In this document: piece after piece, positions 1 to 64,000 of the stretch | Layout: every line of letters starts with the position of its first letter | Numbering within the stretch: the first letter of the stretch is position 1 | Program-made: the position numbers and the translations under genes | DNA from: a virus | Length of the DNA: 64,000 nucleotides | IMG/VR virus record: IMGVR_UViG_3300023184_004234 | Location: 1-64,000 of that record | Reading direction: 5' to 3' (one strand) | The notes under the pieces: generated by a model | What the model was told of the DNA's origin: nothing | Databases searched by the model: none | The model's input: the letters and a program-made list of their open reading frames with translations, nothing else

Positions 1-83
1 CAGTTATATTTTTAATATTTGCATATACTGGTGGTATATTAAGTGAGAAATTAAGAAATTATTATAAAAACAAAAAAAAATAA
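1..83 (+). CDS. C-terminal fragment of a small, probably membrane-anchored protein
   Basis: An open frame runs in from the left edge (first whole codon at base 3) and stops at TAA 81-83, four bases before the ferredoxin start. The 26 visible residues are a hydrophobic stretch (VIFLIFAYTGGIL) followed by a basic tail ending in several lysines, the pattern of a single transmembrane helix with a cytoplasmic basic end. The protein cannot be identified from this fragment; its start lies outside the window. Confidence 0.5.
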   Translation, partial: VIFLIFAYTGGILSEKLRNYYKNKKK

Positions 84-86
84 AGT

Positions 87-395
87 ATGAGTTATATTAT
101 TGGAAAGAGTTGTGTTGATTGTATGGACACCGCATGTGTAAGTGTATGTCCTGTTGATTGTATTCACGGACCTATTGATATTGAAGGTTCTGGTGGTGAA
201 ATTGAAAGAGATGGTAGAGAAGCATTTCCTGGTGGACAACTTTATATCAATCCTGATATATGTATTAGTTGTGGAGCATGTGTACCGGAGTGTCCTGTTT
301 CTGCAATATACGAAGATGAAGATATTGCAATTAAAGCAGGTGATGAAGTATCGGTACATAAGAATTACGAATTTTTCGGATTAAAATACAATTAA
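87..395 (+). CDS. 7Fe-type (3Fe-4S/4Fe-4S) ferredoxin
   Basis: A 102-residue soluble low-potential electron carrier. The first cluster motif has C9, C12, C17, C21-Pro and a further C25, the spacing seen in Azotobacter FdI-type seven-iron ferredoxins, where the second Cys of the motif is not a ligand of a regular 4Fe cluster. The second motif, CISCGACVPECP, spans C59, C62, C65 and C69. The C-terminal extension after the second cluster is short. The gene opens a run that includes an A-type Fe-S carrier (2244) and several Fe-dependent oxygenase or radical SAM enzymes elsewhere in the window, so a role as reductant for these enzymes is plausible but inferred. No Shine-Dalgarno sequence precedes the ATG; an A-rich stretch does. 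Electron partners cannot be read from the sequence. Confidence 0.9.
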   Translation: MSYIIGKSCVDCMDTACVSVCPVDCIHGPIDIEGSGGEIERDGREAFPGGQLYINPDICISCGACVPECPVSAIYEDEDIAIKAGDEVSVHKNYEFFGLKYN

Positions 396-407
396 AAAAT
401 AAAATAT

Positions 408-944
408 ATGTTACAAGAACTTTACAATGAAAAATGTAGTATTCCATCGGATATACATGAACATTTACCTACCTTAAAAAGATATGCAGAAGAATGTGAG
501 CATATAACTGAAATGGGTGTTAGATGGGTGGTATCTACTTATGCATTACTTATGGGAAAGCCTAAAAAACTTATTTCATATGATATTAATGGTATTCAAT
601 GGGAATCAATTGCAGAAATGGTAAAGGAAGATACTAATTTTGAATTTAGAGTAGCTAATACTTTAGATTTAGAAATAGAAGAAACCGATTTACTTTTTAT
701 CGATACTCTACATAATTACAACCAATTAAAAGGTGAATTAGAACTACATGGTAATAAAGCACGTAAGTATATTATATTTCACGATACTACATCGTTTGAG
801 TGGATTGGTGAATCGTATAATGGCAAAGTAGATGAAATAGGATTGTGGCCAGCTATCGAAGAATTTTTAGAGGTAAACCCACATTGGGAATTATATGAAA
901 GATTTACTAATAACAATGGTTTAACAATCCTAAAAAGAAAATAA
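408..944 (+). CDS. CmcI-like class I methyltransferase-related protein
   Basis: A 178-residue protein with the tail half of a Rossmann methyltransferase of the cephalosporin-hydroxylase/CmcI type: the segment DLLFIDTLHNYNQLKGELE matches the family pattern of an acidic residue after a hydrophobic strand, then a His and an alternating helix, followed by YIIFHDTTSF, the typical 'HD(T)' strand. The N-terminal SAM-binding glycine loop is weak (ITEMGVRWVVSTYALL). It overlaps the following glycosyltransferase by one base (TAATG), so the two are cotranscribed. A methyl or hydroxyl modification of a sugar is the likely job given the neighbours. A related protein with the same 'ID.GH.Y' arrangement lies at 37093. 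Substrate unknown. Confidence 0.65.
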   Translation: MLQELYNEKCSIPSDIHEHLPTLKRYAEECEHITEMGVRWVVSTYALLMGKPKKLISYDINGIQWESIAEMVKEDTNFEFRVANTLDLEIEETDLLFIDTLHNYNQLKGELELHGNKARKYIIFHDTTSFEWIGESYNGKVDEIGLWPAIEEFLEVNPHWELYERFTNNNGLTILKRK

Positions 945-1576
945 TGTATTCAGTTATTATACCTACAATGTGGAAATGTGATAGATTTCAACAAACACTT
1001 AGAGAATTAAGTGAACATGAATTAGTTGGTGAAATTATTCTTATAGATAATACCCGAAATGATTTAAAAATACAATTACCAAAATTAATTCATATATTAG
1101 AAGGAAAAAATACATACGTTACTGCACCATGGAATAAAGGGGCAAATATGGCAAAGTATGATAAACTTTTAATTCTAAATGATGATATTTGGATGGATTG
1201 GCAAATATTGAATACACTATATGATTTTATTACACCTGAAATTGGACTGATAGGATTAGATGAAACACCATATAATACCTACCCTAGTGTAAGTTTTGGA
1301 TTACAACCTATTGAACATAGAAATGGTGGTTGGGGATGTGCAATATTTGTACATAAAGAAAATTACACTCCTATACCAGAAGAAATGAAATTATGGGGAC
1401 AAGATGATTGGTTATTTGTAAAAGCAAGAAATAGAAGAAAACAAAACTACAAATTGGTAGGATATAGAATAGATGGTGAATTATCGGTAACAAATAATAT
1501 TTTAGATGCAGATAGTGAAATCCATGCAATTAGAGAAAACGATTTACGATTAAAACAACAATATAATTTATTTTAG
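944..1576 (+). CDS. GT-A (GT2-like) glycosyltransferase
   Basis: A 210-residue protein starting with the GT2 pattern MYSVIIPTMWKCDRFQQTL, followed by a strand with ILIDN and the metal-binding region LLILNDDIWMD, where the Asp pair takes the place of the DXD motif. Near the C terminus WGQDDWLFVKARN resembles the catalytic-base segment of GT-A enzymes. There is no membrane segment, so it should act in the cytoplasm using a nucleotide sugar. It is tightly coupled to the upstream methyltransferase-like gene and sits 2 bases before the oxygenase gene at 1579. Acceptor and donor cannot be predicted. Confidence 0.75.
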   Translation: MYSVIIPTMWKCDRFQQTLRELSEHELVGEIILIDNTRNDLKIQLPKLIHILEGKNTYVTAPWNKGANMAKYDKLLILNDDIWMDWQILNTLYDFITPEIGLIGLDETPYNTYPSVSFGLQPIEHRNGGWGCAIFVHKENYTPIPEEMKLWGQDDWLFVKARNRRKQNYKLVGYRIDGELSVTNNILDADSEIHAIRENDLRLKQQYNLF

Positions 1577-1578
1577 TT

Positions 1579-2235
1579 ATGTACTTACAAACACCTTACA
1601 AAATTAGTTACGATACCACAAAGTATCCATTTAGAAAAATAGTTTCAGAAATGTTAGAAATATGGGAAGGCGATACTACTCCATTAGAAGACTTACATAC
1701 ATTGGAACATTATGATTTAATAGTTAGAGAAAAAGACCAATCTACCATTTGGCATAAACGATATTACGAAAAGTATAAAGAACAATTCTTACCTACTTAT
1801 CTAAAATTAGTAGAAGAACTTAAAGAAAGATTTGGATATGATGAAATTATTTATCAAGTTATCCCAACATTTAGAGTTCAATTAGCAGAAGGTAATTTAG
1901 GAGTGGGTGAATGGCACAAAGATAGAAATTACAATCATGGTACATCAGAAGTAAACTTTTGGATGCCATTTGTAAATACTAATGAGCAAAACACAATATG
2001 GATGGAAAGTAAAGAGGATAAGGGTGATTATAAACCTTATATTGTAAACTATGGAGAGATATTGGTATTTAGTGGTGCTAATTTATTTCATGGTAATAAA
2101 AATAACGATAGCAGCCAAAGTAGAGTATCGGTTGATTTTAGATTAGTAGAGCCGGCTAAATTTGTACCAAACGAAGCAGGTTCAATTAATATGAAAGCAA
2201 AATTTGATGTTGGTGGATATTTTGAAAAATTATAA
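1579..2235 (+). CDS. 2-oxoglutarate/Fe(II)-dependent oxygenase, StrG/phytanoyl-like
   Basis: A 218-residue double-stranded beta-helix oxygenase candidate. The iron triad is visible as H113-x-D115 in EWHKDRNY and the distal H171 in ANLFHGNK, with an Arg a few residues later (SRVSVDFR) where 2-oxoglutarate is normally held. The phrase GEILVFSGANLFHG is typical of the family. Such enzymes hydroxylate or otherwise oxidise small molecules, sugars or side chains; the glycosyltransferase and methyltransferase-like neighbours suggest a sugar or glycan substrate. A second, unrelated-looking 2OG oxygenase is at 53209. Family call is firm, substrate open. Confidence 0.8.
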   Translation: MYLQTPYKISYDTTKYPFRKIVSEMLEIWEGDTTPLEDLHTLEHYDLIVREKDQSTIWHKRYYEKYKEQFLPTYLKLVEELKERFGYDEIIYQVIPTFRVQLAEGNLGVGEWHKDRNYNHGTSEVNFWMPFVNTNEQNTIWMESKEDKGDYKPYIVNYGEILVFSGANLFHGNKNNDSSQSRVSVDFRLVEPAKFVPNEAGSINMKAKFDVGGYFEKL

Positions 2236-2243
2236 TTATTAGT

Positions 2244-2567
2244 ATGGTAACAGTATCAGAAGGTGCAGCAAAAAAACTAAATTCACTAATTGAAGAAAGT
2301 GGATTCAAAACTCCTTTTGTTAGAGTAGCAGTTAAAGGTGGTGGATGTAGTGGGCTATCATATGACCTTTCATTTGATACCGAACAACAACCCGCTGATA
2401 CTCTTGCTGAAGATAAAGGAGTAAAAATATTAGTAGACAACAAATCGTTACTATACCTATTCGGTACTGAATTAGAATTTTCAGATGGTTTAAATGGTAA
2501 AGGTTTTCAATTTATCAATCCCAACGCTAGCCGAACTTGCGGATGTGGGGAGAGTTTTGCATTATGA
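2244..2567 (+). CDS. A-type iron-sulfur cluster carrier (IscA/SufA/ErpA family)
   Basis: A 107-residue HesB-family protein. The three conserved cysteines are all present: C35 in GGGCSGL and C99/C101 in the C-terminal CGCG motif, and the length is that of the cellular proteins. These proteins receive and hand on Fe-S clusters to apo-enzymes. Aquatic T4-like phages are known to carry such genes. In this window the possible clients are the ferredoxin at 87 and the radical SAM proteins at 43686 and 46856. The stop overlaps the next start as ATGA (2564-2567), indicating translational coupling with the SGNH-like gene. Confidence 0.92.
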   Translation: MVTVSEGAAKKLNSLIEESGFKTPFVRVAVKGGGCSGLSYDLSFDTEQQPADTLAEDKGVKILVDNKSLLYLFGTELEFSDGLNGKGFQFINPNASRTCGCGESFAL

Positions 2568-3226
2568 TTTATTATTTTGGTGATAGTCACACAGCGGGTA
2601 TGGGTAGTTCAAACCCTCTTACTGACTATGTATATAATCCATACCCATACTACTTATCATCTAAATTAGATATGAAATATGTTAATTTTGCAAAACCTGG
2701 AAATAATTTAGTATACAATGTTAATCTATTAATTAAAAATTTAAAATCAATAATAGATAATGGTAAAATTGTTATATTTCAATTTCAATTTTTTGGAAAC
2801 GCATTTTTTAAATTTGGTGAATTAGATTTACAATGGAAAGATTTTGTAATAGGAAACGATGAACCAATTGATATATTATTAAAAAAATTAGATATCACAC
2901 ATGAAGATGGTATTTCATTACTTAATTATTTGGATAAATTTGAAGAAAGAAGAAGTTGGTATGAAATGGAAAAAGTATATTCAATATTTGATTTATTAAA
3001 AACATATGATATTAAGTGTTACGCATTATTTTGGTGTAAACCAAATATTATTAATATAATAGATGATAAAAGAAATATTGTTTTTGATAATAAAAAATAT
3101 GTACAACAATTAAAATGGAATACTATTAATGAAGAAACAAATGGTAAATGGGCAGATGGACATATGGGAAATACGGGAAACATACTATTAGCAGAAAAAA
3201 TTCACAATTATATTTTGAATAGTTAA
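2564..3226 (+). CDS. SGNH/GDSL-hydrolase-like protein
   Basis: I place the start at ATG 2564, which overlaps the preceding stop, rather than at an upstream ATG inside the IscA gene; this gives 220 residues starting MIYYFGDSHTAGMGSS. The GDSH block contains the presumed nucleophile S8, and the C-terminal DGHMGNTGN provides the Asp-x-His pair expected for block V, so a serine-hydrolase/acyl-esterase fold is likely. Similar GDS proteins lie beside glycosyltransferases at 54893 and 57960. In glycan loci such proteins often acetylate or deacetylate sugars. Activity is inferred from motifs only. Confidence 0.6.
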   Translation: MIYYFGDSHTAGMGSSNPLTDYVYNPYPYYLSSKLDMKYVNFAKPGNNLVYNVNLLIKNLKSIIDNGKIVIFQFQFFGNAFFKFGELDLQWKDFVIGNDEPIDILLKKLDITHEDGISLLNYLDKFEERRSWYEMEKVYSIFDLLKTYDIKCYALFWCKPNIINIIDDKRNIVFDNKKYVQQLKWNTINEETNGKWADGHMGNTGNILLAEKIHNYILNS

Positions 3227-3262
3227 TTATAAGTTGTATATTAGAGTAATAAACAATTACAT

Positions 3263-3880
3263 ATGATAAAAATAGTAACAGACACATCGGCATTAAGAAA
3301 GTCAATTCCTACTACAACATTTACAAAAGAAGAACAAGATTTAGCAACAGCTGCTTTATTAACCGCAGTAACCGAACACCAGGGGTTAGGTATGAGTGCA
3401 AATCAAATCGGTTTAAATAAAAGAATTTGCGTAATCAATGTTAGAGAAGAACCTTTAGTATTAATTAACCCTACAATCGTAGAAGAAACCGAAGAAAAAA
3501 TAATGTACTTTGAAGGATGTTTATCTTTACCTAAAACAATGAAAAAACCAATTAAGACAGTTCGTTCTTATGGTGTTAAAGTAAAAGCAGATAATTTCCC
3601 AGATGTATTAGATTTCAGTACAAAAGAAAGAAAGCACGAAGATATCAACGCATTATTTAATGATGTAGATTTATTAGAATCAGTTTGTGTTCAACATGAG
3701 ATTGACCATTTGAATGGATTAACAATTAGAGATAGACAATATACTGAAACCATTAGATTAACTGCATTTGCTAAATTGGGTAGAAATGAAAGATTCATCT
3801 TAAAGAGGGGTGATGAAACACTATCAGTTAAGAAAAAGAATTTATCAACTTACTTAGAACAAGGATGGGAGGTAGTATAA
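3263..3880 (+). CDS. def: Peptide deformylase
   Basis: A 205-residue metal-dependent deformylase that removes the N-formyl group from nascent proteins. All three family motifs are visible: motif 1 GMSANQIG (the usual G-x-G-x-A-A-x-Q), motif 2 E84-G-C86-L-S with the metal-ligand cysteine, and motif 3 H145-E146-x-x-H149 with the two histidine ligands and catalytic Glu. It is longer than many phage deformylases, with an insertion after motif 2 and a C-terminal tail of about 45 residues. Phage versions are known from marine T4-like viruses, where they are thought to keep up with high rates of viral translation. The next gene starts one base after the stop. Confidence 0.95.
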   Translation: MIKIVTDTSALRKSIPTTTFTKEEQDLATAALLTAVTEHQGLGMSANQIGLNKRICVINVREEPLVLINPTIVEETEEKIMYFEGCLSLPKTMKKPIKTVRSYGVKVKADNFPDVLDFSTKERKHEDINALFNDVDLLESVCVQHEIDHLNGLTIRDRQYTETIRLTAFAKLGRNERFILKRGDETLSVKKKNLSTYLEQGWEVV

Positions 3881-3881
3881 T

Positions 3882-4142
3882 ATGGAATTAATAATAATAA
3901 TTTTAACTATATTCTTAGCCGCAGCAGGTTATGCAATATACAATCTTTTGAATAAATTAGAAAGATATGAAGATGTAATTGCATCTAATACACAATCTTA
4001 TATTGCAATTTATAATGCAATGAAAGAGATTGATTCAACGGGAGCATTTGAATCGGATGATGAAGTGGGCTCTACATTTCAAGACTTAAAGAATCTTATA
4101 GCCAATAACCAAAAAATATTAAACGGAAACGATAATGGGTAG
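3882..4142 (+). CDS. Small N-terminally membrane-anchored coiled-coil protein
   Basis: An 86-residue protein with one hydrophobic segment at residues about 2-23 (ELIIIILTIFLAAAGYAIY), followed by an acidic, helix-prone region rich in Glu/Asp (EDVIASNTQSYIAIYNAMKEID). The topology suggests an inner-membrane anchor with the C-terminal part in the cytoplasm. It overlaps the late sigma factor by 8 bases and follows peptide deformylase by one base. I recognise no function. Confidence 0.75.
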   Translation: MELIIIILTIFLAAAGYAIYNLLNKLERYEDVIASNTQSYIAIYNAMKEIDSTGAFESDDEVGSTFQDLKNLIANNQKILNGNDNG

Positions 4143-4863
4143 AAAGAAAAAAGATACTAGATACTTCACCGAACAAACGGAAGCAGCTATTATCGCTTAC
4201 AACAAATCGGATGATAATAGAGAGAGAAATAAATTATATACCGAACACATCCATTATTCATTTTATAAGTTATCGGAAAACGTATTAAACACTTGGGGAT
4301 TTACTTACTTTGATGATGATAAAGAAGATATCAAACACGAAGTAGTTTCTTTCTTATTAGAAAAGATACATAAATTTGAAGAAGGTAAAGGTAAAGCGTT
4401 TAGTTACTTTACAATTGCAGCTCGTAACTATCTTATCTTAAATAACAATTCTAATTACAAAAGGTTTAAAGCAACATCACAATTAAGTGCAATGCCAGTT
4501 ACTTGGGATTTGGAAAATGATTTTAAACAAACATCACACAACGAAGAATTTAAAACATTTAATGATAGAATGTTACAATTTTGGGATTTAAATTTGAATA
4601 AAGAATTTACAAAGAAACGAGATATTCAAATTGCAGATGCTGTTTTAGAATTATTTAGACGGGCTGAATTTATAGAATCATTTAATAAAAAATCGTTATA
4701 CTTATTGGTTAGAGAAATGACTGGTTATAAAACACATTATATAACTAAAGTTGTTTCTAAAATGAAAGAAACTCAAATGAAATTGTATTATCAATTTTTA
4801 GATGAGGGTGATATTACACAAGAGAAAAAAGACCCGTTTTGGAAGAGAGCAATAACGCGATGA
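4135..4863 (+). CDS. 55: gp55-like late-transcription sigma factor
   Basis: A 242-residue sigma-70-related factor that directs host RNA polymerase to phage late promoters. The region DDKEDIKHEVVSFLLEKI followed by KFEEGKGKAFSYFTIAARNY is the sigma region-2 helix pair typical of gp55 in T4-like phages, and the C-terminal FNKKSLYLLVREMTGYKT with ITKVV matches the conserved gp55 tail. T4 gp55 is somewhat shorter. No separate sigma region 4 is visible, as expected, because gp33/gp45 take over that role. The stop overlaps the carbamoyltransferase start (ATGA at 4860). It likely recognises the AT-rich motif found before structural genes in this window. Confidence 0.82.
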   Translation: MGRKKKDTRYFTEQTEAAIIAYNKSDDNRERNKLYTEHIHYSFYKLSENVLNTWGFTYFDDDKEDIKHEVVSFLLEKIHKFEEGKGKAFSYFTIAARNYLILNNNSNYKRFKATSQLSAMPVTWDLENDFKQTSHNEEFKTFNDRMLQFWDLNLNKEFTKKRDIQIADAVLELFRRAEFIESFNKKSLYLLVREMTGYKTHYITKVVSKMKETQMKLYYQFLDEGDITQEKKDPFWKRAITR

Positions 4864-6554
4864 GAATATTAGGGATATCAGCATTTTATCACGACTCAGC
4901 AGCTGCATTGATTGTAGATGGTAAAGTTGTATCGGCACAAGAAGAAGAAAGATTTACAGGTATAAAGCACGACCAAAGATTTCCCATCAATTCTATTAAA
5001 TGGATTCTAAAACAAAACAAAATAAAGATTAACCAAATAGATAAAATCGTTTGGTACGAAGACCCTAAGAAAAAATACGAAAGATTCAAAGAACAATATT
5101 TTAATTATTTTCCAAAAACAATCGGTTTAACAAAAAAGCTTTGGAATTGGAAAAAGAATAATAACGTTGAAGATATCATTCGTACACAATTAGGATATAA
5201 AGGTTCAATAGAATATGTCGAGCATCATATGTCTCACTTAGCATATTCATTCTATACATCACCATTTGAAAATGCACATCTATTCTCAGTAGATGGTGTT
5301 GGTGAAAATGAAACCGCGATATTAGGATTAGGATTAAAAAGTAGATATATACAACCATTAGAGAGAACGTTCTTTCCACATTCATTAGGATTACTTTACG
5401 CAACAATTACTTCATTCTTAGGATTCAAACCAAATAGTGGTGAATACAAAGTAATGGGATTGGTGGCATATGGTAATCAAAAAGATTTATATAGAGAACA
5501 ATTTGAAAAGTTAGCTAAACTAAATGGTAATACATTAGATTTAGATTTAAAATACTTTTCATTTCATTATTCAGAGAAAGGTATGTTTACTTCTAAATTA
5601 GCAGAACTATTTAATGTAGCACCAAGAATACCCGAAAGTGAATTAGAGCCGGTTTATATGGATATTGCATTTTCATTACAGGCACATTACGAAAGATTGT
5701 TTTTCCAAATGTTAAATACTTTTTATAAACATTACCCACAAGATAATTTATGTTTGAGTGGCGGGTGCGCGTATAATGGATTAGCAAATGGTAAGATAAC
5801 ATTACAAACTCCTTACAAGAACGTATATGTACCACCAGCACCATCTGATGCAGGTAGTGCTATTGGGTGTGCTTTGTATGTATATTATAAAACACCAAAT
5901 TATACAAGAGTAGATAATTCAAGTCCGTTTTTAGGACCTTCATATGGTGCCGCCGATTTTATATCTGCAATTGCTAATTTAGTTCCAACTGGTAAAGTAC
6001 AACGATTTGAAAATTATAATCCATTAATAGAAAAAGTAGCAGGATTAATTAACGATGGTGCAATTATAGGTTGGTTTCAAGATGGTAGTGAATTTGGACA
6101 AAGAGCATTAGGACATCGTTCTATATTAGCTAATCCAACAATTAAAGATATTAAACCAAAAGTAAATAGAGTAATTAAAAAAAGAGAAGGATTTAGACCT
6201 TTCGCACCAATGGTTACTGCTGATGATGCAAATAAATACTTTGAGATGTTAGGACAAGAAGTTCCTTATATGAATCAAGTATTTAAAGTTAAAGATAAGT
6301 TTATTGCAGGCTTACCATCTATTACACACGCTGATGAAACAGCAAGAGTTCAGACCATTCGTTCTACTTTTAATCCACATATTTTTACACTACTTAAGAA
6401 ATTTGAAAAGTTAAGTGGGTATCCTATCTTACTCAATACCTCATTCAATCTTAGAGGTCAAACTATGGTATTAGACCCTGAAACTGCGATTAAAACATTT
6501 TATAGATGTGAAATGGATTACTTGGTATTAGGTAATTATTTGATTAGTAAGTAA
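4860..6554 (+). CDS. NodU/CmcH/TobZ-family O-carbamoyltransferase
   Basis: The start at ATG 4860 overlaps the previous stop and gives 564 residues beginning MRILGISAFYHDSAAALIV, the family N terminus; an upstream in-frame ATG lies inside the sigma gene. The N-terminal Kae1-like half includes HDSAAAL, EEERFTGIKHD and the metal-binding HHMSHLAYSF. The C-terminal YrdC-like half has FQDGSEFGQRALGHRSI near residue 412. These enzymes use carbamoyl phosphate and ATP to carbamoylate hydroxyl groups of sugars, antibiotics or, in some phages and hosts, nucleotides. In this genome with many glycan genes, a carbamoylated sugar is the simplest guess; carbamoylation of a modified DNA base is an alternative. 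Confidence 0.9.
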   Translation: MRILGISAFYHDSAAALIVDGKVVSAQEEERFTGIKHDQRFPINSIKWILKQNKIKINQIDKIVWYEDPKKKYERFKEQYFNYFPKTIGLTKKLWNWKKNNNVEDIIRTQLGYKGSIEYVEHHMSHLAYSFYTSPFENAHLFSVDGVGENETAILGLGLKSRYIQPLERTFFPHSLGLLYATITSFLGFKPNSGEYKVMGLVAYGNQKDLYREQFEKLAKLNGNTLDLDLKYFSFHYSEKGMFTSKLAELFNVAPRIPESELEPVYMDIAFSLQAHYERLFFQMLNTFYKHYPQDNLCLSGGCAYNGLANGKITLQTPYKNVYVPPAPSDAGSAIGCALYVYYKTPNYTRVDNSSPFLGPSYGAADFISAIANLVPTGKVQRFENYNPLIEKVAGLINDGAIIGWFQDGSEFGQRALGHRSILANPTIKDIKPKVNRVIKKREGFRPFAPMVTADDANKYFEMLGQEVPYMNQVFKVKDKFIAGLPSITHADETARVQTIRSTFNPHIFTLLKKFEKLSGYPILLNTSFNLRGQTMVLDPETAIKTFYRCEMDYLVLGNYLISK

Positions 6555-6569
6555 GTTTTTAAATACACA

Positions 6570-6578
6570 ATATTTATA
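6570..6578 (+). promoter_or_regulatory. ATATTTATA motif, putative late promoter
   Basis: The 9-mer lies in the 34-base gap after the carbamoyltransferase, ending 10 bases before ATG 6589, and heads the baseplate/tail gene run. The same 9-mer precedes six other starts in the window. Its inner TATTTATA is the reverse complement of the T4 late promoter consensus TATAAATA. Confidence 0.5.
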
Positions 6579-6588
6579 AAAAAGATTT

Positions 6589-7008
6589 ATGGCAAGCGTA
6601 GACATGAATTTTCCTTTATTTAAAGGAAAAACATTTAGTGATTTGTTAGGTGATATTTACGAAAACCAACAAAGTAAAAAGAAAAACATTTCTGGTCTTA
6701 TTGAAGAAATGAGAAAATTAGTAACTAAACCATCCGATGTAATTACTATCGGTCCTATCATTACACAATTAATTGAAGCAAGTATTTCAAACGATGACCA
6801 TTTGATTAAGATTGCAAACATAGCACAAAAGTTAGTATTAGCAAACACTAAGAAAGCGGGTGATGAGGGTTGGTTAAGTGAAGATGATAAAAGAGCATTG
6901 TTAGATGAAATGGATGTGGTGGCAAAAGAGATTACTCAAAGTACGGACGATAAGATTGAAGATTTAGAATTTGAAATTGAATCATTAAAAGAAAGTATAG
7001 GTAAATAA
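6589..7008 (+). CDS. Conserved phage protein upstream of baseplate genes, helical
   Basis: A 139-residue predominantly helical protein with no Cys, no signal peptide and an acidic C-terminal coiled-coil segment (DKIEDLEFEIESLKESI). It is the first gene of the structural block, one base before the spike gene, and preceded by the putative late promoter. I do not recognise a family; position suggests a minor virion or assembly (chaperone-like) protein for the baseplate hub. Confidence 0.7.
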   Translation: MASVDMNFPLFKGKTFSDLLGDIYENQQSKKKNISGLIEEMRKLVTKPSDVITIGPIITQLIEASISNDDHLIKIANIAQKLVLANTKKAGDEGWLSEDDKRALLDEMDVVAKEITQSTDDKIEDLEFEIESLKESIGK

Positions 7009-7009
7009 A

Positions 7010-8314
7010 ATGGCATCACAATTTGGACAAACCAGTACCGGTGCAGGTAGAACATCGGTTGGACAATCTACAAAAGCAGAAGCAGCCCAACTTGGTATTG
7101 TTAATTTTGTATTTATAGAAACAGATGACTTAGTTGAAAAGACACCTGATATTGATAAAGGATTTGAAGAATATACAAATGCATCAGATTACGAAGATAA
7201 GGATGGTGCATATTATGGTGCTATAAAATATAGATTACCAGAAAGTAGTGAATCTAAGGAAGAAAATTTACCCGTTGCATTTCCATTAAATAGATATAAT
7301 TTTACACTACCGGTAAAGGGTGAAACTGTTTATATTCAAACTATAAATGGTAAGAATTTTTATACACCGATTTCATTTCAAAATACCACAGGGTTTAATA
7401 CTAACATTAATATCTTACGTGCAACAGTAAAAGTAGCGGATGAATCAACTACGGGCGGTGGTACTGAAAATTATAAAGAAGTTTCTCAAACAGGTATTGC
7501 AAATAGTAATACACCCTCTAATACTAAATCAAAAACAAATAAAGGATTTCAAGGAAAATATTATAAAAGAAATATTAAATTACACCAATTAAAACCCAAT
7601 GAAGGTGACACAATTATACAGGGTAAATCGGGTAATAGTATTAGATTTAGTGGTTATATACATACGGATAAAACAAATGGTAAACAGCACCCAGCAATAT
7701 TAATTCGTAATGGAGAAAATTCAGATTCACAACAAAATAATAAAGTATTTGGAACAACCATTGAAGATATAAATAAAGATGGAACTTCAATACAAATTAC
7801 GGCAGGTGAATATAGTACATTATATGATTCAACTACTATAAAAGTTAATAAAGAAGCAATTAGTAAGTACCCAGCATCGGATGATTTAAAGGGTGACCAG
7901 GTAGTTGTTAATAGTGGTAGAATAATTCTTTCATCAAAAACAGCAGAAACTTTTTTGTTTAGTAAGAAAAATTTTAGTATCTTTACCGATGATATAGTAA
8001 CCATAGACACAGAAAAAGGATTTAATCTTATTTCTCAAAATGGTAATGTGCAATTACAAACAAAAGGTAATAAAAATATTGTATTAACCGTTGAGAATGG
8101 AAAAATATATGCAGGAAAGGATGGGGCAACTCAGCAAATGATATTAGGTAATACATTGGTTGATTTATTAACACAATTAATAGATGCAATAAATGCAATG
8201 ACAGTTGCAACTCCATCTGGTCCTTCGGCACCGGGGCCTATAAATAAAGCACCATTTAATCAAGTTAAAAATAACTTAAAAACTGCATTATCTAAAACTA
8301 ATTATTTAATATAA
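7010..8314 (+). CDS. gp5-like baseplate spike/hub protein
   Basis: A 434-residue protein. Residues about 25-130 look like the OB-fold of central spike proteins (VAFPLNRYNFTLPVKGETVYIQ). After a low-complexity linker comes GDTIIQGKSGNSIRFS, the hallmark of gp5-like spikes preceding the trimeric beta-helix, and further regular strands with RIILSSKTAETFLFSKKNF and GNVQLQTKGNKN. The C-terminal 70 residues are helical and Pro/Ala-rich (TPSGPSAPGP). T4 gp5 carries a lysozyme domain between these parts; here none is visible, and a cell-wall hydrolase domain is instead found on the next gene. It overlaps that gene by one base. Confidence 0.75.
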   Translation: MASQFGQTSTGAGRTSVGQSTKAEAAQLGIVNFVFIETDDLVEKTPDIDKGFEEYTNASDYEDKDGAYYGAIKYRLPESSESKEENLPVAFPLNRYNFTLPVKGETVYIQTINGKNFYTPISFQNTTGFNTNINILRATVKVADESTTGGGTENYKEVSQTGIANSNTPSNTKSKTNKGFQGKYYKRNIKLHQLKPNEGDTIIQGKSGNSIRFSGYIHTDKTNGKQHPAILIRNGENSDSQQNNKVFGTTIEDINKDGTSIQITAGEYSTLYDSTTIKVNKEAISKYPASDDLKGDQVVVNSGRIILSSKTAETFLFSKKNFSIFTDDIVTIDTEKGFNLISQNGNVQLQTKGNKNIVLTVENGKIYAGKDGATQQMILGNTLVDLLTQLIDAINAMTVATPSGPSAPGPINKAPFNQVKNNLKTALSKTNYLI

Positions 8315-9678
8315 TGTCTTGGTCTCAATTTAAAGATGAAGTAGGTGATAAAATGAAAGCAGCAAGTTGGAAAACCGCTGATGAATTTGCCATTTTCTTT
8401 ACTAAAAAATATGATGAGGCAATGAAACGTGGTAAAGATGCCACTACCGGAAATCCTGTGTTAAAGGGTAATACCGAATTAATGCAACAACTTATTATCA
8501 ATGCCGGGAATGTAGCGTTAGTTGCAAAAACACCTGCTTTTTATAATTCATATTTAAAATTATTAGGATTAGCAGTAGTTGGTTATTGGACGGGTGCAAC
8601 ATTACAAAAAACAAACACACCAATAATACCGGCGGTTGGTACAATATTAAATTTATCAGTAACCGATAATTTAGTTACTACTCCTGGTAAATTTGGGAGT
8701 GGGTACACACCACCAATAAAAGAGGTTGATATTTTTTTAGATAACTTTATTATGTTAGCTAAAATACATTTGCAAACGATTCAAGGAGTTTGTTATACAA
8801 TATCACAATACATACCCCCAATGCCAATTGGACCTGCTATAATCAACTGGAGTGTGTATATAGTAGAGCCTGGACAATCTAACTCTATAAAAGCCGCACC
8901 ATTATTTGAATTTAATAATGCAGATTTTAAATTAACAAAAGAGGAAGAAGAGGGTGCTAAAGACGATATAAAACAAGCGGATGCGATTATAGAAAAATAT
9001 ACACCTGCCGCAGCAGCTGAACAAAATAATAAATCGGAAGTTCCATTAGAAGACCAAGAAGAATATCATGGTGGTCCGGCAACTAGAATTATAGAAACGG
9101 CTAGAGAAATGAAAGCGTTGGCTACTGAAAAATTAGCAACCGGGATGAATGTATCAAATGGAGTAGACCCTGCCGCATTAAATAATATACAACAATCTAC
9201 GAAGGATGATGATGTGGGTAAAAGAATTGTAGCATATGCAAAAGCAGCGGCATCTATTCCTGTAATGGAAACTCCACCCAAATCTAACTATGGTGGGTAT
9301 GTTACTACATATTTAAATGGAACTGGGATTAATGGACCGGCTTTTTGGTGTGCAGCAGCAGTTAGTTATTGGTTTAAACAAGCTGGGGCTAAATCACCAA
9401 ACTCAGCGGGATGTGCAGCTTGGAAAGCATGGGCAATTAAAAACGGATTATGGTCATCAACTCCGGTAATTGGTGCAGCTATTATTTATGCAAATGGAGT
9501 AGGACATCCACATCATATTGGTATAGTAGCAGACCCTAAACCAAATTCACAAGGTAGGATTACATCAATTGAAGGAAACACAACCGGGGGTGGATTTAAT
9601 AGAGATGGGGTGGGTGTATTTTTAAAGAACCCACGATTAGCATCAATTAATGGATTTATTATCCCAAAAAAGAAATAA
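8314..9678 (+). CDS. Baseplate hub protein with C-terminal CHAP peptidoglycan hydrolase domain
   Basis: A 454-residue protein. The first 250 residues form a structural part with hydrophobic stretches near residues 65-95 (NAGNVALVAKTPAFYN, LGLAVVGYW) and 130-190. The C-terminal 150 residues form a CHAP-like cysteine amidase/endopeptidase domain: the catalytic C346 in FWCAAAVSYWF starts the helix, the catalytic His lies in GHPHHIGIV (H400/H401), and SIEGNT follows as the expected polar residue segment. It would cut host peptidoglycan during tail penetration. Its position directly after the spike gene supports a role as the separated lysin of the hub. The fusion partner family of the N-terminal part is not recognised. 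Confidence 0.78.
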   Translation: MSWSQFKDEVGDKMKAASWKTADEFAIFFTKKYDEAMKRGKDATTGNPVLKGNTELMQQLIINAGNVALVAKTPAFYNSYLKLLGLAVVGYWTGATLQKTNTPIIPAVGTILNLSVTDNLVTTPGKFGSGYTPPIKEVDIFLDNFIMLAKIHLQTIQGVCYTISQYIPPMPIGPAIINWSVYIVEPGQSNSIKAAPLFEFNNADFKLTKEEEEGAKDDIKQADAIIEKYTPAAAAEQNNKSEVPLEDQEEYHGGPATRIIETAREMKALATEKLATGMNVSNGVDPAALNNIQQSTKDDDVGKRIVAYAKAAASIPVMETPPKSNYGGYVTTYLNGTGINGPAFWCAAAVSYWFKQAGAKSPNSAGCAAWKAWAIKNGLWSSTPVIGAAIIYANGVGHPHHIGIVADPKPNSQGRITSIEGNTTGGGFNRDGVGVFLKNPRLASINGFIIPKKK

Positions 9679-9709
9679 CAAATAATTATATATAGTAAAA
9701 ACCAATTTT

Positions 9710-10171
9710 ATGGACCAAACACAATTAATCAAAGCATTAGTAAAAGTATTAAGAGAGGATATTAAAAAAACTCTTAAAGAAGAAATACGAAATGCTGTTC
9801 ACGAAGTGTTAAACGAACAAATTGAAACACCGAAGAAACAAGTGAACGAAAGTTACGAATTTAAATCAAAAGATGATGGTAGCTACGGCACAATCCAATA
9901 CGGGCAAAGACCACAGGCTGCAAGACCTATGCTATCTCCGGCTGATTTAGGATATGGAGATAATTTTAGAGAATATTCACAACCTGAACCTGCTATGGGT
10001 GGAACTCAATCTGAATATGGTTCTTATTTACAAGGACAAGAAGAAGGTGGTATTCCATTAGAACATAAGTTGGCAATGGCAGCAAGGAGAAATCCAGAAG
10101 CGGCACAATCAGTTATGAAAGCAATGACGAGAGATTATTCACAATTGGTTAAAAAATTCAATAAGGGGTAA
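9710..10171 (+). CDS. Virion-associated or assembly protein, helical N terminus and disordered middle
   Basis: A 153-residue protein with a charged amphipathic helix at residues 5-45 (LIKALVKVLREDIKKTLKEE) and a flexible, Gly/Pro/Gln-rich centre. It lies between the hub lysin and gp25. The gap before it holds AT-rich sequence resembling the putative late promoter (ATTATATATA near 9685-9694) but not the exact 9-mer. I recognise no function; T4-like phages often encode small unknown proteins here. Confidence 0.65.
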   Translation: MDQTQLIKALVKVLREDIKKTLKEEIRNAVHEVLNEQIETPKKQVNESYEFKSKDDGSYGTIQYGQRPQAARPMLSPADLGYGDNFREYSQPEPAMGGTQSEYGSYLQGQEEGGIPLEHKLAMAARRNPEAAQSVMKAMTRDYSQLVKKFNKG

Positions 10172-10176
10172 CCTAA

Positions 10177-10599
10177 GTGGCAATAGTATTAGAAAAGAAA
10201 TTTGTAATTGATGAACAAGATAAAAGTGTGGGTATTACATTACCACTAACCAAAGGAAACAATGGTTATTTTGATGTGTCTTATACAACTAAAGAACAAA
10301 TTAAAACTAATATTAAATCGTTAATACTAACCAACAAAGGTGAAAGATTAATGGAGCCGGATTTTGGCGCGGATTTAAGAAAAGTTTTGTTTGAACCAAT
10401 TACATCTGATTTAGATACTATATTAGAAACAAGAATTACTGAAGCAATTAATAGATGGATGCCATATGTTAATATTGAAAGTATTGTGTATGATATATCT
10501 GATTCATTAAAAGATACGAATAGAATAGATTTAGAATTAAAATATAGTTTGAAATATTCAAATTCAACAACATTAGAACAATTAAACATAGTAATATAA
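10177..10599 (+). CDS. 25: gp25-like baseplate wedge subunit
   Basis: A 140-residue protein of the gp25/GpW-type wedge family, a core part of all contractile injection systems and forming the interface between sheath and baseplate. The diagnostic segment TNKGERLMEPDFGADLRKVLFEP matches the gp25 'EPR' core region (T..GER.m.P.FG). The gene starts with GTG at 10177, the only clear GTG start in the window; AAGGGG lies 8 bases upstream and may compensate. It precedes gp6 by one base, the same order as in many T4-like phages. Confidence 0.92.
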   Translation: MAIVLEKKFVIDEQDKSVGITLPLTKGNNGYFDVSYTTKEQIKTNIKSLILTNKGERLMEPDFGADLRKVLFEPITSDLDTILETRITEAINRWMPYVNIESIVYDISDSLKDTNRIDLELKYSLKYSNSTTLEQLNIVI

Positions 10600-10600
10600 T

Positions 10601-12616
10601 ATGGCTCTTAATCCAATAGATAAAAGCTGGTCAACTAATAAAAAGGATATAAAATATACCAATAGAGATTTTAGTTCTTTAAGACAAGCATTAATAGAAT
10701 TTACTAAAACATATTTTAGTAGTACATACAATGATTTTAGTGAAGCATCACCGGGTATGATGTTCATTGAGCAGGCTTCATATGTAGGGGATGTACTTTC
10801 TTATTATACCGATGCACAATTAAAAGAATCATTTATTAACTTAGCGGGTAATAAAAATAATATTTATCAATTAGCACAAAACTTAGGATATAAACCTAAA
10901 ATTTCATCCCCGGCAGCTACTACACTAACATTGTATCAAACCCTGCCGGCTGTAAATGGTGAGCCTGATGAAAAGTATTATTTAAAAATAAATGAAGGAA
11001 TGGTTGTTACTTCTAAATCATTTCCAAATATACAATTTATAACAACTGATATAGTTGATTTTGCTGACCCGCATAATAGAGATATTACAATATTTCAAAC
11101 TGAAAATACAACTGGAAATGTATTATTATATTTAGTAACAAAAACAGTAACAGCTATAAGTGCCGCTAGATATACACAAAAATTTGATTTGGGAGAATTT
11201 AAACCAAACCCAATTGTTAAAATTAATAGTACAAATTTTATTAAAATAGAAAAAGTAATTGATGACAATGAAAATATCTATTATGAAGTTCCTTATTTAG
11301 CACAAGAATTGGTTTATATTAAATCACCTAATTCGGAATATACAGAACCAAAACTTTCTCATAGTTCAGAATCACCTAAATATCTATTGAAGTTACAAAA
11401 AACGGCTAGAAGATTTACAACTAGATTAATAGATGAACAAAATATTGAATTAAGATTTGGTAATGGAAACGCATCTACACCGGATGAATTATTAATACCA
11501 AATACAAAAAATGTAGGTTTAGGTTTAAATAATTCAATTAATAGAATGGGTGAATCATTTGACCCTTCTAATTTTTTAAAAACAAATACATATGGAATTG
11601 CGCCGGCGAATACAACTTTAACAGTTACTTATTTAGCGGGTGGTGGTTTATTGGCAAATGTACCGAGTGGTGAATTAACACAAATAAGTTATGTATCATT
11701 CAATGAAGATATATTATCAATATCCGATATACACCTACCTACCTATCAACAAAGTAGAAGTTCATTGGGTGTAGAAAATTTACAACCAGCTAGTGGTGGT
11801 AGGGGCAATGAAACATTGGAAGAAATTAGAGAAAACGCAATTGCTAACTTTGGTGCACAAAATAGAGCAGTAACTAAAAAGGATTATGAAGTTAGAACAT
11901 TAGCAATGGACCCAATTTTTGGTAGTATTGCTAAAGCATATGTTGAACAAGATGGTAACATCGATACAGGAGCAGCACAACAATTATTAAGGAATCCATC
12001 GGTTAAAAAAGATTTCATTGGATTAGTTAAAAACTTACAAAAATCATCTGATACTGAAATTATAGACGCATTGGATGTATTCTTAAAAACAAAACAAACA
12101 TTTGCAGTAGAGAGTAATCCATTCGCAATTAATTTGTATTTATTGGGATATGATACTAATGGAAACTTAAGCATATTAAATTCTACTATTAAGCAAAACT
12201 TAAAAACTTATTTAGAAGAGTTTAGATTAATGACAGATGCTATTAATATTATAGATGGGTATGTGGTTAATATTGGAGTTAACTTTGATATAACTGTATT
12301 TTCAAATTATAATAAAAGAGAAGTAGTATTAAAATGTACACAAGCAATTGCTAACTATTTTGATATTACAAAATGGAAGATGTCACAACCAATTAATATA
12401 AGTGAATTAGAATTAGAAATAGCAAATGTATCGGGTGTTTCATCCGTTCCTAAAGTTGAAATTGTAAATTTGGTAGATGCAAGTGGAACTACCTATTCAC
12501 AATATTCTTATAATATAGTAGAAGCAACTAAAAACAAAATTGTTTATCCATCATTAGACCCTTCTATATTTGAATTAAAATATCCAGGGAAAGATATTAA
12601 AGGGAGAGCATTATAA
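10601..12616 (+). CDS. 6: gp6-like baseplate wedge subunit (baseplate J-like)
   Basis: A 671-residue protein forming the iris ring of the baseplate. The N terminus has the conserved YTNRDFSSLRQALIEF and ASPGMMFIEQASYVGDVLSYY followed by LGYKPK, all classic gp6 segments. The central region contains GGRGNETLEEIRENAI and AQNRAVTKKDYEVR, the baseplate-J signature. Length is close to T4 gp6 (660 residues). It follows gp25 directly and overlaps the next gene by one base (TAATG). Confidence 0.95.
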   Translation: MALNPIDKSWSTNKKDIKYTNRDFSSLRQALIEFTKTYFSSTYNDFSEASPGMMFIEQASYVGDVLSYYTDAQLKESFINLAGNKNNIYQLAQNLGYKPKISSPAATTLTLYQTLPAVNGEPDEKYYLKINEGMVVTSKSFPNIQFITTDIVDFADPHNRDITIFQTENTTGNVLLYLVTKTVTAISAARYTQKFDLGEFKPNPIVKINSTNFIKIEKVIDDNENIYYEVPYLAQELVYIKSPNSEYTEPKLSHSSESPKYLLKLQKTARRFTTRLIDEQNIELRFGNGNASTPDELLIPNTKNVGLGLNNSINRMGESFDPSNFLKTNTYGIAPANTTLTVTYLAGGGLLANVPSGELTQISYVSFNEDILSISDIHLPTYQQSRSSLGVENLQPASGGRGNETLEEIRENAIANFGAQNRAVTKKDYEVRTLAMDPIFGSIAKAYVEQDGNIDTGAAQQLLRNPSVKKDFIGLVKNLQKSSDTEIIDALDVFLKTKQTFAVESNPFAINLYLLGYDTNGNLSILNSTIKQNLKTYLEEFRLMTDAINIIDGYVVNIGVNFDITVFSNYNKREVVLKCTQAIANYFDITKWKMSQPINISELELEIANVSGVSSVPKVEIVNLVDASGTTYSQYSYNIVEATKNKIVYPSLDPSIFELKYPGKDIKGRAL

Positions 12617-13725
12617 TGATATTATTTTATACCGCATCACAAGATGCAACTATATACTTACAACAACCTTACCAAAATACTGGTATAGATGAGATGTTAG
12701 AAATTTCTAAAGTATATTATGGTGGTACGCCTGATATGAGTAGAGTATTAATTCAGTTTGATACTACGGAAATATCTAAAAGTATTGCAAATCTTACAAT
12801 ACCTAGTGGTTCATTTACTGCATCATTACAATTAAAAATAACTAAAGCAGATGAAATTGCTGCAAGTTTTGCAATTGAAGCATATCCAATTTCACAAAGT
12901 TGGGAAAATGGTACTGGTACTCGTTTTGATAATATTACAACAAATGGTGCAACTTGGTATTATAAAAATGGAGATGATACTTCTACTATTTGGAACAATA
13001 CATATGTAGCGGGTCAAGGAGCTAGTTTTAACCCCTTTACAACCGGTTCTCAGAGTGGGCTTGGTGGTACATGGTTTACATCATCAGTATCCTCACAATC
13101 GTTCCAATACACCATAGAAGATATTAATTTAGATATTACTTCATTTGTTAAAAAATGGAATAGTGGTAGTATAGTAAATAATGGTATCATACTTAAGTTT
13201 CCAACAGATAAAGAAAATAATTCCGTTGATTATGGTAGTATTAAAATGTTTTCAAAAGAAACTAATACAATATATCAACCTAAATTAGTAATATCATATA
13301 ATGAAACTATAACAAGTGGTTCATTGGTAGATATATCTAATTTCGCAGCTAGTAGTAGCTATGATGTTTTATATCGTTGTTATTCTCCAAATTTAAAAAC
13401 ATCATATACACAAGGACAAAAAGTATCTATAAATGTGGATGCTAGAGAGTTATACCCTATTAAACAATTCAATAGTACATTTGCATATCAGGTTAAATAC
13501 TATTTGCCAAATGAAGCTTATTACGCAGTAATTGATACTTTAACAAAAGAATTTATTATAAATTACTCACCTAATACAAAAGTATTAAGGGGATTGCGTA
13601 ACAATGTAATTAATTTAAACTTTTCAAATTGGGCAGTTGGTAGAAACTATACGTTATTAGTAAAATCAATTGATACTAATAATGAAGAAATTTTTGAAAT
13701 TGGTTCATTTGATATTTACAAATAA
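12616..13725 (+). CDS. Baseplate/tail structural protein with DNRLRE-like beta domain
   Basis: A 369-residue, beta-rich protein without signal peptide. Residues about 5-215 resemble the DNRLRE-type beta-sandwich: ASQDATIYLQQPYQNTG at the start, RVLIQFD, then EAYPISQSWENGTGT and DITSFVKKWNSG, which are typical of carbohydrate/structural modules found on surface proteins. The C-terminal 150 residues form another beta domain. It sits between gp6 and further structural genes with overlaps of one base at both ends, so it likely belongs to the baseplate periphery. An exact T4 counterpart is not evident. Confidence 0.6.
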   Translation: MILFYTASQDATIYLQQPYQNTGIDEMLEISKVYYGGTPDMSRVLIQFDTTEISKSIANLTIPSGSFTASLQLKITKADEIAASFAIEAYPISQSWENGTGTRFDNITTNGATWYYKNGDDTSTIWNNTYVAGQGASFNPFTTGSQSGLGGTWFTSSVSSQSFQYTIEDINLDITSFVKKWNSGSIVNNGIILKFPTDKENNSVDYGSIKMFSKETNTIYQPKLVISYNETITSGSLVDISNFAASSSYDVLYRCYSPNLKTSYTQGQKVSINVDARELYPIKQFNSTFAYQVKYYLPNEAYYAVIDTLTKEFIINYSPNTKVLRGLRNNVINLNFSNWAVGRNYTLLVKSIDTNNEEIFEIGSFDIYK

Positions 13726-14798
13726 TGGCATTAACTAAAAAATATATAGATACAACTAATAGTACGGAAGAAACGATTACTACTAAATTATATTTAGACC
13801 AATACAATAATAATGAATTATCTAAATCAGTTAGTTTACAAGTAACGGAACTTATAAAACCTTTACCGGAAATAAGATTAGATTTAATTCCTAAACCAAT
13901 ATATGATACGGAATTATCTCATAGTGCAGATTTACAAATTCAAGTAAACATATTAACGGCAGATGTTGATTCTTTAAAAGCAAGAGTACAGGCATTAATG
14001 GCAGATAGCTCATCATTGTATTTAGATAATGATAACCTAAGAGTACAAAATGCAGCGGTAAATAATAAATTAGGTTCTATACAAAAAACAACATTGGATT
14101 TAAAATCTAATTTAACAACATCTTTAACTAAAGCAATTAATGAAGCAACCGAAAGAACTTCATTAGAAGCAGAGAATACAGGTTTAGTTGCACAAAAAAC
14201 TGCATTAATTAAACAAATAGATACTTTAAATAATTTATTAGCACAGGCAAATGCAAGTTTACAAGTAGCAGCACAACAATTAAGTGCAAAGGCACAAGCA
14301 ATTGCGGGTGGTGGTATTTCTACCGGAGAGTTATCTACTATTGTATTTGAAAAGGGTGACCCAACAAAATTACAAGGTAATTTACCAAGAATGATGGCGG
14401 CTGATTATGGTAATGGATATGATTCTACGGTTAAAGTAGCAAAAACATTTGGAGCATCGGGTGGAGATTGGCCTAAAACATACCAATCATATTTTGAAGT
14501 GGTAGCTGGACCTAAGGATATAACTGTTGATGTTAAATTTTCTGAAGCAGTTAATCAATCTATATGGGATTTTGGTACACTACCGGTTTCATTAAAAGCA
14601 AATGAAACTAAAAGATTTGATATGACAAAACCATCAGCGTATTTAAATGCATTGCCTGGTCAACATGGTGGTGGTTTATTTTCTCATTCAAAACCAACAG
14701 TATATGATTTTACATTTAGTATAATTGTAAAAGATATAGATGCTAATGGAAAAACTGAAAATAAAAATTTTACATATAGATTACACAATCACAACTAA
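13725..14798 (+). CDS. Coiled-coil tail/baseplate protein
   Basis: A 357-residue protein. After about 70 mostly beta residues, a long alpha-helical coiled coil runs from about residue 70 to 205 (SADLQIQVNILTADVDSLKA, then QKTALIKQIDTLNNLLAQAN), with a Gly-rich hinge AIAGGGIS. The final 150 residues form a beta-rich globular domain (FEVVAGPKDITVDVKFSEAV) ending in HNHN. The organisation, oligomeric stalk plus head, fits a short fibre or baseplate spacer. No homologue is recognised. Confidence 0.6.
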   Translation: MALTKKYIDTTNSTEETITTKLYLDQYNNNELSKSVSLQVTELIKPLPEIRLDLIPKPIYDTELSHSADLQIQVNILTADVDSLKARVQALMADSSSLYLDNDNLRVQNAAVNNKLGSIQKTTLDLKSNLTTSLTKAINEATERTSLEAENTGLVAQKTALIKQIDTLNNLLAQANASLQVAAQQLSAKAQAIAGGGISTGELSTIVFEKGDPTKLQGNLPRMMAADYGNGYDSTVKVAKTFGASGGDWPKTYQSYFEVVAGPKDITVDVKFSEAVNQSIWDFGTLPVSLKANETKRFDMTKPSAYLNALPGQHGGGLFSHSKPTVYDFTFSIIVKDIDANGKTENKNFTYRLHNHN

Positions 14799-14800
14799 TT

Positions 14801-16078
14801 ATGGCAATAAAAGATTTTAAAAATATTGAAAACATTAATCTTAATTTAGATTCAACTGCACAATTAGTTAGTTCTAAAGATTTGAATGTGTTTAAAACAA
14901 TAGCTAAAAATGTAACTGATTTTGGAATGTCAAAAAATGATGTTATTGAATTTAGATTATATGATTTAGCTAATAATTTATTACAACAAACAAATGGTGT
15001 AATGGTTAGATATATACATAAAGATGATTTAACAAAATATCTTAAGAGTGATATAGACCCATTAACACAAGAAAAAGTATTTGATATTGATGTTGAAAAA
15101 TTGGTGAATGATGCGGGATATGGTAATGGTGAATTTAATGTAGTATTTAATTTTGTTAAAAACTATATTGGATTGGATGATAAAAAACAAAGAGTTTGGA
15201 TACATGAAATTTCACCAAGTAGAACTGAAATTCGTATTCAACCATTGTTAACCACCGATGTTTTACAAAATGATAAAATAACTTCTCGTTATAATTCATT
15301 CATAGATAACGCATTAGAACTAAGAGAAAATTTAAGTACAATACAAAAACAAATAGATTCAATACAATTACAAATTAGTGATTTAATTGATAACTATTTA
15401 ATACAACAACATGGACCAAATTGGCTATCAGTTGTTAAAAAAGATTTTAAATTTGGAAATGATTCACAATACAAATCATTTAAAGAAAAAATATTTACAG
15501 ATTTTAAACAAAGTTTGTATAATCAATTTGATGGTAAAGAATATAAGTTAGGTAATTCTAACTATGGACAATTATCATCGCAACCATTAGATTTAGATGA
15601 ATTTTATAATACAAAACAAGTTCAAACATTGTTAATAAATAGATTGAGTGATTCTATTGATTTTAATATGAAAAATATTACATTCATAGATTACCCACAA
15701 TCAATTAAAGATGTATTGAGAAATAAAGTAGATAATCAATTGTTGCAATCATTGATAACAACTACGGCAACTGCTACTTCTAATTTAACTCAAAATAATA
15801 AATTAACAGGATTAGATAAAACTATTATAATTACTCCAAATAAACCAGTTGAAGAAGAAATTATTATAAAAAAGAAACCGGCAGTCGAGCCTCCTTTGGT
15901 AGAACAAGATAAACCAACACCAGAGCCAACTCCAATTGATTATGCACCAGGTGGCGGGGGTGGTGGAAATGGTGGAGGTGGCCAATTTGATACACAATCT
16001 TTGGAACAAGGTAGAGATGCTGGTATTTGGGGTACTGGTAATACGTTTGGTAGAGAACAATTACAAAATTATAAGTAA
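14801..16078 (+). CDS. Structural protein with Pro/Gly-rich C-terminal tail
   Basis: A 425-residue protein starting two bases after the coiled-coil gene. Residues 1-330 are a mixed alpha/beta region with a coiled-coil part around 175-200 (STIQKQIDSIQLQISDLID). From about residue 350 the sequence becomes basic-to-acidic linker (KKKPAVEPPLVEQDKPTPEP) and then Gly-rich (PGGGGGGNGGGG). The next gene starts with another Gly-rich region, suggesting flexible interacting tails between neighbouring baseplate proteins. Function unknown beyond a virion role inferred from position. Confidence 0.6.
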   Translation: MAIKDFKNIENINLNLDSTAQLVSSKDLNVFKTIAKNVTDFGMSKNDVIEFRLYDLANNLLQQTNGVMVRYIHKDDLTKYLKSDIDPLTQEKVFDIDVEKLVNDAGYGNGEFNVVFNFVKNYIGLDDKKQRVWIHEISPSRTEIRIQPLLTTDVLQNDKITSRYNSFIDNALELRENLSTIQKQIDSIQLQISDLIDNYLIQQHGPNWLSVVKKDFKFGNDSQYKSFKEKIFTDFKQSLYNQFDGKEYKLGNSNYGQLSSQPLDLDEFYNTKQVQTLLINRLSDSIDFNMKNITFIDYPQSIKDVLRNKVDNQLLQSLITTTATATSNLTQNNKLTGLDKTIIITPNKPVEEEIIIKKKPAVEPPLVEQDKPTPEPTPIDYAPGGGGGGNGGGGQFDTQSLEQGRDAGIWGTGNTFGREQLQNYK

Positions 16079-16099
16079 TAACAACAATTTTATAATAGG

Positions 16100-16108
16100 A
16101 TATTTATA
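16100..16108 (+). promoter_or_regulatory. ATATTTATA motif, putative late promoter
   Basis: The 9-mer ends only 4 bases before ATG 16113. If it is a -10-like element, transcription would begin at or inside the start codon, giving a leaderless message. Confidence 0.45.
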
Positions 16109-16112
16109 AACA

Positions 16113-19100
16113 ATGCAAGCATACGATACAACTTCAATTGATTACAATCCATTAGGTGATTTATTTAACAATGGTGGCGGGTATAATAACGGCATTGGAG
16201 ATAATGGCTTTAATGGTGTGGGTGGTTATACCGGTGGTAGTGGCGGCGGTTATACAGGTGGAGGAAATGGAGCATATACACCAACACCAACTCCTCCTGG
16301 AAATGATATAAAACTTACACTTATTAATATAAGTGATTATCAAAATGAAATGACATTTGATATACAAAATAATGTATATCAAGAAGCCGCTTCAGTTAAC
16401 ATAGATTCAAATAAAATCAATGATAGTTTAATAATTAAACCAATTGTAAATGATAAGTTTAAAACAACAAATTATTTTGAATTACAAAAAGCATTAATTA
16501 GTAAACAAATAGATGTAATTGATGTTGTACAACAAATTACACCTGTTATAAACATAAACCCATTTAGTTCTATATTCGGGGGAATGAGTGGTAATACCGG
16601 AGTTAGTGGTTTATTTGGTAATAGTTCTTTTAATTTTTGGAAAACACCGGAAACTAAAAAAACACTTACCGTAACTAAGAAACAAACAAAACAAATTTCT
16701 GGAGTTAGATTAGTAGAATTTACTAATTCTGAAGTAATTAAAAGTGTAACAGATTATGAATTTCCACTAACAAAGACTTTAAATTTTGATATTGAGCGTG
16801 TAAAAACACCAATGGCGGTTACAAACACAATTACACAGGCTATTCAATTTTCATCAAATTACAAAAATGATATATTAAATAATGAAGTAAATATTAAAGT
16901 TACTTCAAATGATATACCAAATGGTGTTGTTAATACCAAAATACAAAATGAAGTAAAATTTACAAATTCAAATGGTACAATTGGTCCTGTTAAAATAGAA
17001 CTTAGTGGATTTGATAAATTTTTATTCAAAAGTATTAAGTGGCAATACACAGATAAATTCAACGAAAATTCTGATTTAAATTTAGGTGATTTTAATACTA
17101 TAAACGATACCATATTTAATATTGATGCGGCTACGTTTAATAAAAATATTATAATATTAGTAGAAGTAGAGCCAGATAGAGCAGATTATCCTATATTAAC
17201 TTTAGTTACCAATACAATAGAACAATCAATTTTAGAATCAGTATATGTTTCATCAACTAATTCTAAATTAATTGATGTTAATTTTGATTTAAAAAATACG
17301 GATTTTGTAAAGATAACTACACCTTATAGACAATATAATGTAGATGTAAATGCAACTACTTTGGCTCGTACTAAAATACAATTAGATTTAAAGAAAGATT
17401 TTTTAAATAATGAAGGTTCTTTTAAAGTAGCATTAGTTCCATCATCTACGTTATATGGTGATGGTGACCCACAATATGTTATTATTAAATTATCTAAAAC
17501 ATTTGATACACCGATAATTGATAAAATTGATTATCCAACAAATGTTTATATTCCATCTTATACATTTGGTGATGTTAATTTTAAAGTATCGTTTGAATCT
17601 AAACTAGCAACAACAATTTTAGTATATCATTCTAAAGAAGATGATAATACTGCGTTAGGTAAGTTTAGTGGAAAAGATTTTATTAGTTTAAATTACAAAG
17701 ATTTAAAGAATAGAAAAATAATTAATTCACCATTAGATTTATTAATTGTTCCTTACAACGGAAATGTTAAAGGTGAAATTGAAAGAATAACAATTAATTT
17801 TGAAGATGCTGGAATTTATGTATCTACTCCTGATTTAAAGGCTAATTTATTTAATGCAATTGCCGCTAATTTAAATTTATCTTTAGGAAACGAACAAAAA
17901 TATTTATCTCACTTAGCATCATTTGATATTGATGATAAAGAGATATTAATTTCTAATTGGGATATTGATTATACTACATTTACTAAATTTAAAAGAGATA
18001 GTGTTGGTAATAGTATTCCAGATGGTGATATAAGTAAAAGTATTGTATTAAAATTATATGAAGCATTACCTGCTAATATAAATAAAAATGATACATTATG
18101 GGTATCTCGTTTAATGTCTTTACCTATTATCCAAAGAATAGTAGTAAGTAGTAAACCAGAAACAAACGCTTTACCATTAAGAGCACCAAACTTTAATATA
18201 GAAGTAGATTATGTAAAAGGACAATCTACAATATACGAATCATATGATGATTTAATATTGAAAGGTAGTGAATCATCACAACAAATAGTAGATAAATTAC
18301 TTTCACAAAATTTTGTAGAAACAAGTAGAATTAATATAGATTATTCTAATTTTTCTAACTTTGTAAAATATAGTAGTGTAGTTGAAAGATTAGCAAACTT
18401 TAAATACAAAAAAGAATTAGCAGAATACTATGAGGATAGAATTGGTTATTTAAACGAACAAACGCAAAGTATTAATGTAATACAGGATGTAACAAAATAT
18501 TCTGAAAAATTATCTACATTGGTTAGTGGGTTTGATGGTTGGGAAAATAGTTTAGTAAGTGCTTCATTGGTATTCACTGCAGATAGTGCTTCTTACGCAT
18601 CCTTTCCTGGTGGTAGATTTAATTTATTAAGTGGGGAAACTGCATTTAGTAATGATGGTTCAACTTATATTACGAATCCAAACACAACACTTACTAATTG
18701 GTATTTAGGAACAATGGATTCAGCGTCGGTTTATGATAATATGAACCTTAATGCATTAAAAAATAACATTCCACAATTTATAAGTGAAGATGAAAACAAT
18801 TCAGATTATTTATTGTTCTTAGATATGGTGGGTAACCACTTTGATATTCTTTGGAGTTATATTAAAGGTATGACAGACCAAAGGATGATTACCGAAACTA
18901 ATTCATATGGTATTAATGATGAATTACTTTATAACTATTTAGAATCATTTAGTTGGGATGCTAAAAACTTAAATTCAAATAAAAACCTATGGGGATATTT
19001 GTTTGGACAAGATGGGGATGGTGTTAGTGTATTAAATAATGCGGATGATTATACAATTACTCCTGAACAATATACAAAAACAATTTGGAGAAGAATTGCA

Positions 19101-21278
19101 AATAACTTACCTTATTTATTAAAACACAAAGGGTCTAAGCGTGGTATAAAAGCATTGATGAGTTCATATGGTATACCACAATCAATGTTAACTATAATGG
19201 AATTCGGTGGACCTGTCGCAGATGATGCAGCATCATCTACGTTTACATATGAAACATTGAGTTCTACTTTAGTATTTAATACGGGTTCATATCTAACTTC
19301 TAGTTGGGATGCAGGAATGGTTAAGGCAATTCAATTTAGAATTAAGCCGGAGTTTGAAACATATGTTGAATTAATGAGTGGTAGTGGGTTTTCGTTATTT
19401 ATAAGTGCTTCACATAGAGATGATAACAATAATTATGTTATTAAAAATAAAGAATTAGGAAGTTTACAATTATACTTAGATAATTATCCATATGGAAGTT
19501 TAATACTCTCATCTTCATTATATCCATTTTTTGATGGGAATTTTCATTCTATTTTAATAAATAATGATTATGATGGAAATTATTCAGCACATTATGGATA
19601 TGGTGATAAAGATAGAATTGTAAAACAAGGAAGTGTAACCGGTAGTGGTGGTATTACTGCATGGTGCCCGGATGATAATATAAAAATTGGTAATTTTAAT
19701 GGTGAATTAGATGAATTTAGATTATGGAAAGAACCACTATCATCATCTATATTTGATTTACATATTTTAGGTAGTGAATTAATTGTAGGAAATACAATGA
19801 AAAGTTCTACCGAAGATTTATTATTAAGATTGGATTTTGAATATCCACATTCTTTATATCCAACTGGAATGGTAAAAAACGTAGCACCAATTACTTCATT
19901 TATGAATGATGTAAGTGCAAGTGGATTTATTTCAGCATCACAATACAATAGTAGTTCTTCACAACATTGGAATTACAAATATATTGATAAAGATGTAACA
20001 ATTACTTTACCAAATACAGGTGCTAATAGATTATCAAATGATAAAATTAGATTTGAATCTCAAGAATTAATTAGTGATTTATCTCCGGTTAAAAGAGCAA
20101 CTAAAAAAGCATTTGAAACCACTAAAATGGATTCAAATAGAGTTGGTATATTTTTCTCACCTAATAAAGATTTAGATTTAGATATTGCAAAATCTTTAGG
20201 TGGTGGTAGTTTAGATGATTATATTGGTGACCCATCAGATGATTATAAAAATACATACAAAGAGTTAGATACACTTAGAGAATATTATTTTGAAAGAGTA
20301 TCTAATAGAAACATTTATGATTTTATTAAATTAATTAAATTCTTTGATAAATCGTTCTTTGTTAATCTTAAGGAAATGATGCCGGCGAGAGTAAAGGTAA
20401 CTGAAGGATTATTAATAGCACCACACTTTTTAGAAAGAAGTAAGGTTAAACGAAACAAACCAACCGCAATTAATGAGCAACACGAAGGAACAATAACTGA
20501 TACACAAATTACAGAATTAAGTAGTACATTTAATGTATTAGATACTAATTTAAGTTTATCTGGTTCATTAGAAAATATTAGTGGTGTAAATGAAGGATAT
20601 GATGTATTCTTAACGGCATCTAACGTTTATAATTTTAAAGGTGAGTATGATACCTATGATGCAAACATTGGTAATATTATAATAGATATAGCAAGTGGTG
20701 AATACGATACATATGAAAGTGAAATTGATTATAGAAGACATAATCCAACAATAACAACAGAATATGATTTATTTTCAGCGGGGCAGATTGTTGGTATGGA
20801 TGATAATTATATTAATTATGGTTTCAATACCTATTTTAATAATGGATATGGTAAATATCATTATGAAGAAAATGGTACATTTAAATCAAAGGGTGTAAGA
20901 GCATTTATAGTAACAAAACAAAATACTATTCTTACACAATTAAATCAAAATGGTATAAATGGTAGTGAAGCAAACATAGTAACATCATCATACTCACAAG
21001 AATTAATAGTTCAAGATTTTAGTGCAAGTGTTGGTTTAACAATTGGTGGAAATATTATTGCAATACAAACCGCTAGTGGATATTTACCATCTCATTATAT
21101 TTATAAAGGAGAGAAACATACCGGAACTCAGAATTTGTTTTATAGAGGTTCTAAGCAAACAATAGATACTACAATTGATGGTAAAGAAGCGGTTGAATCA
21201 TTTGTAACTAATCCAACTACATTAAGAGTAACGGCACAAGGTAGAAGTAATAACGAACCAATCTTAGAAGTAGATTAA
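16113..21278 (+). CDS. Very large baseplate/tail protein with LamG-like domain
   Basis: A 1721-residue virion protein. Residues 15-70 are Gly/Asn/Tyr-rich (GGGYNNGIGDNGFNGVGGY) and end in a TPTPTPP linker. Residues 70-900 are repeated beta-rich segments. Around 900-1040 a conserved helical part includes TIWRRIANNLPYLLKHKGSK and KALMSSYGIPQSML. Residues about 1045-1250 have the LamG/concanavalin-like sandwich pattern (VKAIQFRIKPEF, GNFHSILINND, IGNFNGELDEFRLW). The C terminus is again structural. It lies in the baseplate block in the place where peripheral wedge proteins such as gp7/gp8/gp10 would be expected in T4, so I infer a wedge or fibre-attachment protein. The LamG-like part may bind glycans. 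Confidence 0.7.
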   Translation: MQAYDTTSIDYNPLGDLFNNGGGYNNGIGDNGFNGVGGYTGGSGGGYTGGGNGAYTPTPTPPGNDIKLTLINISDYQNEMTFDIQNNVYQEAASVNIDSNKINDSLIIKPIVNDKFKTTNYFELQKALISKQIDVIDVVQQITPVININPFSSIFGGMSGNTGVSGLFGNSSFNFWKTPETKKTLTVTKKQTKQISGVRLVEFTNSEVIKSVTDYEFPLTKTLNFDIERVKTPMAVTNTITQAIQFSSNYKNDILNNEVNIKVTSNDIPNGVVNTKIQNEVKFTNSNGTIGPVKIELSGFDKFLFKSIKWQYTDKFNENSDLNLGDFNTINDTIFNIDAATFNKNIIILVEVEPDRADYPILTLVTNTIEQSILESVYVSSTNSKLIDVNFDLKNTDFVKITTPYRQYNVDVNATTLARTKIQLDLKKDFLNNEGSFKVALVPSSTLYGDGDPQYVIIKLSKTFDTPIIDKIDYPTNVYIPSYTFGDVNFKVSFESKLATTILVYHSKEDDNTALGKFSGKDFISLNYKDLKNRKIINSPLDLLIVPYNGNVKGEIERITINFEDAGIYVSTPDLKANLFNAIAANLNLSLGNEQKYLSHLASFDIDDKEILISNWDIDYTTFTKFKRDSVGNSIPDGDISKSIVLKLYEALPANINKNDTLWVSRLMSLPIIQRIVVSSKPETNALPLRAPNFNIEVDYVKGQSTIYESYDDLILKGSESSQQIVDKLLSQNFVETSRINIDYSNFSNFVKYSSVVERLANFKYKKELAEYYEDRIGYLNEQTQSINVIQDVTKYSEKLSTLVSGFDGWENSLVSASLVFTADSASYASFPGGRFNLLSGETAFSNDGSTYITNPNTTLTNWYLGTMDSASVYDNMNLNALKNNIPQFISEDENNSDYLLFLDMVGNHFDILWSYIKGMTDQRMITETNSYGINDELLYNYLESFSWDAKNLNSNKNLWGYLFGQDGDGVSVLNNADDYTITPEQYTKTIWRRIANNLPYLLKHKGSKRGIKALMSSYGIPQSMLTIMEFGGPVADDAASSTFTYETLSSTLVFNTGSYLTSSWDAGMVKAIQFRIKPEFETYVELMSGSGFSLFISASHRDDNNNYVIKNKELGSLQLYLDNYPYGSLILSSSLYPFFDGNFHSILINNDYDGNYSAHYGYGDKDRIVKQGSVTGSGGITAWCPDDNIKIGNFNGELDEFRLWKEPLSSSIFDLHILGSELIVGNTMKSSTEDLLLRLDFEYPHSLYPTGMVKNVAPITSFMNDVSASGFISASQYNSSSSQHWNYKYIDKDVTITLPNTGANRLSNDKIRFESQELISDLSPVKRATKKAFETTKMDSNRVGIFFSPNKDLDLDIAKSLGGGSLDDYIGDPSDDYKNTYKELDTLREYYFERVSNRNIYDFIKLIKFFDKSFFVNLKEMMPARVKVTEGLLIAPHFLERSKVKRNKPTAINEQHEGTITDTQITELSSTFNVLDTNLSLSGSLENISGVNEGYDVFLTASNVYNFKGEYDTYDANIGNIIIDIASGEYDTYESEIDYRRHNPTITTEYDLFSAGQIVGMDDNYINYGFNTYFNNGYGKYHYEENGTFKSKGVRAFIVTKQNTILTQLNQNGINGSEANIVTSSYSQELIVQDFSASVGLTIGGNIIAIQTASGYLPSHYIYKGEKHTGTQNLFYRGSKQTIDTTIDGKEAVESFVTNPTTLRVTAQGRSNNEPILEVD

Positions 21279-21305
21279 AAATAATGTAACAAAAAAATAT
21301 TTTAT

Positions 21306-21314
21306 ATATTTATA
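21306..21314 (+). promoter_or_regulatory. ATATTTATA motif, putative late promoter
   Basis: The motif lies in the 55-base gap after the 1721-residue gene and ends 19 bases before ATG 21334. No hairpin terminator is visible in this gap. Confidence 0.5.
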
Positions 21315-21333
21315 AAAGAATAATAAACAAACT

Positions 21334-21957
21334 ATGGCATACTTAGATAACACAACAATTACAGTAGATGCTATCCTTACCAAAAAAGGTAGAGAGAAAT
21401 TAGCAGCTGGACAACCTTTAGCAATTAGTCAATTTGCATTGGGTGATGATGAAATTGATTACCTATTATATGATGCAGCACATCCAAAAGGTTCTGCATA
21501 TTATGATAATGCAATTTTGAAAACACCGGTATTAGAAGCATCTCCTGATGAGACTCAGGCGTTGAAATATAAATTAGTAACTTTACCAAAAAACACAACA
21601 AGAATACCACAAGTATCTTTAAATGTTACTGGTATTGCAGCTAAAACAACCGGTGGACAATATCCAATTAATCCTTCAACATCTCCAGCAGGAAATATGA
21701 ATGGTGGATATACTGCGGTTTTGGGTAATAAAAATGCAGGTAGTATTGTAGGAGCAGGTTTAACAAATGTAACTACTACAACAAATACTTTCAGTAATAG
21801 TGTAACTGCAACTGCTGAAGTTGTAAAAGGATTAACCTTTACATTTATTCCTAATAGTTCATTGACTTCAACATTAACAACAACATTGACTATATTTGGT
21901 AACGAAACGGGTGGTAGTGTAACTATTCCTGTAACAGTTACTTATACAATAGCATAA
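21334..21957 (+). CDS. Virion structural protein (tail-associated)
   Basis: A 207-residue protein. The N terminus (LDNTTITVDAILTKKGREKLA) followed by ISQFALGDDEIDY is a pattern I associate with tail proteins of T4-like aquatic phages. The C-terminal third is Thr/Asn-rich beta sequence. It has its own putative promoter and is followed 17 bases later by another structural gene. The exact position in the virion is not known. Confidence 0.65.
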   Translation: MAYLDNTTITVDAILTKKGREKLAAGQPLAISQFALGDDEIDYLLYDAAHPKGSAYYDNAILKTPVLEASPDETQALKYKLVTLPKNTTRIPQVSLNVTGIAAKTTGGQYPINPSTSPAGNMNGGYTAVLGNKNAGSIVGAGLTNVTTTTNTFSNSVTATAEVVKGLTFTFIPNSSLTSTLTTTLTIFGNETGGSVTIPVTVTYTIA

Positions 21958-21974
21958 AAATATAATAAAAGAAT

Positions 21975-23192
21975 ATGGCAACTTTAGGTACAAATACCGG
22001 AACACAATTAACCAATGATTTAGCAACATATCTTAACCAACAAAAGCAATCAGCTAATGGGGTTATCGATACTAATCAATTGGCAACTATTATTAATACT
22101 TACCTTACAACCGGTGAGCAATTAGTAGCAGAGACTGGAGTAACAACAAACTCAGTATACAAAAAATTCAATACAACTGATATTGTAACTGCTAAAAATG
22201 AAATCGTAACAACTGGATTATGGAGTAATGGTAGTGGAAGTTTAAGTACTTTCTATACAGGTTCTTCTACATCTATTGCAGGTATGAGTGGTTCTGCAAC
22301 ATCTAATTACTATTACAATGTATATGCATCTGCTAATACCGGTTCAGCGCCTGTTGAATTTTCAGTAGCATATGGTCATAAATATGGTAGTGGTTCAGCA
22401 ACTTATGCTAATAATTCTAACACTACATTTGCAACAAAAGCAACATATTTTCAATATAGAGCATTATTAACAGATACAGCAGAAACTAGTTTTAATTTTT
22501 ATTCATCTAGTACGTTAGATGGATATGCTGCAAATGAAATTTATGTAATAAATGTAGCTCGTTCTAATTACAGAGAAAGAATGGATGCTGGGAATTGGGA
22601 AATTACTTTAAGTGGTTCTAATGGTAAATTTACATTTATCGATAATAGTAATGAAAAATTCAATACAACTAACGCAGGTACTAACGAATATAATATTGTA
22701 AGTGGTACATTGAATTTAGGACAAAATATTGATTCAACAATAAACACATATACTGCATCTAATAAACAAGGATTTGGTAAATTCTACCCTGATTATGGTA
22801 TTTTAGTATTCAATCCTGGAGCATTAAGTTCTACGATTGGTAGTGAATTAGCAACATCTGGTTCTTCATTTGATGAGTATGAACAAAAAAGAATATTTAA
22901 ATCAATTGTTGGTGGTGGTAATTTTGAAGCAAGAAGAATTGAAAATGTATCAACCGCACATTACTTTGTAAGAGTTAATAATAGAGAGTTTAACTTTTCT
23001 AATAACCCTACATTTGTAGATGCAACTGGTTCAATGGCTAATCCTACTTTTAAAACAGAACCATATGTATATCCTACTACGGTTGGTTTATACAATGATG
23101 CAAATGAATTAATAGCAGTGGCTAAAACATCTCAACCAATCGCTAAATCTTTTAGTAAAGAATTACTATTAAAGGTTAAGTTAGATTTCTAA
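21975..23192 (+). CDS. Virion structural protein sharing a C-terminal module with 23297
   Basis: A 405-residue beta-rich protein high in Ser, Thr, Asn and Gly. The last 40 residues (TVGLYNDANELIAVAKTSQP, then LLLKVKLDF) are closely matched by the end of the protein at 23297 (TIGLYDDNMDMVAVAKLATP, then NFLVRFDT). Such a shared terminus suggests a common docking or assembly site in the tail. The gene is followed by a strong intrinsic terminator at 23245. Individual function unknown. Confidence 0.7.
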   Translation: MATLGTNTGTQLTNDLATYLNQQKQSANGVIDTNQLATIINTYLTTGEQLVAETGVTTNSVYKKFNTTDIVTAKNEIVTTGLWSNGSGSLSTFYTGSSTSIAGMSGSATSNYYYNVYASANTGSAPVEFSVAYGHKYGSGSATYANNSNTTFATKATYFQYRALLTDTAETSFNFYSSSTLDGYAANEIYVINVARSNYRERMDAGNWEITLSGSNGKFTFIDNSNEKFNTTNAGTNEYNIVSGTLNLGQNIDSTINTYTASNKQGFGKFYPDYGILVFNPGALSSTIGSELATSGSSFDEYEQKRIFKSIVGGGNFEARRIENVSTAHYFVRVNNREFNFSNNPTFVDATGSMANPTFKTEPYVYPTTVGLYNDANELIAVAKTSQPIAKSFSKELLLKVKLDF

Positions 23193-23244
23193 TAAAATAT
23201 TTGTTTGGGAGTATCGTAGGACAAAAACCAAACACATAATTAAG

Positions 23245-23275
23245 AACCCAACCCTAAAAAGTTGGGTTTTTGTTT
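23245..23275 (+). terminator. Rho-independent terminator
   Basis: AACCCAAC (23245-23252) pairs perfectly with GTTGGGTT (23261-23268) around an 8-base loop, followed by TTTGTTT. It lies 52 bases after the structural gene ending at 23192 and just before another ATATTTATA motif, so it separates two transcription units. It is the only convincing hairpin-plus-T-run I see in the window. Confidence 0.9.
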
Positions 23276-23281
23276 AATAAG

Positions 23282-23290
23282 ATATTTATA
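23282..23290 (+). promoter_or_regulatory. ATATTTATA motif, putative late promoter
   Basis: The motif starts within about 10 bases of the terminator T-run and ends 6 bases before ATG 23297. The juxtaposition of terminator then motif is the best contextual support that the motif starts transcription. Confidence 0.6.
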
Positions 23291-23296
23291 TAAGAT

Positions 23297-24391
23297 ATGT
23301 TAAAACAAATACCTAAATCAGATATTAATTTAAGACCTTTTAAGGCTTATAAAAATTGGGAAATTTCTAGTTCAATGGACGGGATAACAACACTTACTGC
23401 AGCAGATTATACTGCAAGTGCTGATTTATTAACATCTACTGAATTAAATGAAAAGGGATTATATCATCAACTATATACAATGTATTATAGAGACCCTAAT
23501 AATCCATTTACATCCTATGGTGATATAAAACCAACTACAACTACAATAGATAATGCTAAACAAAGATTATTAGTAGATAGAGCAAGAGTTATAGCAATAC
23601 CGCAAATAAAATATGGCGAACAAATAAAACCATTTTCAATAAACATTTATGATAACGAATTAAATGAAACTATTTTTGATGATGGTCATGGTAATTTAAT
23701 ATCAAATTATAGTTCATATAATTTTAAATTAATCAATATTGAAACGGGTGAATTTATATTTTATGATGCAAATAATAATGAAATTGAAAGTACAATATTA
23801 TCGTTAGATATTGAAACTAATACATTATTTGTAGAGGATGAAGACACCTTTTATTTATTAACAATAGATATAGAAGCAGGTACTATTAGTTTTTTAGGTG
23901 TATTTAAAAAGAAAACATTTGATGTACCTACTATTGGTAATGTATTTTATTCACATGGTTTAATTGTTATAACAAAATTAACACAATTAGGTGGAGTAAG
24001 ATACAATTCATTAAGTACGTTTAGCGGTTCATACAAATCAACTACTACTATTTATGAAAACGAAGTATTGTTAATTGTTGGTGAAGATGAATTTAATGTA
24101 TCAACTAATCCAACTGCTACAATTGCAACAAATGTTATAACAGGTTCTATATCAACTACATTTGAAGGAATTAAAAAAACTACATATAGTGATAATTATC
24201 AATTACCTTCTTTCAATGAATATGAATATAGTTCATCCGTAGACCCAACTGGTTCATTTATAGCACCTTATATTACAACAATTGGTTTATATGATGATAA
24301 TATGGATATGGTAGCAGTAGCTAAATTAGCAACTCCTATTAAATCAACTCCAGACCTTCCTGTAAACTTTTTAGTACGATTTGATACTTAA
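23297..24391 (+). CDS. Virion structural protein, paralogous C terminus to 21975
   Basis: A 364-residue protein. The N terminus (LKQIPKSDINLRPFKAYKNW) differs from the previous gene, but the C-terminal module with GLYDDNMDMVAVAKLATP and a final FLVRFDT matches the end of 21975. A central acidic, Tyr/Phe-rich beta region spans residues 110-300. It is expressed from its own unit after the terminator. Virion location inferred from the shared module and gene order. Confidence 0.7.
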   Translation: MLKQIPKSDINLRPFKAYKNWEISSSMDGITTLTAADYTASADLLTSTELNEKGLYHQLYTMYYRDPNNPFTSYGDIKPTTTTIDNAKQRLLVDRARVIAIPQIKYGEQIKPFSINIYDNELNETIFDDGHGNLISNYSSYNFKLINIETGEFIFYDANNNEIESTILSLDIETNTLFVEDEDTFYLLTIDIEAGTISFLGVFKKKTFDVPTIGNVFYSHGLIVITKLTQLGGVRYNSLSTFSGSYKSTTTIYENEVLLIVGEDEFNVSTNPTATIATNVITGSISTTFEGIKKTTYSDNYQLPSFNEYEYSSSVDPTGSFIAPYITTIGLYDDNMDMVAVAKLATPIKSTPDLPVNFLVRFDT

Positions 24392-24394
24392 CTT

Positions 24395-24403
24395 ATATTT
24401 ATA
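24395..24403 (+). promoter_or_regulatory. ATATTTATA motif, putative late promoter
   Basis: It lies in a 26-base gap and ends 14 bases before ATG 24418, at the junction between the structural block and the DNA-metabolism genes. Confidence 0.5.
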
Positions 24404-24417
24404 TAAAACAAAACACA

Positions 24418-24627
24418 ATGGCAATAATAGACGCATACAATAAAAGTGGCATAGCAGCAAAAGTTGATAGTAATGCTAAAACAACAGGATTTACTCCAAA
24501 TCAACAATTAGGTATATCTGAATTTGATTTAAGTGAAAAAACTTTAGATAAAAAAGATTTAAATGGTAGTGCAACTGCACCATATACTCCTAAGAAAAAC
24601 TATGAAGCGGTTACACCTAGAAAATAG
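24418..24627 (+). CDS. Small hypothetical protein
   Basis: A 69-residue hydrophilic protein without membrane segment or Cys, rich in Lys, Asp and Thr. The central phrase LGISEFDLSEKTLDKKDL is the most ordered part. It starts after a putative promoter and ends 3 bases before the endonuclease I gene. Function not recognised. Confidence 0.6.
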   Translation: MAIIDAYNKSGIAAKVDSNAKTTGFTPNQQLGISEFDLSEKTLDKKDLNGSATAPYTPKKNYEAVTPRK

Positions 24628-24630
24628 TTA

Positions 24631-25035
24631 ATGACAAAAAAAGTTACAAAAAAAGGTTGGGTAGCAAAGAAGAATGGTTATAAGAGTGGATTAGAAGATA
24701 CCGTTTCCCAACAAATAGAGAGTAAAGGAATTAAAGTAGAATACGAAACCGAAAAGGTTAATTATATTATACCTTCCTCACCTCACACATATAGTCCTGA
24801 TTTTAAATTACCCAATAATATTAGGGTTGAAACAAAAGGTAGATTTGTATTAGCTGATAGAAAGAAACATCTATTGGTTAAGGAACAGAATCCTACCATA
24901 GATATTCGTTTTGTGTTTACCAATTCAAAGAACAAAATAAATAAGAAATCCAAAACAACTTACGCCGATTGGTGTGATAAACATGGATTTAAGTATGCCG
25001 ATAAGGTAATACCCGAAGAATGGTTCTCAGAATAA
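24631..25035 (+). CDS. T7-type endonuclease I (Holliday junction resolvase)
   Basis: A 134-residue junction-resolving nuclease related to T7 gp3. The active-site residues align by eye: E22 in SGLEDTVSQQ, D57 in TYSPDFKLP, and E67/K69 in VETKGRF; the downstream DRKKHLLVKEQNP, IDIRFVF and C-terminal CDKHGFKYADK..P.EW also match the T7 family closely. It cleaves branched DNA during replication and packaging. T4 itself uses the unrelated endonuclease VII (gp49) for this job, so this T4-like phage carries the podovirus-type enzyme. It clusters with primase and the SbcCD-type nuclease. Confidence 0.95.
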   Translation: MTKKVTKKGWVAKKNGYKSGLEDTVSQQIESKGIKVEYETEKVNYIIPSSPHTYSPDFKLPNNIRVETKGRFVLADRKKHLLVKEQNPTIDIRFVFTNSKNKINKKSKTTYADWCDKHGFKYADKVIPEEWFSE

Positions 25036-25071
25036 TTTGGTAATTTGGACTATTTTCCATATCTTTGGTAT

Positions 25072-26076
25072 ATGGAGATAATACAACTTTTTGATAAATA
25101 CATAGGACCAAGCAAAGCTCTAAAGAAAAATGAGTATGCATATCATTGTCCTTTTTGTCATCACGCTAAACCAAAATTACAAATAAACGATAAGACTTTT
25201 AAGTTTCATTGCTGGACTTGCAATGCGGGTGGTAATCTTATGTACTTAGGTAAAAGAATCGGTATGAGTGATTTTGACTTAAGTGATTTGATTGGTAGAT
25301 GTGGAATGAGTGAAGAAGTTAGAAAAAAATTAAAAGATGATTGGGGTGGTTCTATTAAAGAATTATTAGATAAAATTACTGCAGAAATTGCAGAGGAAGA
25401 TGATGAAAATACATCACAATTATTTCTACCTCCTGAATTTAAATCTGCATTAGAATTATCAAATAGTATTTCAAATCCATTGGAAAGAAATGCAATATCA
25501 TATCTTAAACAAAGAGGTATTACTAAAAAACATATTATTAAATATAACATAGGATTTTGTCCAAAAGGAATGTATGGGGGCAGAATTATCGTTCCTTCAT
25601 ATGATAGTAGAAATCAATTAAATTATTTTATAGCAAGAAGTATATTTCCAGAAGAGAAACAAAAGTATAAAAATCCACCCGTATCTAAAGATGTTATAGT
25701 ATTTTCTAACCAAATTGACTGGAAACAACCTATTACTTTATGTGAAGGTGTATTTGATGCAATTGCTTTAAAAAGAAATTCTATCCCGTTATTAGGTAAA
25801 TTTGTTCAAAAAACACTAATGGGTGCATTAAAAAATACCAATCCAGATGTCTATATTTGTTTAGATTCCGATGCACAAGAGGATGCAATGGTATTATATA
25901 ACAAAATAAAACCATATGTAAAGTCGGTGAAAAACATTAAGTTAGATGGTAAGGATGCGGGTGAAAATAACTTCCAAAATATTTTGAAATATCAGAAAAA
26001 TTCCGTAACTTTAAGTTGGGAAAGCGTATTAAGAGAAAAACTATTGACAATTAATAGTAGTTCAGTAATAAAATAG
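25072..26076 (+). CDS. DnaG-like DNA primase (zinc finger + TOPRIM)
   Basis: I prefer ATG 25072 (334 residues, starting MEIIQLFDKYIGPSKAL) to the in-frame TTG at 25045. An N-terminal zinc-ribbon is formed by YHCPFC and FHCWTCNAGGN, as in CHC2 primases. The catalytic TOPRIM part has LCEGVFDAIAL (acidic Glu) and CLDSDAQEDA (Asp pair). It synthesises RNA primers for lagging-strand replication, corresponding in role to T4 gp61, in partnership with a gp41-type helicase not in this window. The gap to the next gene is 21 bases. Confidence 0.9.
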   Translation: MEIIQLFDKYIGPSKALKKNEYAYHCPFCHHAKPKLQINDKTFKFHCWTCNAGGNLMYLGKRIGMSDFDLSDLIGRCGMSEEVRKKLKDDWGGSIKELLDKITAEIAEEDDENTSQLFLPPEFKSALELSNSISNPLERNAISYLKQRGITKKHIIKYNIGFCPKGMYGGRIIVPSYDSRNQLNYFIARSIFPEEKQKYKNPPVSKDVIVFSNQIDWKQPITLCEGVFDAIALKRNSIPLLGKFVQKTLMGALKNTNPDVYICLDSDAQEDAMVLYNKIKPYVKSVKNIKLDGKDAGENNFQNILKYQKNSVTLSWESVLREKLLTINSSSVIK

Positions 26077-26097
26077 AATTTATCAAATAAAATATAA

Positions 26098-29000
26098 ATG
26101 AATAAATTAAAAAGGATTTATCACATTGCAGACATTCACATTAGAAATCTAAAAAGACACCAGGAATATAGAGAGGTATTTGATAGATTATTTAATGATA
26201 TTAAACAAAAGGGAACGGAAGATTCCCTTATTTATTTAGCTGGGGATTTGGCTCACGCTAAATTAGAAATGTCACCGGAGCTTCTTAATGAAATAAATTA
26301 TTTTCTTAAGAAGTGTTGTGAATTATGTCCTACCATATTAATCGCTGGAAACCACGATTGCAACTTAAACAATGCGGGTAGGTTAGATGTATTGACTCCA
26401 ATTGTAGAAGCATTAGATTTACCTAATTTAACTTATTTAAGAAATACTCAAAGTTATACCTATGGGGGTGTAAGATTTGATACATTTTCTATTTTTGATG
26501 AGAAAGAGAATTGGGTGTTTGAACCATTAACATCAGATACTAAAAATATTGCATTGTTTCATGGTCCTGTATTGGATGCAACTACGGATGTTGGTTATAC
26601 AATTTCCTCTCGTCATTTTACATCAGAAATGTTTGATGGATATGATTTAGCTTTATTAGGTGATATACATAGAAGACAAACTATGATTTCTCCGAAAGGT
26701 TGTAAAGTAGTTTATCCTGGTTCTTTGATACAACAGAATCATGGTGAGGCATTAGATAAACATGGTTATGCTATTTGGAATATGGATGATTTATCAGTTG
26801 AATATGTAGATGTTCAGAATGATTATGGTTATTATACTCTACACGTTGAGAATGGTATAGTACCTGATGTAACTGATATGCCTCAAAAACCTCGTCTTAG
26901 AGTGTTCGTATCTAAAACCGATGCAGCAGATATTAAGAGAGTTACTACGGAGATTAAAAAGAAATATAAAGTAGATGAGTTTACTATTACTCGTACCGAC
27001 ACTTTAGCTCGTTTAAGGACAGGTAATAAAGATGGTAAGTTGAATGTAGGTAATGTGAATGACCCTCAATACCAAGCCGGTCTTATTAAAGATTACTTAG
27101 GTAGAAACTATATGTTGGATGATGAAACATTAGGTAAGATTGAAGATTTGAACAATAAACTAAACAAACGATTAAACGATGATGATTTAGTTAAGAATAT
27201 AGCTTGGAAACCAATTCGTTTTGAGTTTGATAATATGTTCTCTTATGGTGAGGATAATATCGTTAACTTTGAGAATATGAAAGGGTTAATGGGTGTGTTC
27301 GCTCCAAACGCTAGTGGTAAGTCATCTCTATTTGATGCTCTTTCATTTTGTATCTTTGATAAGAGTAGTAGAGCATTTAAAGCAGCTAACATTCTAAACA
27401 ATCGTAAAACATCATTTAGTTGTAAGTTAGAGTTTGATATTAATGATGAGAGATTTTTTATTGAAAGAACTGCTAAAACTACAAAGAAAGGTGATGCGGT
27501 TAAGTGTGATGTAAACTTTTGGAAAATAGAGGGTGGTGAAATTGTAAACTTAAATGGTGATGAGCGTAGAGGAACGGATAAAGTAATTGAATCTTACTTA
27601 GGAAAGTATGAGGATTTTGTATTAACTGCATTATCTTTACAGGGAAACAATTCTTTATTCATTGATAAATCACAATCAGAAAGAAAGGATTTATTAGCTC
27701 AGTTTATGGGTATCAATGTATTTGATAAGTTATATGATTTAGCAAGTGAAGATATTAAAGAAGTTCAAGTCTTATTAAGAAACTTTAAGAGAACGGATTT
27801 TACATCAGAATTGGCAACGGCCGAAAATAAATTGGAATTATTAAAAGATGATTACGAAGAATTTGAAATTGAGAAAGAAGGTTACGAAGATAGACAAGAT
27901 GATTTAAATGAAGAAATAACTAATTTATCAGCTCAATTAGTTCCTATTGATGGTAACTTAGATATTACTGAATTAGAAAGTAAACAATCAACTTTACAAT
28001 CTCAAATCACAGGTTCTGATGCAACTATACAAACCAAATCTTTAAGTATCGGTAAGATAATGGATGTAATGGCTGAGTTGACAATTGCAATTGATAGTAA
28101 AAAACAATTCAATGGTATTGATATAGATGTTGTATATTCCAACTACCAACAACAACAAAAGGATTTAATTGAAGCTACAAAAATTTATGATATTGCAAAA
28201 GTACACCTAAGTTCCGCAGAAGAAACAATTAAACATTTGGATAATCATGAATATGACCCAAATTGTAAGTTTTGTTGTGATAATACTTTTGTAAAAGATG
28301 CAATGAGAGTAAAAGAATTGTTACCTCAATTGGAAGAAGCACTTAAACAAGCAACAATTGATGCTACGAGTATTCAACAAACTTTAGATTCTTGGGAAGG
28401 TATTGAAGAACAATATTCACAATTTGAGGATTACAAAGCTAAATTAGAAAAAGGTAAAGCACTTCATAAAACTACATACTTAGAATTGAGTGGATTGATT
28501 ACTCAAAAAGAATTGTATGAAGCACAATTAACAGCGGTAGAATTAGATATAGAAAAATACCACGCTAACGAAACTACTATTCAAAATAATGATTCGTTAG
28601 AGGAACAAATTGATATTAAGAAACAAGAGTTAGCGGGAGTTAGTAAAGACCTAAGAGAGATAGCGGCAAGATTATTAGATATGAATGGACAAATAGTTCA
28701 AACACAATCTTATATTACATCAGTTACCGATAAGATGACAGAAGCAAAAGATTTAGAAGAAAAGTTCCAAATCTACGAATACTACTTAGATGCAGTTAAG
28801 AGAGATGGTGTTTCATATGAATTAATTGCAAAGGCTCTACCTGTGATAGAAGGTGAGGTTAATAACATCTTACAACAAATTGTAGAGTTTGGTATTGTCT
28901 TTGATATGAGTGGCAAGAATGTGAACGCTAGGATTGTTTATGAGGACCAACATTGGCCTCTAGAAATGTGTAGTGGTATGGAAAAATTTGTAAGTGGATT

Positions 29001-29244
29001 GGCAATTAGAGTTGCACTTATTAATGTATGTAATTTACCTCGTCCTAATTTCTTAGTAGTAGATGAAGGATTTGGAACATTGGATAGTGATAACTTACAA
29101 TCTATCTTTATGATGTTTGATTATTTAAAAACACAATTTGATTTTATTAATATCATTTCTCACTTGGATGCAATGCGAGATATTGTTGATACATTAGTTG
29201 AGATTAAGAAAGTAGATGGGTTCTCTCAAATACAATATAAATAA
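26098..29244 (+). CDS. Single-chain SbcD-SbcC (gp47-gp46) recombination nuclease fusion
   Basis: A 1048-residue protein. Residues 1-340 are an Mre11/SbcD metallophosphoesterase: HIADIHIRN, YLAGDLAH, IAGNHDCN, ALFHGPV and LLGDIHRRQ hold the metal ligands, followed by the capping domain. Residues 375-1048 are Rad50/SbcC: Walker A APNASGKSS (402-410), long coiled coils around a zinc-hook-like CKFC (C723, C726), ABC signature CSGMEKFVSG (about 957) and Walker B FLVVDEGFGTLD (about 985). The complex resects DNA ends for recombination-dependent replication. In T4 and bacteria the two subunits are separate genes; here the frame runs through without a stop. Start ATG follows an A-rich leader. Confidence 0.93.
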   Translation: MNKLKRIYHIADIHIRNLKRHQEYREVFDRLFNDIKQKGTEDSLIYLAGDLAHAKLEMSPELLNEINYFLKKCCELCPTILIAGNHDCNLNNAGRLDVLTPIVEALDLPNLTYLRNTQSYTYGGVRFDTFSIFDEKENWVFEPLTSDTKNIALFHGPVLDATTDVGYTISSRHFTSEMFDGYDLALLGDIHRRQTMISPKGCKVVYPGSLIQQNHGEALDKHGYAIWNMDDLSVEYVDVQNDYGYYTLHVENGIVPDVTDMPQKPRLRVFVSKTDAADIKRVTTEIKKKYKVDEFTITRTDTLARLRTGNKDGKLNVGNVNDPQYQAGLIKDYLGRNYMLDDETLGKIEDLNNKLNKRLNDDDLVKNIAWKPIRFEFDNMFSYGEDNIVNFENMKGLMGVFAPNASGKSSLFDALSFCIFDKSSRAFKAANILNNRKTSFSCKLEFDINDERFFIERTAKTTKKGDAVKCDVNFWKIEGGEIVNLNGDERRGTDKVIESYLGKYEDFVLTALSLQGNNSLFIDKSQSERKDLLAQFMGINVFDKLYDLASEDIKEVQVLLRNFKRTDFTSELATAENKLELLKDDYEEFEIEKEGYEDRQDDLNEEITNLSAQLVPIDGNLDITELESKQSTLQSQITGSDATIQTKSLSIGKIMDVMAELTIAIDSKKQFNGIDIDVVYSNYQQQQKDLIEATKIYDIAKVHLSSAEETIKHLDNHEYDPNCKFCCDNTFVKDAMRVKELLPQLEEALKQATIDATSIQQTLDSWEGIEEQYSQFEDYKAKLEKGKALHKTTYLELSGLITQKELYEAQLTAVELDIEKYHANETTIQNNDSLEEQIDIKKQELAGVSKDLREIAARLLDMNGQIVQTQSYITSVTDKMTEAKDLEEKFQIYEYYLDAVKRDGVSYELIAKALPVIEGEVNNILQQIVEFGIVFDMSGKNVNARIVYEDQHWPLEMCSGMEKFVSGLAIRVALINVCNLPRPNFLVVDEGFGTLDSDNLQSIFMMFDYLKTQFDFINIISHLDAMRDIVDTLVEIKKVDGFSQIQYK

Positions 29245-29245
29245 T

Positions 29246-30373
29246 ATGAAATGTTATCTATATAATACTAGACAATTTGCACAATTATTTAATTTCAAAT
29301 ATTCAAAAGAAAAAGATTTTGGATATTGTTCAAATGATTTATCAGAAATAGATTCAGAAAATAATGCTGACATTATATTAATTTATAGAGATGATATACC
29401 TACAATTTCTATCGATTATTTAAATAAATGGAAAACTAAAAAATTCCTAATTGTAGGAGTATTAGAACGATTAGAATTAAGAAATTCTTTTTATAAGAAT
29501 TTAATAGAATTAAATATTAATTTTAAATTAGTAGATGCTAATCCATTTTTTAAACAATGGATTAAACAATTATATAACTATGATTATCCATACGATGCAT
29601 ATTCATCAAATTTCTATTTAAGTACATTCAATTTTTCAGAATTACATAAGTACGAATTTCCAAAAATAGATATTGACAGAAAATATAGAATTGTAAGTTT
29701 AAATAATAAACAAAAAGAATTACGTGATATAATAACATTTTTATTTGTTAATAATTTTAATATTACAGATGATGTATTTTATCAATATGTTGGTTCAAAC
29801 AATGGATTTTCTGAAATAAATTTAGAAATATTTAATAGAGTATTTTTTGAATCATTAGATAGAAATAAAATCATAACTAATCAAATTGACTTTACAAAAT
29901 ATATTTTGAATAATGATTTTTTTAAAATATCAAATAAGACTGGTAAGTTTTTTTGGGATAGTTGTATAGAAAAATTATCAGAGGGTTATATAAATATTTT
30001 ATTAGAAACCAATGCTAATTTTGAAGAAAAAGAAATATATGAAAATTATAGCACAGCGGTATCTGAAAAATTCTTATATTCAGTATTAGCAAATACACTT
30101 CCTATTTTTATTTTAAATTCAGATATGGATGATTTTTATAATTTCTTTGGTTTAGTAAATAATAATCAAATTAAATATAATTCAAACAAAGAATTATTAG
30201 AATCATTTACTATTAAAATAAAAGAAATAGATACATTAACGTTAAGTGATTGTAAAGAAATACATAACAATAATATGCAATCAATAGTATACAATTCAGA
30301 AACAACATTATCCTTAATTTCAGATTTAGAAAAAATACATTCTGATTATAATTATATTTTCAATAATTGGTAA
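29246..30373 (+). CDS. Divergent member of the phage glycosyltransferase-like paralogue family
   Basis: The start at ATG 29246, directly after the SbcCD stop, gives 375 residues; an upstream ATG lies inside the preceding gene. The order of segments follows the paralogues at 49580, 51031 and 56618: a middle IVSLNNKQKELRDIITFLF (compare LNR.. there) and a later ILLETNANF followed by VSEKFLYSVLANTLPIFIL, corresponding to 'S.VTET.F...EKI.KP....PFI.IG'. This pattern resembles the nucleotide-sugar-binding half of GT10/fucosyltransferase-like GT-B enzymes. The match is weaker than among the other three. Its place just before the tail fibre suggests modification of the fibre or of a receptor. Confidence 0.55.
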   Translation: MKCYLYNTRQFAQLFNFKYSKEKDFGYCSNDLSEIDSENNADIILIYRDDIPTISIDYLNKWKTKKFLIVGVLERLELRNSFYKNLIELNINFKLVDANPFFKQWIKQLYNYDYPYDAYSSNFYLSTFNFSELHKYEFPKIDIDRKYRIVSLNNKQKELRDIITFLFVNNFNITDDVFYQYVGSNNGFSEINLEIFNRVFFESLDRNKIITNQIDFTKYILNNDFFKISNKTGKFFWDSCIEKLSEGYINILLETNANFEEKEIYENYSTAVSEKFLYSVLANTLPIFILNSDMDDFYNFFGLVNNNQIKYNSNKELLESFTIKIKEIDTLTLSDCKEIHNNNMQSIVYNSETTLSLISDLEKIHSDYNYIFNNW

Positions 30374-30374
30374 T

Positions 30375-30884
30375 ATGATAATTGGAAATGGAAATATAGC
30401 AAACACATTGGTATCAAAAGATAGAGATGATATAATCTTTTTCGCATCGGGCGTAAGTGATAGTCGTTGTTCCGATATAACTGAATTTGAAAGAGAATTA
30501 AATTTATTAAATAAACAAGACTATAATATACATTTGGTTTATTTTTCAAATTTGGGAATTTATTATAAAAACGATGCATATACCAACCATAAAAAAAATA
30601 TGGAAGCATCTATAAAAGAAAAGTTTAAGACGTATACCATAGTAAGAATAGAGGTATGTGACTGGGTGAATAATCCAACAACTATTCTAAATGTGTTTAA
30701 ACAAAAAATAAAAAATAACAATCCAATTGAAATTCAAAATACTACAAGATATGTTCTAAGTTTAGATGAATTTTTATTTTGGATAGATAGAATACAAGTG
30801 GGAGTATGTAATGAAATGAACATTTTAGGAAAACGTATGACTATCCAAGAAATTGTAGATAATATAAAAAGAGAATATTTATAA
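30375..30884 (+). CDS. Short NAD(P)-binding Rossmann (SDR/epimerase-like) protein
   Basis: A 169-residue protein starting MIIGNGNIANTL, a shortened glycine loop, with a strand-helix series IHLVYFSNLGIYY that resembles the active-site strand of sugar epimerases/reductases (S..G.Y), and a C-terminal helix NILGKRMTIQEIVDNIKREY like the substrate-binding part. It is about half the usual epimerase length, so it is a minimal or reduced version. It starts 1 base after the glycosyltransferase-like gene and its last codons contain the motif before the tail fibre. Confidence 0.5.
   Translation: MIIGNGNIANTLVSKDRDDIIFFASGVSDSRCSDITEFERELNLLNKQDYNIHLVYFSNLGIYYKNDAYTNHKKNMEASIKEKFKTYTIVRIEVCDWVNNPTTILNVFKQKIKNNNPIEIQNTTRYVLSLDEFLFWIDRIQVGVCNEMNILGKRMTIQEIVDNIKREYL
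30875..30883 (+). promoter_or_regulatory. ATATTTATA motif, putative late promoter for the tail fibre
   Basis: The motif overlaps the stop codon region of the preceding gene and ends 16 bases before ATG 30900. Confidence 0.5.
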
Positions 30885-30899
30885 AAAAGAATATTCACA

Positions 30900-33800
30900 A
30901 TGGCCGTTGATATAAAAGTTGCACCAGAAGAAAAATTAGAATTAGTACAAACATTAATTGTAGATAATTCGGCAAATTCAGAATACTTTAATATAAGTGA
31001 ACTTCCTGATTCTTTTTCTGGAGGTAAAAACGCATTCTTAATAGCAGGTTCTGATTTATTACAATCTAACTCTGAAATAAAAATACAAATTAGAGATGCG
31101 GCGGGTAATATTGTTTATCATGAATTTTCAGATGGTAGCCCAAACGAATACTATGAAGGCAATTCTAAAGTAGTAGCAGTATATGTTTATCCAACTGAAA
31201 CTGCATTTGGACCAGCAACAATTACTGTTTTAGGTGAACTTAATATTAAAAATGTAAATGTTCCAATTGATTGGCAAAATAAATATAATGTAAAGTGGAC
31301 GGGCAGAGTTAATATTAATCCAGCATTAGCCAACACAACAAGGGTAAGATTTAAAAAAAGACCTAATGTTAAAATTACTGAAATATTAGAACCACTATAT
31401 ACGGTTAATACGATTACAACAACATATACTGGTTCTGCTAGGGCAATTCCTGTATCTCCAAATGCAGGTACTAATTATCAAAATTGGCTAAATTCTGGTC
31501 ATACCATTGATGATTTATATTATGCATTTCAAACCTCACCAAATACTCAAATAATATCTTCTAGTTTAGTTGGGTCAACTATTACAACGGATATTCCAGG
31601 ATATTCACCAATAATTAAAACTGCTCCAAATACAACATATGCGTATGTATATCCACCTTTATTAGATAGTAATGGTAATATAACAGGAAGTCCTGAAAAT
31701 ACATTTATTTCATATTCAATTGTAGACACAACTGCTACTAGTAAAGTTGCATCATTGGTTACTCAATCTTTTGCTGCAATTACTATAAACCAATTAGAAA
31801 CATTTGCAGGGGATGTAGCAAGAGTAAAAGTATTTAGAACATCTACAGGAGATATTTCTGATTATGAATTAATACAAGATATTAGAGTTGAATCAAAAAA
31901 TCTTTTAACTACATATGCATTAAGTAGTAGTGTAGTTGGAAATGCGGGATTATTTACACAAGATTCTTTAAGTAAGGTTTGGAATACTGGTTCATTATCT
32001 GCAAATTTAACATCAACATATGTAAACGATGGTGTAAAATTAGCAGGTCATGGTTATCTTACATATACTTCATCATTAAATCTGTTAAGTTCAAATACAT
32101 ATGAATTACAATTAAATTCATTTTTTACAGGTTCAACTTCAACAAATTTAGTAGCATATATTAGTGGTACACAAAATGGAGCAATTCCAATTACAACATT
32201 TAGTGGTTCAATTCCAACTAAAAATTTTGGAACAACTACAACTGCATTTAAAATTGCAAACGATGAACCATCTGCAAGTTTATATTTATCACAATCATCT
32301 GGAACAAATCAATGGCACATTGGTAATATATCATTAAACCTTTCACAAGATACGGCATTTTCACCAAACGAAATTAGTTTTATTACATCAATGCCGACTG
32401 TATTAGGTAATGAAACATTTAATTTTAAGTTTGAATTATACGATATAAACAATAATTATGTACCTATTGCATTAACATCAAGTGTACTATTCAATGGTGG
32501 TAATAATAACATTGGGGGAACTTTATTAATAGTTAGTGGTTCTACCTCAGCATCAAACGCATCCATATTAGCATTATCACAATCAGTTAGTGGTACAATA
32601 TCAGCAACATCACAAAGTGTAAGTAGCAGTATTGCAGCAACAAGTTCATCTTTAAGTAGTAGTATTTCTCAATCAACTTTTACGGCATCTATATATACCA
32701 GTGCATCAGTATCTACACTAAGTGGCTCGGTGAGCACTTCTATAAATTTAGTAAGTGGTTCATTAAGTAGTTCTATTAATGTAGTTAGTGGGAGTGTAGT
32801 TAATTTAAGTTCATCAGTAAGTACATCATTATCAACGTTATCATCATCATTAAGTACCTCATTATCTACCATTAGTAGTTCAGTATCTAATTCATCTTTT
32901 ACAGTTTATTCGGCATCAGCGTATTTAGAGAAATTTATTTTTACAGATGAAAATGGTAAATTAAATAAAACACCAACAACATCATCCGTAGTAAATGGCT
33001 TATACTTAGGTTCAACTTATTTAGGATATTATAGTGGAAGCAGTTGGAAAACATATATGGATAATCAGGGAGATTTTTATCTTACGGGTTCAAACAATAA
33101 TTTTTTAGCTTGGAATAGTTCATTGGGAACATTACAAGTTCAAGGTGTAATTAATATTCAAGGTGGAAACGCTGCAACAACAAGTAGTGTAAGTTCTTCA
33201 ATAAATTCAGCAACATCATCATTATCTCAATCATTAGCACCAAATATATTTACATCTACAACGGGTTTAATAAATAGACCACCTGTTGTATTGGTAGGTG
33301 GTACATCTGGATTATATTTAGGTTCATCTTATTTAGGATACTATGATGGTTCTGATTGGAAAACCTATATGGCTAATAATGGTAACTTTTATTTAAGTGG
33401 TCCTGGAACTAATTCATTATCATGGATAAATGGGGCGTTAACCATAAATGGTGTAATAAATATAACAGGAGGAAATGCCGCAACACAAACATATGCGAGT
33501 GGTACGGCATTTACACAAGCTACAACTGCACAATCAAATGCAGTATCAACCGCAGCCAGTGATGCAACAACAAAAGCAAATGCAGCACGAACCGCCGCAG
33601 AATTATTTGCGAGTGGGATTGGAACAAACGCCGTAGCATCGGGTTCTGCTGCAGCAACGGCGGCACAAACTGCGGCAATAAATCAAGCAAAAGCAGATGC
33701 AAGTGCATCCGTTACTTTATTAGCAAATGGAAATTGGACAGCAGGCAGTGGAACATTCATAACATCTAATTCTATTTCATCTCCTGTAATTGCAGGTAAT

Positions 33801-35510
33801 GCCGGATATATCAGTTCTCTTTTTAAAGTTGGACAGGGTGGTATAACATTAGATGGTGGTAATAAAAAAATATTTATAGGTACTGGTACGTTTGGAAATG
33901 CAAACACAGGATTTTATGCAGATAATGATGGTAATTTTTCGTTAGGAAACCAACTTACATTTACAGGTGGAAATTTAGCAATTGCTGGTGCAGCTAGTAT
34001 TGGTGGAACTACGGCAACAACCATAGCAAACGGAGCTGCAGCGGGCGCAGCTGCACTACAACCAGGGGCAAACATTAGTTCACTAAATAACAACTCCGGA
34101 TACCAAGATGCATCGAGTGTAAATAGTGCAGCAAAAACAGCAGGTTCTGTTGGTGGTTGGACAATTAATTCAACAAATTTAACATCTAATAATAATAGAA
34201 CAATTTTATATAATACCGGATATATTGAATTAAAAGATACAGCTGGGCAAAATAAAATAACAATAGATTCTAGTGCAACATTACCTAGTCCAACCGCCGG
34301 CAGTGATAGTGGAAACATTGTAGTACCGGCACAATCTGCACAAACAGTATATTATCAAAATGGTACAATATCAGGTGGTACTTCACCATTAGTTGGGCCT
34401 GATGGAAATGGGTTTTATGGAATCGGTTGGTCTCAACAAGTTGTATTTACTCCTACAATATCAGGATACTATGAATTTACAACTTGGTTTCCAAAAAATG
34501 ATGGTATGGGAGCAAGTGGAACAAGTGGTACTGCTTTAATGGGATTAAGAGCATACATTTATGATATGGCAGGTAATTCATTAATAAATGATGATGGTAG
34601 AGAATATATAGAAGGGCCGGTGGAAGGTGCGGGTGCAAATACAACCCAATCTGGATATGCAACAGGTACATATGGTAATCAATATAATAGAGATGGAACC
34701 GGTGCTTATTTTTCTAACCAATATCTTACTGCAGGAGTTGCAGTTAGATTTTTAATACAATGGGTAATTTTTAATATACGTTATTCGGATAATTTAACAA
34801 TTAAAGCATATTGGCCGGCAACAAATGTACAATTTATTTCAAATGTACCTAAAACTAATATTAACCAACAAGGATTTCAAGTTATACAAGATACAAATAG
34901 ATATTTAACAATTAAACCATCTGGTTGGTATATGTATAACGACCCTGCTATTTATGGTGGTTCACCACCACCATATATAAATGACCAGGGAGTTACTGAG
35001 GTTACCGGTATTATGGGTGGTACTATGGTTGTATTGAATGCAACGGATAAAGGGGATTGGCATAGTGGTAAACAAAAACAATATATCCGAAGTGCACAAT
35101 ATTCATTTGCAAATAGAGCAGCGGGTGGCAATTTTCTTACTTCATTTTTCTTTGGAGGATATGGTAGGTCGTTTAATATAACAAGAGCATATGGTTGGTT
35201 TACTCCAAATTCAAATACTGGATTTACTACATATGATAGTCAATGGTGGCCTTACGCATATAACATTGAAAGTATAACTAGAATTAGTTATGGTAAATTT
35301 CAAGTAACATTTGCAGAATCAGTAATGGATTCATATGGTGCATACTCAGGTGGTGGTATATATAGTGTATTTATAGGAAGAAGAGATGGGGATTACGCAT
35401 CAGAATTCACCACAGCTGCTATAAGTAACATATATCACACAGGATTTATTATGGATTTAGGTAATGAGACACCAGCAAATAGATTTGTTTCAATATTAGT
35501 AATAGCTTAA
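30900..35510 (+). CDS. Tail fibre / adhesin
   Basis: A 1536-residue host-recognition fibre. Residues 1-130 form an attachment domain (TLIVDNSANSEYFNISELPD). Residues 130-540 are beta-rich Ig-like segments. Residues 550-675 are a Ser-rich heptad-type stalk (SSLSSSISQS, SGSVSTSINLVSGS). Residues 700-860 carry two copies of a 58-60 residue fibre repeat. An Ala-rich coiled coil follows (about 865-945; AASDATTKANAARTAAELFA), then a further beta region with GTFGNANTGFYADNDGNF resembling the repeats, and a Gly/Tyr-rich globular C-terminal part (1130-1536) that probably contacts the receptor. No intramolecular chaperone (S74-type) end is visible. Two small fibre-linked genes follow. Confidence 0.85.
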   Translation: MAVDIKVAPEEKLELVQTLIVDNSANSEYFNISELPDSFSGGKNAFLIAGSDLLQSNSEIKIQIRDAAGNIVYHEFSDGSPNEYYEGNSKVVAVYVYPTETAFGPATITVLGELNIKNVNVPIDWQNKYNVKWTGRVNINPALANTTRVRFKKRPNVKITEILEPLYTVNTITTTYTGSARAIPVSPNAGTNYQNWLNSGHTIDDLYYAFQTSPNTQIISSSLVGSTITTDIPGYSPIIKTAPNTTYAYVYPPLLDSNGNITGSPENTFISYSIVDTTATSKVASLVTQSFAAITINQLETFAGDVARVKVFRTSTGDISDYELIQDIRVESKNLLTTYALSSSVVGNAGLFTQDSLSKVWNTGSLSANLTSTYVNDGVKLAGHGYLTYTSSLNLLSSNTYELQLNSFFTGSTSTNLVAYISGTQNGAIPITTFSGSIPTKNFGTTTTAFKIANDEPSASLYLSQSSGTNQWHIGNISLNLSQDTAFSPNEISFITSMPTVLGNETFNFKFELYDINNNYVPIALTSSVLFNGGNNNIGGTLLIVSGSTSASNASILALSQSVSGTISATSQSVSSSIAATSSSLSSSISQSTFTASIYTSASVSTLSGSVSTSINLVSGSLSSSINVVSGSVVNLSSSVSTSLSTLSSSLSTSLSTISSSVSNSSFTVYSASAYLEKFIFTDENGKLNKTPTTSSVVNGLYLGSTYLGYYSGSSWKTYMDNQGDFYLTGSNNNFLAWNSSLGTLQVQGVINIQGGNAATTSSVSSSINSATSSLSQSLAPNIFTSTTGLINRPPVVLVGGTSGLYLGSSYLGYYDGSDWKTYMANNGNFYLSGPGTNSLSWINGALTINGVINITGGNAATQTYASGTAFTQATTAQSNAVSTAASDATTKANAARTAAELFASGIGTNAVASGSAAATAAQTAAINQAKADASASVTLLANGNWTAGSGTFITSNSISSPVIAGNAGYISSLFKVGQGGITLDGGNKKIFIGTGTFGNANTGFYADNDGNFSLGNQLTFTGGNLAIAGAASIGGTTATTIANGAAAGAAALQPGANISSLNNNSGYQDASSVNSAAKTAGSVGGWTINSTNLTSNNNRTILYNTGYIELKDTAGQNKITIDSSATLPSPTAGSDSGNIVVPAQSAQTVYYQNGTISGGTSPLVGPDGNGFYGIGWSQQVVFTPTISGYYEFTTWFPKNDGMGASGTSGTALMGLRAYIYDMAGNSLINDDGREYIEGPVEGAGANTTQSGYATGTYGNQYNRDGTGAYFSNQYLTAGVAVRFLIQWVIFNIRYSDNLTIKAYWPATNVQFISNVPKTNINQQGFQVIQDTNRYLTIKPSGWYMYNDPAIYGGSPPPYINDQGVTEVTGIMGGTMVVLNATDKGDWHSGKQKQYIRSAQYSFANRAAGGNFLTSFFFGGYGRSFNITRAYGWFTPNSNTGFTTYDSQWWPYAYNIESITRISYGKFQVTFAESVMDSYGAYSGGGIYSVFIGRRDGDYASEFTTAAISNIYHTGFIMDLGNETPANRFVSILVIA
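32997..33482 (+). repeat. Two-copy repeat in the tail fibre (period about 312 bases)
   Basis: Copy 1 (32997-33176) and copy 2 (33309-33482) encode matching 60- and 58-residue units, both running from GLYLGS.YLGYY.GS.WKTYM through GVINI.GGNAA. The intervening segment differs. The units look like beta-strand repeats of a trimeric fibre shaft, expanded by tandem duplication. Confidence 0.85.
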
Positions 35511-35521
35511 AATAATAACAA

Positions 35522-35809
35522 ATGAAAACGTATATAATAATATTTCCAAACACACATCCAGATACAATATCAGAATTATGTACAAGTCTTATAACTATTA
35601 AATCTGATAATAAATTAGATGCTATGCCCGATGCAATAGAAGTAACACCTGCCGGTTACCCATTTTTAATAATAGAAAGTACAGAATATGATAGTATGTT
35701 TCATGATGCATACGCAGTAGATTTTTCTAATCCAGATGGGTATGGTACTAATCAAAAAATTTTAAAATCACTTAAAGCTTCCGGTTTTACTGACTGGGTT
35801 ACAAATTAA
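35522..35809 (+). CDS. Small protein downstream of tail fibre
   Basis: A 95-residue acidic protein with an alpha/beta pattern (KTYIIIFPNTHPDTISELCT, then EVTPAGYPFLIIEST). It lies 11 bases after the fibre gene and 5 bases before the next small gene, a place commonly used for fibre assembly or capping proteins. I do not recognise a family. Confidence 0.6.
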   Translation: MKTYIIIFPNTHPDTISELCTSLITIKSDNKLDAMPDAIEVTPAGYPFLIIESTEYDSMFHDAYAVDFSNPDGYGTNQKILKSLKASGFTDWVTN

Positions 35810-35814
35810 ATATT

Positions 35815-36075
35815 ATGTTAAATATAGATGTAAATAGAGCATTAGATGTACATAAAAAACAAATAAGAATAAAAAGAGAAATTATTTTAAAAGATTTAGA
35901 TGTACAATTTATGAGAGCATTAGAAGCTGGAAATTCTACATTAGCAGCAGAAATAGGTGCAAAAAAACAAACACTAAGAGATGCGACTAATTTTGATTCG
36001 GGTTCAATTACTAATTTAAGTGATGTGAAAGCATTATGGGATGTAGAATTATTAGGTGAAACACCATATCAATAA
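35815..36075 (+). CDS. Tail-fibre-assembly-like small protein
   Basis: An 86-residue protein with a basic N-terminal helix (DVHKKQIRIKREIILKDLDV), a middle FMRALEAGNSTLAAEIGAKK and a C-terminal LSDVKALWDVELLG. The pattern of 'D..F.RALE.G......I...KQ.LRD.T......L..LWD..LL' is one I associate with small tail-fibre assembly or tail-chaperone proteins encoded just behind fibres. Length and position agree, but the assignment is by general pattern only. Confidence 0.5.
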   Translation: MLNIDVNRALDVHKKQIRIKREIILKDLDVQFMRALEAGNSTLAAEIGAKKQTLRDATNFDSGSITNLSDVKALWDVELLGETPYQ

Positions 36076-36082
36076 ATAAGTT

Positions 36083-37096
36083 ATGTTTGATTTATTAGTT
36101 ACGACAGGCGCAGGTAATCTACCTATGGGTGGTAGTGATATATGGGTAAATAATTTCTTAGAGAATGTTGTACCATATTTAAAATATCCAATTGTATTAT
36201 TAATTGATGGTAGAAAACCTAATGGATTTGACCCGACATCTATCCCTTGTCAATTTGTATTTTCAAAAGAAACACCACTATTAGTACCACCACTATTAAG
36301 AAATTGTAGAAGAATACATTTTTTACACAACAACTATTATCGTAGAGATGAATTGTGGGAGTTTAAATATAAATTTCATACAATATTTTGTCACGCCTAC
36401 ATCAAAGAAATTATAAATACAAATATAGAATTAGGATTAGATAGAGTTTACTTACCTACTACAATGGATTTACAATGGGAGCAAGATGTAATGAATCGAT
36501 GTAAACATATAGTTTGGATTGGTTGTAATGATGGATTAGTTCAAAAAGATTTTAAAAAGAAATGTATTCAGATACCAAATTACTATGAGTTTAACCACAA
36601 TATAGAATATAGATGGAATACCGATAAGATAGGATATGCAGCTCGTAGTGAAACAAGAAAATGTTTTCACTTCTTAGATAAACATAAAGGATATGCTATT
36701 ACCGATTGGATGGGATATGAAAATTTAAAAGAAGGATTAAACTTAGATTTGAAAAAAGTAAGATTCTACCCATATAATTTGGAAAACCACAGAAATTTCT
36801 TTAACTTAGACTTTACGATATTTCACGGATGTTATGTAAATGAACCATTTGGGTATTCTATATTTAACGCAATTGATTATGGTAAACTTCCAATACTAAA
36901 CAAATATTGGTTACCTAAAATAGATTACAAATATAGAGCAAATACAAAAGAGGAATTTAATAAAATGTATGAAATAATGTGTAATGATTTTGAATTAGAA
37001 CGACAATATAATTTTTTTAATTTAAAAGAAGCATTACAACAATATAGTAGTAAAGAGGAATGGATATATGAAATCACAAATATTTTAAATAAATGA
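36083..37096 (+). CDS. GT-B (GT4-like) glycosyltransferase
   Basis: A 337-residue cytoplasmic glycosyltransferase. The N terminus has TGAGNLPMGGSDIWVNNFL, the acceptor-side loop of GT4 enzymes, and the C-terminal half has NEPFGYSIFNAIDYGKLPIL, the E-x7-E-like nucleotide-sugar binding segment (E.FG...(I/F)..A...G..P). It begins the long glycan block and overlaps the next gene by 4 bases (ATGA). Sugar donor unknown. Confidence 0.75.
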   Translation: MFDLLVTTGAGNLPMGGSDIWVNNFLENVVPYLKYPIVLLIDGRKPNGFDPTSIPCQFVFSKETPLLVPPLLRNCRRIHFLHNNYYRRDELWEFKYKFHTIFCHAYIKEIINTNIELGLDRVYLPTTMDLQWEQDVMNRCKHIVWIGCNDGLVQKDFKKKCIQIPNYYEFNHNIEYRWNTDKIGYAARSETRKCFHFLDKHKGYAITDWMGYENLKEGLNLDLKKVRFYPYNLENHRNFFNLDFTIFHGCYVNEPFGYSIFNAIDYGKLPILNKYWLPKIDYKYRANTKEEFNKMYEIMCNDFELERQYNFFNLKEALQQYSSKEEWIYEITNILNK

Positions 37097-37848
37097 TAAC
37101 CAATAAAGATTATATCAAAAACAATATTTCTAATAATCAAGAAATAGATGAACATGGAGACCAGGTTTTAATTAACGTTCCTTATAGGTGGAGTCATGGT
37201 GCAACCGATGAACATTTAGGAGATGGATTAATCATTTATTCCCTAATTCAATATATGCGAGCAAAAGTATGTGTATGTTTAGGAAGTGGTGGCGGTTTTA
37301 TACCTAGAATTATGACGCAGGCTCGTTACGATTTGTGGAAACAAAATATATTTGAAGGTGATAGTGATTATAATCATGGTGATATTGGATGTACATATGT
37401 TGTAGATGCGACAAATGGTATAGGTGGTAATGTAAATTGGTTAAAAGAAGAATCTTTTTTTAGAAGTACATTTTGGCCTAGAATTATAAACGATACAACT
37501 GCAAACGCATTTCATAACTTTTTTGTATTAAATGATATTAAAATTGATTATTTACATATTGATGCGGGCCATAGTTATGAAAACGTAAAAGAAGATTTTG
37601 AATTATACTCGCAATTAATGAGTGAAACGGGTATTATATCAATTCATGATACTGACCCTAATTATGCAGATAAATATATAGTGACAAATGAAGTTAAAGA
37701 TAGGGGTGATTTTGATGATTGGAACGGACCTATACAATTAGCAAAAGAAATAGATACAAATAAGTGGCAAGTTTTTGATTTGTTTAATTTCGGTATATTA
37801 AAAAATAAGCCGGCCTCTACTGGACTAACATTAATAAGAAAAAAATGA
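37093..37848 (+). CDS. CmcI-like class I SAM methyltransferase
   Basis: A 251-residue protein. The SAM-binding strand and glycine loop appear as VCVCLGSGGGFIPRIMT, and the active-site side has DYLHIDAGHSYENVKEDFEL followed by GIISIHDTDPNY, the pattern of the Methyltransf_24/CmcI group. It is a longer relative of the protein at 408, whose N-terminal loop is weaker. Sugar O-methylation is the likely role because it is translationally coupled on both sides (ATGA overlaps) with glycosyltransferases. Confidence 0.75.
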   Translation: MITNKDYIKNNISNNQEIDEHGDQVLINVPYRWSHGATDEHLGDGLIIYSLIQYMRAKVCVCLGSGGGFIPRIMTQARYDLWKQNIFEGDSDYNHGDIGCTYVVDATNGIGGNVNWLKEESFFRSTFWPRIINDTTANAFHNFFVLNDIKIDYLHIDAGHSYENVKEDFELYSQLMSETGIISIHDTDPNYADKYIVTNEVKDRGDFDDWNGPIQLAKEIDTNKWQVFDLFNFGILKNKPASTGLTLIRKK

Positions 37849-38699
37849 AACCAAAATTAGTAACAGTAACAGGTCATAGAACAAATACATTAAGACATCA
37901 ACTTAACCATTACAAAGATATGGTTAGTGAAGTATTTTTAATTGTATATGAAAATGCAGATTCGCCTAAAAATATTAAAGATGAAATTGCAGATATAGCT
38001 AAAGATTTTGGTATAGAAATACATGCAGTTAAAACACATAGACCATTTGATTGGGAAGAAGTAACTCGTTTGTATAATAAAACAAAAATGTTATTTCCTA
38101 ACGATTGGTGGATTATAGCAGATGATGATGAATTTCAGGTATATTCAAAATTAATTACCGATATTACAAAAATATGTGATGAAAGTGGATATGAGTTTGT
38201 AACAGGAGGATTTGTAGATAGAATAGGTAGGGGTGGCACGTTTACTGAAATAAATGATGATACAAAAATATGGGAAGCATTTCCAATGGCAGGTTTCTTT
38301 CGTTATCCTTTAAGTGGGGCATGCCCAAATAAAATAACAATGTGTAAAGGGCATATTGAAGTGACACCGGGTCAACATTATGCAAAAATAGACGGACAAA
38401 CAACTTGGAAATGGCAAGGTTGGAATCATCCATTAAGATTTCCTACAACACAAAACTTTACACAAGTACATCATTTTAAATGGGATAGTACAGTATTGGA
38501 TAGATTACAGGATGTAGCAAAGATAGGACAAGTATATTCATACTCAAATGAATATCAAACAATGTACGATGCAATAAAATCAAATAATTTTAAAATTGAT
38601 ATTTATGATGAGAGGTTTTTATTCGAAGAAGTAAAAAATCCATCTTATTTTTCTTATAAGAATTGGAACAAACTATCTAAGATAATACTCTCTATTTAA
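37845..38699 (+). CDS. GT-A glycosyltransferase (GT2/GT92-like)
   Basis: A 284-residue protein starting with the strand LVTVTGHRTNTLRHQLNHY and carrying a DXD-like acidic patch in WWIIADDDEFQVY, the expected metal/nucleotide-sugar site. A later His/Trp-rich segment (TWKWQGWNHPLRF, then QVHHFKWDS) may bind acceptor or metal as in GT92-like enzymes. No transmembrane region. It ends 35 bases before the first GT7-LamG gene. Confidence 0.68.
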   Translation: MKPKLVTVTGHRTNTLRHQLNHYKDMVSEVFLIVYENADSPKNIKDEIADIAKDFGIEIHAVKTHRPFDWEEVTRLYNKTKMLFPNDWWIIADDDEFQVYSKLITDITKICDESGYEFVTGGFVDRIGRGGTFTEINDDTKIWEAFPMAGFFRYPLSGACPNKITMCKGHIEVTPGQHYAKIDGQTTWKWQGWNHPLRFPTTQNFTQVHHFKWDSTVLDRLQDVAKIGQVYSYSNEYQTMYDAIKSNNFKIDIYDERFLFEEVKNPSYFSYKNWNKLSKIILSI

Positions 38700-38707
38700 T
38701 TTGGTTT

Positions 38708-38715
38708 TATAAATA
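38708..38715 (+). promoter_or_regulatory. TATAAATA, T4-type late promoter candidate
   Basis: An exact T4 late consensus on the + strand, 19 bases before ATG 38735, in one of the few gaps of the glycan block. A single 8-mer in AT-rich DNA may be chance. Confidence 0.4.
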
Positions 38716-38734
38716 AAATTCGTTACATTTAGGT

Positions 38735-40216
38735 ATGAGTAGTCATAAATTAGCAATCATAGTACCATATAGGGATAGACGTGAACATTTGGATATATTT
38801 ATTCCACATATGCAAGAATTCTTAAATAATAAGAATATTGATTATAAGATTTATGTCATAGAACAATCCGATGATAAACCATTTAACTATGGAAAACTTT
38901 GTAATTCGGCATTTCATTTATTAAAAGATGAATATGATTATTTTTGTTTTCATGATGTTGATATGTTACCCATAAATGATAGTTGTGATTATTCATATCC
39001 AACCAATCCAATTCACTTAGCAACTAGAGCATCTGCACATAATGACCGATTACCATATTTACAATATTTTGGTGGAGTAATAATATTTCCAAAAGAAGAT
39101 TTTGAAAAAATTAATGGTTACTCAAACGAATACTATGGTTGGGGAATAGAAGATATTGATTTATTATATAGATGTAGTAATTCAGATATTCCAATGGAAA
39201 AACAACATGTATATCCACGTATAGATTCAAATTATAATTTTGATAAAATACAAAAAACAGATTCGTTTAAAACAGAAACTATAAAATATTTAAGTTTTGA
39301 TGGAGAAACCTTTTTAAACGTAGTTCCAAATAAAGAATTAAAAAATATTACAAACGAAAGTTTTACAGTAAGTTGTTGGATTAATGTACCAAGTAAACCA
39401 AAGAGTGAACAATATATTATTAGTTGGCCAGGATTTAATTCAGGAATTTCTTACCAAATAGATGGAACATTACGTTTCAATTTTTGGAATGAAGATAAAT
39501 TATATTTTTTTAATTATGAATCAATTGAACCAAATAAATGGCATCATATTGTTTTTAATTTAAACTATGATGAAAATAAAATTAAATTATGGATTAATAA
39601 TTTACAAGTACAAGAACAAATAGATGCAAAAACAATTGTTAAATTTCCATTATGGAATTATTCAAATGATTTGTTATATATTGGATGTGGTTCTCATAAT
39701 GCACAATTCTTTATTGGTAAACTTGCAAATGTTTATATGTTTGATTACAATCTTTCACAAACTGAAATAACCAATTTATATTTAAATGGATTGGAATATA
39801 ATAAAACATATCAAACTAAATTTGAACCTGTTTTACGCTATGAGTTTGATAATTTTTACAAACAAATTCTAATAGATAAAAGTAAAAATCATAATCACGC
39901 TAAATTCTTCGGAAAAGCAGGAAATGATTATTTAAACTTCGTTGATAATACAGTTATAGATAAAACAACAAAAATATCATTACCTATTAGAATTGAAGGT
40001 GAATATCAATCATTGGAACATGATGATGATATTAATATTGCAAGTAGATTCTATTCATATGATCCAGATATTTCAGAGAATAAAGAAATATTTTTTAATG
40101 ATATTATGAGTGGACAATATTCTACTTCTAAAATTGGATTAAATAATTTAAAATTCAAATTAGTAAAACAAGAAATTTTAGATGAAAAAACTGAATGGTT
40201 AAAAATAATTTTATGA
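38735..40216 (+). CDS. GT7-type galactosyltransferase with inserted LamG-like domain (copy 1)
   Basis: A 493-residue protein. Residues 1-147 are the N-terminal part of a beta-1,4-galactosyltransferase (GT7) fold: IIVPYRDRREHL, IYVIEQSDDKPFNYGKL, the DXD site CFHDVDMLP, YFGGV and YGWGIEDIDLLYR. Residues about 180-370 are a LamG/concanavalin-like sandwich (SFTVSCWINVP, WHHIVFNLNYDENKIKLWIN, LYIGCG, GKLANVYMFDYNLS). Residues 417-493 return to GT7 (GEYQSLEHDDDINIASRF, then GLNNLKFKL), equivalent to the C-terminal half of B4GalT enzymes. In the catalytic WGW.ED.D motif the middle Asp is replaced by Ile (EDID), unlike copies 2 and 3. Probably a lectin-guided glycosyltransferase. Confidence 0.85.
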   Translation: MSSHKLAIIVPYRDRREHLDIFIPHMQEFLNNKNIDYKIYVIEQSDDKPFNYGKLCNSAFHLLKDEYDYFCFHDVDMLPINDSCDYSYPTNPIHLATRASAHNDRLPYLQYFGGVIIFPKEDFEKINGYSNEYYGWGIEDIDLLYRCSNSDIPMEKQHVYPRIDSNYNFDKIQKTDSFKTETIKYLSFDGETFLNVVPNKELKNITNESFTVSCWINVPSKPKSEQYIISWPGFNSGISYQIDGTLRFNFWNEDKLYFFNYESIEPNKWHHIVFNLNYDENKIKLWINNLQVQEQIDAKTIVKFPLWNYSNDLLYIGCGSHNAQFFIGKLANVYMFDYNLSQTEITNLYLNGLEYNKTYQTKFEPVLRYEFDNFYKQILIDKSKNHNHAKFFGKAGNDYLNFVDNTVIDKTTKISLPIRIEGEYQSLEHDDDINIASRFYSYDPDISENKEIFFNDIMSGQYSTSKIGLNNLKFKLVKQEILDEKTEWLKIIL

Positions 40217-40626
40217 TAAAAGAACTATTACAAAATGAATCGTTTGTAAAGCAATTAGAATTAATTGCGGAAGAATTGGATATAATGAAAGAAACAAAAG
40301 GAGATTTTTCATTTTTTCTACCAAAGCTAATCTTAAATATTGAGGGATTGATGAAAAAATATCACCCATTGGGCTCTAATGTATTTGATTATATGGTAGA
40401 ATATGATTCAGTATCGGTACAAAACGAAGAACTAAAAAGAAAATATATTGAAGATGTTGATGCAAACAACAAAAGATTAAGAGATGTAGAATATAGAGTG
40501 TGGAAAGAAGGTTCGGAAAATTTAGCATTTGAAAAAGTAAAACAAAATTTGGGAATATTAGAAAACCCATCAGTAGAAATTGAAAACGAAAAAAACATAC
40601 AATTATGGCAGACAAAAAAGAATTAA
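40213..40626 (+). CDS. Small helical protein of unknown function
   Basis: The start ATG 40213 overlaps the GT7 stop (ATGA); an upstream ATG at 40195 is inside that gene. The 137-residue product is helical and highly charged (QLELIAEELDIMKETKGD; NEELKRKYIEDVDANNKRLR), with no Cys or membrane segment. It lies with the next small gene between two GT7-LamG copies. A coiled-coil scaffold or regulatory partner of the transferases is possible but not shown. Confidence 0.6.
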   Translation: MIKELLQNESFVKQLELIAEELDIMKETKGDFSFFLPKLILNIEGLMKKYHPLGSNVFDYMVEYDSVSVQNEELKRKYIEDVDANNKRLRDVEYRVWKEGSENLAFEKVKQNLGILENPSVEIENEKNIQLWQTKKN

Positions 40627-40826
40627 CAACAGAAGAAAGAGGTGTGAAAGCATTAGAAAGCATTGCACATTCTACACAAGACATTAGTGATTGGTTATAT
40701 GGATTAGATACCAAAGGATGGTCTACAAGATTAGAATGGTATTTAAATGAATTTTATAATCTTGCTAAAACCAAAACAGTTGGTACATCTAATAGACCCG
40801 ATAAAGAGTCTGAAAGAGAAGATTAA
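40605..40826 (+). CDS. Small hypothetical protein
   Basis: A 73-residue hydrophilic protein (ADKKELTTEERGVKALESIA, then DISDWLYGLDTKGWSTRLEW). It overlaps the preceding gene by 22 bases and its stop overlaps the next start (TAATG at 40824-40828). The Trp-rich centre is distinctive. Function not recognised. Confidence 0.6.
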   Translation: MADKKELTTEERGVKALESIAHSTQDISDWLYGLDTKGWSTRLEWYLNEFYNLAKTKTVGTSNRPDKESERED

Positions 40827-42238
40827 TGAAGAAATTAGCAATAATAATTCCTTATAGAGATAGAAAATCTCATTTAGAAATGTTCCTTCCATATATGAAA
40901 AAATATTTGAAGGAATATGAATATAAAATATATGTCATAGAACAATCGGATAGCAAACCATTTAATAGAGGTAAGTTATTGAATATTGGTGCAAAGATAG
41001 CAATTAGAGAAGGATTTGATTATCTTGCATTACATGATGTTGATATGTTGCCATTAAAAGGAGTAGATTATTCATATCCAGATACACCTATACATTTAGC
41101 TTCAATAGTTGATGCAGAACAACCATTTGATGATTATTTTGGTGGAGTTACGTTATTTAATGTTGAAGATTTTAAAATAATAAATGGCTTTTCCAATGAG
41201 TATTGGGGGTGGGGATTTGAGGATGATGATTTATTGCAAAGATGTATTCAAAAAAATGTACCATTAGATACTATAAAATTTGGCATACCTGAAAAAGAAT
41301 TTTTAATTAATTATTTTAGATTTAATGGCTCTACTTCTCATATTAAAATTCCATTAAAAAATTTACTAAGTACATTCGCCGGTGACTTCACAATATCAGT
41401 AAAATGTAAACCAGAAGATTGTAAAATTGATGAGAGTGCAGATTTTGATGAATATTATATTACTTCTATTCCAGGTAGAAACACAGGGTTATCATATACT
41501 TCATTTAAAAGATATAAATCTGAATTATGGACAAATGATAATAAATCAACTTCAATTCAAAGTGATATCATAGGAGAAATATGGTCACATTTAGTTATGA
41601 GTAAAACCGATGATACTCTTTCATTTTATATGAATGGTAAGTTAGTTGGAACAGAAAAATTAAATGACCAAATATTTGGATATGATAACACTTATTTTTA
41701 TATAGGAGTTGGTAATCCAAATTCAGAAAATGATAAATTTTATTTTAAAGGATTAATATCAGAATTTGCTATTTGGAATATTGCATTAGATGAAAATAAT
41801 ATAAATGAAATATATGAAAATTCATCAGTTAAATCTATTTTAAATGATTATAGAAGATATAATAAATCAAAGTATTTAAAATGTTATTATGATTTTAAAA
41901 ATTTTAAAAACGATATATTATTAGATTTAAGTGATAATAGAAATAACGCATTTATTATTGAATGTGAAGATAATTATTTAATAAATAAATTTGAAACCGA
42001 AATACCGATTCCAATTAGAAGAGAAGGTAAGTTTAAAACATTAAAACATAATTCAAATTCAACAATTGGAAATAAATGGATTCACTATGAAACAAGAAAA
42101 AATCAAACTAGATTTTATAATGAAATGAAAGGAACAATTTTAAATTTAAATATTGATGGTTTAAATACGTGTAGATATACACAATTAGAAACTGAACAAT
42201 TAGATGATTTAGTAATAAAAATAAAAGTAGAATTATAA
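40826..42238 (+). CDS. GT7-type galactosyltransferase with inserted LamG-like domain (copy 2)
   Basis: A 470-residue paralogue of 38735. N-terminal GT7 segments: IIIPYRDRKSHLEMF, IYVIEQSDSKPFNRGKLLN, LHDVDMLP and YWGWGFEDDDLLQRC (residues about 126-140), which keeps the full catalytic WGW.EDDD motif. The LamG-like insertion spans about 165-345 (FTISVKCKP, IWSHLVMSKTDDTLSFYMNG, YFYIGVGNPN, LISEFAIWNIALDEN). GT7 resumes at 394 with IPIRREGKFKTLKH and ends with DGLNTCRYT and VIKIKVEL, matching the end of B4GalT enzymes. One-base overlaps with both neighbours indicate coupling. Best-preserved copy; likely active. Confidence 0.88.
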   Translation: MKKLAIIIPYRDRKSHLEMFLPYMKKYLKEYEYKIYVIEQSDSKPFNRGKLLNIGAKIAIREGFDYLALHDVDMLPLKGVDYSYPDTPIHLASIVDAEQPFDDYFGGVTLFNVEDFKIINGFSNEYWGWGFEDDDLLQRCIQKNVPLDTIKFGIPEKEFLINYFRFNGSTSHIKIPLKNLLSTFAGDFTISVKCKPEDCKIDESADFDEYYITSIPGRNTGLSYTSFKRYKSELWTNDNKSTSIQSDIIGEIWSHLVMSKTDDTLSFYMNGKLVGTEKLNDQIFGYDNTYFYIGVGNPNSENDKFYFKGLISEFAIWNIALDENNINEIYENSSVKSILNDYRRYNKSKYLKCYYDFKNFKNDILLDLSDNRNNAFIIECEDNYLINKFETEIPIPIRREGKFKTLKHNSNSTIGNKWIHYETRKNQTRFYNEMKGTILNLNIDGLNTCRYTQLETEQLDDLVIKIKVEL

Positions 42239-43686
42239 TGCATAAATTAGGAGTTTGTGTACCATATAGAAATAGAGAAACGCATCTAAAAGAGTTTTCA
42301 CCGAGAGTTCATACCTTCTTAAAAGAACAGGGCATTGAACATAAAATATATTTCGCTCACCAATGTGATGATAAGTTATTCAACAGAGGTAAGATGAAAA
42401 ATATTGCAGCCAAACACGCATTTGATGATGGGTGTGATTATATTGTATGGCATGATATTGATATGGTACCTGAGGATGGTTCGTGTGATTATACGTTCAA
42501 TCCTGAGAACCCAAAACATTTAGCGGTAAGAATATCTCAAACAGATTATAACCTCAAATATGAGGAGTATTTTGGTGGTGCAGTACTATTCACAAAAGAG
42601 CAAGTAGAAGCAACAAATGGGTATTCAAATGATTATTGGGATTGGGGTATGGAAGATGATGACCTATTTTGGAGATGTGTATTGACTGGTAATGCAGAAC
42701 AACATTATTTATCAGAACAATTTAAAAATCAAAAGTATGGTTATTTTAATGGTAAAAATTCTTATGTAAAAATAGAACCATCTCGTTCAATTAGAAATGT
42801 ATGTTCTCGTTCTCATTCCGTTTCAATTTTAGTTAGAGCACACCAACAAGAAGAGAAAGTTCCTATTTATTTAATTGGTGATGAAGATAGAAGATTTTGT
42901 GAATATCCAATTTTCAGAAGACCAGGACATGATTGGGGATTAAGTTATAATAATAGTAGAGCATTTACTACAATGATGTGGAACAATAGCAGAGAGTTTT
43001 TATATCTATGGGCTAAACGATACGAACAACAATGGACATGGGTAACACTAACAGTTGATGATGATACTAAACAAATTTCACTTTATATTAATGGAAAGAA
43101 AAGTGATGCAAGATTTGGAACCGGATTATCTTCACCATTAGAATATGATGGGTTCTTAAAAAGATATGGAATAGAACCATATTACATAGGAACAACTACA
43201 TCAGTAGGTATAGATGAGGTTAATAGGTGGTTTAAAGGTGATATTGCAAAAGTTATGATGTGGGATAGATGTTTAGCTGAAAGTGAAATTTTAGAGTTCC
43301 CAGATGATATGGTTGCAAATTATGATTTTAATAACATAGAAGGAAATATATTAACCGATTTAAGTAATAATGGAAATCATGGTGAAATAAATAATGTTGA
43401 AATAAAAGAAGAAGATATTTTGAAAATCCATAATACTATCTTACCTTTCCGTAGAGATGGTAAGTTTGAATGTTTACCACACCAAACGGAAGGATTAATT
43501 AATGTAGGTGGGGTTGATAAATGGGCAAAGGGTGAAACAACTGCACGAAATGAAAGAAGATATATTTTAGAAATGCAGCAAGGCAAATATAATTGGAAAA
43601 ATGATGGTATGAATAATTTGGAATATGAATTAATATCAGTAGATGATATTGGTAATAATTCTGTAATAATAAATTGTAAAGCATAA
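42238..43686 (+). CDS. GT7-type galactosyltransferase with inserted LamG-like domain (copy 3)
   Basis: A 482-residue paralogue. N-terminal GT7 segments: VCVPYRNRETHLKEF, HQCDDKLFNRGKMKN, WHDIDMVP, EYFGGAVLFTKEQ and YWDWGMEDDDLFWRC at about 133-147. The LamG-like insertion (about 175-390) includes SHSVSILVRAH, WTWVTLTVDDDTKQISLYIN, YYIGTTTS and GDIAKVMMWDRCLAESE. GT7 resumes at 401 with LPFRRDGKFECLPHQ and GMNNLEYEL. The catalytic EDDD is intact. It is more divergent in sequence and in base composition than copies 1 and 2, suggesting an older duplication or separate acquisition. Confidence 0.88.
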   Translation: MHKLGVCVPYRNRETHLKEFSPRVHTFLKEQGIEHKIYFAHQCDDKLFNRGKMKNIAAKHAFDDGCDYIVWHDIDMVPEDGSCDYTFNPENPKHLAVRISQTDYNLKYEEYFGGAVLFTKEQVEATNGYSNDYWDWGMEDDDLFWRCVLTGNAEQHYLSEQFKNQKYGYFNGKNSYVKIEPSRSIRNVCSRSHSVSILVRAHQQEEKVPIYLIGDEDRRFCEYPIFRRPGHDWGLSYNNSRAFTTMMWNNSREFLYLWAKRYEQQWTWVTLTVDDDTKQISLYINGKKSDARFGTGLSSPLEYDGFLKRYGIEPYYIGTTTSVGIDEVNRWFKGDIAKVMMWDRCLAESEILEFPDDMVANYDFNNIEGNILTDLSNNGNHGEINNVEIKEEDILKIHNTILPFRRDGKFECLPHQTEGLINVGGVDKWAKGETTARNERRYILEMQQGKYNWKNDGMNNLEYELISVDDIGNNSVIINCKA

Positions 43687-45083
43687 TGGGACAGTACGAA
43701 AAATTTGAAAAAGTAAGAAGGCAACTTAATGAAGTAGGTGCAGGATTTTGTTTAGCAAAATGGATGCAGGTAACGCTTCATTTGCACATTGGTCATAATC
43801 ATAGTTGTCACCACCCACAAACACATAAAATATCAACTACTGAAATTGATAGAGACCCTTCCGCGTTACATAATACTCGTTATAAAAAAGAACGTAGGCG
43901 AGAAATGTTAGATGGTGCAAAACCAAAAGAATGTGATTATTGTTGGGGTGTAGAAGATAATTCTGACCAATTTAGTGATAGACATTTTAAAAGTGCAGAA
44001 CCATGGGCTTATCAATATTTAGATAAAGTAAAAAATTCTGGATGGAGAGATAATATAAATCCATCGTATGTAGAGGTTTCATTTAGTAATGCGTGTAACT
44101 TTAAATGTTCATATTGTGCACCTCCATTCTCAACACAATGGATGGAAGAAATTGAACAACATGGTGCGTACCCCACATCTGATAAGTTTAATGGTTTAGA
44201 CCATTTTAAACAAAGTGGTAGAATGCCAATTCCACAAAGTGAATTTAATCCATATGTAGAAGCATTTTGGAAATGGTGGCCAGATTTATATCAAGATTTA
44301 CATACGTTTAGAATTACAGGTGGTGAACCTATGATGCATAAAGATACTATGAAAGTATTGGATTATATTATTGATTCACCAAAACCAAATAGAAATTTAT
44401 GTTTAAGTATAAATTCAAACTTAGGAGTTCCTGATTCTTTGTATAAAAAATTTAAAGAGAAATTTAAAATTATATCTGAAAGAGAATTGGTTAAAGAATT
44501 GATTATCTTTACAAGTTGTGATGGATACGGAGAGCAAGCGGAATATATTAGAAATGGTATGGTGTATAATCAATTAATGGATAGAATTGACGATTTGTTA
44601 TTTCACATACCAAGATTAACAATTGATATTATGAGTACATATAATATTTTATCAGTTCCTTCTTATAAAAAATTAATAAATGATGTATATGCATTAAAAG
44701 CAAAACATACTAATTGGTTAAGATATTATAAACAACCTTTATTATTAGATGCATCATATCTCAGATATCCTAATCATCAATCAATTACATTGTTAGACCA
44801 AAAAGAATGGGAAAGTGAATTTTTTGAACAAGCACAGTTGATGGATTTTTATGATTTAACACGAACCGATACAAATACATTTGGATATAGTGATGTAGAA
44901 GTAGTTAAAATTAGAAGAATTTATGATTATTTTATGGGTGATGTTGATGAATTTTCAAGAGAACACCATAGAAAAGATTTTTATAAATTTTTTAGTGAAC
45001 ATGATAGACGAAGAGGAACTGATTTTTGTAAAACATATCCTGAATTAGCAGATTTTTATCATAAATGTAAAGAGATTAGATAA
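43686..45083 (+). CDS. Radical SAM protein with N-terminal Cys/His region (twitch type), copy 1
   Basis: A 465-residue enzyme. The radical SAM [4Fe-4S] motif is C137-x3-C141-x2-C144 in ACNFKCSYCAPPF, and the SAM-binding TGGEP follows at about 211. The N terminus has SCHHPQTHKI and PKECDYCWGVED, adding three Cys and several His that recur in the paralogue at 46856; they may bind a second metal cluster or Zn. The C terminus has HDRRRGTDFCKTYPELADFY. Members of this group occur in aquatic phages and bacterial glycan loci; carbon-centred radical chemistry on a sugar or peptide is likely. Coupled to GT7 copy 3 and to a LamG protein. Confidence 0.85.
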   Translation: MGQYEKFEKVRRQLNEVGAGFCLAKWMQVTLHLHIGHNHSCHHPQTHKISTTEIDRDPSALHNTRYKKERRREMLDGAKPKECDYCWGVEDNSDQFSDRHFKSAEPWAYQYLDKVKNSGWRDNINPSYVEVSFSNACNFKCSYCAPPFSTQWMEEIEQHGAYPTSDKFNGLDHFKQSGRMPIPQSEFNPYVEAFWKWWPDLYQDLHTFRITGGEPMMHKDTMKVLDYIIDSPKPNRNLCLSINSNLGVPDSLYKKFKEKFKIISERELVKELIIFTSCDGYGEQAEYIRNGMVYNQLMDRIDDLLFHIPRLTIDIMSTYNILSVPSYKKLINDVYALKAKHTNWLRYYKQPLLLDASYLRYPNHQSITLLDQKEWESEFFEQAQLMDFYDLTRTDTNTFGYSDVEVVKIRRIYDYFMGDVDEFSREHHRKDFYKFFSEHDRRRGTDFCKTYPELADFYHKCKEIR

Positions 45084-45886
45084 TGAAAAATGAATTAATA
45101 GAATTTAAAGATAATTTTTTAGTAAACTTTTTTGAAGAAACTAAATATAATACATCTAAAAAACCTGGATTGTTAAAGAATTTATTTCAAAATGATTTAA
45201 CAATATATGCTCGTTTTAAACTAAATAAAATGAAACGAGAACGAACTGCAATCTTTGCCAAACAAGGGTGTCATAGTGGTGCATATTTTGAAAATCAAGA
45301 TGGTAATATGAAATTTAGATTTTCATTATTTACGGCAGAACCTGATAGTGGTAATTATTCAGACCATTTTCAAATGATAGAATATTATCCAAAAGAAGAA
45401 GATGTTTACAAAGAAAGTTATGTAATATTTCAATTGGACCATACAAACAAAAAATTAAAAACTTGTTTTAATGGTGAATGGAAAGAATTAACATGGGAAG
45501 GTGATGTATGTGATTATACAAATGTACCACTTTGGGTTGGTGCAGGTGGTCCTTGGTATGATGATGTTGATTTTCATTGGATGTTTGAAGGATATTTTTA
45601 TGATTTTTCTATATTTAATAATGTACTTAGTGAAGATGATTGTTATACTATAATTGAAAATAAGGAAACTTATTTAGATAATTTAGAAATAAAAGAAAAA
45701 TGTGTTACATCATTAGATTTCACAAAATGGAATCGTTTTAAAGTATGGGATAAAACAGGAAATGGTAATTTTGGATTTATAGATGAATGGCATTTTCCAA
45801 ATGTACAAGAAAGATTAAATCTAATGATTGCTGGAAACAAATTAAAAATGTCTACAATTGAAAATATAACACAAACACTAATATAA
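45083..45886 (+). CDS. Stand-alone LamG/concanavalin-like protein
   Basis: A 267-residue protein with the beta-sandwich pattern of the inserted domains in the GT7 enzymes: FARFKL-type strands near residue 30-40 (LTIYARFKLNKM), YVIFQLDHTNKKLKTCFNGEW, PLWVGAGG and EGYFYDFSIFNNVLSEDD, which equals the closing 'G.L..v.iW...LSe.e' strand. No catalytic motif and no signal peptide are visible. It overlaps the radical SAM gene and the epimerase gene by one base each. It may be a glycan-binding partner of the pathway, or a degenerate GT7-LamG relative that lost its catalytic halves. Confidence 0.7.
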   Translation: MKNELIEFKDNFLVNFFEETKYNTSKKPGLLKNLFQNDLTIYARFKLNKMKRERTAIFAKQGCHSGAYFENQDGNMKFRFSLFTAEPDSGNYSDHFQMIEYYPKEEDVYKESYVIFQLDHTNKKLKTCFNGEWKELTWEGDVCDYTNVPLWVGAGGPWYDDVDFHWMFEGYFYDFSIFNNVLSEDDCYTIIENKETYLDNLEIKEKCVTSLDFTKWNRFKVWDKTGNGNFGFIDEWHFPNVQERLNLMIAGNKLKMSTIENITQTLI

Positions 45887-46854
45887 TGAAAATATTAATT
45901 ACAGGTGGAGCAGGTTACTTAGGTTCGGTAATTACCGATAAGATGCTAAACGCAGGACATAGTGTTACTATTATAGATAACTTATCATTCAATCAAATTT
46001 CTCCATTGCAATTTACATCAAATAAAAATTACAATTTTATTTATGGAGATGTTCGTAATGAAAGGTTATTAAGACATGAAGTAGGAATACATGATGTTAT
46101 TATTCCTTTAGCGGCAATCGTAGGATTTCCTGCTTGTGCAAAAGACCCTAAGTTAGCATGGGAAGTAAACTTTACTCAAATAGAAACCATATTAGATACA
46201 ATTAGTGATGAACAAATTGTATTATATCCAAATACAAATAGTGGGTATGGTATTGGTGTAGGACAAACGGAGTGTACCGAAACATCACCTTTAAATCCAA
46301 TTTCGGTTTATGGGGAAAGTAAATGTGCAGCCGAAAAATTATTATTAGAATGTAGTTCAGCAATATGTTTTAGATTAGCAACCGTATTTGGAACATCACC
46401 AAGAATGAGAACAGATTTATTAGTTAATGAGTTTGTTTACAAAGCAATGACAGATAAATACATTACGGTATTTGAAAAACATTTTAAAAGAAATTTCATT
46501 CATATTCAAGATGTTGCAAATGTATTCTTATGGGCATTAAACAATTATGATAAAATGAAACACAATGTTTATAATGTTGGATTAAGTGATGCAAATTTAA
46601 CTAAACAAGAATTATTAGAAACAATTCAAAAATATATTCCAGACTTTGCAATTTCATACAATGATTACTACGAAGATCCGGATAAAAGAGATTATATTGT
46701 ATCAAACGCAAAAATAGAAGCAACGGGTTGGAAACCACAATATAGTTTAGATGATGGTATTAAAGAATTAATGAAAACATATCAGGTGTTGATTCCTAGA
46801 ATGGCATCTGAATTTAGAAATGGATTTCCATTAGGTTACGCACAAACATTTTAA
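45886..46854 (+). CDS. NAD-dependent sugar epimerase/dehydratase
   Basis: A 322-residue extended SDR enzyme. NAD-binding loop ITGGAGYLGSVI at the N terminus, an acidic ribose-binding DN after the second strand, and the catalytic Y142-x3-K146 in SVYGESKCAAEKLL are all present, as is the FIHIQDVANVFLWAL segment and TGWKPQYSLDDGI near the end. This is the GalE/WbpP-like group that epimerises, oxidises or dehydrates nucleotide-activated sugars. Of the three SDR proteins in the block it is the only one with a canonical catalytic tyrosine. Confidence 0.88.
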   Translation: MKILITGGAGYLGSVITDKMLNAGHSVTIIDNLSFNQISPLQFTSNKNYNFIYGDVRNERLLRHEVGIHDVIIPLAAIVGFPACAKDPKLAWEVNFTQIETILDTISDEQIVLYPNTNSGYGIGVGQTECTETSPLNPISVYGESKCAAEKLLLECSSAICFRLATVFGTSPRMRTDLLVNEFVYKAMTDKYITVFEKHFKRNFIHIQDVANVFLWALNNYDKMKHNVYNVGLSDANLTKQELLETIQKYIPDFAISYNDYYEDPDKRDYIVSNAKIEATGWKPQYSLDDGIKELMKTYQVLIPRMASEFRNGFPLGYAQTF

Positions 46855-46855
46855 T

Positions 46856-48412
46856 ATGGCAGGTTTTGTATTCGGAAAAAAGTGGGATGAAACATATCAA
46901 GAGTATAGGGATAGAAGTATAAATTCAATATCCCCATCATTTTGTGGAGCAAAGTGGTATAATGCAACTATATGGTTAAATATGGGACAAACAACATCAT
47001 GTCACCATCCACAACCACATAAAATTCCATTAAGAGAATTAGAGCGTTCACCAAAAGCATTACACAATACACAATATAAGAAATTGGTTCGTAAAGAAAT
47101 GTTAGAAGGCATTAGACCTAAAGAATGTGAATATTGTTGGAAGATAGAAGATTTAGGACCAGATAAAGTAAGTGATAGAGTTTATAAATCAGTTATATAT
47201 TCAGATGAAGAATTAATTAATGCTGAAAAAAATTATAGTTGGAACAAAGATGTTGATTTAAAAACATTAGAAATTAGTTTTGATGCAAATTGTAACTTTG
47301 CTTGTTCATATTGTAATGCATCATTTAGTACAACATGGCAATCCGATATTAAAACAAATGGTGCATATCAAAACTTAGTTACAGATGGTGGCGGTGCATT
47401 TCAGCATGCAGGAGATGATGCTATGATATATGGTAAAGACCAATTAGAAAATCCATATTTGGAAGCATTTTGGAAATGGTGGGAAGGTGATTTACAAAAC
47501 TCATTAAGAGAATTAAGAGTAACGGGTGGTGAACCTACTATGAGTAAAGGGTTTTGGAAGTTAATGGATTGGTGGAAAGAAAACAAAAAATGTGATGTAA
47601 ACTTTGCCGTTAATTCAAATTTAGGACAAAGTAAAATGTTAGTAGATAGATTAATTAATTCAACGCATAATTTTAAACATTTTTCATTATATACTAGTTG
47701 TGAATCGGTTGGTGCACACGCTGAATATATTAGAGATGGATTAAAATGGGAAGTTTGGAAAGAAAATGCAGAAAGAATTATTGTGGATGGTAATTTAAAA
47801 ACATTTAATGTAATGATGACAATTAATGCATTATGTTTATTTAGTATAACAGAATTTTTAGATTTTACAAATGAATTAAGAAAAAAATACGAAGATAAAA
47901 CAGAAGTATTAGTTACATTAAACATATTAAGATTTCCATCGTTTCAATCCGCAACTACATTACCTGAACATATTAAATTAGAAAGAGCAGAACATTTACA
48001 AAATTGGGCAGAAAATTTAATTAAAGAAAATAAAGAAACAAATTTACATACGGAAGCATCTTTGTGGGGACTGGTAAATCAAGTATATAGGTTATGTGAA
48101 TACTTAAGAGAAGTAACACAAGGACATAGATTTGCTTCTGATTTAGAAAGTAGAGAAAAAGATTTTAAATCATTCTATACACAATATGATATTCGTAGAG
48201 GTAAAAATTTTATAGAAACATTTCCAGAATTGGCAGATTGGTATAATTCAATAGATGCAACTAAAATAGATAAAATAATTGAAATACAACAAGCTGCGGA
48301 TAATGGTGTTTATAATAAAGAGTATATGGAAAAAGCAATGGCAGATAGTGTTGTAAACGATGCATTAGAAAACGAAATATTAGAATATTTAGAACCAAAA
48401 AAATTAATATAA
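46856..48412 (+). CDS. Radical SAM protein (twitch type), copy 2
   Basis: A 518-residue paralogue of 43686. Motif C146-x3-C150-x2-C153 in NCNFACSYCNASF, with VTGGEP at about 222. The N-terminal features are shared with copy 1: CGAKWYNATIWLNMGQ, SCHHPQPHKI, ALHNTQYKK and PKECEYCWKIED. The C-terminal RRGKNFIETFPELADWY also matches. It is longer by about 50 residues at the C terminus (acidic helical tail). The conserved extra Cys pairs suggest an additional cluster-binding region common to both. Two copies in one block imply two successive radical steps or a heteromeric pair. Confidence 0.85.
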   Translation: MAGFVFGKKWDETYQEYRDRSINSISPSFCGAKWYNATIWLNMGQTTSCHHPQPHKIPLRELERSPKALHNTQYKKLVRKEMLEGIRPKECEYCWKIEDLGPDKVSDRVYKSVIYSDEELINAEKNYSWNKDVDLKTLEISFDANCNFACSYCNASFSTTWQSDIKTNGAYQNLVTDGGGAFQHAGDDAMIYGKDQLENPYLEAFWKWWEGDLQNSLRELRVTGGEPTMSKGFWKLMDWWKENKKCDVNFAVNSNLGQSKMLVDRLINSTHNFKHFSLYTSCESVGAHAEYIRDGLKWEVWKENAERIIVDGNLKTFNVMMTINALCLFSITEFLDFTNELRKKYEDKTEVLVTLNILRFPSFQSATTLPEHIKLERAEHLQNWAENLIKENKETNLHTEASLWGLVNQVYRLCEYLREVTQGHRFASDLESREKDFKSFYTQYDIRRGKNFIETFPELADWYNSIDATKIDKIIEIQQAADNGVYNKEYMEKAMADSVVNDALENEILEYLEPKKLI

Positions 48413-48948
48413 TGAGTAATAAATGGGATGCGTTCAAAGTAACTCCATCAAAAAAATTTGGAATGGAAGTTCCAATCTTTACACCTTCAATTTATAGAGA
48501 ATATAGAGGAGAAATATTTACAACCTTTCATTCAAAAGAACATCCTGTAATGATAAGAATAGGTGAAGGACATGAAATTCATGGTAGATTCTCAAAATCA
48601 TACAAAGGTGTATTAAGAGGATTGCATTATGATAATAAAACTTGGAAATTAGTTCAAGCAGCAGTTGGAGATATTTACCTAATTGTTTTGGATATGCGAA
48701 AAGAAAGTCCTACCTTTGGTGAATGGGAATCTTTTATGATAACTGAGAAAGATAGAAATCAAGTATTAGTTCCACCTGGTTTTGCAAACGGACACTATGC
48801 TCTAACCGATTGTATGTTTCATTATAACCTATTCTACAAAGATGGTTATGTAGATGCAGATGAGCAAGGTGTAGTTAAATGGAATGACCCCGAATATCAA
48901 ATGGAATGGCCAACAACAAACCCAATATTACAAAAAAGAGATAGATAA
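48412..48948 (+). CDS. dTDP-4-dehydrorhamnose 3,5-epimerase-like (RmlC family)
   Basis: A 178-residue cupin enzyme. It has the RmlC signatures YRGEIFTTF, SYKGVLRGLHYDN with the catalytic-region His, and LVPPGFANGHYAL. The length matches the family. The usual reaction is epimerisation of a dTDP-4-keto-6-deoxy sugar at C3 and C5; related proteins act on GDP or UDP sugars. Because no RmlA, RmlB or RmlD is recognised in the window, its 4-keto substrate must come from the host, from the SDR enzymes here or from genes outside. TAATG coupling to the next gene. Confidence 0.82.
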   Translation: MSNKWDAFKVTPSKKFGMEVPIFTPSIYREYRGEIFTTFHSKEHPVMIRIGEGHEIHGRFSKSYKGVLRGLHYDNKTWKLVQAAVGDIYLIVLDMRKESPTFGEWESFMITEKDRNQVLVPPGFANGHYALTDCMFHYNLFYKDGYVDADEQGVVKWNDPEYQMEWPTTNPILQKRDR

Positions 48949-49580
48949 TGACATATTTAGAAAAATATCCTATTGTAGCAGATGCTAGATTTACAAAGGA
49001 TGAATTAATTGCGTACGAAAGAATGATTGCTGACCATTGGGAGGCGGGTAAAATAAAAGGACCGGTGCATCTTAGTGGTGGTAATGAAGAACAACTTATT
49101 GAAATTGGAAAACGAATTAAAGATACAGATTGGGTATTCTCAACCTGGCGCTCACATTATCACGCACTAATAAAAGGTGTGTGTCCTGTTTGGCTAGAAG
49201 AAGAAATTTTAGCAGGTAGAAGTATTACAATTGTTAGTGAAGAACAAAAATTCTATGCAAGTGCAATTGTTGGTGCAATTATACCAATAGCAACGGGTGT
49301 AGCAATGGCAAATAAGAGAGATGGTAAAGATGATAAAGTATTTTGTTTCATTGGAGATATGGCATTTGAGACCGGTGGATTTTATGAAATGCACAAATAC
49401 GCAGTTAGATATGATTTACCAATTGTATTTGTAGTAGAAGATAATGGTGTATCAACAAACACACCAACCGAAGCAACGTGGAATGGTGAAAAAAGAGAAG
49501 TACCATCGGAAAAAGTTATTTGGTATTCATATGAAAAGCAATGGCCGCATTATGGTACAGGTAAATGGGTAATATTTTAA
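48948..49580 (+). CDS. Thiamine-diphosphate enzyme, E1-alpha/transketolase N-terminal-type subunit
   Basis: A 210-residue protein with the PP-domain of ThDP enzymes. The cofactor motif starts at GDMAFETGGFYE and ends with N in VVEDNGVS, 27 residues apart as in GDG-x24-27-N, with Met in place of the third Gly. STWRSHYHALIKG matches the E1-alpha His-containing loop. It is about 120-190 residues shorter than usual E1-alpha proteins. Its partner Pyr domain is encoded separately at 56080, 6.5 kb downstream. Together they could add or transfer a two-carbon unit to a sugar, as the PDH-like AviB1/AviB2 pair is proposed to do in avilamycin synthesis. Confidence 0.82.
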   Translation: MTYLEKYPIVADARFTKDELIAYERMIADHWEAGKIKGPVHLSGGNEEQLIEIGKRIKDTDWVFSTWRSHYHALIKGVCPVWLEEEILAGRSITIVSEEQKFYASAIVGAIIPIATGVAMANKRDGKDDKVFCFIGDMAFETGGFYEMHKYAVRYDLPIVFVVEDNGVSTNTPTEATWNGEKREVPSEKVIWYSYEKQWPHYGTGKWVIF

Positions 49581-51037
49581 TGAAAAGTATAAATTTTATA
49601 TTTACACATCAGTTTAATAATTATTTTTTACCAAACGGATTAAATGATAAATTAGTAGAAAATTATATTGAGCAGGCAGAGTTACACGGAATGCCAATTG
49701 ATTCATATATTAAATCAGGATATGGTGACCCAACCGGCATACGTGCATTATCTAAAAAACATAATAAAAAATTTTACTTACATTATACTAGAGATTTGTA
49801 TGTTAACATATTAAATAATTTAAATAAAATTAATGATTTTAAATATGAATTTCAATATGATACAAACTCATATGAAATAAATTTAAAACATATAAATGAT
49901 GTAAATGAAAATGATGATAATTATTATGTTATAAATTTATTTGGCACAGAAGATTTTTTATTTTCAAATGTACAGCCTTATATTGAAAACGAAACGGAAG
50001 TTTTTGATTTAATAGATTATTTTAATTTTGATGAAAAAGTTATATCACTTTTATCTAAAAATAAATTAAAATTGGTTATAATGACTTTACATGAGGGTGG
50101 TGTTAGATACGAAGCATTTTTAAATAGAATTTATAAAAATATAGAAAAATATTCAATAAATCCAAAAAATATTTTTTATATTAATGCGGATGCATATATA
50201 ACACAAACGGTGGATTCATATTGTAAAACTAATAATATAACGAATAGTATAAACGTATATAATACAACATATCTAATACACCATTCTGCAAAAGCATTTA
50301 TGGATAATGATACTGATTTATATGAAAAACAAAATTATCTAATAGCAAACACAGAGTATAAAGATAAACATTTTGTATGTCTAAATAGAACTGCAGATAA
50401 ATCTCATAAATTATGGTTACTATCTGAGTTATATAAAAATGATATATTAAAAAATACCATATATTCAATAATAGATAATAAAAAAGATGAATTTACTTGG
50501 AATCATAATAGATGGATTAAGCCAGAAATATTTAGAGACCAATTACCATATCTAAATAAAATAAAAGAAATGGGTTCTATTACTGTTAAAAAAGAAATGG
50601 ACTCAGAAAAATTTAATTCAGATAATTTTCAAAACCCATTCAATAATCAAAATTCATTTTTATATGGTGATTCCTATATTTCATTGGTAAACGAATCATC
50701 ATTTAACGCCGCACAAATATCTGAAAAAATAACAAAATCTTTATTTTATTTCCACCCATTTATAGTAATTAGTGGACCTGGTTATTTAAAAAGATTAAGA
50801 GAGATGGGATTTGAAACATTTTCCCAATGGTGGGATGAAAGTTATGATGATGAAATAGATGATTATAAACGAATGCAAAAAATATCAAATTTAATAAAAG
50901 AATTAAATGATAAAGAAAAATTGCATAAAATATTTTTAGAATCTAAACAAGTTGTATTAAATAATTCTTTAAGATTTAGAAAACTAAAACCAGCAGAACA
51001 TATCAAAGAACTATTTAATTGGATTTTTACATGTTAA
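49580..51037 (+). CDS. Glycosyltransferase-like protein of the 'PNG' paralogue family (A)
   Basis: Start ATG 49580 overlaps the previous TAA; the upstream ATG 49565 is inside that gene. The 485-residue protein begins with a segment ending in YFLPNGLND. Mid-protein VIMTLHEGGVRYEAF and FVCLNRTADKSHKLWLLSEL are followed by ISLVNESSFNAAQISEKIT and FHPFIVISGPGYLKRLREMG, then WDESYDD. These segments recur in the genes at 51031 and 56618 and, weakly, 29246. The 'ET/ES.F....EKI......PFI' stretch resembles the GDP-sugar side of GT10 fucosyltransferases. A role in glycan chain building is inferred. Confidence 0.6.
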   Translation: MKSINFIFTHQFNNYFLPNGLNDKLVENYIEQAELHGMPIDSYIKSGYGDPTGIRALSKKHNKKFYLHYTRDLYVNILNNLNKINDFKYEFQYDTNSYEINLKHINDVNENDDNYYVINLFGTEDFLFSNVQPYIENETEVFDLIDYFNFDEKVISLLSKNKLKLVIMTLHEGGVRYEAFLNRIYKNIEKYSINPKNIFYINADAYITQTVDSYCKTNNITNSINVYNTTYLIHHSAKAFMDNDTDLYEKQNYLIANTEYKDKHFVCLNRTADKSHKLWLLSELYKNDILKNTIYSIIDNKKDEFTWNHNRWIKPEIFRDQLPYLNKIKEMGSITVKKEMDSEKFNSDNFQNPFNNQNSFLYGDSYISLVNESSFNAAQISEKITKSLFYFHPFIVISGPGYLKRLREMGFETFSQWWDESYDDEIDDYKRMQKISNLIKELNDKEKLHKIFLESKQVVLNNSLRFRKLKPAEHIKELFNWIFTC

Positions 51038-52278
51038 TAAATTTATACATAGAAAAATGGCAAAATGGATATCCAATACCAAATGGAGCCGATTCTATTC
51101 CCGATGTTGATTATACTGATTTTGGTTCACTTATACATTCGGTAAAAAAATCAAATTTAGAAACAAACTTTAATGAAATATTTAATCACGCATCACATAG
51201 AGAAAATAATCTAATTGAATGTTTTAATAGTAATGAATTATCAGTTATTTCTACTGATAAAATTCTACCAAATGCTAGAAATTTTTATGTTATTTTTGCA
51301 AAAACACATTTTGAAGATTTACATGAATATTTTGATAAATTTGATATACAATTAAATAAAGGATTTGATTTATTATTTATAAACTTTCATGAATCGGGTA
51401 CATATAATAGATTCTATACTTGGGTAAACAATAATCCTAATAAAAATAAAATATACACAATTTCACCGGCATATAATCTAGATGAATTTGCAAATTGTAA
51501 TAATATATTTTTTCCATATCATTTATACGATATTGATAAAAATTTTAAAATGGAAGGAAACTATCCGGTATGTACCGTTGATGATTATATCAATACACCA
51601 AAAGAAAAAACATTTTTATCATTTAATAGAAATGCAAAAAGATTTCATAGATTATATTTTTATGAAATGTGTAAAGAACTTAATTTAATAGATTCAAATT
51701 ATGTTTCATTTTTAGAATTTCAAGACAAAGATATTGTAAGAACACATAATATATTAGATATCTATCCAAATTTAAAAACATATAAACAAAATTATTTAAA
51801 TTCGGAACATACACAAATTGCACTAGATATTAGTTCTGATATGCCATATGGTGAGTATGATGAAAAAAGTCACAATTGGAATAATAACAAAGAATATTAC
51901 ACTAAATCTAATTTTAGTATTGTAACTGAAACTATGTTTTTTGAAAATGAAATAATGTTAACAGAAAAAATATTAAGACCTATTGCAAATGCACATCCGT
52001 TTATACTAATAGGACCTAAGCATGGCTATAAAATATTAAAAGAAGCGGGATATGAAATATGTAATTTAATAGATTACGAATATATAGATAATATCAGTAA
52101 CCCATTTTCTAGATTAGAGGCAATAATTACGGAATGTAAAAAGCTATTTTATAATTTGGAAAGTAAAAATAAAAGTAGTATATTTATAGATATACAAAAA
52201 CATAATCAGTATAAATTATTAAATACAAAAAAAGAAGATGTATTTTATGAATTGTATTGTAAACTATATAAAAAATGA
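51031..52278 (+). CDS. Glycosyltransferase-like protein of the 'PNG' paralogue family (B)
   Basis: Start ATG 51031 overlaps the previous stop. The 415-residue product begins MLINLYIEKWQNGYPIPNG and includes LLFINFHESGTYNRF, TFLSFNRNAKRFHRLYFYEM, then FSIVTETMFFENEIMLTEKI and HPFILIGPKHGYKILKEAGY. It is a clear paralogue of the 56618 gene. The conserved acidic/Lys residues (TET..F...EK) mark the presumed nucleotide-sugar site. It is coupled by a 4-base overlap with the epimerase at 52275. Confidence 0.62.
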   Translation: MLINLYIEKWQNGYPIPNGADSIPDVDYTDFGSLIHSVKKSNLETNFNEIFNHASHRENNLIECFNSNELSVISTDKILPNARNFYVIFAKTHFEDLHEYFDKFDIQLNKGFDLLFINFHESGTYNRFYTWVNNNPNKNKIYTISPAYNLDEFANCNNIFFPYHLYDIDKNFKMEGNYPVCTVDDYINTPKEKTFLSFNRNAKRFHRLYFYEMCKELNLIDSNYVSFLEFQDKDIVRTHNILDIYPNLKTYKQNYLNSEHTQIALDISSDMPYGEYDEKSHNWNNNKEYYTKSNFSIVTETMFFENEIMLTEKILRPIANAHPFILIGPKHGYKILKEAGYEICNLIDYEYIDNISNPFSRLEAIITECKKLFYNLESKNKSSIFIDIQKHNQYKLLNTKKEDVFYELYCKLYKK

Positions 52279-53222
52279 AAACAGTTTTAATAACAGGTTG
52301 CAGTGGATTGGTTGGTATACATTTAGTAAATCAATGTTTAGAAAAAGGATATAATGTAATTGGAGTAGATATTAAAAAATCTATTCATTTACCCATAGAT
52401 AATCCTAATTTTATATTCTCATTTAGAAATTTGGCACAAGATGGTGAAGTAGAATTATTGTTTAAACAATACGAACCTGATGTGGTATTCAATTCATTCG
52501 GTATTAAAGGTTCACCATTGAAGGCAAAAAATGAACCTGTGGATTTCCTTTACCCATCTTTTAAAATTAATACTGAGATTATAAATCAATGTGCAAAGAA
52601 TAATATCTGGTTAATCTTTGTTAGTTCAGTTGGAGTATATGCACCAGCAGAAACATTTGTAGAAGATAGTGTATGGAAAACATTACCATCGGAAGCAGAT
52701 TGGTTTCCAAGTTGGAGTAAGAGAATGGGTGAAATTTTATTAGAAGCATATAAAGTACAATACGCATACAAAAATTGGGCAATTATAAGACCAGCAAACA
52801 TCTTCGGTGAGTATGATAATTTTGATGGTAATGGGACGGTAATTGCAACTCAATGTAAAAAAGTATTTGAAGCAAATGAAATAGTTAGTGCTTGGGGTGA
52901 TGGAACACCGATTAGAGATTTTGTTTATGCGGGCGATGTAGCAGATGCAATTATTAAATTATATGAAACTAAAAATCATATAATTGTAAACTTTGGAGCA
53001 GGTGAAGAAATTACTATCAAATCAATGATTGAAGATTTAATTGAAATAAGTGGAAAGAAATTGGAAATTGTATGGGATATTACAAAACCAAATGGTGATA
53101 TGAGAAGACAAATGGATATCCAACAACAAACAAAAATAAATTTACTACCAAAATTAGGATTTAAAGAAGCACTTAATATAACCTACAACTTTTATAAAAA
53201 CAATAGAGATGGAAATAATTAA
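52275..53222 (+). CDS. NAD-dependent epimerase-like SDR lacking the canonical tyrosine
   Basis: A 315-residue extended SDR. The NAD-binding loop is ITGCSGLVGIHL, followed by GVDIKK. Further family segments are IFVSSVGVYAP, IRPANIFGEYDNFDG and GDGTPIRDFVYAGDVADAI. At the catalytic YxxxK position the sequence reads P145-S-W-S-K149, so the usual Tyr is Pro. The Lys is kept. It could be a 4-ketoreductase-like enzyme using another acid, a different reaction, or a non-catalytic paralogue. The end overlaps the oxygenase gene by 14 bases. Confidence 0.82.
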   Translation: MKTVLITGCSGLVGIHLVNQCLEKGYNVIGVDIKKSIHLPIDNPNFIFSFRNLAQDGEVELLFKQYEPDVVFNSFGIKGSPLKAKNEPVDFLYPSFKINTEIINQCAKNNIWLIFVSSVGVYAPAETFVEDSVWKTLPSEADWFPSWSKRMGEILLEAYKVQYAYKNWAIIRPANIFGEYDNFDGNGTVIATQCKKVFEANEIVSAWGDGTPIRDFVYAGDVADAIIKLYETKNHIIVNFGAGEEITIKSMIEDLIEISGKKLEIVWDITKPNGDMRRQMDIQQQTKINLLPKLGFKEALNITYNFYKNNRDGNN

Positions 53223-53913
53223 TACTGGATATTCTACTGGTAATATATTAGATATATTAACACCTGAGCAAAAAATAGATTTAGAAAAAAATATTCAGTA
53301 TGTAAAAGATTCTGCAGTTGATAAGACGGAATTGAAATATAGATTTGATTTTTCTGGAGGTCCACCATATACCGATAATATTGTTATGTGGGATGGTATA
53401 AAAGAAAGAGAAGAATATGTTGAAAAGAATGGTTATCATATATTTCAAAAATTTTGGGAATATGATTTAAAAGATGAACGAATTACAAAATTCTTTGACA
53501 CAATCTCAGTAGCTATTGGCAATTCACTATATCCAAAATATAATATTAATTTAAATGATTTGGATAGCAGAGGAAGATATATGTTATACGAAAATGGTGA
53601 TTTTATTAACGCACATGAAGATGGATTTGATGCGAGAAGATTATGTGTAGTGTTATTATATTTAAACGATGATTGGAAAGAAGGTGATGGTGGGGAATTA
53701 GTTATTAAAAATAATGGAAAAGAAACAATTGTTTTACCAAAATTAGGCAACTATGCAGTTTTAGATTTTACAAAAAATAACGTAACACATCAAGTTTTAA
53801 AAGTGAATAATAATTTTAAAAGATTTAGTTATATTCATTTTTTAAATTTTAAAGATATAGATACCGAAACATTTAAATTATTCAAAGAAGATAAAATAGA
53901 ATTCAAAAATTAA
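53209..53913 (+). CDS. 2OG-Fe(II) oxygenase (prolyl 4-hydroxylase-like)
   Basis: A 234-residue oxygenase. The iron ligands H136-x-D138 lie in NAHEDGFDAR, the distal H194 in NNVTHQVLKV, and R205, 11 residues later, is placed to bind 2-oxoglutarate. LCVVLLYLNDDWKEGDGGEL is the typical family strand. It could hydroxylate a sugar or a protein side chain (P4H-like enzymes hydroxylate proline). It is embedded between two epimerase-like genes, so a sugar pathway role is favoured. Confidence 0.85.
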   Translation: MEIINTGYSTGNILDILTPEQKIDLEKNIQYVKDSAVDKTELKYRFDFSGGPPYTDNIVMWDGIKEREEYVEKNGYHIFQKFWEYDLKDERITKFFDTISVAIGNSLYPKYNINLNDLDSRGRYMLYENGDFINAHEDGFDARRLCVVLLYLNDDWKEGDGGELVIKNNGKETIVLPKLGNYAVLDFTKNNVTHQVLKVNNNFKRFSYIHFLNFKDIDTETFKLFKEDKIEFKN

Positions 53914-53915
53914 TT

Positions 53916-54893
53916 ATGATAAATAAAGATTCAAAAATCCTGATAACAGGTGGTTCTGGCTTAGTAGGTCAAAATTTAACAAACCGATTACACAAAGAAG
54001 GTTACACAAACATTAGAGTTAATTTACACAAAAGAGGAGTACGAACACCAATCGAAGGTGTAGAGTATGTTCACTTTGATTTAAAAACATATGAAGGATG
54101 TTTAGATGCAACTAAGGGTGTTGATGTAGTATACCACGCCGCAGCAAGTACATCAAATGCAGTAGATACAGTAGTTGACCCGTTAGCACATGTTACACCA
54201 AATGTAGCAATGAATAATTTCTTAATTGATGCCAGTTGGAGAAATAACGTATCACATTACATCTTTTTATCATCTAATACAGTTTATCCACCAAAAGGAG
54301 ATAAGCCGGTAGTAGAAACCGATTTCTTATTTGATGAACCATATCCTGTTTATTTTCCTGTGGGTTGGATGAAACGATATGCAGAAGTACAATGTGAATT
54401 ATATGCAAAATATTTACCGGTTAAAATGAAATGTACGATTATTAGACCTGCAAATTTATTTGGACCGCATGATAAGTATGATTTTAATAAATGTCATGTT
54501 ACTCCTGCAACAATCAGAAAAGTAGCAGACCAAATGAATCCAATTCCAGTATGGGGTGATGGTAGTGAATTAAGAGATTTATTATACATTGAAGATTTTG
54601 TAGAAGCGTTACAAATAGTAATGGAAAAAGAAACCGAAGATTATCAAGTTTATAATATCGGTTCTAATAGAGTATATTCAGTATTAGAAGTATTAGAAGC
54701 AATGAAACGAATTGCAAACTTTGATGCACCAACTGAATTTATTAAAGGTAAACCATCAATGATTCCAACTCGTAAGATTGATTCATTTAAGATTTTTGAT
54801 AAATTAGGATGGCAAGCAACTACATCATTAGAAGATGGATTAGCTAATGCATACGAATGGTATTTAGAACATAAAGATGAATTCAAAGATTAA
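53916..54893 (+). CDS. NAD-dependent epimerase-like SDR (GDP-fucose synthase-like), Tyr position altered
   Basis: A 325-residue extended SDR with ITGGSGLVGQNL, IFLSSNTVYPP, IRPANLFGPHDKYDFN and WGDGSELRDLLYIEDFVEAL, the layout of GDP-L-fucose synthase/GalE relatives. At the YxxxK position it has V149-G-W-M-K153, so the catalytic Tyr is replaced by Val while the Lys remains. It shares the GWMKRYAE/SWSKRMGE helix with 52275, and both are probably paralogues. It overlaps the SGNH-like gene by one base. Confidence 0.83.
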   Translation: MINKDSKILITGGSGLVGQNLTNRLHKEGYTNIRVNLHKRGVRTPIEGVEYVHFDLKTYEGCLDATKGVDVVYHAAASTSNAVDTVVDPLAHVTPNVAMNNFLIDASWRNNVSHYIFLSSNTVYPPKGDKPVVETDFLFDEPYPVYFPVGWMKRYAEVQCELYAKYLPVKMKCTIIRPANLFGPHDKYDFNKCHVTPATIRKVADQMNPIPVWGDGSELRDLLYIEDFVEALQIVMEKETEDYQVYNIGSNRVYSVLEVLEAMKRIANFDAPTEFIKGKPSMIPTRKIDSFKIFDKLGWQATTSLEDGLANAYEWYLEHKDEFKD

Positions 54894-56083
54894 TGAAAAG
54901 AATTCTATTTGCAGGAGATAGTTTTACATGGGGAGAAGGATTACAATTCTACTCCGGTCAGAAAGATGTTTTTTTTCCAAAAACACATAAGTTTGACCCA
55001 ACATTAATATCAAATTTGCAAATGGAATTTATTATTAATAATAGATTTCCAACATTAGTTGGTAACCATTTTAATAAAGAAACTATATTAAGAGCCGATA
55101 ATGGTGGTTCTAATACTTGGTCTACCAAATTTATAAAAGAGATAAAAAATACAAATCAAATTTCTCATATAATATATCAATTAACTGATTTGTATAGAGA
55201 AGAATTTGAATTTACACATAATGGTAAATTAATATCAATATATGTTCAAGATTTTGCACAAACTAAACATTTAGATAAAAAAACTGATTTTAAATTGAAT
55301 ACTAAATATAGTGACCATAAAAATGATTATGACTCATTTTTTGAATATTATGCTGCTAATTTTAAATCAATTGAAGAATTTGAAATATTTTTTATAAAAC
55401 AATCGTTACTTAAAATAAAAAATGAATTATTAAATCATATTGCAAATGGAATAATTGTTTATTTTTTAAATTGGAGAACAAATTATACACCTATACTTTT
55501 AAAAGATAAATTTTTTTCAAAACGATTAATAAAATTTAATTATTTAAATAAAACTTATTCTGATTTAGAAACACTATGTAACGAAAAAAGGCCCGAATTA
55601 ACAAATCAATATGTATTTAGAACATTTAAAGTATTGGTAAATGATTCACATCCGTCATTATTAGGACATAGAATAATTGCAGAAAATATAATTAAAAAAA
55701 TTGGAGTAATAGATGAAATTGATGATGATGTTAAATTAAGTAATGAATTAATAAAAGAAGAAGAACTTAGATTACAAAATGAAATATTAATATTAAAATC
55801 TAAATTAGATAAAGTTAGAGGTGATATAATAGAACAAACAGAAATAGAAGAACAAAAATTAATTAATTATTCAATTCAAATAGATCCAGAAATAGTAGCA
55901 CTAAAATCGGAAAAATTAAAAGAAGAATTAAAGCAAAAGTTAAATGATGAATTAGAAGATGAACTAACTGAAATAAGAAAAAGATTGGATTCAGTTAGAT
56001 ACGATTTAACTGAACAACTTGCAATTGAAGAATGTAGATTAAAAGATATTATAAAAAGAAACAATACAAAAAAACTTATATGA
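54893..56083 (+). CDS. SGNH/GDSL-like protein with C-terminal coiled coil (paralogue A)
   Basis: A 396-residue protein starting MKRILFAGDSFTWGEGLQFY; G8-D9-S10 is the presumed nucleophile block and D251-S-H253 in NDSHPSLLGHRI the Asp/His pair. From about residue 285 to the end a charged coiled coil follows (ELRLQNEILILKSKLDKVRG, KRLDSVRYDLTEQLAIEE), absent in the paralogue at 57960. The N-terminal 170 residues match that paralogue well. A glycan O-acyl transferase or esterase that oligomerises via the coil is an inference. The stop overlaps the next start (ATGA). Confidence 0.65.
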   Translation: MKRILFAGDSFTWGEGLQFYSGQKDVFFPKTHKFDPTLISNLQMEFIINNRFPTLVGNHFNKETILRADNGGSNTWSTKFIKEIKNTNQISHIIYQLTDLYREEFEFTHNGKLISIYVQDFAQTKHLDKKTDFKLNTKYSDHKNDYDSFFEYYAANFKSIEEFEIFFIKQSLLKIKNELLNHIANGIIVYFLNWRTNYTPILLKDKFFSKRLIKFNYLNKTYSDLETLCNEKRPELTNQYVFRTFKVLVNDSHPSLLGHRIIAENIIKKIGVIDEIDDDVKLSNELIKEEELRLQNEILILKSKLDKVRGDIIEQTEIEEQKLINYSIQIDPEIVALKSEKLKEELKQKLNDELEDELTEIRKRLDSVRYDLTEQLAIEECRLKDIIKRNNTKKLI

Positions 56084-56625
56084 GTTCACCAGAATATACA
56101 CCATACAAAGATGCTTTAACGGAAGCAATGAAAAATTTAGCAGAATTAGAAGATTCTGTTTTTATTGGTCAACAAATTGTTTATCAAGGCAATCCTATGA
56201 GTACAACGTTAGGATTTGTGCCAAAAGATAAAATGATTGAAGTTCCTGTAATGGAAGAATCTCAAATGGGAATGAGTTTAGGAATGGCAATGGCAGGTAA
56301 AAGAGTTATTACGTTCTATCCTCGTTGGGATTTTATTATTTGTGCGGCAAATCAATTAATAAATCACGTCGATAAAATTGGTATAATGAGTGAAGGTAAA
56401 TGGAAACCAAACTTAATTATTAGATTAGGTAAAGGTAGTGATAAACCAATTGATCCAGGTCATCAACATAGAGGAAATTATTTTGAAGAGTTTAAATCTT
56501 TATGTAAAAATATAGAATTCCACGATTTAAAAACACCTACTGATATTGAATTGGCCTACAAATATGCAACCAAAGAAGGTGGTATTCATATATTAGTAGA
56601 ATATCCAGAATTATATTATGCTTAA
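56080..56625 (+). CDS. Thiamine-diphosphate enzyme, E1-beta/transketolase Pyr-domain subunit
   Basis: A 181-residue protein equal to the pyrimidine-binding domain of E1-beta/transketolase: EAMKNLAELEDSVFIGQQI, VPVMEESQMGMSLGMAMAGK (with the Glu that activates ThDP) and VITFYPRWDFIICAANQLIN. Cellular E1-beta proteins continue with a C-terminal domain of about 140 residues; this one stops right after the Pyr domain. Its PP-domain partner is at 48948. A minimal two-chain enzyme without the C-terminal domain is a notable reduction. It overlaps the next gene by 8 bases. Confidence 0.83.
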   Translation: MSSPEYTPYKDALTEAMKNLAELEDSVFIGQQIVYQGNPMSTTLGFVPKDKMIEVPVMEESQMGMSLGMAMAGKRVITFYPRWDFIICAANQLINHVDKIGIMSEGKWKPNLIIRLGKGSDKPIDPGHQHRGNYFEEFKSLCKNIEFHDLKTPTDIELAYKYATKEGGIHILVEYPELYYA

Positions 56626-57982
56626 TTTGGTATTTGATAAATGGAGCGTAGAAGGTTACATTCCAAATGGTATGGATGAGGCATTAGTAAATTACATAAT
56701 GTTTAATTATCAAAAAGATGAAGATACCTATAATCATTTGCCAAACGCTTTAGAAAAAACATTTGGAAAAGATTTTAATATTTGGAATGATTTATTTGGA
56801 ATAATATTAAGTAAAAATTTAATAAAATGTATACCATACACATCAAATAAAAAAGATTGGGTATATGTAATTGAACCATGGGGACATTTATCTTATTCTT
56901 GTAATTTATTTGTAGATGAAAGAGGTGGTGGATATAGAAATTTTTTCAAAAATATTCCTGAAAAAATAAAAAAAGATATCAATGATGACAATGGAAAACT
57001 TGTAATAAATTATTCACATGAAGGATGGGTAAACGATTGGCTTTTAAAAAATTTATATTTAGGAATAAAAAATAATGGAATATCAACAAAAAATTCTATT
57101 TTAATATTAAATGATTTTAATTTAGAAAAAAAAGTTAATAAGTTTATTTTAGAAAATGGAATAGATAAAGAAACATTTCCTAAAATAATAAATTATAGTT
57201 ATTATATACCATTTTCTTCTTTTTATTTTTATAACAAATATAAAGAATTTGATACTGCTAAATATTTTAAAAACAAAACTCATAAATTTTTATTTTTAAA
57301 TAGAAGATTAGAAGTACATAAATTAGAAGTATTATTACAACTATATGAAAATATAAAAAATGAAAGTATTATATCATATGATAAAACATTAATATCCGAT
57401 GACGTATTATTTGAATTTACAACAAATTTTGAATTAAAAAATAAATTTGATTCCATTCCCAATAAATCAATTGCAGATATAGAAAACATAAAAGATGTTA
57501 ATGGGTATAAAGATGAAAACTCAGAACTATATGAAAAATCATTATTTAGTATTGTAACTGAAACTAATTTTTATAATGATAATGATTTTATAAGTGAAAA
57601 GATTTTTAAACCATTATGGCATATGCAACCATTTATTGTAATAGGTAGACCATATATGTTAAAATATTTAAAAGAACTAGGGTTTAAAACATTTGATTGG
57701 TTAATAGATGAAACATACGATACAATAGAAGATAATAATACTAGAATGAAATTAATTATAACTGAAATTGAAAAATTAAACAAAATGGATTTCAACTTAT
57801 TAAAAGAAAAAATTCATAATAGTTATGATATATTAGAACATAATAGAAATGTTATATTAAACATTGGGAATAATATATCTGAAATTGAATATACATTATT
57901 ATCTAATTTGAATAAATTTAATGAGATTAGGTATTTAGACCTAATAAAAAATATAAACTATGAAAAAGGCAATTTGGTGTAG
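56618..57982 (+). CDS. Glycosyltransferase-like protein of the 'PNG' paralogue family (C)
   Basis: A 454-residue paralogue: MLNLVFDKWSVEGYIPNGMD at the start, LVINYSHEGWVNDWL, KFLFLNRRLEVHKLEVLLQL, FSIVTETNFYNDNDFISEKI, MQPFIVIGRPYMLKYLKELG and DETYDTIEDNNTRM. It is the clearest representative of the family and closest to 51031. The presumed GT-B nucleotide-sugar site is in the C-terminal third. It overlaps the next gene by 23 bases. Confidence 0.63.
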   Translation: MLNLVFDKWSVEGYIPNGMDEALVNYIMFNYQKDEDTYNHLPNALEKTFGKDFNIWNDLFGIILSKNLIKCIPYTSNKKDWVYVIEPWGHLSYSCNLFVDERGGGYRNFFKNIPEKIKKDINDDNGKLVINYSHEGWVNDWLLKNLYLGIKNNGISTKNSILILNDFNLEKKVNKFILENGIDKETFPKIINYSYYIPFSSFYFYNKYKEFDTAKYFKNKTHKFLFLNRRLEVHKLEVLLQLYENIKNESIISYDKTLISDDVLFEFTTNFELKNKFDSIPNKSIADIENIKDVNGYKDENSELYEKSLFSIVTETNFYNDNDFISEKIFKPLWHMQPFIVIGRPYMLKYLKELGFKTFDWLIDETYDTIEDNNTRMKLIITEIEKLNKMDFNLLKEKIHNSYDILEHNRNVILNIGNNISEIEYTLLSNLNKFNEIRYLDLIKNINYEKGNLV

Positions 57983-58772
57983 AGGATGCTCATTTACATT
58001 TGGAGAAGGATTACAATATTTTTCAGAATTACCTTCGGTAAATATACCGGATGAACAATATTGGGATTCAAAATATTTAACAAATGCACAATATCAATTT
58101 ATTAGATATAATAGATATTCAAAATTATTAGCAGATAAATTAAATACAATTGATATAAATGGTTCATTAAATGGTGGTACAAATGCAACCATATATAACG
58201 CATTAAAAAGATTATTATCACCAAAATATTCAAATAATAATTCTCCATATTTGGATGAACACTATATTGAGTTAAATGAAATTGGTTTAATAGTAATTCA
58301 ATTTACAGATTTATTTAGAGAACATATCAAAATAGATGACATATTATACGAACCAGCTAGTAAATATAAAGATAAATTTGATTGGATAGAAACAGTTTCT
58401 AAAACAATTACGTTTGAAACTTTTGTAGAAAAAGTAGCGGAAAAAACGATAAAAGAATTTGAAATATTATTAAAAGAAATACAAGAAAAAAATCCAGATG
58501 TAATAATTAGAGTATTTAATTGGTTTCCAGAAACGGATAATGCTATTAGAAACAATGAATATTTTAAAGATAAACTTTTAAAATTTGAAATAGATGGAAA
58601 AACGTATAATAATTTTAAAGACATGATATATGGAAAGCATGGGTTGACAATTGAAGAAACTTTTTATCCAAAATGTGGACACGACCAACATTTTAATTTA
58701 ATTGGTCAAAAATTAATAACAGATACTATTTATGCTAGTATAAAAGATGAATGGGAAGAAAAATATAAATAA
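57960..58772 (+). CDS. SGNH/GDSL-like protein (paralogue B)
   Basis: A 270-residue paralogue of 54893, starting MKKAIWCRGCSFTFGEGLQY. The usual GDS is G9-C10-S11, keeping the Ser but replacing the Asp by Cys. The C-terminal GHDQHFNLIGQKL supplies the Asp-x-x-His region. It lacks the coiled-coil tail of its paralogue. It is the last gene of the glycan block. Whether it is enzymatically active is uncertain because of the Asp-to-Cys change. Confidence 0.62.
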   Translation: MKKAIWCRGCSFTFGEGLQYFSELPSVNIPDEQYWDSKYLTNAQYQFIRYNRYSKLLADKLNTIDINGSLNGGTNATIYNALKRLLSPKYSNNNSPYLDEHYIELNEIGLIVIQFTDLFREHIKIDDILYEPASKYKDKFDWIETVSKTITFETFVEKVAEKTIKEFEILLKEIQEKNPDVIIRVFNWFPETDNAIRNNEYFKDKLLKFEIDGKTYNNFKDMIYGKHGLTIEETFYPKCGHDQHFNLIGQKLITDTIYASIKDEWEEKYK

Positions 58773-58789
58773 AAAATTAAACAATTAAT

Positions 58790-58909
58790 ATGATAAGTTT
58801 ATTTAAGAAATTGAAAAGTTTATATAAAACTTGGAAATTAAAAAGAGAGTTCAAAAAGAAAATAAAAGAACTAAGAAAAAGAGACCCATTTATCTATAAG
58901 AACGTTTAG
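58790..58909 (+). CDS. 39-residue basic phage protein
   Basis: ATG 58790 to TAG 58907-58909 encodes a small, strongly basic helical peptide (MISLFKKLKSLYKTWKLK at the start; RKRDPFIYKNV at the end) with over a third Lys/Arg. It sits alone in a 150-base interval between the glycan block and the large fusion gene, on the same strand and in good context (A-rich leader). It may bind nucleic acid or membrane; no family certain. Confidence 0.6.
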   Translation: MISLFKKLKSLYKTWKLKREFKKKIKELRKRDPFIYKNV

Positions 58910-58912
58910 TGT

Positions 58913-58921
58913 ATATTTATA
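58913..58921 (+). promoter_or_regulatory. ATATTTATA motif, putative late promoter
   Basis: The motif ends only 3 bases before ATG 58925, right after the small basic gene. With a -10-like role the transcript would have no leader or start inside the ATG; no alternative in-frame ATG is near, so leaderless translation or another role of the motif must be considered. Confidence 0.45.
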
Positions 58922-58924
58922 CTT

Positions 58925-61900
58925 ATGGAATTAGCTAATTTTATTGTTGAGGCTGTTTTAAAACAGGCCGTTACAGACAAAATTGTAGTGTATGGTGGGC
59001 GTTTCCAACCATTTCACAAAGGTCATAAAAAAGTTTATGATGCATTGGTATCAAAATTTGGTTCTAAAAATGTATATATTGCAACATCCGATGTGCAAGA
59101 TGGTGATAAATCTCCATTATCATTTAACGATAAGAAAGAAATTGCAACTAAATTATTTGGAATACCATCTTCAAAGTTTGTAAAAGTAAAACAACCATAT
59201 CAACCGGTAGAAATATTGAGAGGATATGATGATACAACTACTGCATTGATTGTAGCGGTTGGTGAAAAAGATGATAGTAGATTGGGTGGTAATTATTTCA
59301 AACCATATACAAACGATAAAAATTTAAAAGGATATGCAGTTAATGCATATGTTTATTCAGCGTTACCTTCTAATTCATTTGGTGCAACGGATGTTAGAAA
59401 TATGTTCCGTAACAATAGAATGGGTGGTGAAAGAAAACAAAAAGAATTTGAAAAGTTTTTTGGTAAATTTGATAAAGCAATTTATACTAAATTAATTACA
59501 AAATTAAATGAAGGTGTAGATACTGATAATAATATACCAGGTGGAAAAGCAGATGATTTAACGTTGGTAGATATTGCAAAGAAATGGGCAGGGGATTACT
59601 ACGATTACAAAAACGTATTAGATACCGTAAAACAAGAACTAAAACGAGGTATTAAGATTGAATTAGAACATACATCTGATATTAAAATCGCAGCTGAAAT
59701 AGCTAAAGACCATTTAGCAGAAAAACTTACATATTATCGTGATTTACATAATATAGAAAAAGGTATGTATCAACCACACAATCCAATAAAAGAAGCAAGT
59801 GCAGCAGGTAGTGGGTATGATGAAAAAACATTAGACCAATTAGTAGATAATCCTGATACTGGTGAGAAAGTAAAAGTTCGTTCAGCACTAAATTACGATA
59901 AAAACCATCCATCGTATAGAGCAGCGATGGCATTAGTTGGTAAAAGTGGTGCACAATCACAACCACCCGCAAATAGAAATGCCGGCGGACCAATGACGGG
60001 TGCAAATAATAAAGTTGGAGCAAAACCAACACCTGGCGCAAATAATCAAAATGGTACAAATAGTACAAACAAAACACAAAAACCATTAGATAAACCATTA
60101 ACTAATCCTGCACAAGCTCAAGAAAAACCACAGCAACCACAACCACAACAAAAGAAACCAGCTCCAATGAATCAAACGGCTCCGGTTGATGATAAAGGAA
60201 ATGTGGCAGGCACATCAATTAAAGTAAAGCCTACATTAGATGAGATTCCACCTAAATTTAAAGAAGAAGTAAATACAAAAATTACAGGTTTAGCAAAACA
60301 TTTTGATGAAGATAAAAAACAAGCAACTGAAAAAGTATTACAACGTAGAGGTTTAAAATCAAAAGATGAAGTTAAACCAGAAGAAATGGAAGACTTTAAA
60401 AAAGAAGTAGATTCAAAAAGAGAACCCACATATAATCTTTGTGATATATCTGTTCCAGGTACTAACTTATATTGTAATGGAAATAAAGGAATTCCTCGTA
60501 AAAAAATGCCACAATTCAAAGGTAAGCCACAACCTGGTTCACAAGCTGAAAAAGATTTAGAAGCAGAAAAAAAAGCAGGTAAAGCAAAACCGGATGCGGA
60601 AGAAATAAATGGTGAAAAACTATATGCAAAAATGTTGGAAGATAAGGGTATTAAAGTAACAAATACAGAAGTACCTGCAGAATCATTAAAAGCAACTCAA
60701 ACAGAATTAGTTGGTGATAAAGTATTAGGAATGGAAGCGGGATTAGAAGCAGACCCAACAAATCCAAATCTAACTGCGCCGCTTTATGTAAGTAAAGATG
60801 GATATGTAATTGATGGACACCATAGATGGGCAGCAATTACATCATATAATATAAAACATCCAGAAGCACCAATTCCATTAAAAGTAATGATTGTTGACCA
60901 GGATATTGATACCGCAATTCAGTCAGCAAATGATTTTGCAAATGAATATGGTGTGGCCACCAAATCTGGACAAGAAGCAGGACCTGGTTCAGATACAAAT
61001 AAAGAAACACCTGCAAGTGGAGTTCAACCAACAAAAGGTTCAACTGATGCAAAATCAGCAGGGATTGGAAAGGTAGCAACTAAAGCAGTTCAAAATCCAA
61101 AAGTTTTAGCAAGAACAATCAAACATAATATTTCAAAATGGTCCGATAAAGAAAAACAATTTTTTAGAGGTAATCAACATAAAGCAAATTCACCGGCTAG
61201 AAGAAGTATTGGTGAAGCAATTAGTAATAAAGTAAAATCAATTGTACCTTCTGTTAAAAAGGAAATGGCACATTTGGGACATACGTTTCAGCATGCAGGT
61301 GAAGGAATTTCAAATTTATTTCAAGGTAAACCAATAAGTGATAAAGAAAAAGATGCATTTAAAACATTAGGTAAAACTATCGCTATGAGTGCAGTGGGTG
61401 TAGCATTGGGTGGTGGTTTAGGACATGGTGTTGGAATGTTAATGAAGCATTTAGGTGGGCATTTAGCAGAACATTTAGTTGCAGAAATAGCAATTGGTGG
61501 TATTGGTAAAGCAGCTATATTTGCAGGAACTGAATTAGATGGTGATAATGACAAATATGTTGAGTGGTTTACATTGTATTTTGCTAAAGAAATGAAAGAA
61601 GGTAAAATTCCATTAGAAGTTTGGGATAGTGCAGTGCAAGATTATAATAGAGACAAAGAAGATGGTAAATTAGATGGTGATACAAATACGGTAGCAGAAG
61701 TAATTACTGAAATGAGTACAAATGATGTTCATTTTAAACATATAATGAAACATTATAAAACATCTAAGTTTGCAAAAAGAATAAATATGTATCTTTTTGG
61801 AAAACCGAATATACCAAATTCATCTAGTAATGTAGCTAGAGAACTTAGAAATATGAATTATGATGAAATAACTCAAATGGAAAAAGAACTCAATATTACT

Positions 61901-63274
61901 GATATGGATGAAGATATCAATGTAAAAGTTGATAAAGGTGATGTGGTTTTAACTGGTAAATTTAAAAATAAAAAAACAGTTGTAAAAGATATTAGTAAAG
62001 ACCAACACGGAATGCCAACAATCAATGGTAGACAAGCAACCACATTCAGAAAAGTAGAAGAAGGTATTATAAACGAAGGTGGTGCGTATGGGCATATGAA
62101 TCATCCATTTGATGTTAGAATGAATTTATCATTTGGTGATTTAAAAGCAATTGTAAATAATGCATTAGATGGTAATTTAGGTGTGGTTAGAGAAAAAACC
62201 GATGGACAAGCATTAGCTATAAGTTGGAAGAATGGTAGATTGATATCGGCAAGAAATAAAGGACACTTAGCAAACGCCGGAGCAAATGCAATGGATATTA
62301 ATGGTGTAGCAACTAAGTTCGGTGGTAGAGGTGGACTAACCGATGCATATAATTTTGCAATGAAAGATTTGGAAAATGCAATTAGAGGATTATCACAGGC
62401 ACAAAAAGATAAAATATTTAAAGAAGGTAAAGTATTTGTAAACTTAGAAGTAATATGGCCCACATCAGTTAACGTTATTCCTTACAATCAAGCACTTTTA
62501 GTTTTTCATAATGCAGTTGAATATAATGAAGCAGGAAATCCAATCGGTAAAGTAGATGGAGCAGAGAGTGTATTAGGTGGAATGTTAAAACAAATCAATG
62601 CACATGTTCAATCTAAATACACAATACAAGGACCTCCGATTGTAAAATTACCTAAAACAAAAGAATTAAGTTCTCAAAAAGGTAAGTTCAAAGGAATGAT
62701 TTCAAAACTACAATCTGAATTTGGATTAACAGATAAAGATGGTGTAGCAGATTATCATCAAGCGTGGTGGGAAAACTTTATAGTTAATTCAAAAAAGAAA
62801 ATATCAGCATTAGAAAAGGCAGGTTTAGTTAAGAGATGGGCGTTTGATGATAAAAGTATGAGAGTAGGTGATATCAAAGATGATAAAGCAAGAGCATGGG
62901 CAGACGGAATAGATAAAGGACCTAAAACTACTATTATGAGTGGCAATCTTAGAAAGTTTGAAGATATTTTCTTAGGAGTTGGTGCGGAGGTATTATCATT
63001 TATGAGTTCAGTATTAACTGCACAACCAGATAAAGCATTACAATCAATGAGAGCTGAATTAGAATCTAGTGCTAATCAAATTATGAATGGTGGAACTATA
63101 ACTCAAATAAAAAAATTAGAAAAAGAATTGAGTAGATTAAATGCAATTGGTGGGTTTGAAAAAATTGTACCGAGTGAAGGAATCGTATTTAGTTACAAAG
63201 GAAACGCTTATAAATTAACGGGAGCATTCGCACCTTTGAACCAAATTTTAGGAATTTTTAAGTTTAGCCGATAA
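58925..63274 (+). CDS. Multidomain protein: cytidylyltransferase-like + ParB-like + ligase-like nucleotidyltransferase (DUF6267-like)
   Basis: A 1449-residue protein. Residues 18-190 are an HIGH-type nucleotidylyltransferase (GGRFQPFHKGH, H31 and H34), the NMNAT/NadM/cytidylyltransferase fold. Residues 300-600 are a low-complexity Pro/Gln/Lys linker. About 590-690 is a ParB/Srx-like domain with YVIDGHHRWAAI. About 810-870 is a Gly/Ala-rich hydrophobic segment (AMSAVGVALGGGLGHGVGML). Residues about 1065-1449 show covalent-nucleotidyltransferase motifs: motif I E-K1091-x-D-G, a later VFVNLEVIWP, motif IV-like EGIVF near 1418 and motif V-like YKLTG. This end resembles RNA/DNA ligases and the phage family I know as DUF6267. 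It could join or cap nucleic acids or modify NAD. The size suggests a virion or replication-associated protein. Confidence 0.75.
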   Translation: MELANFIVEAVLKQAVTDKIVVYGGRFQPFHKGHKKVYDALVSKFGSKNVYIATSDVQDGDKSPLSFNDKKEIATKLFGIPSSKFVKVKQPYQPVEILRGYDDTTTALIVAVGEKDDSRLGGNYFKPYTNDKNLKGYAVNAYVYSALPSNSFGATDVRNMFRNNRMGGERKQKEFEKFFGKFDKAIYTKLITKLNEGVDTDNNIPGGKADDLTLVDIAKKWAGDYYDYKNVLDTVKQELKRGIKIELEHTSDIKIAAEIAKDHLAEKLTYYRDLHNIEKGMYQPHNPIKEASAAGSGYDEKTLDQLVDNPDTGEKVKVRSALNYDKNHPSYRAAMALVGKSGAQSQPPANRNAGGPMTGANNKVGAKPTPGANNQNGTNSTNKTQKPLDKPLTNPAQAQEKPQQPQPQQKKPAPMNQTAPVDDKGNVAGTSIKVKPTLDEIPPKFKEEVNTKITGLAKHFDEDKKQATEKVLQRRGLKSKDEVKPEEMEDFKKEVDSKREPTYNLCDISVPGTNLYCNGNKGIPRKKMPQFKGKPQPGSQAEKDLEAEKKAGKAKPDAEEINGEKLYAKMLEDKGIKVTNTEVPAESLKATQTELVGDKVLGMEAGLEADPTNPNLTAPLYVSKDGYVIDGHHRWAAITSYNIKHPEAPIPLKVMIVDQDIDTAIQSANDFANEYGVATKSGQEAGPGSDTNKETPASGVQPTKGSTDAKSAGIGKVATKAVQNPKVLARTIKHNISKWSDKEKQFFRGNQHKANSPARRSIGEAISNKVKSIVPSVKKEMAHLGHTFQHAGEGISNLFQGKPISDKEKDAFKTLGKTIAMSAVGVALGGGLGHGVGMLMKHLGGHLAEHLVAEIAIGGIGKAAIFAGTELDGDNDKYVEWFTLYFAKEMKEGKIPLEVWDSAVQDYNRDKEDGKLDGDTNTVAEVITEMSTNDVHFKHIMKHYKTSKFAKRINMYLFGKPNIPNSSSNVARELRNMNYDEITQMEKELNITDMDEDINVKVDKGDVVLTGKFKNKKTVVKDISKDQHGMPTINGRQATTFRKVEEGIINEGGAYGHMNHPFDVRMNLSFGDLKAIVNNALDGNLGVVREKTDGQALAISWKNGRLISARNKGHLANAGANAMDINGVATKFGGRGGLTDAYNFAMKDLENAIRGLSQAQKDKIFKEGKVFVNLEVIWPTSVNVIPYNQALLVFHNAVEYNEAGNPIGKVDGAESVLGGMLKQINAHVQSKYTIQGPPIVKLPKTKELSSQKGKFKGMISKLQSEFGLTDKDGVADYHQAWWENFIVNSKKKISALEKAGLVKRWAFDDKSMRVGDIKDDKARAWADGIDKGPKTTIMSGNLRKFEDIFLGVGAEVLSFMSSVLTAQPDKALQSMRAELESSANQIMNGGTITQIKKLEKELSRLNAIGGFEKIVPSEGIVFSYKGNAYKLTGAFAPLNQILGIFKFSR

Positions 63275-63281
63275 AAATATA

Positions 63282-63289
63282 TACTTATA
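63282..63289 (+). promoter_or_regulatory. Degenerate TACTTATA motif, possible promoter
   Basis: One mismatch from TATTTATA, 16 bases before ATG 63306, in the same position relative to a gene start as the exact motifs. Weak on its own. Confidence 0.3.
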
Positions 63290-63305
63290 TATAAAGTTAC
63301 AATTT

Positions 63306-63968
63306 ATGTTAATTAAGAGCAAAGGTAATAAGGATAAGAAGACATGGATGCATCCAAGTAGAAAAAAGATTTTGGATGTGATGCATGGTAGAGAAAGTGG
63401 AAACGCAATTGTTGGTTGGGATAAGGCAAAAGAAAAGAAAGAAGTTGGAGATAGATGGTTTGATGTGAATGGTAAAGAGTGGGAACAACATGAAGGATTT
63501 AAAATAGCGGTTACTCAATATGATGAAGCAAGAGCATATTTAGATACGTTAACTACTTGTAAATCCAAAGAATGTAAAACTGGAAATCCAAAGGGAGCTA
63601 ATTTAAGATTTATTAAACAAAGTGGATATTGTATTAATTGTTTAGTAGAAAGAGAGGCAAAACTTAGATTAGAAGGTATTTATAAGAACTATGAGTATTG
63701 GAAAATGAACTCAAAGGCATTAGGAACAATTAAAGATGACTTAGCTAGATTTGAACAAGCTAGAAAAGATGCAGACACAGTTCCTACTATTGTAAACGAA
63801 GATGGTAGTATTGAAAAGTGGAGTATCGATGGTGATATTGAAAAAGTAAAAAGAGATTTAGATTCAGATATAGCTGGTCTAAACGAATTAATAATAACAT
63901 TCCAAGCCGCAGTAGATGAGGATTGGGAAATAATAAAGGAGAAATATAATGAAATTTTCAACGATTAA
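63306..63968 (+). CDS. Cys-rich phage protein of unknown function
   Basis: A 220-residue protein. Residues about 84-115 contain CKSKECKTG and, after a Gly-rich turn, YCINCLVERE, four or more cysteines spaced like a zinc ribbon. The flanks are helical and charged, with a coiled-coil-like C-terminal half (IEKVKRDLDSDIAGLNELI). It lies after the large fusion gene and overlaps the next start by 20 bases. Similar small zinc-ribbon proteins are common in T4-like phages but I cannot name it. Confidence 0.7.
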   Translation: MLIKSKGNKDKKTWMHPSRKKILDVMHGRESGNAIVGWDKAKEKKEVGDRWFDVNGKEWEQHEGFKIAVTQYDEARAYLDTLTTCKSKECKTGNPKGANLRFIKQSGYCINCLVEREAKLRLEGIYKNYEYWKMNSKALGTIKDDLARFEQARKDADTVPTIVNEDGSIEKWSIDGDIEKVKRDLDSDIAGLNELIITFQAAVDEDWEIIKEKYNEIFND

Positions 63969-64000
63969 GAACATAGTATTGGTAGCTTTAATAGCTTTAT
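63949..64000 (+). CDS. N-terminal fragment of a membrane protein
   Basis: ATG 63949 opens a frame that continues beyond the window; the 17 visible residues (MKFSTIKNIVLVALIAL) are a basic start followed by a hydrophobic segment, a signal anchor or lipoprotein-like N terminus. A clear AAAGGAG ribosome binding site lies 7 bases upstream, unusual for this genome. It overlaps the preceding gene by 20 bases. Identity not determinable. Confidence 0.6.
   Translation, partial: MKFSTIKNIVLVALIAL

Follow-up and report, generated by a model that had tools for sequence, protein, structure and literature searches.

A large uncultured phage encodes three neighboring glycosyltransferases of family GT7 (beta-1,4-galactosyltransferase type) in which a LamG domain is nested, each time at the same point, inside the catalytic domain rather than joined onto its end. 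This split GT7 with LamG is a new architectural variant of GT7, one that matched no deposited phage record and that none of the papers searched describes. The genes lie in a window of 64,000 nucleotides (positions 1 to 64,000 of IMG/VR record IMGVR_UViG_3300023184_004234), the source of which is a 67,909-base uncultured virus record that encodes phage baseplate-wedge proteins. By protein, the closest deposited phages are Microcystis phage Mel-JY01, Flavobacterium phage immuto, and a 484-kb uncultured phage. All three open reading frames (38735-40216, 40826-42238, and 42238-43686) are open and intact, encode 493, 470, and 482 aa, and have a Ser/Thr-rich 1536-aa protein (30900-35510) on one side and sugar-nucleotide genes on the other. 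The other two paralogues are 39 and 35% identical to the middle one, paralogue b (P0002). The features of the locus, with the evidence for each, are as follows.

36083-38699, plus strand: conserved upstream neighbors, namely the 36083 protein, a Methyltransf_24-like protein (37093), and a weakly GT2-like protein (37845); profile searches, synteny.
38735-40216, plus strand: GT7-LamG paralogue a (P0001, 493 aa), whole gene; ORF and Pfam.
38735-39202, plus strand: paralogue a, GT7 N-half (residues 1-156) with DxD and YGWGIEDID; Pfam 7N 2-86, 7C 94-155.
39203-39982, plus strand: paralogue a, LamG insert (residues 157-416); Laminin_G_3 203-345, E 9.6e-20.
39983-40213, plus strand: paralogue a, GT7 C-half (residues 417-493); C-half profile.
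40826-42238, plus strand: GT7-LamG paralogue b (P0002, 470 aa), whole gene, the one modeled; ORF, Pfam, model.
40826-41272, plus strand: paralogue b, GT7 N-half (residues 1-149); Pfam, and Foldseek to B4GalT7/B4GalT1 over ~150 columns.
41033-41047, plus strand: paralogue b, HDVDM, the DxD metal/donor motif (residues 70-74); alignment.
41204-41230, plus strand: paralogue b, WGWGFEDDD, the Trp loop and xED (residues 127-135); alignment.
41273-42010, plus strand: paralogue b, LamG insert (residues 150-395); Laminin_G_3 167-326, E 2.3e-17, and ConA-like fold.
42011-42235, plus strand: paralogue b, GT7 C-half (residues 396-470); C-half profile.
42026-42049, plus strand: paralogue b, GKFKTLKH, the strand into the putative metal-binding His (H408, equivalent to human H343) and the start of the lid; alignment, profile.
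42155-42166, plus strand: paralogue b, DGLN of the C-terminal GT7 motif; translation, C-half profile.
42238-43686, plus strand: GT7-LamG paralogue c (P0003, 482 aa), whole gene; ORF and Pfam.
42238-42693, plus strand: paralogue c, GT7 N-half (residues 1-152); Pfam.
42694-43443, plus strand: paralogue c, LamG insert (residues 153-402); Laminin_G_3 171-351, E 1e-10.
43444-43683, plus strand: paralogue c, GT7 C-half (residues 403-482); C-half profile.
43686-45083, plus strand: radical SAM protein (N_Twi_rSAM), a conserved neighbor; NF033640, E 2.5e-97.
45083-45886, plus strand: stand-alone LamG-like protein (P0004); Laminin_G_3 E 3.2e-4, under the Pfam cut-off.
45886-49580, plus strand: downstream genes for an NAD epimerase, a second N_Twi_rSAM, an RmlC-like dTDP-sugar isomerase, and an E1/TPP enzyme; profile searches, synteny.

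The initial annotation had described a LamG-like domain within GT7 three times over. Pfam found this order, GT7 N-half, LamG, and C-half, in 3/3 paralogues, with every match above its curated cut-off: for P0001, P0002, and P0003, respectively, E values were 1.7e-25, 4.3e-22, and 2.1e-19 with Glyco_transf_7N; 3.3e-18, 4.5e-19, and 4.3e-19 with Glyco_transf_7C; and 9.6e-20, 2.3e-17, and 1e-10 with Laminin_G_3. In each protein, the two GT7 models matched near the N terminus, ahead of Laminin_G_3. A contiguous catalytic domain is usual for CAZy GT7, although not strictly defining; here it is interrupted by 246 to 260 residues (~260 in a, 246 in b, and 250 in c). The motifs that the annotation named are present but vary among the paralogues, reading YGWGIEDID, GEYQSLEH, and IGLNNLKF in P0001 and WDWGMEDDD, GKFECLPH, and DGMNNLEY in P0003, and the N-half ends at about residue 149 to 156 rather than at 147. 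The best Foldseek and sequence matches were to B4GalT1/B4GalT7 (CAZy GT7; PDB 1fr8, 6fwt, and 4irp). The features in common are the GT-A fold, the DxD, WGWGxED(D), a metal-binding His in the lid region, and a C-terminal DGLN-type strand pair. Unlike the phage proteins, the known B4GalT1/B4GalT7 structures run from the Trp-loop helix to the lid without an insert.

The C-terminal half required profiles. When P0002 was searched against the PDB with phmmer, the only significant alignment covered residues 2-146, and the C-halves gave no single-sequence match because they are too short and too diverged. A profile of the C-half matched the tails of insert-free cellular GT7s by hhalign with an E value of 9.5e-15 (column-shuffled and reversed profiles used as controls gave E values of 0.5-1) and the tails of insert-free viral GT7s with an E value of 6.5e-15. 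The only PDB chains that it matched were 12 B4GalT1 chains, each at the C terminus and each weakly (E 0.2-0.66). These profile matches assign the C-terminal part to the GT7 fold, and the proposal that the last 75-80 residues are the second half of GT7 held up. Nature also provides the empty site. Insert-free viral and bacterial GT7s (such as L100 and L088) match the same N- and C-profiles within ~220 aa, and their halves abut with no LamG; in the viral protein L100, the N profile covers 1-149 and the C profile 150-222, back to back. The profile match to GT7 tails and this natural empty site rule out that the C-terminal part is a separate new domain.

Foldseek of the split P0002 model aligned one part at a time, and therefore the C-half was tested through insert-free L100. 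The AlphaFold (AF2) model of L100 (pLDDT 95.2, pTM 0.92) superposed on B4GalT1 with a TM of 0.86 over 231 columns, the C-tail included. The P0002 model was likewise confident (pLDDT 95.6, pTM 0.91), and the elements flanking the insert occurred in the same order in the two models: H132-142 of P0002 corresponds to H134-144 of L100, E402-405 to E155-158, H421-434 to H167-181, and E452-458 and E463-469 to E204-210 and E215-221. Mean-field couplings among 202 non-identical proteins pointed the same way: in the top 50 pairs, N-C pairs were at 1.45x expectation, N-LamG pairs at 0.41x, and LamG-C pairs at 0.36x, a supporting rather than decisive result, given that the effective number of sequences is 115 and that the N-C excess fades past the top 100 pairs. 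As far as predicted models allow a judgment, we saw neither a C-terminal 80 residues that failed to pack with GT7 nor an insert without a concanavalin-like fold.

The insert itself is a concanavalin-like jelly roll, as had been predicted: its Foldseek matches were pentraxins and LamG-type domains (4dqa, 3flp, and 1sac). In the P0002 model, the LamG domain is joined to GT7 by a two-stranded stalk (strands E148-167 and E381-395). Median dN/dS was 0.127 for the insert, 0.066 for the N-half, and 0.109 for the C-half, and the insert is under purifying selection. LamG-like jellyroll/Laminin_G_3 proteins elsewhere (pentraxin 1sac, BACOVA_03559 4dqa, and viral LamG) share the fold and the Pfam match, but in them LamG is free-standing, tandem, or appended, whereas in the phage enzymes it is nested in the enzyme.

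The architecture is general beyond this phage and recurs in many uncultured phages. In IMG/VR, 492 candidate stretches encode relatives, a count that may include insert-free ones. The N-LamG-C order was found in 223 ORFs of the fetched loci, and 202 non-identical fetched proteins, from many independent contigs, have it; three GT7-LamG copies are present in 49/84 loci and two in 34/84. A chance fusion, or an assembly artefact in which a LamG gene was misjoined into a GT7 gene, is vanishingly improbable in view of this repeated order, the conserved synteny, and the low dN/dS, and nothing was found in its favor; recurrence in independent assemblies and selection rule out an artefact or frame fusion. 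Among 84,980 bacterial and archaeal genomes, a scan that reaches only sequences retaining the searched peptides found the architecture in just five short metagenome-bin contigs (L084-L087 and L090), which are probably binned phage DNA. The annotation's suggestion that this is a new architecture of phage glycosyltransferase is upheld: tblastn of P0001-P0003 and insert-free L100 against INPHARED phage genomes gave no match, while other proteins of the window, as a positive control, did find matches there; a literature search for GT7 with LamG found no paper describing such an architecture; and among the PDB or BFVD Foldseek matches listed there was no structure spanning GT7 and LamG. Single-sequence scans of viral contigs, run with L088 and with P0004, returned almost nothing, and alignment queries were needed to recover the relatives.

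On the GT7 tree, insert state changed three times, compared with 21 times in shuffles. Placing the insert in one clade was not rejected (p-AU 0.232), and a strict single origin is likewise not demonstrated by this test. Divergence of the insert tracks that of GT7 (distance correlation of 0.73, with class agreement in 68/80). Because the LamG and GT7 parts diverge together, the data fit an insertion ahead of the triplication with little swapping since, and the architecture is probably older than the triplication.

We then considered where the insert lies relative to the active site. The DxD, Trp, and Glu-Asp precede it; the metal-binding His and the lid helix that binds the acceptor follow it. 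Its immediate flanks are the helix downstream of WGWGxEDDD and the strand leading to that His and the lid. Sites were mapped by alignment to human B4GalT1, with the register across the gap inferred, and residue roles in the human active site were taken from PMC6198961. On this mapping, the insertion point would fall at about human residues 329-331, after the Trp-loop helix and just before the lid (338-365; M340, H343), and LamG may sit over the active site. It appears to lie outside the three described variable regions of GT-A enzymes (beta3-alphaC, beta6-beta7, and after beta8; PMC7185993). The equivalents of human D248, D250, Y285, W310, E313, D314, and H343 are invariant in class b (33/33 proteins) and class c (23/23). 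Thus, a whole domain has apparently been inserted without destroying the active site, as judged from the checked catalytic residues, all of which are kept in classes b and c. Class-a relatives keep the Trp equivalent in 8/27, the Glu in 17/27, and the His in 18/27, a loss that misaligned columns may exaggerate. P0001 retains the DxD, Trp, Glu-Asp, and His and has Ile at the D315 position. Because many of its relatives have lost parts of the active site, paralogue a may be a subunit that has diverged or is not catalytic.

The lid begins with the metal-binding His, ~12 residues past the end of the insert, and this closeness, together with the long linking strands, would suit a lobe with a structural or regulatory role, one that controls lid opening and closing without a ligand of its own. 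We consider such a lobe improbable: a 250-residue jelly roll that is under purifying selection and reused in the cassette exceeds what a hinge would require, and the insert-free relatives do without it.

That reuse is seen in the gene order. Widely kept is a series of the 36083 protein (no Pfam/NCBIfam match), a methyltransferase, a GT2-like protein, and two or three GT7-LamG proteins, followed by the radical SAM protein (N_Twi_rSAM), the stand-alone LamG, the epimerase, the RmlC-like protein, and the E1/TPP enzyme. The stand-alone LamG gene comes after the radical-SAM gene in 61/77 loci. P0004 itself scored below the Laminin_G_3 cut-off (21.3 versus 27.6 bits), and the genes at its place in other loci are P0004 homologues or insert-profile matches. 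The radical-SAM protein carries a fused LamG domain in one case, L062, and is joined to the paralogue c homologue in L082. Because LamG recurs through the cassette, a common substrate is suggested.

The same recurrence and the two fusions would also fit the main rival explanation, that LamG is a docking or oligomerization module uniting the three transferases, the stand-alone LamG, and the radical-SAM enzyme, with no sugar binding of its own. LamG-type domains also act as protein-protein modules, and glycan binding is not a given for them. In addition, the insertion point maps near the rim of the crystallographic homodimer of human B4GalT1, where R330 forms a salt bridge with E313 and where the interface also includes loop 1, an acceptor-binding loop (PMC6198961); the module may replace this interface. 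We nevertheless regard pure docking as rather unlikely, in that the cassette is glycan-related and many LamG/pentraxin-type domains bind glycans.

We lean slightly toward a reading in which these are split GT7s of a phage glycan-building cassette, with LamG tethering the acceptor at the cleft and a phage-specified glycan as the product. The enzymes would fold and work like B4GalT, with a UDP-sugar and Mn, inverting transfer, and lid closure. The donor is probably UDP-Gal-like, because the Tyr that affects donor choice in B4GalT1 (human Y285) is kept in b and c. The insert may bind glycans; LamG would hold the growing acceptor glycan (or glycoprotein) next to the acceptor cleft, such that each transferase would act only on the proper intermediate, and with a LamG type in common, the cassette enzymes could share one substrate. 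The host envelope or the virion would most likely carry the product, a glycan specified by the phage. The host-recognition region of pelagimyophages is reported to include glycosyltransferases and radical-SAM cassettes, and these phages are believed to modify the surface of the host (PMC7029224).

Known enzymes offer partial parallels. PGAP4 (GT109) shows that a GT-A catalytic domain can be divided by an insertion: its fold is interrupted by tandem transmembrane segments, which are thought to aid acceptor presentation (PMC5785973). This precedent differs in that its insert consists of membrane helices and is not lectin-like, and PGAP4 is a human enzyme of another GT family. In ppGalNAc-transferases (GT27), a C-terminal ricin-type lectin domain steers acceptor choice, but that lectin has another fold and is appended after the catalytic domain, whereas the phage LamG is nested. 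A role for LamG as an "acceptor selector" is plausible. In B4GalT1, acceptor choice is modified by a separate protein, alpha-lactalbumin (PMC7565966, PMC6198961). A more specific and only tentative idea is that LamG is a built-in, covalent counterpart of alpha-lactalbumin, binding the growing glycan at the acceptor face and coupling recognition to lid closure, with the same LamG type marking the three transferases, the radical-SAM enzyme, and the free LamG as members of a substrate-tracking glycan assembly line in uncultured phages.

If LamG does bind the acceptor glycan, the split GT7s would be a natural design for programming the acceptor choice of a galactosyltransferase, with the insert-free viral relatives and the three paralogues as ready controls. 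It would also give a direct handle on the products of the large sugar cassettes in uncultured aquatic phages.

We found that active-site residues were missing in many class-a proteins, the relatives of paralogue a (window 38735-40216), one of three paralogues whose GT7 catalytic domain is split by a LamG insert. In this respect the relatives of the other two paralogues, classes b and c, were unlike class a. Among the class-a relatives the alignment retained the Trp equivalent in 8 of 27, the Glu in 17 of 27, and the His in 18 of 27, counts in which misaligned columns may exaggerate the loss. Paralogue a may be an altered or non-catalytic subunit.

The cassette, the phage sugar-gene cluster that holds these paralogues, also carries two N_Twi_rSAM radical-SAM proteins (window 43686-45083 and 46856-48412). 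A tblastn search with the first returned no match in deposited phage records. Beside a radical-SAM gene, a position kept in most loci, lies a stand-alone LamG-like protein (45083-45886), a possible partner in trans. Radical-SAM fusions were observed at two other fetched loci: one joins a paralogue c GT7-LamG protein to a radical-SAM protein (L082:4175-6916; 914 aa), and the other has LamG at the radical-SAM protein's N terminus (L062:8855-10960; 702 aa). Two proteins with LamG domains upstream of the cassette at a further locus (L078:625-1833, 403 aa; L078:1840-3789, 650 aa) are perhaps tail proteins. Short contigs with cassette genes (L084-L087 and L090) came from Flavobacteriales, Flavobacteriaceae, Pelagibacterales, and Gammaproteobacteria genome bins; these are probably phage contigs placed in host bins.

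Elsewhere in the window, a single 1,048-aa open reading frame (26098-29244) matches an SbcD-like family over residues 2-300 and an SbcC-like family over 349-1047, a predicted nuclease-ATPase fusion. In a 1,449-aa protein (58925-63274), the only assigned parts are DUF5661 and a cytidylyltransferase-like N terminus. Immediately upstream of the cassette, a 1,536-aa protein (30900-35510) is 24% Ser/Thr, peaking at 47% in a 100-residue stretch; it may be a tail fibre or may serve as an acceptor for glycans.
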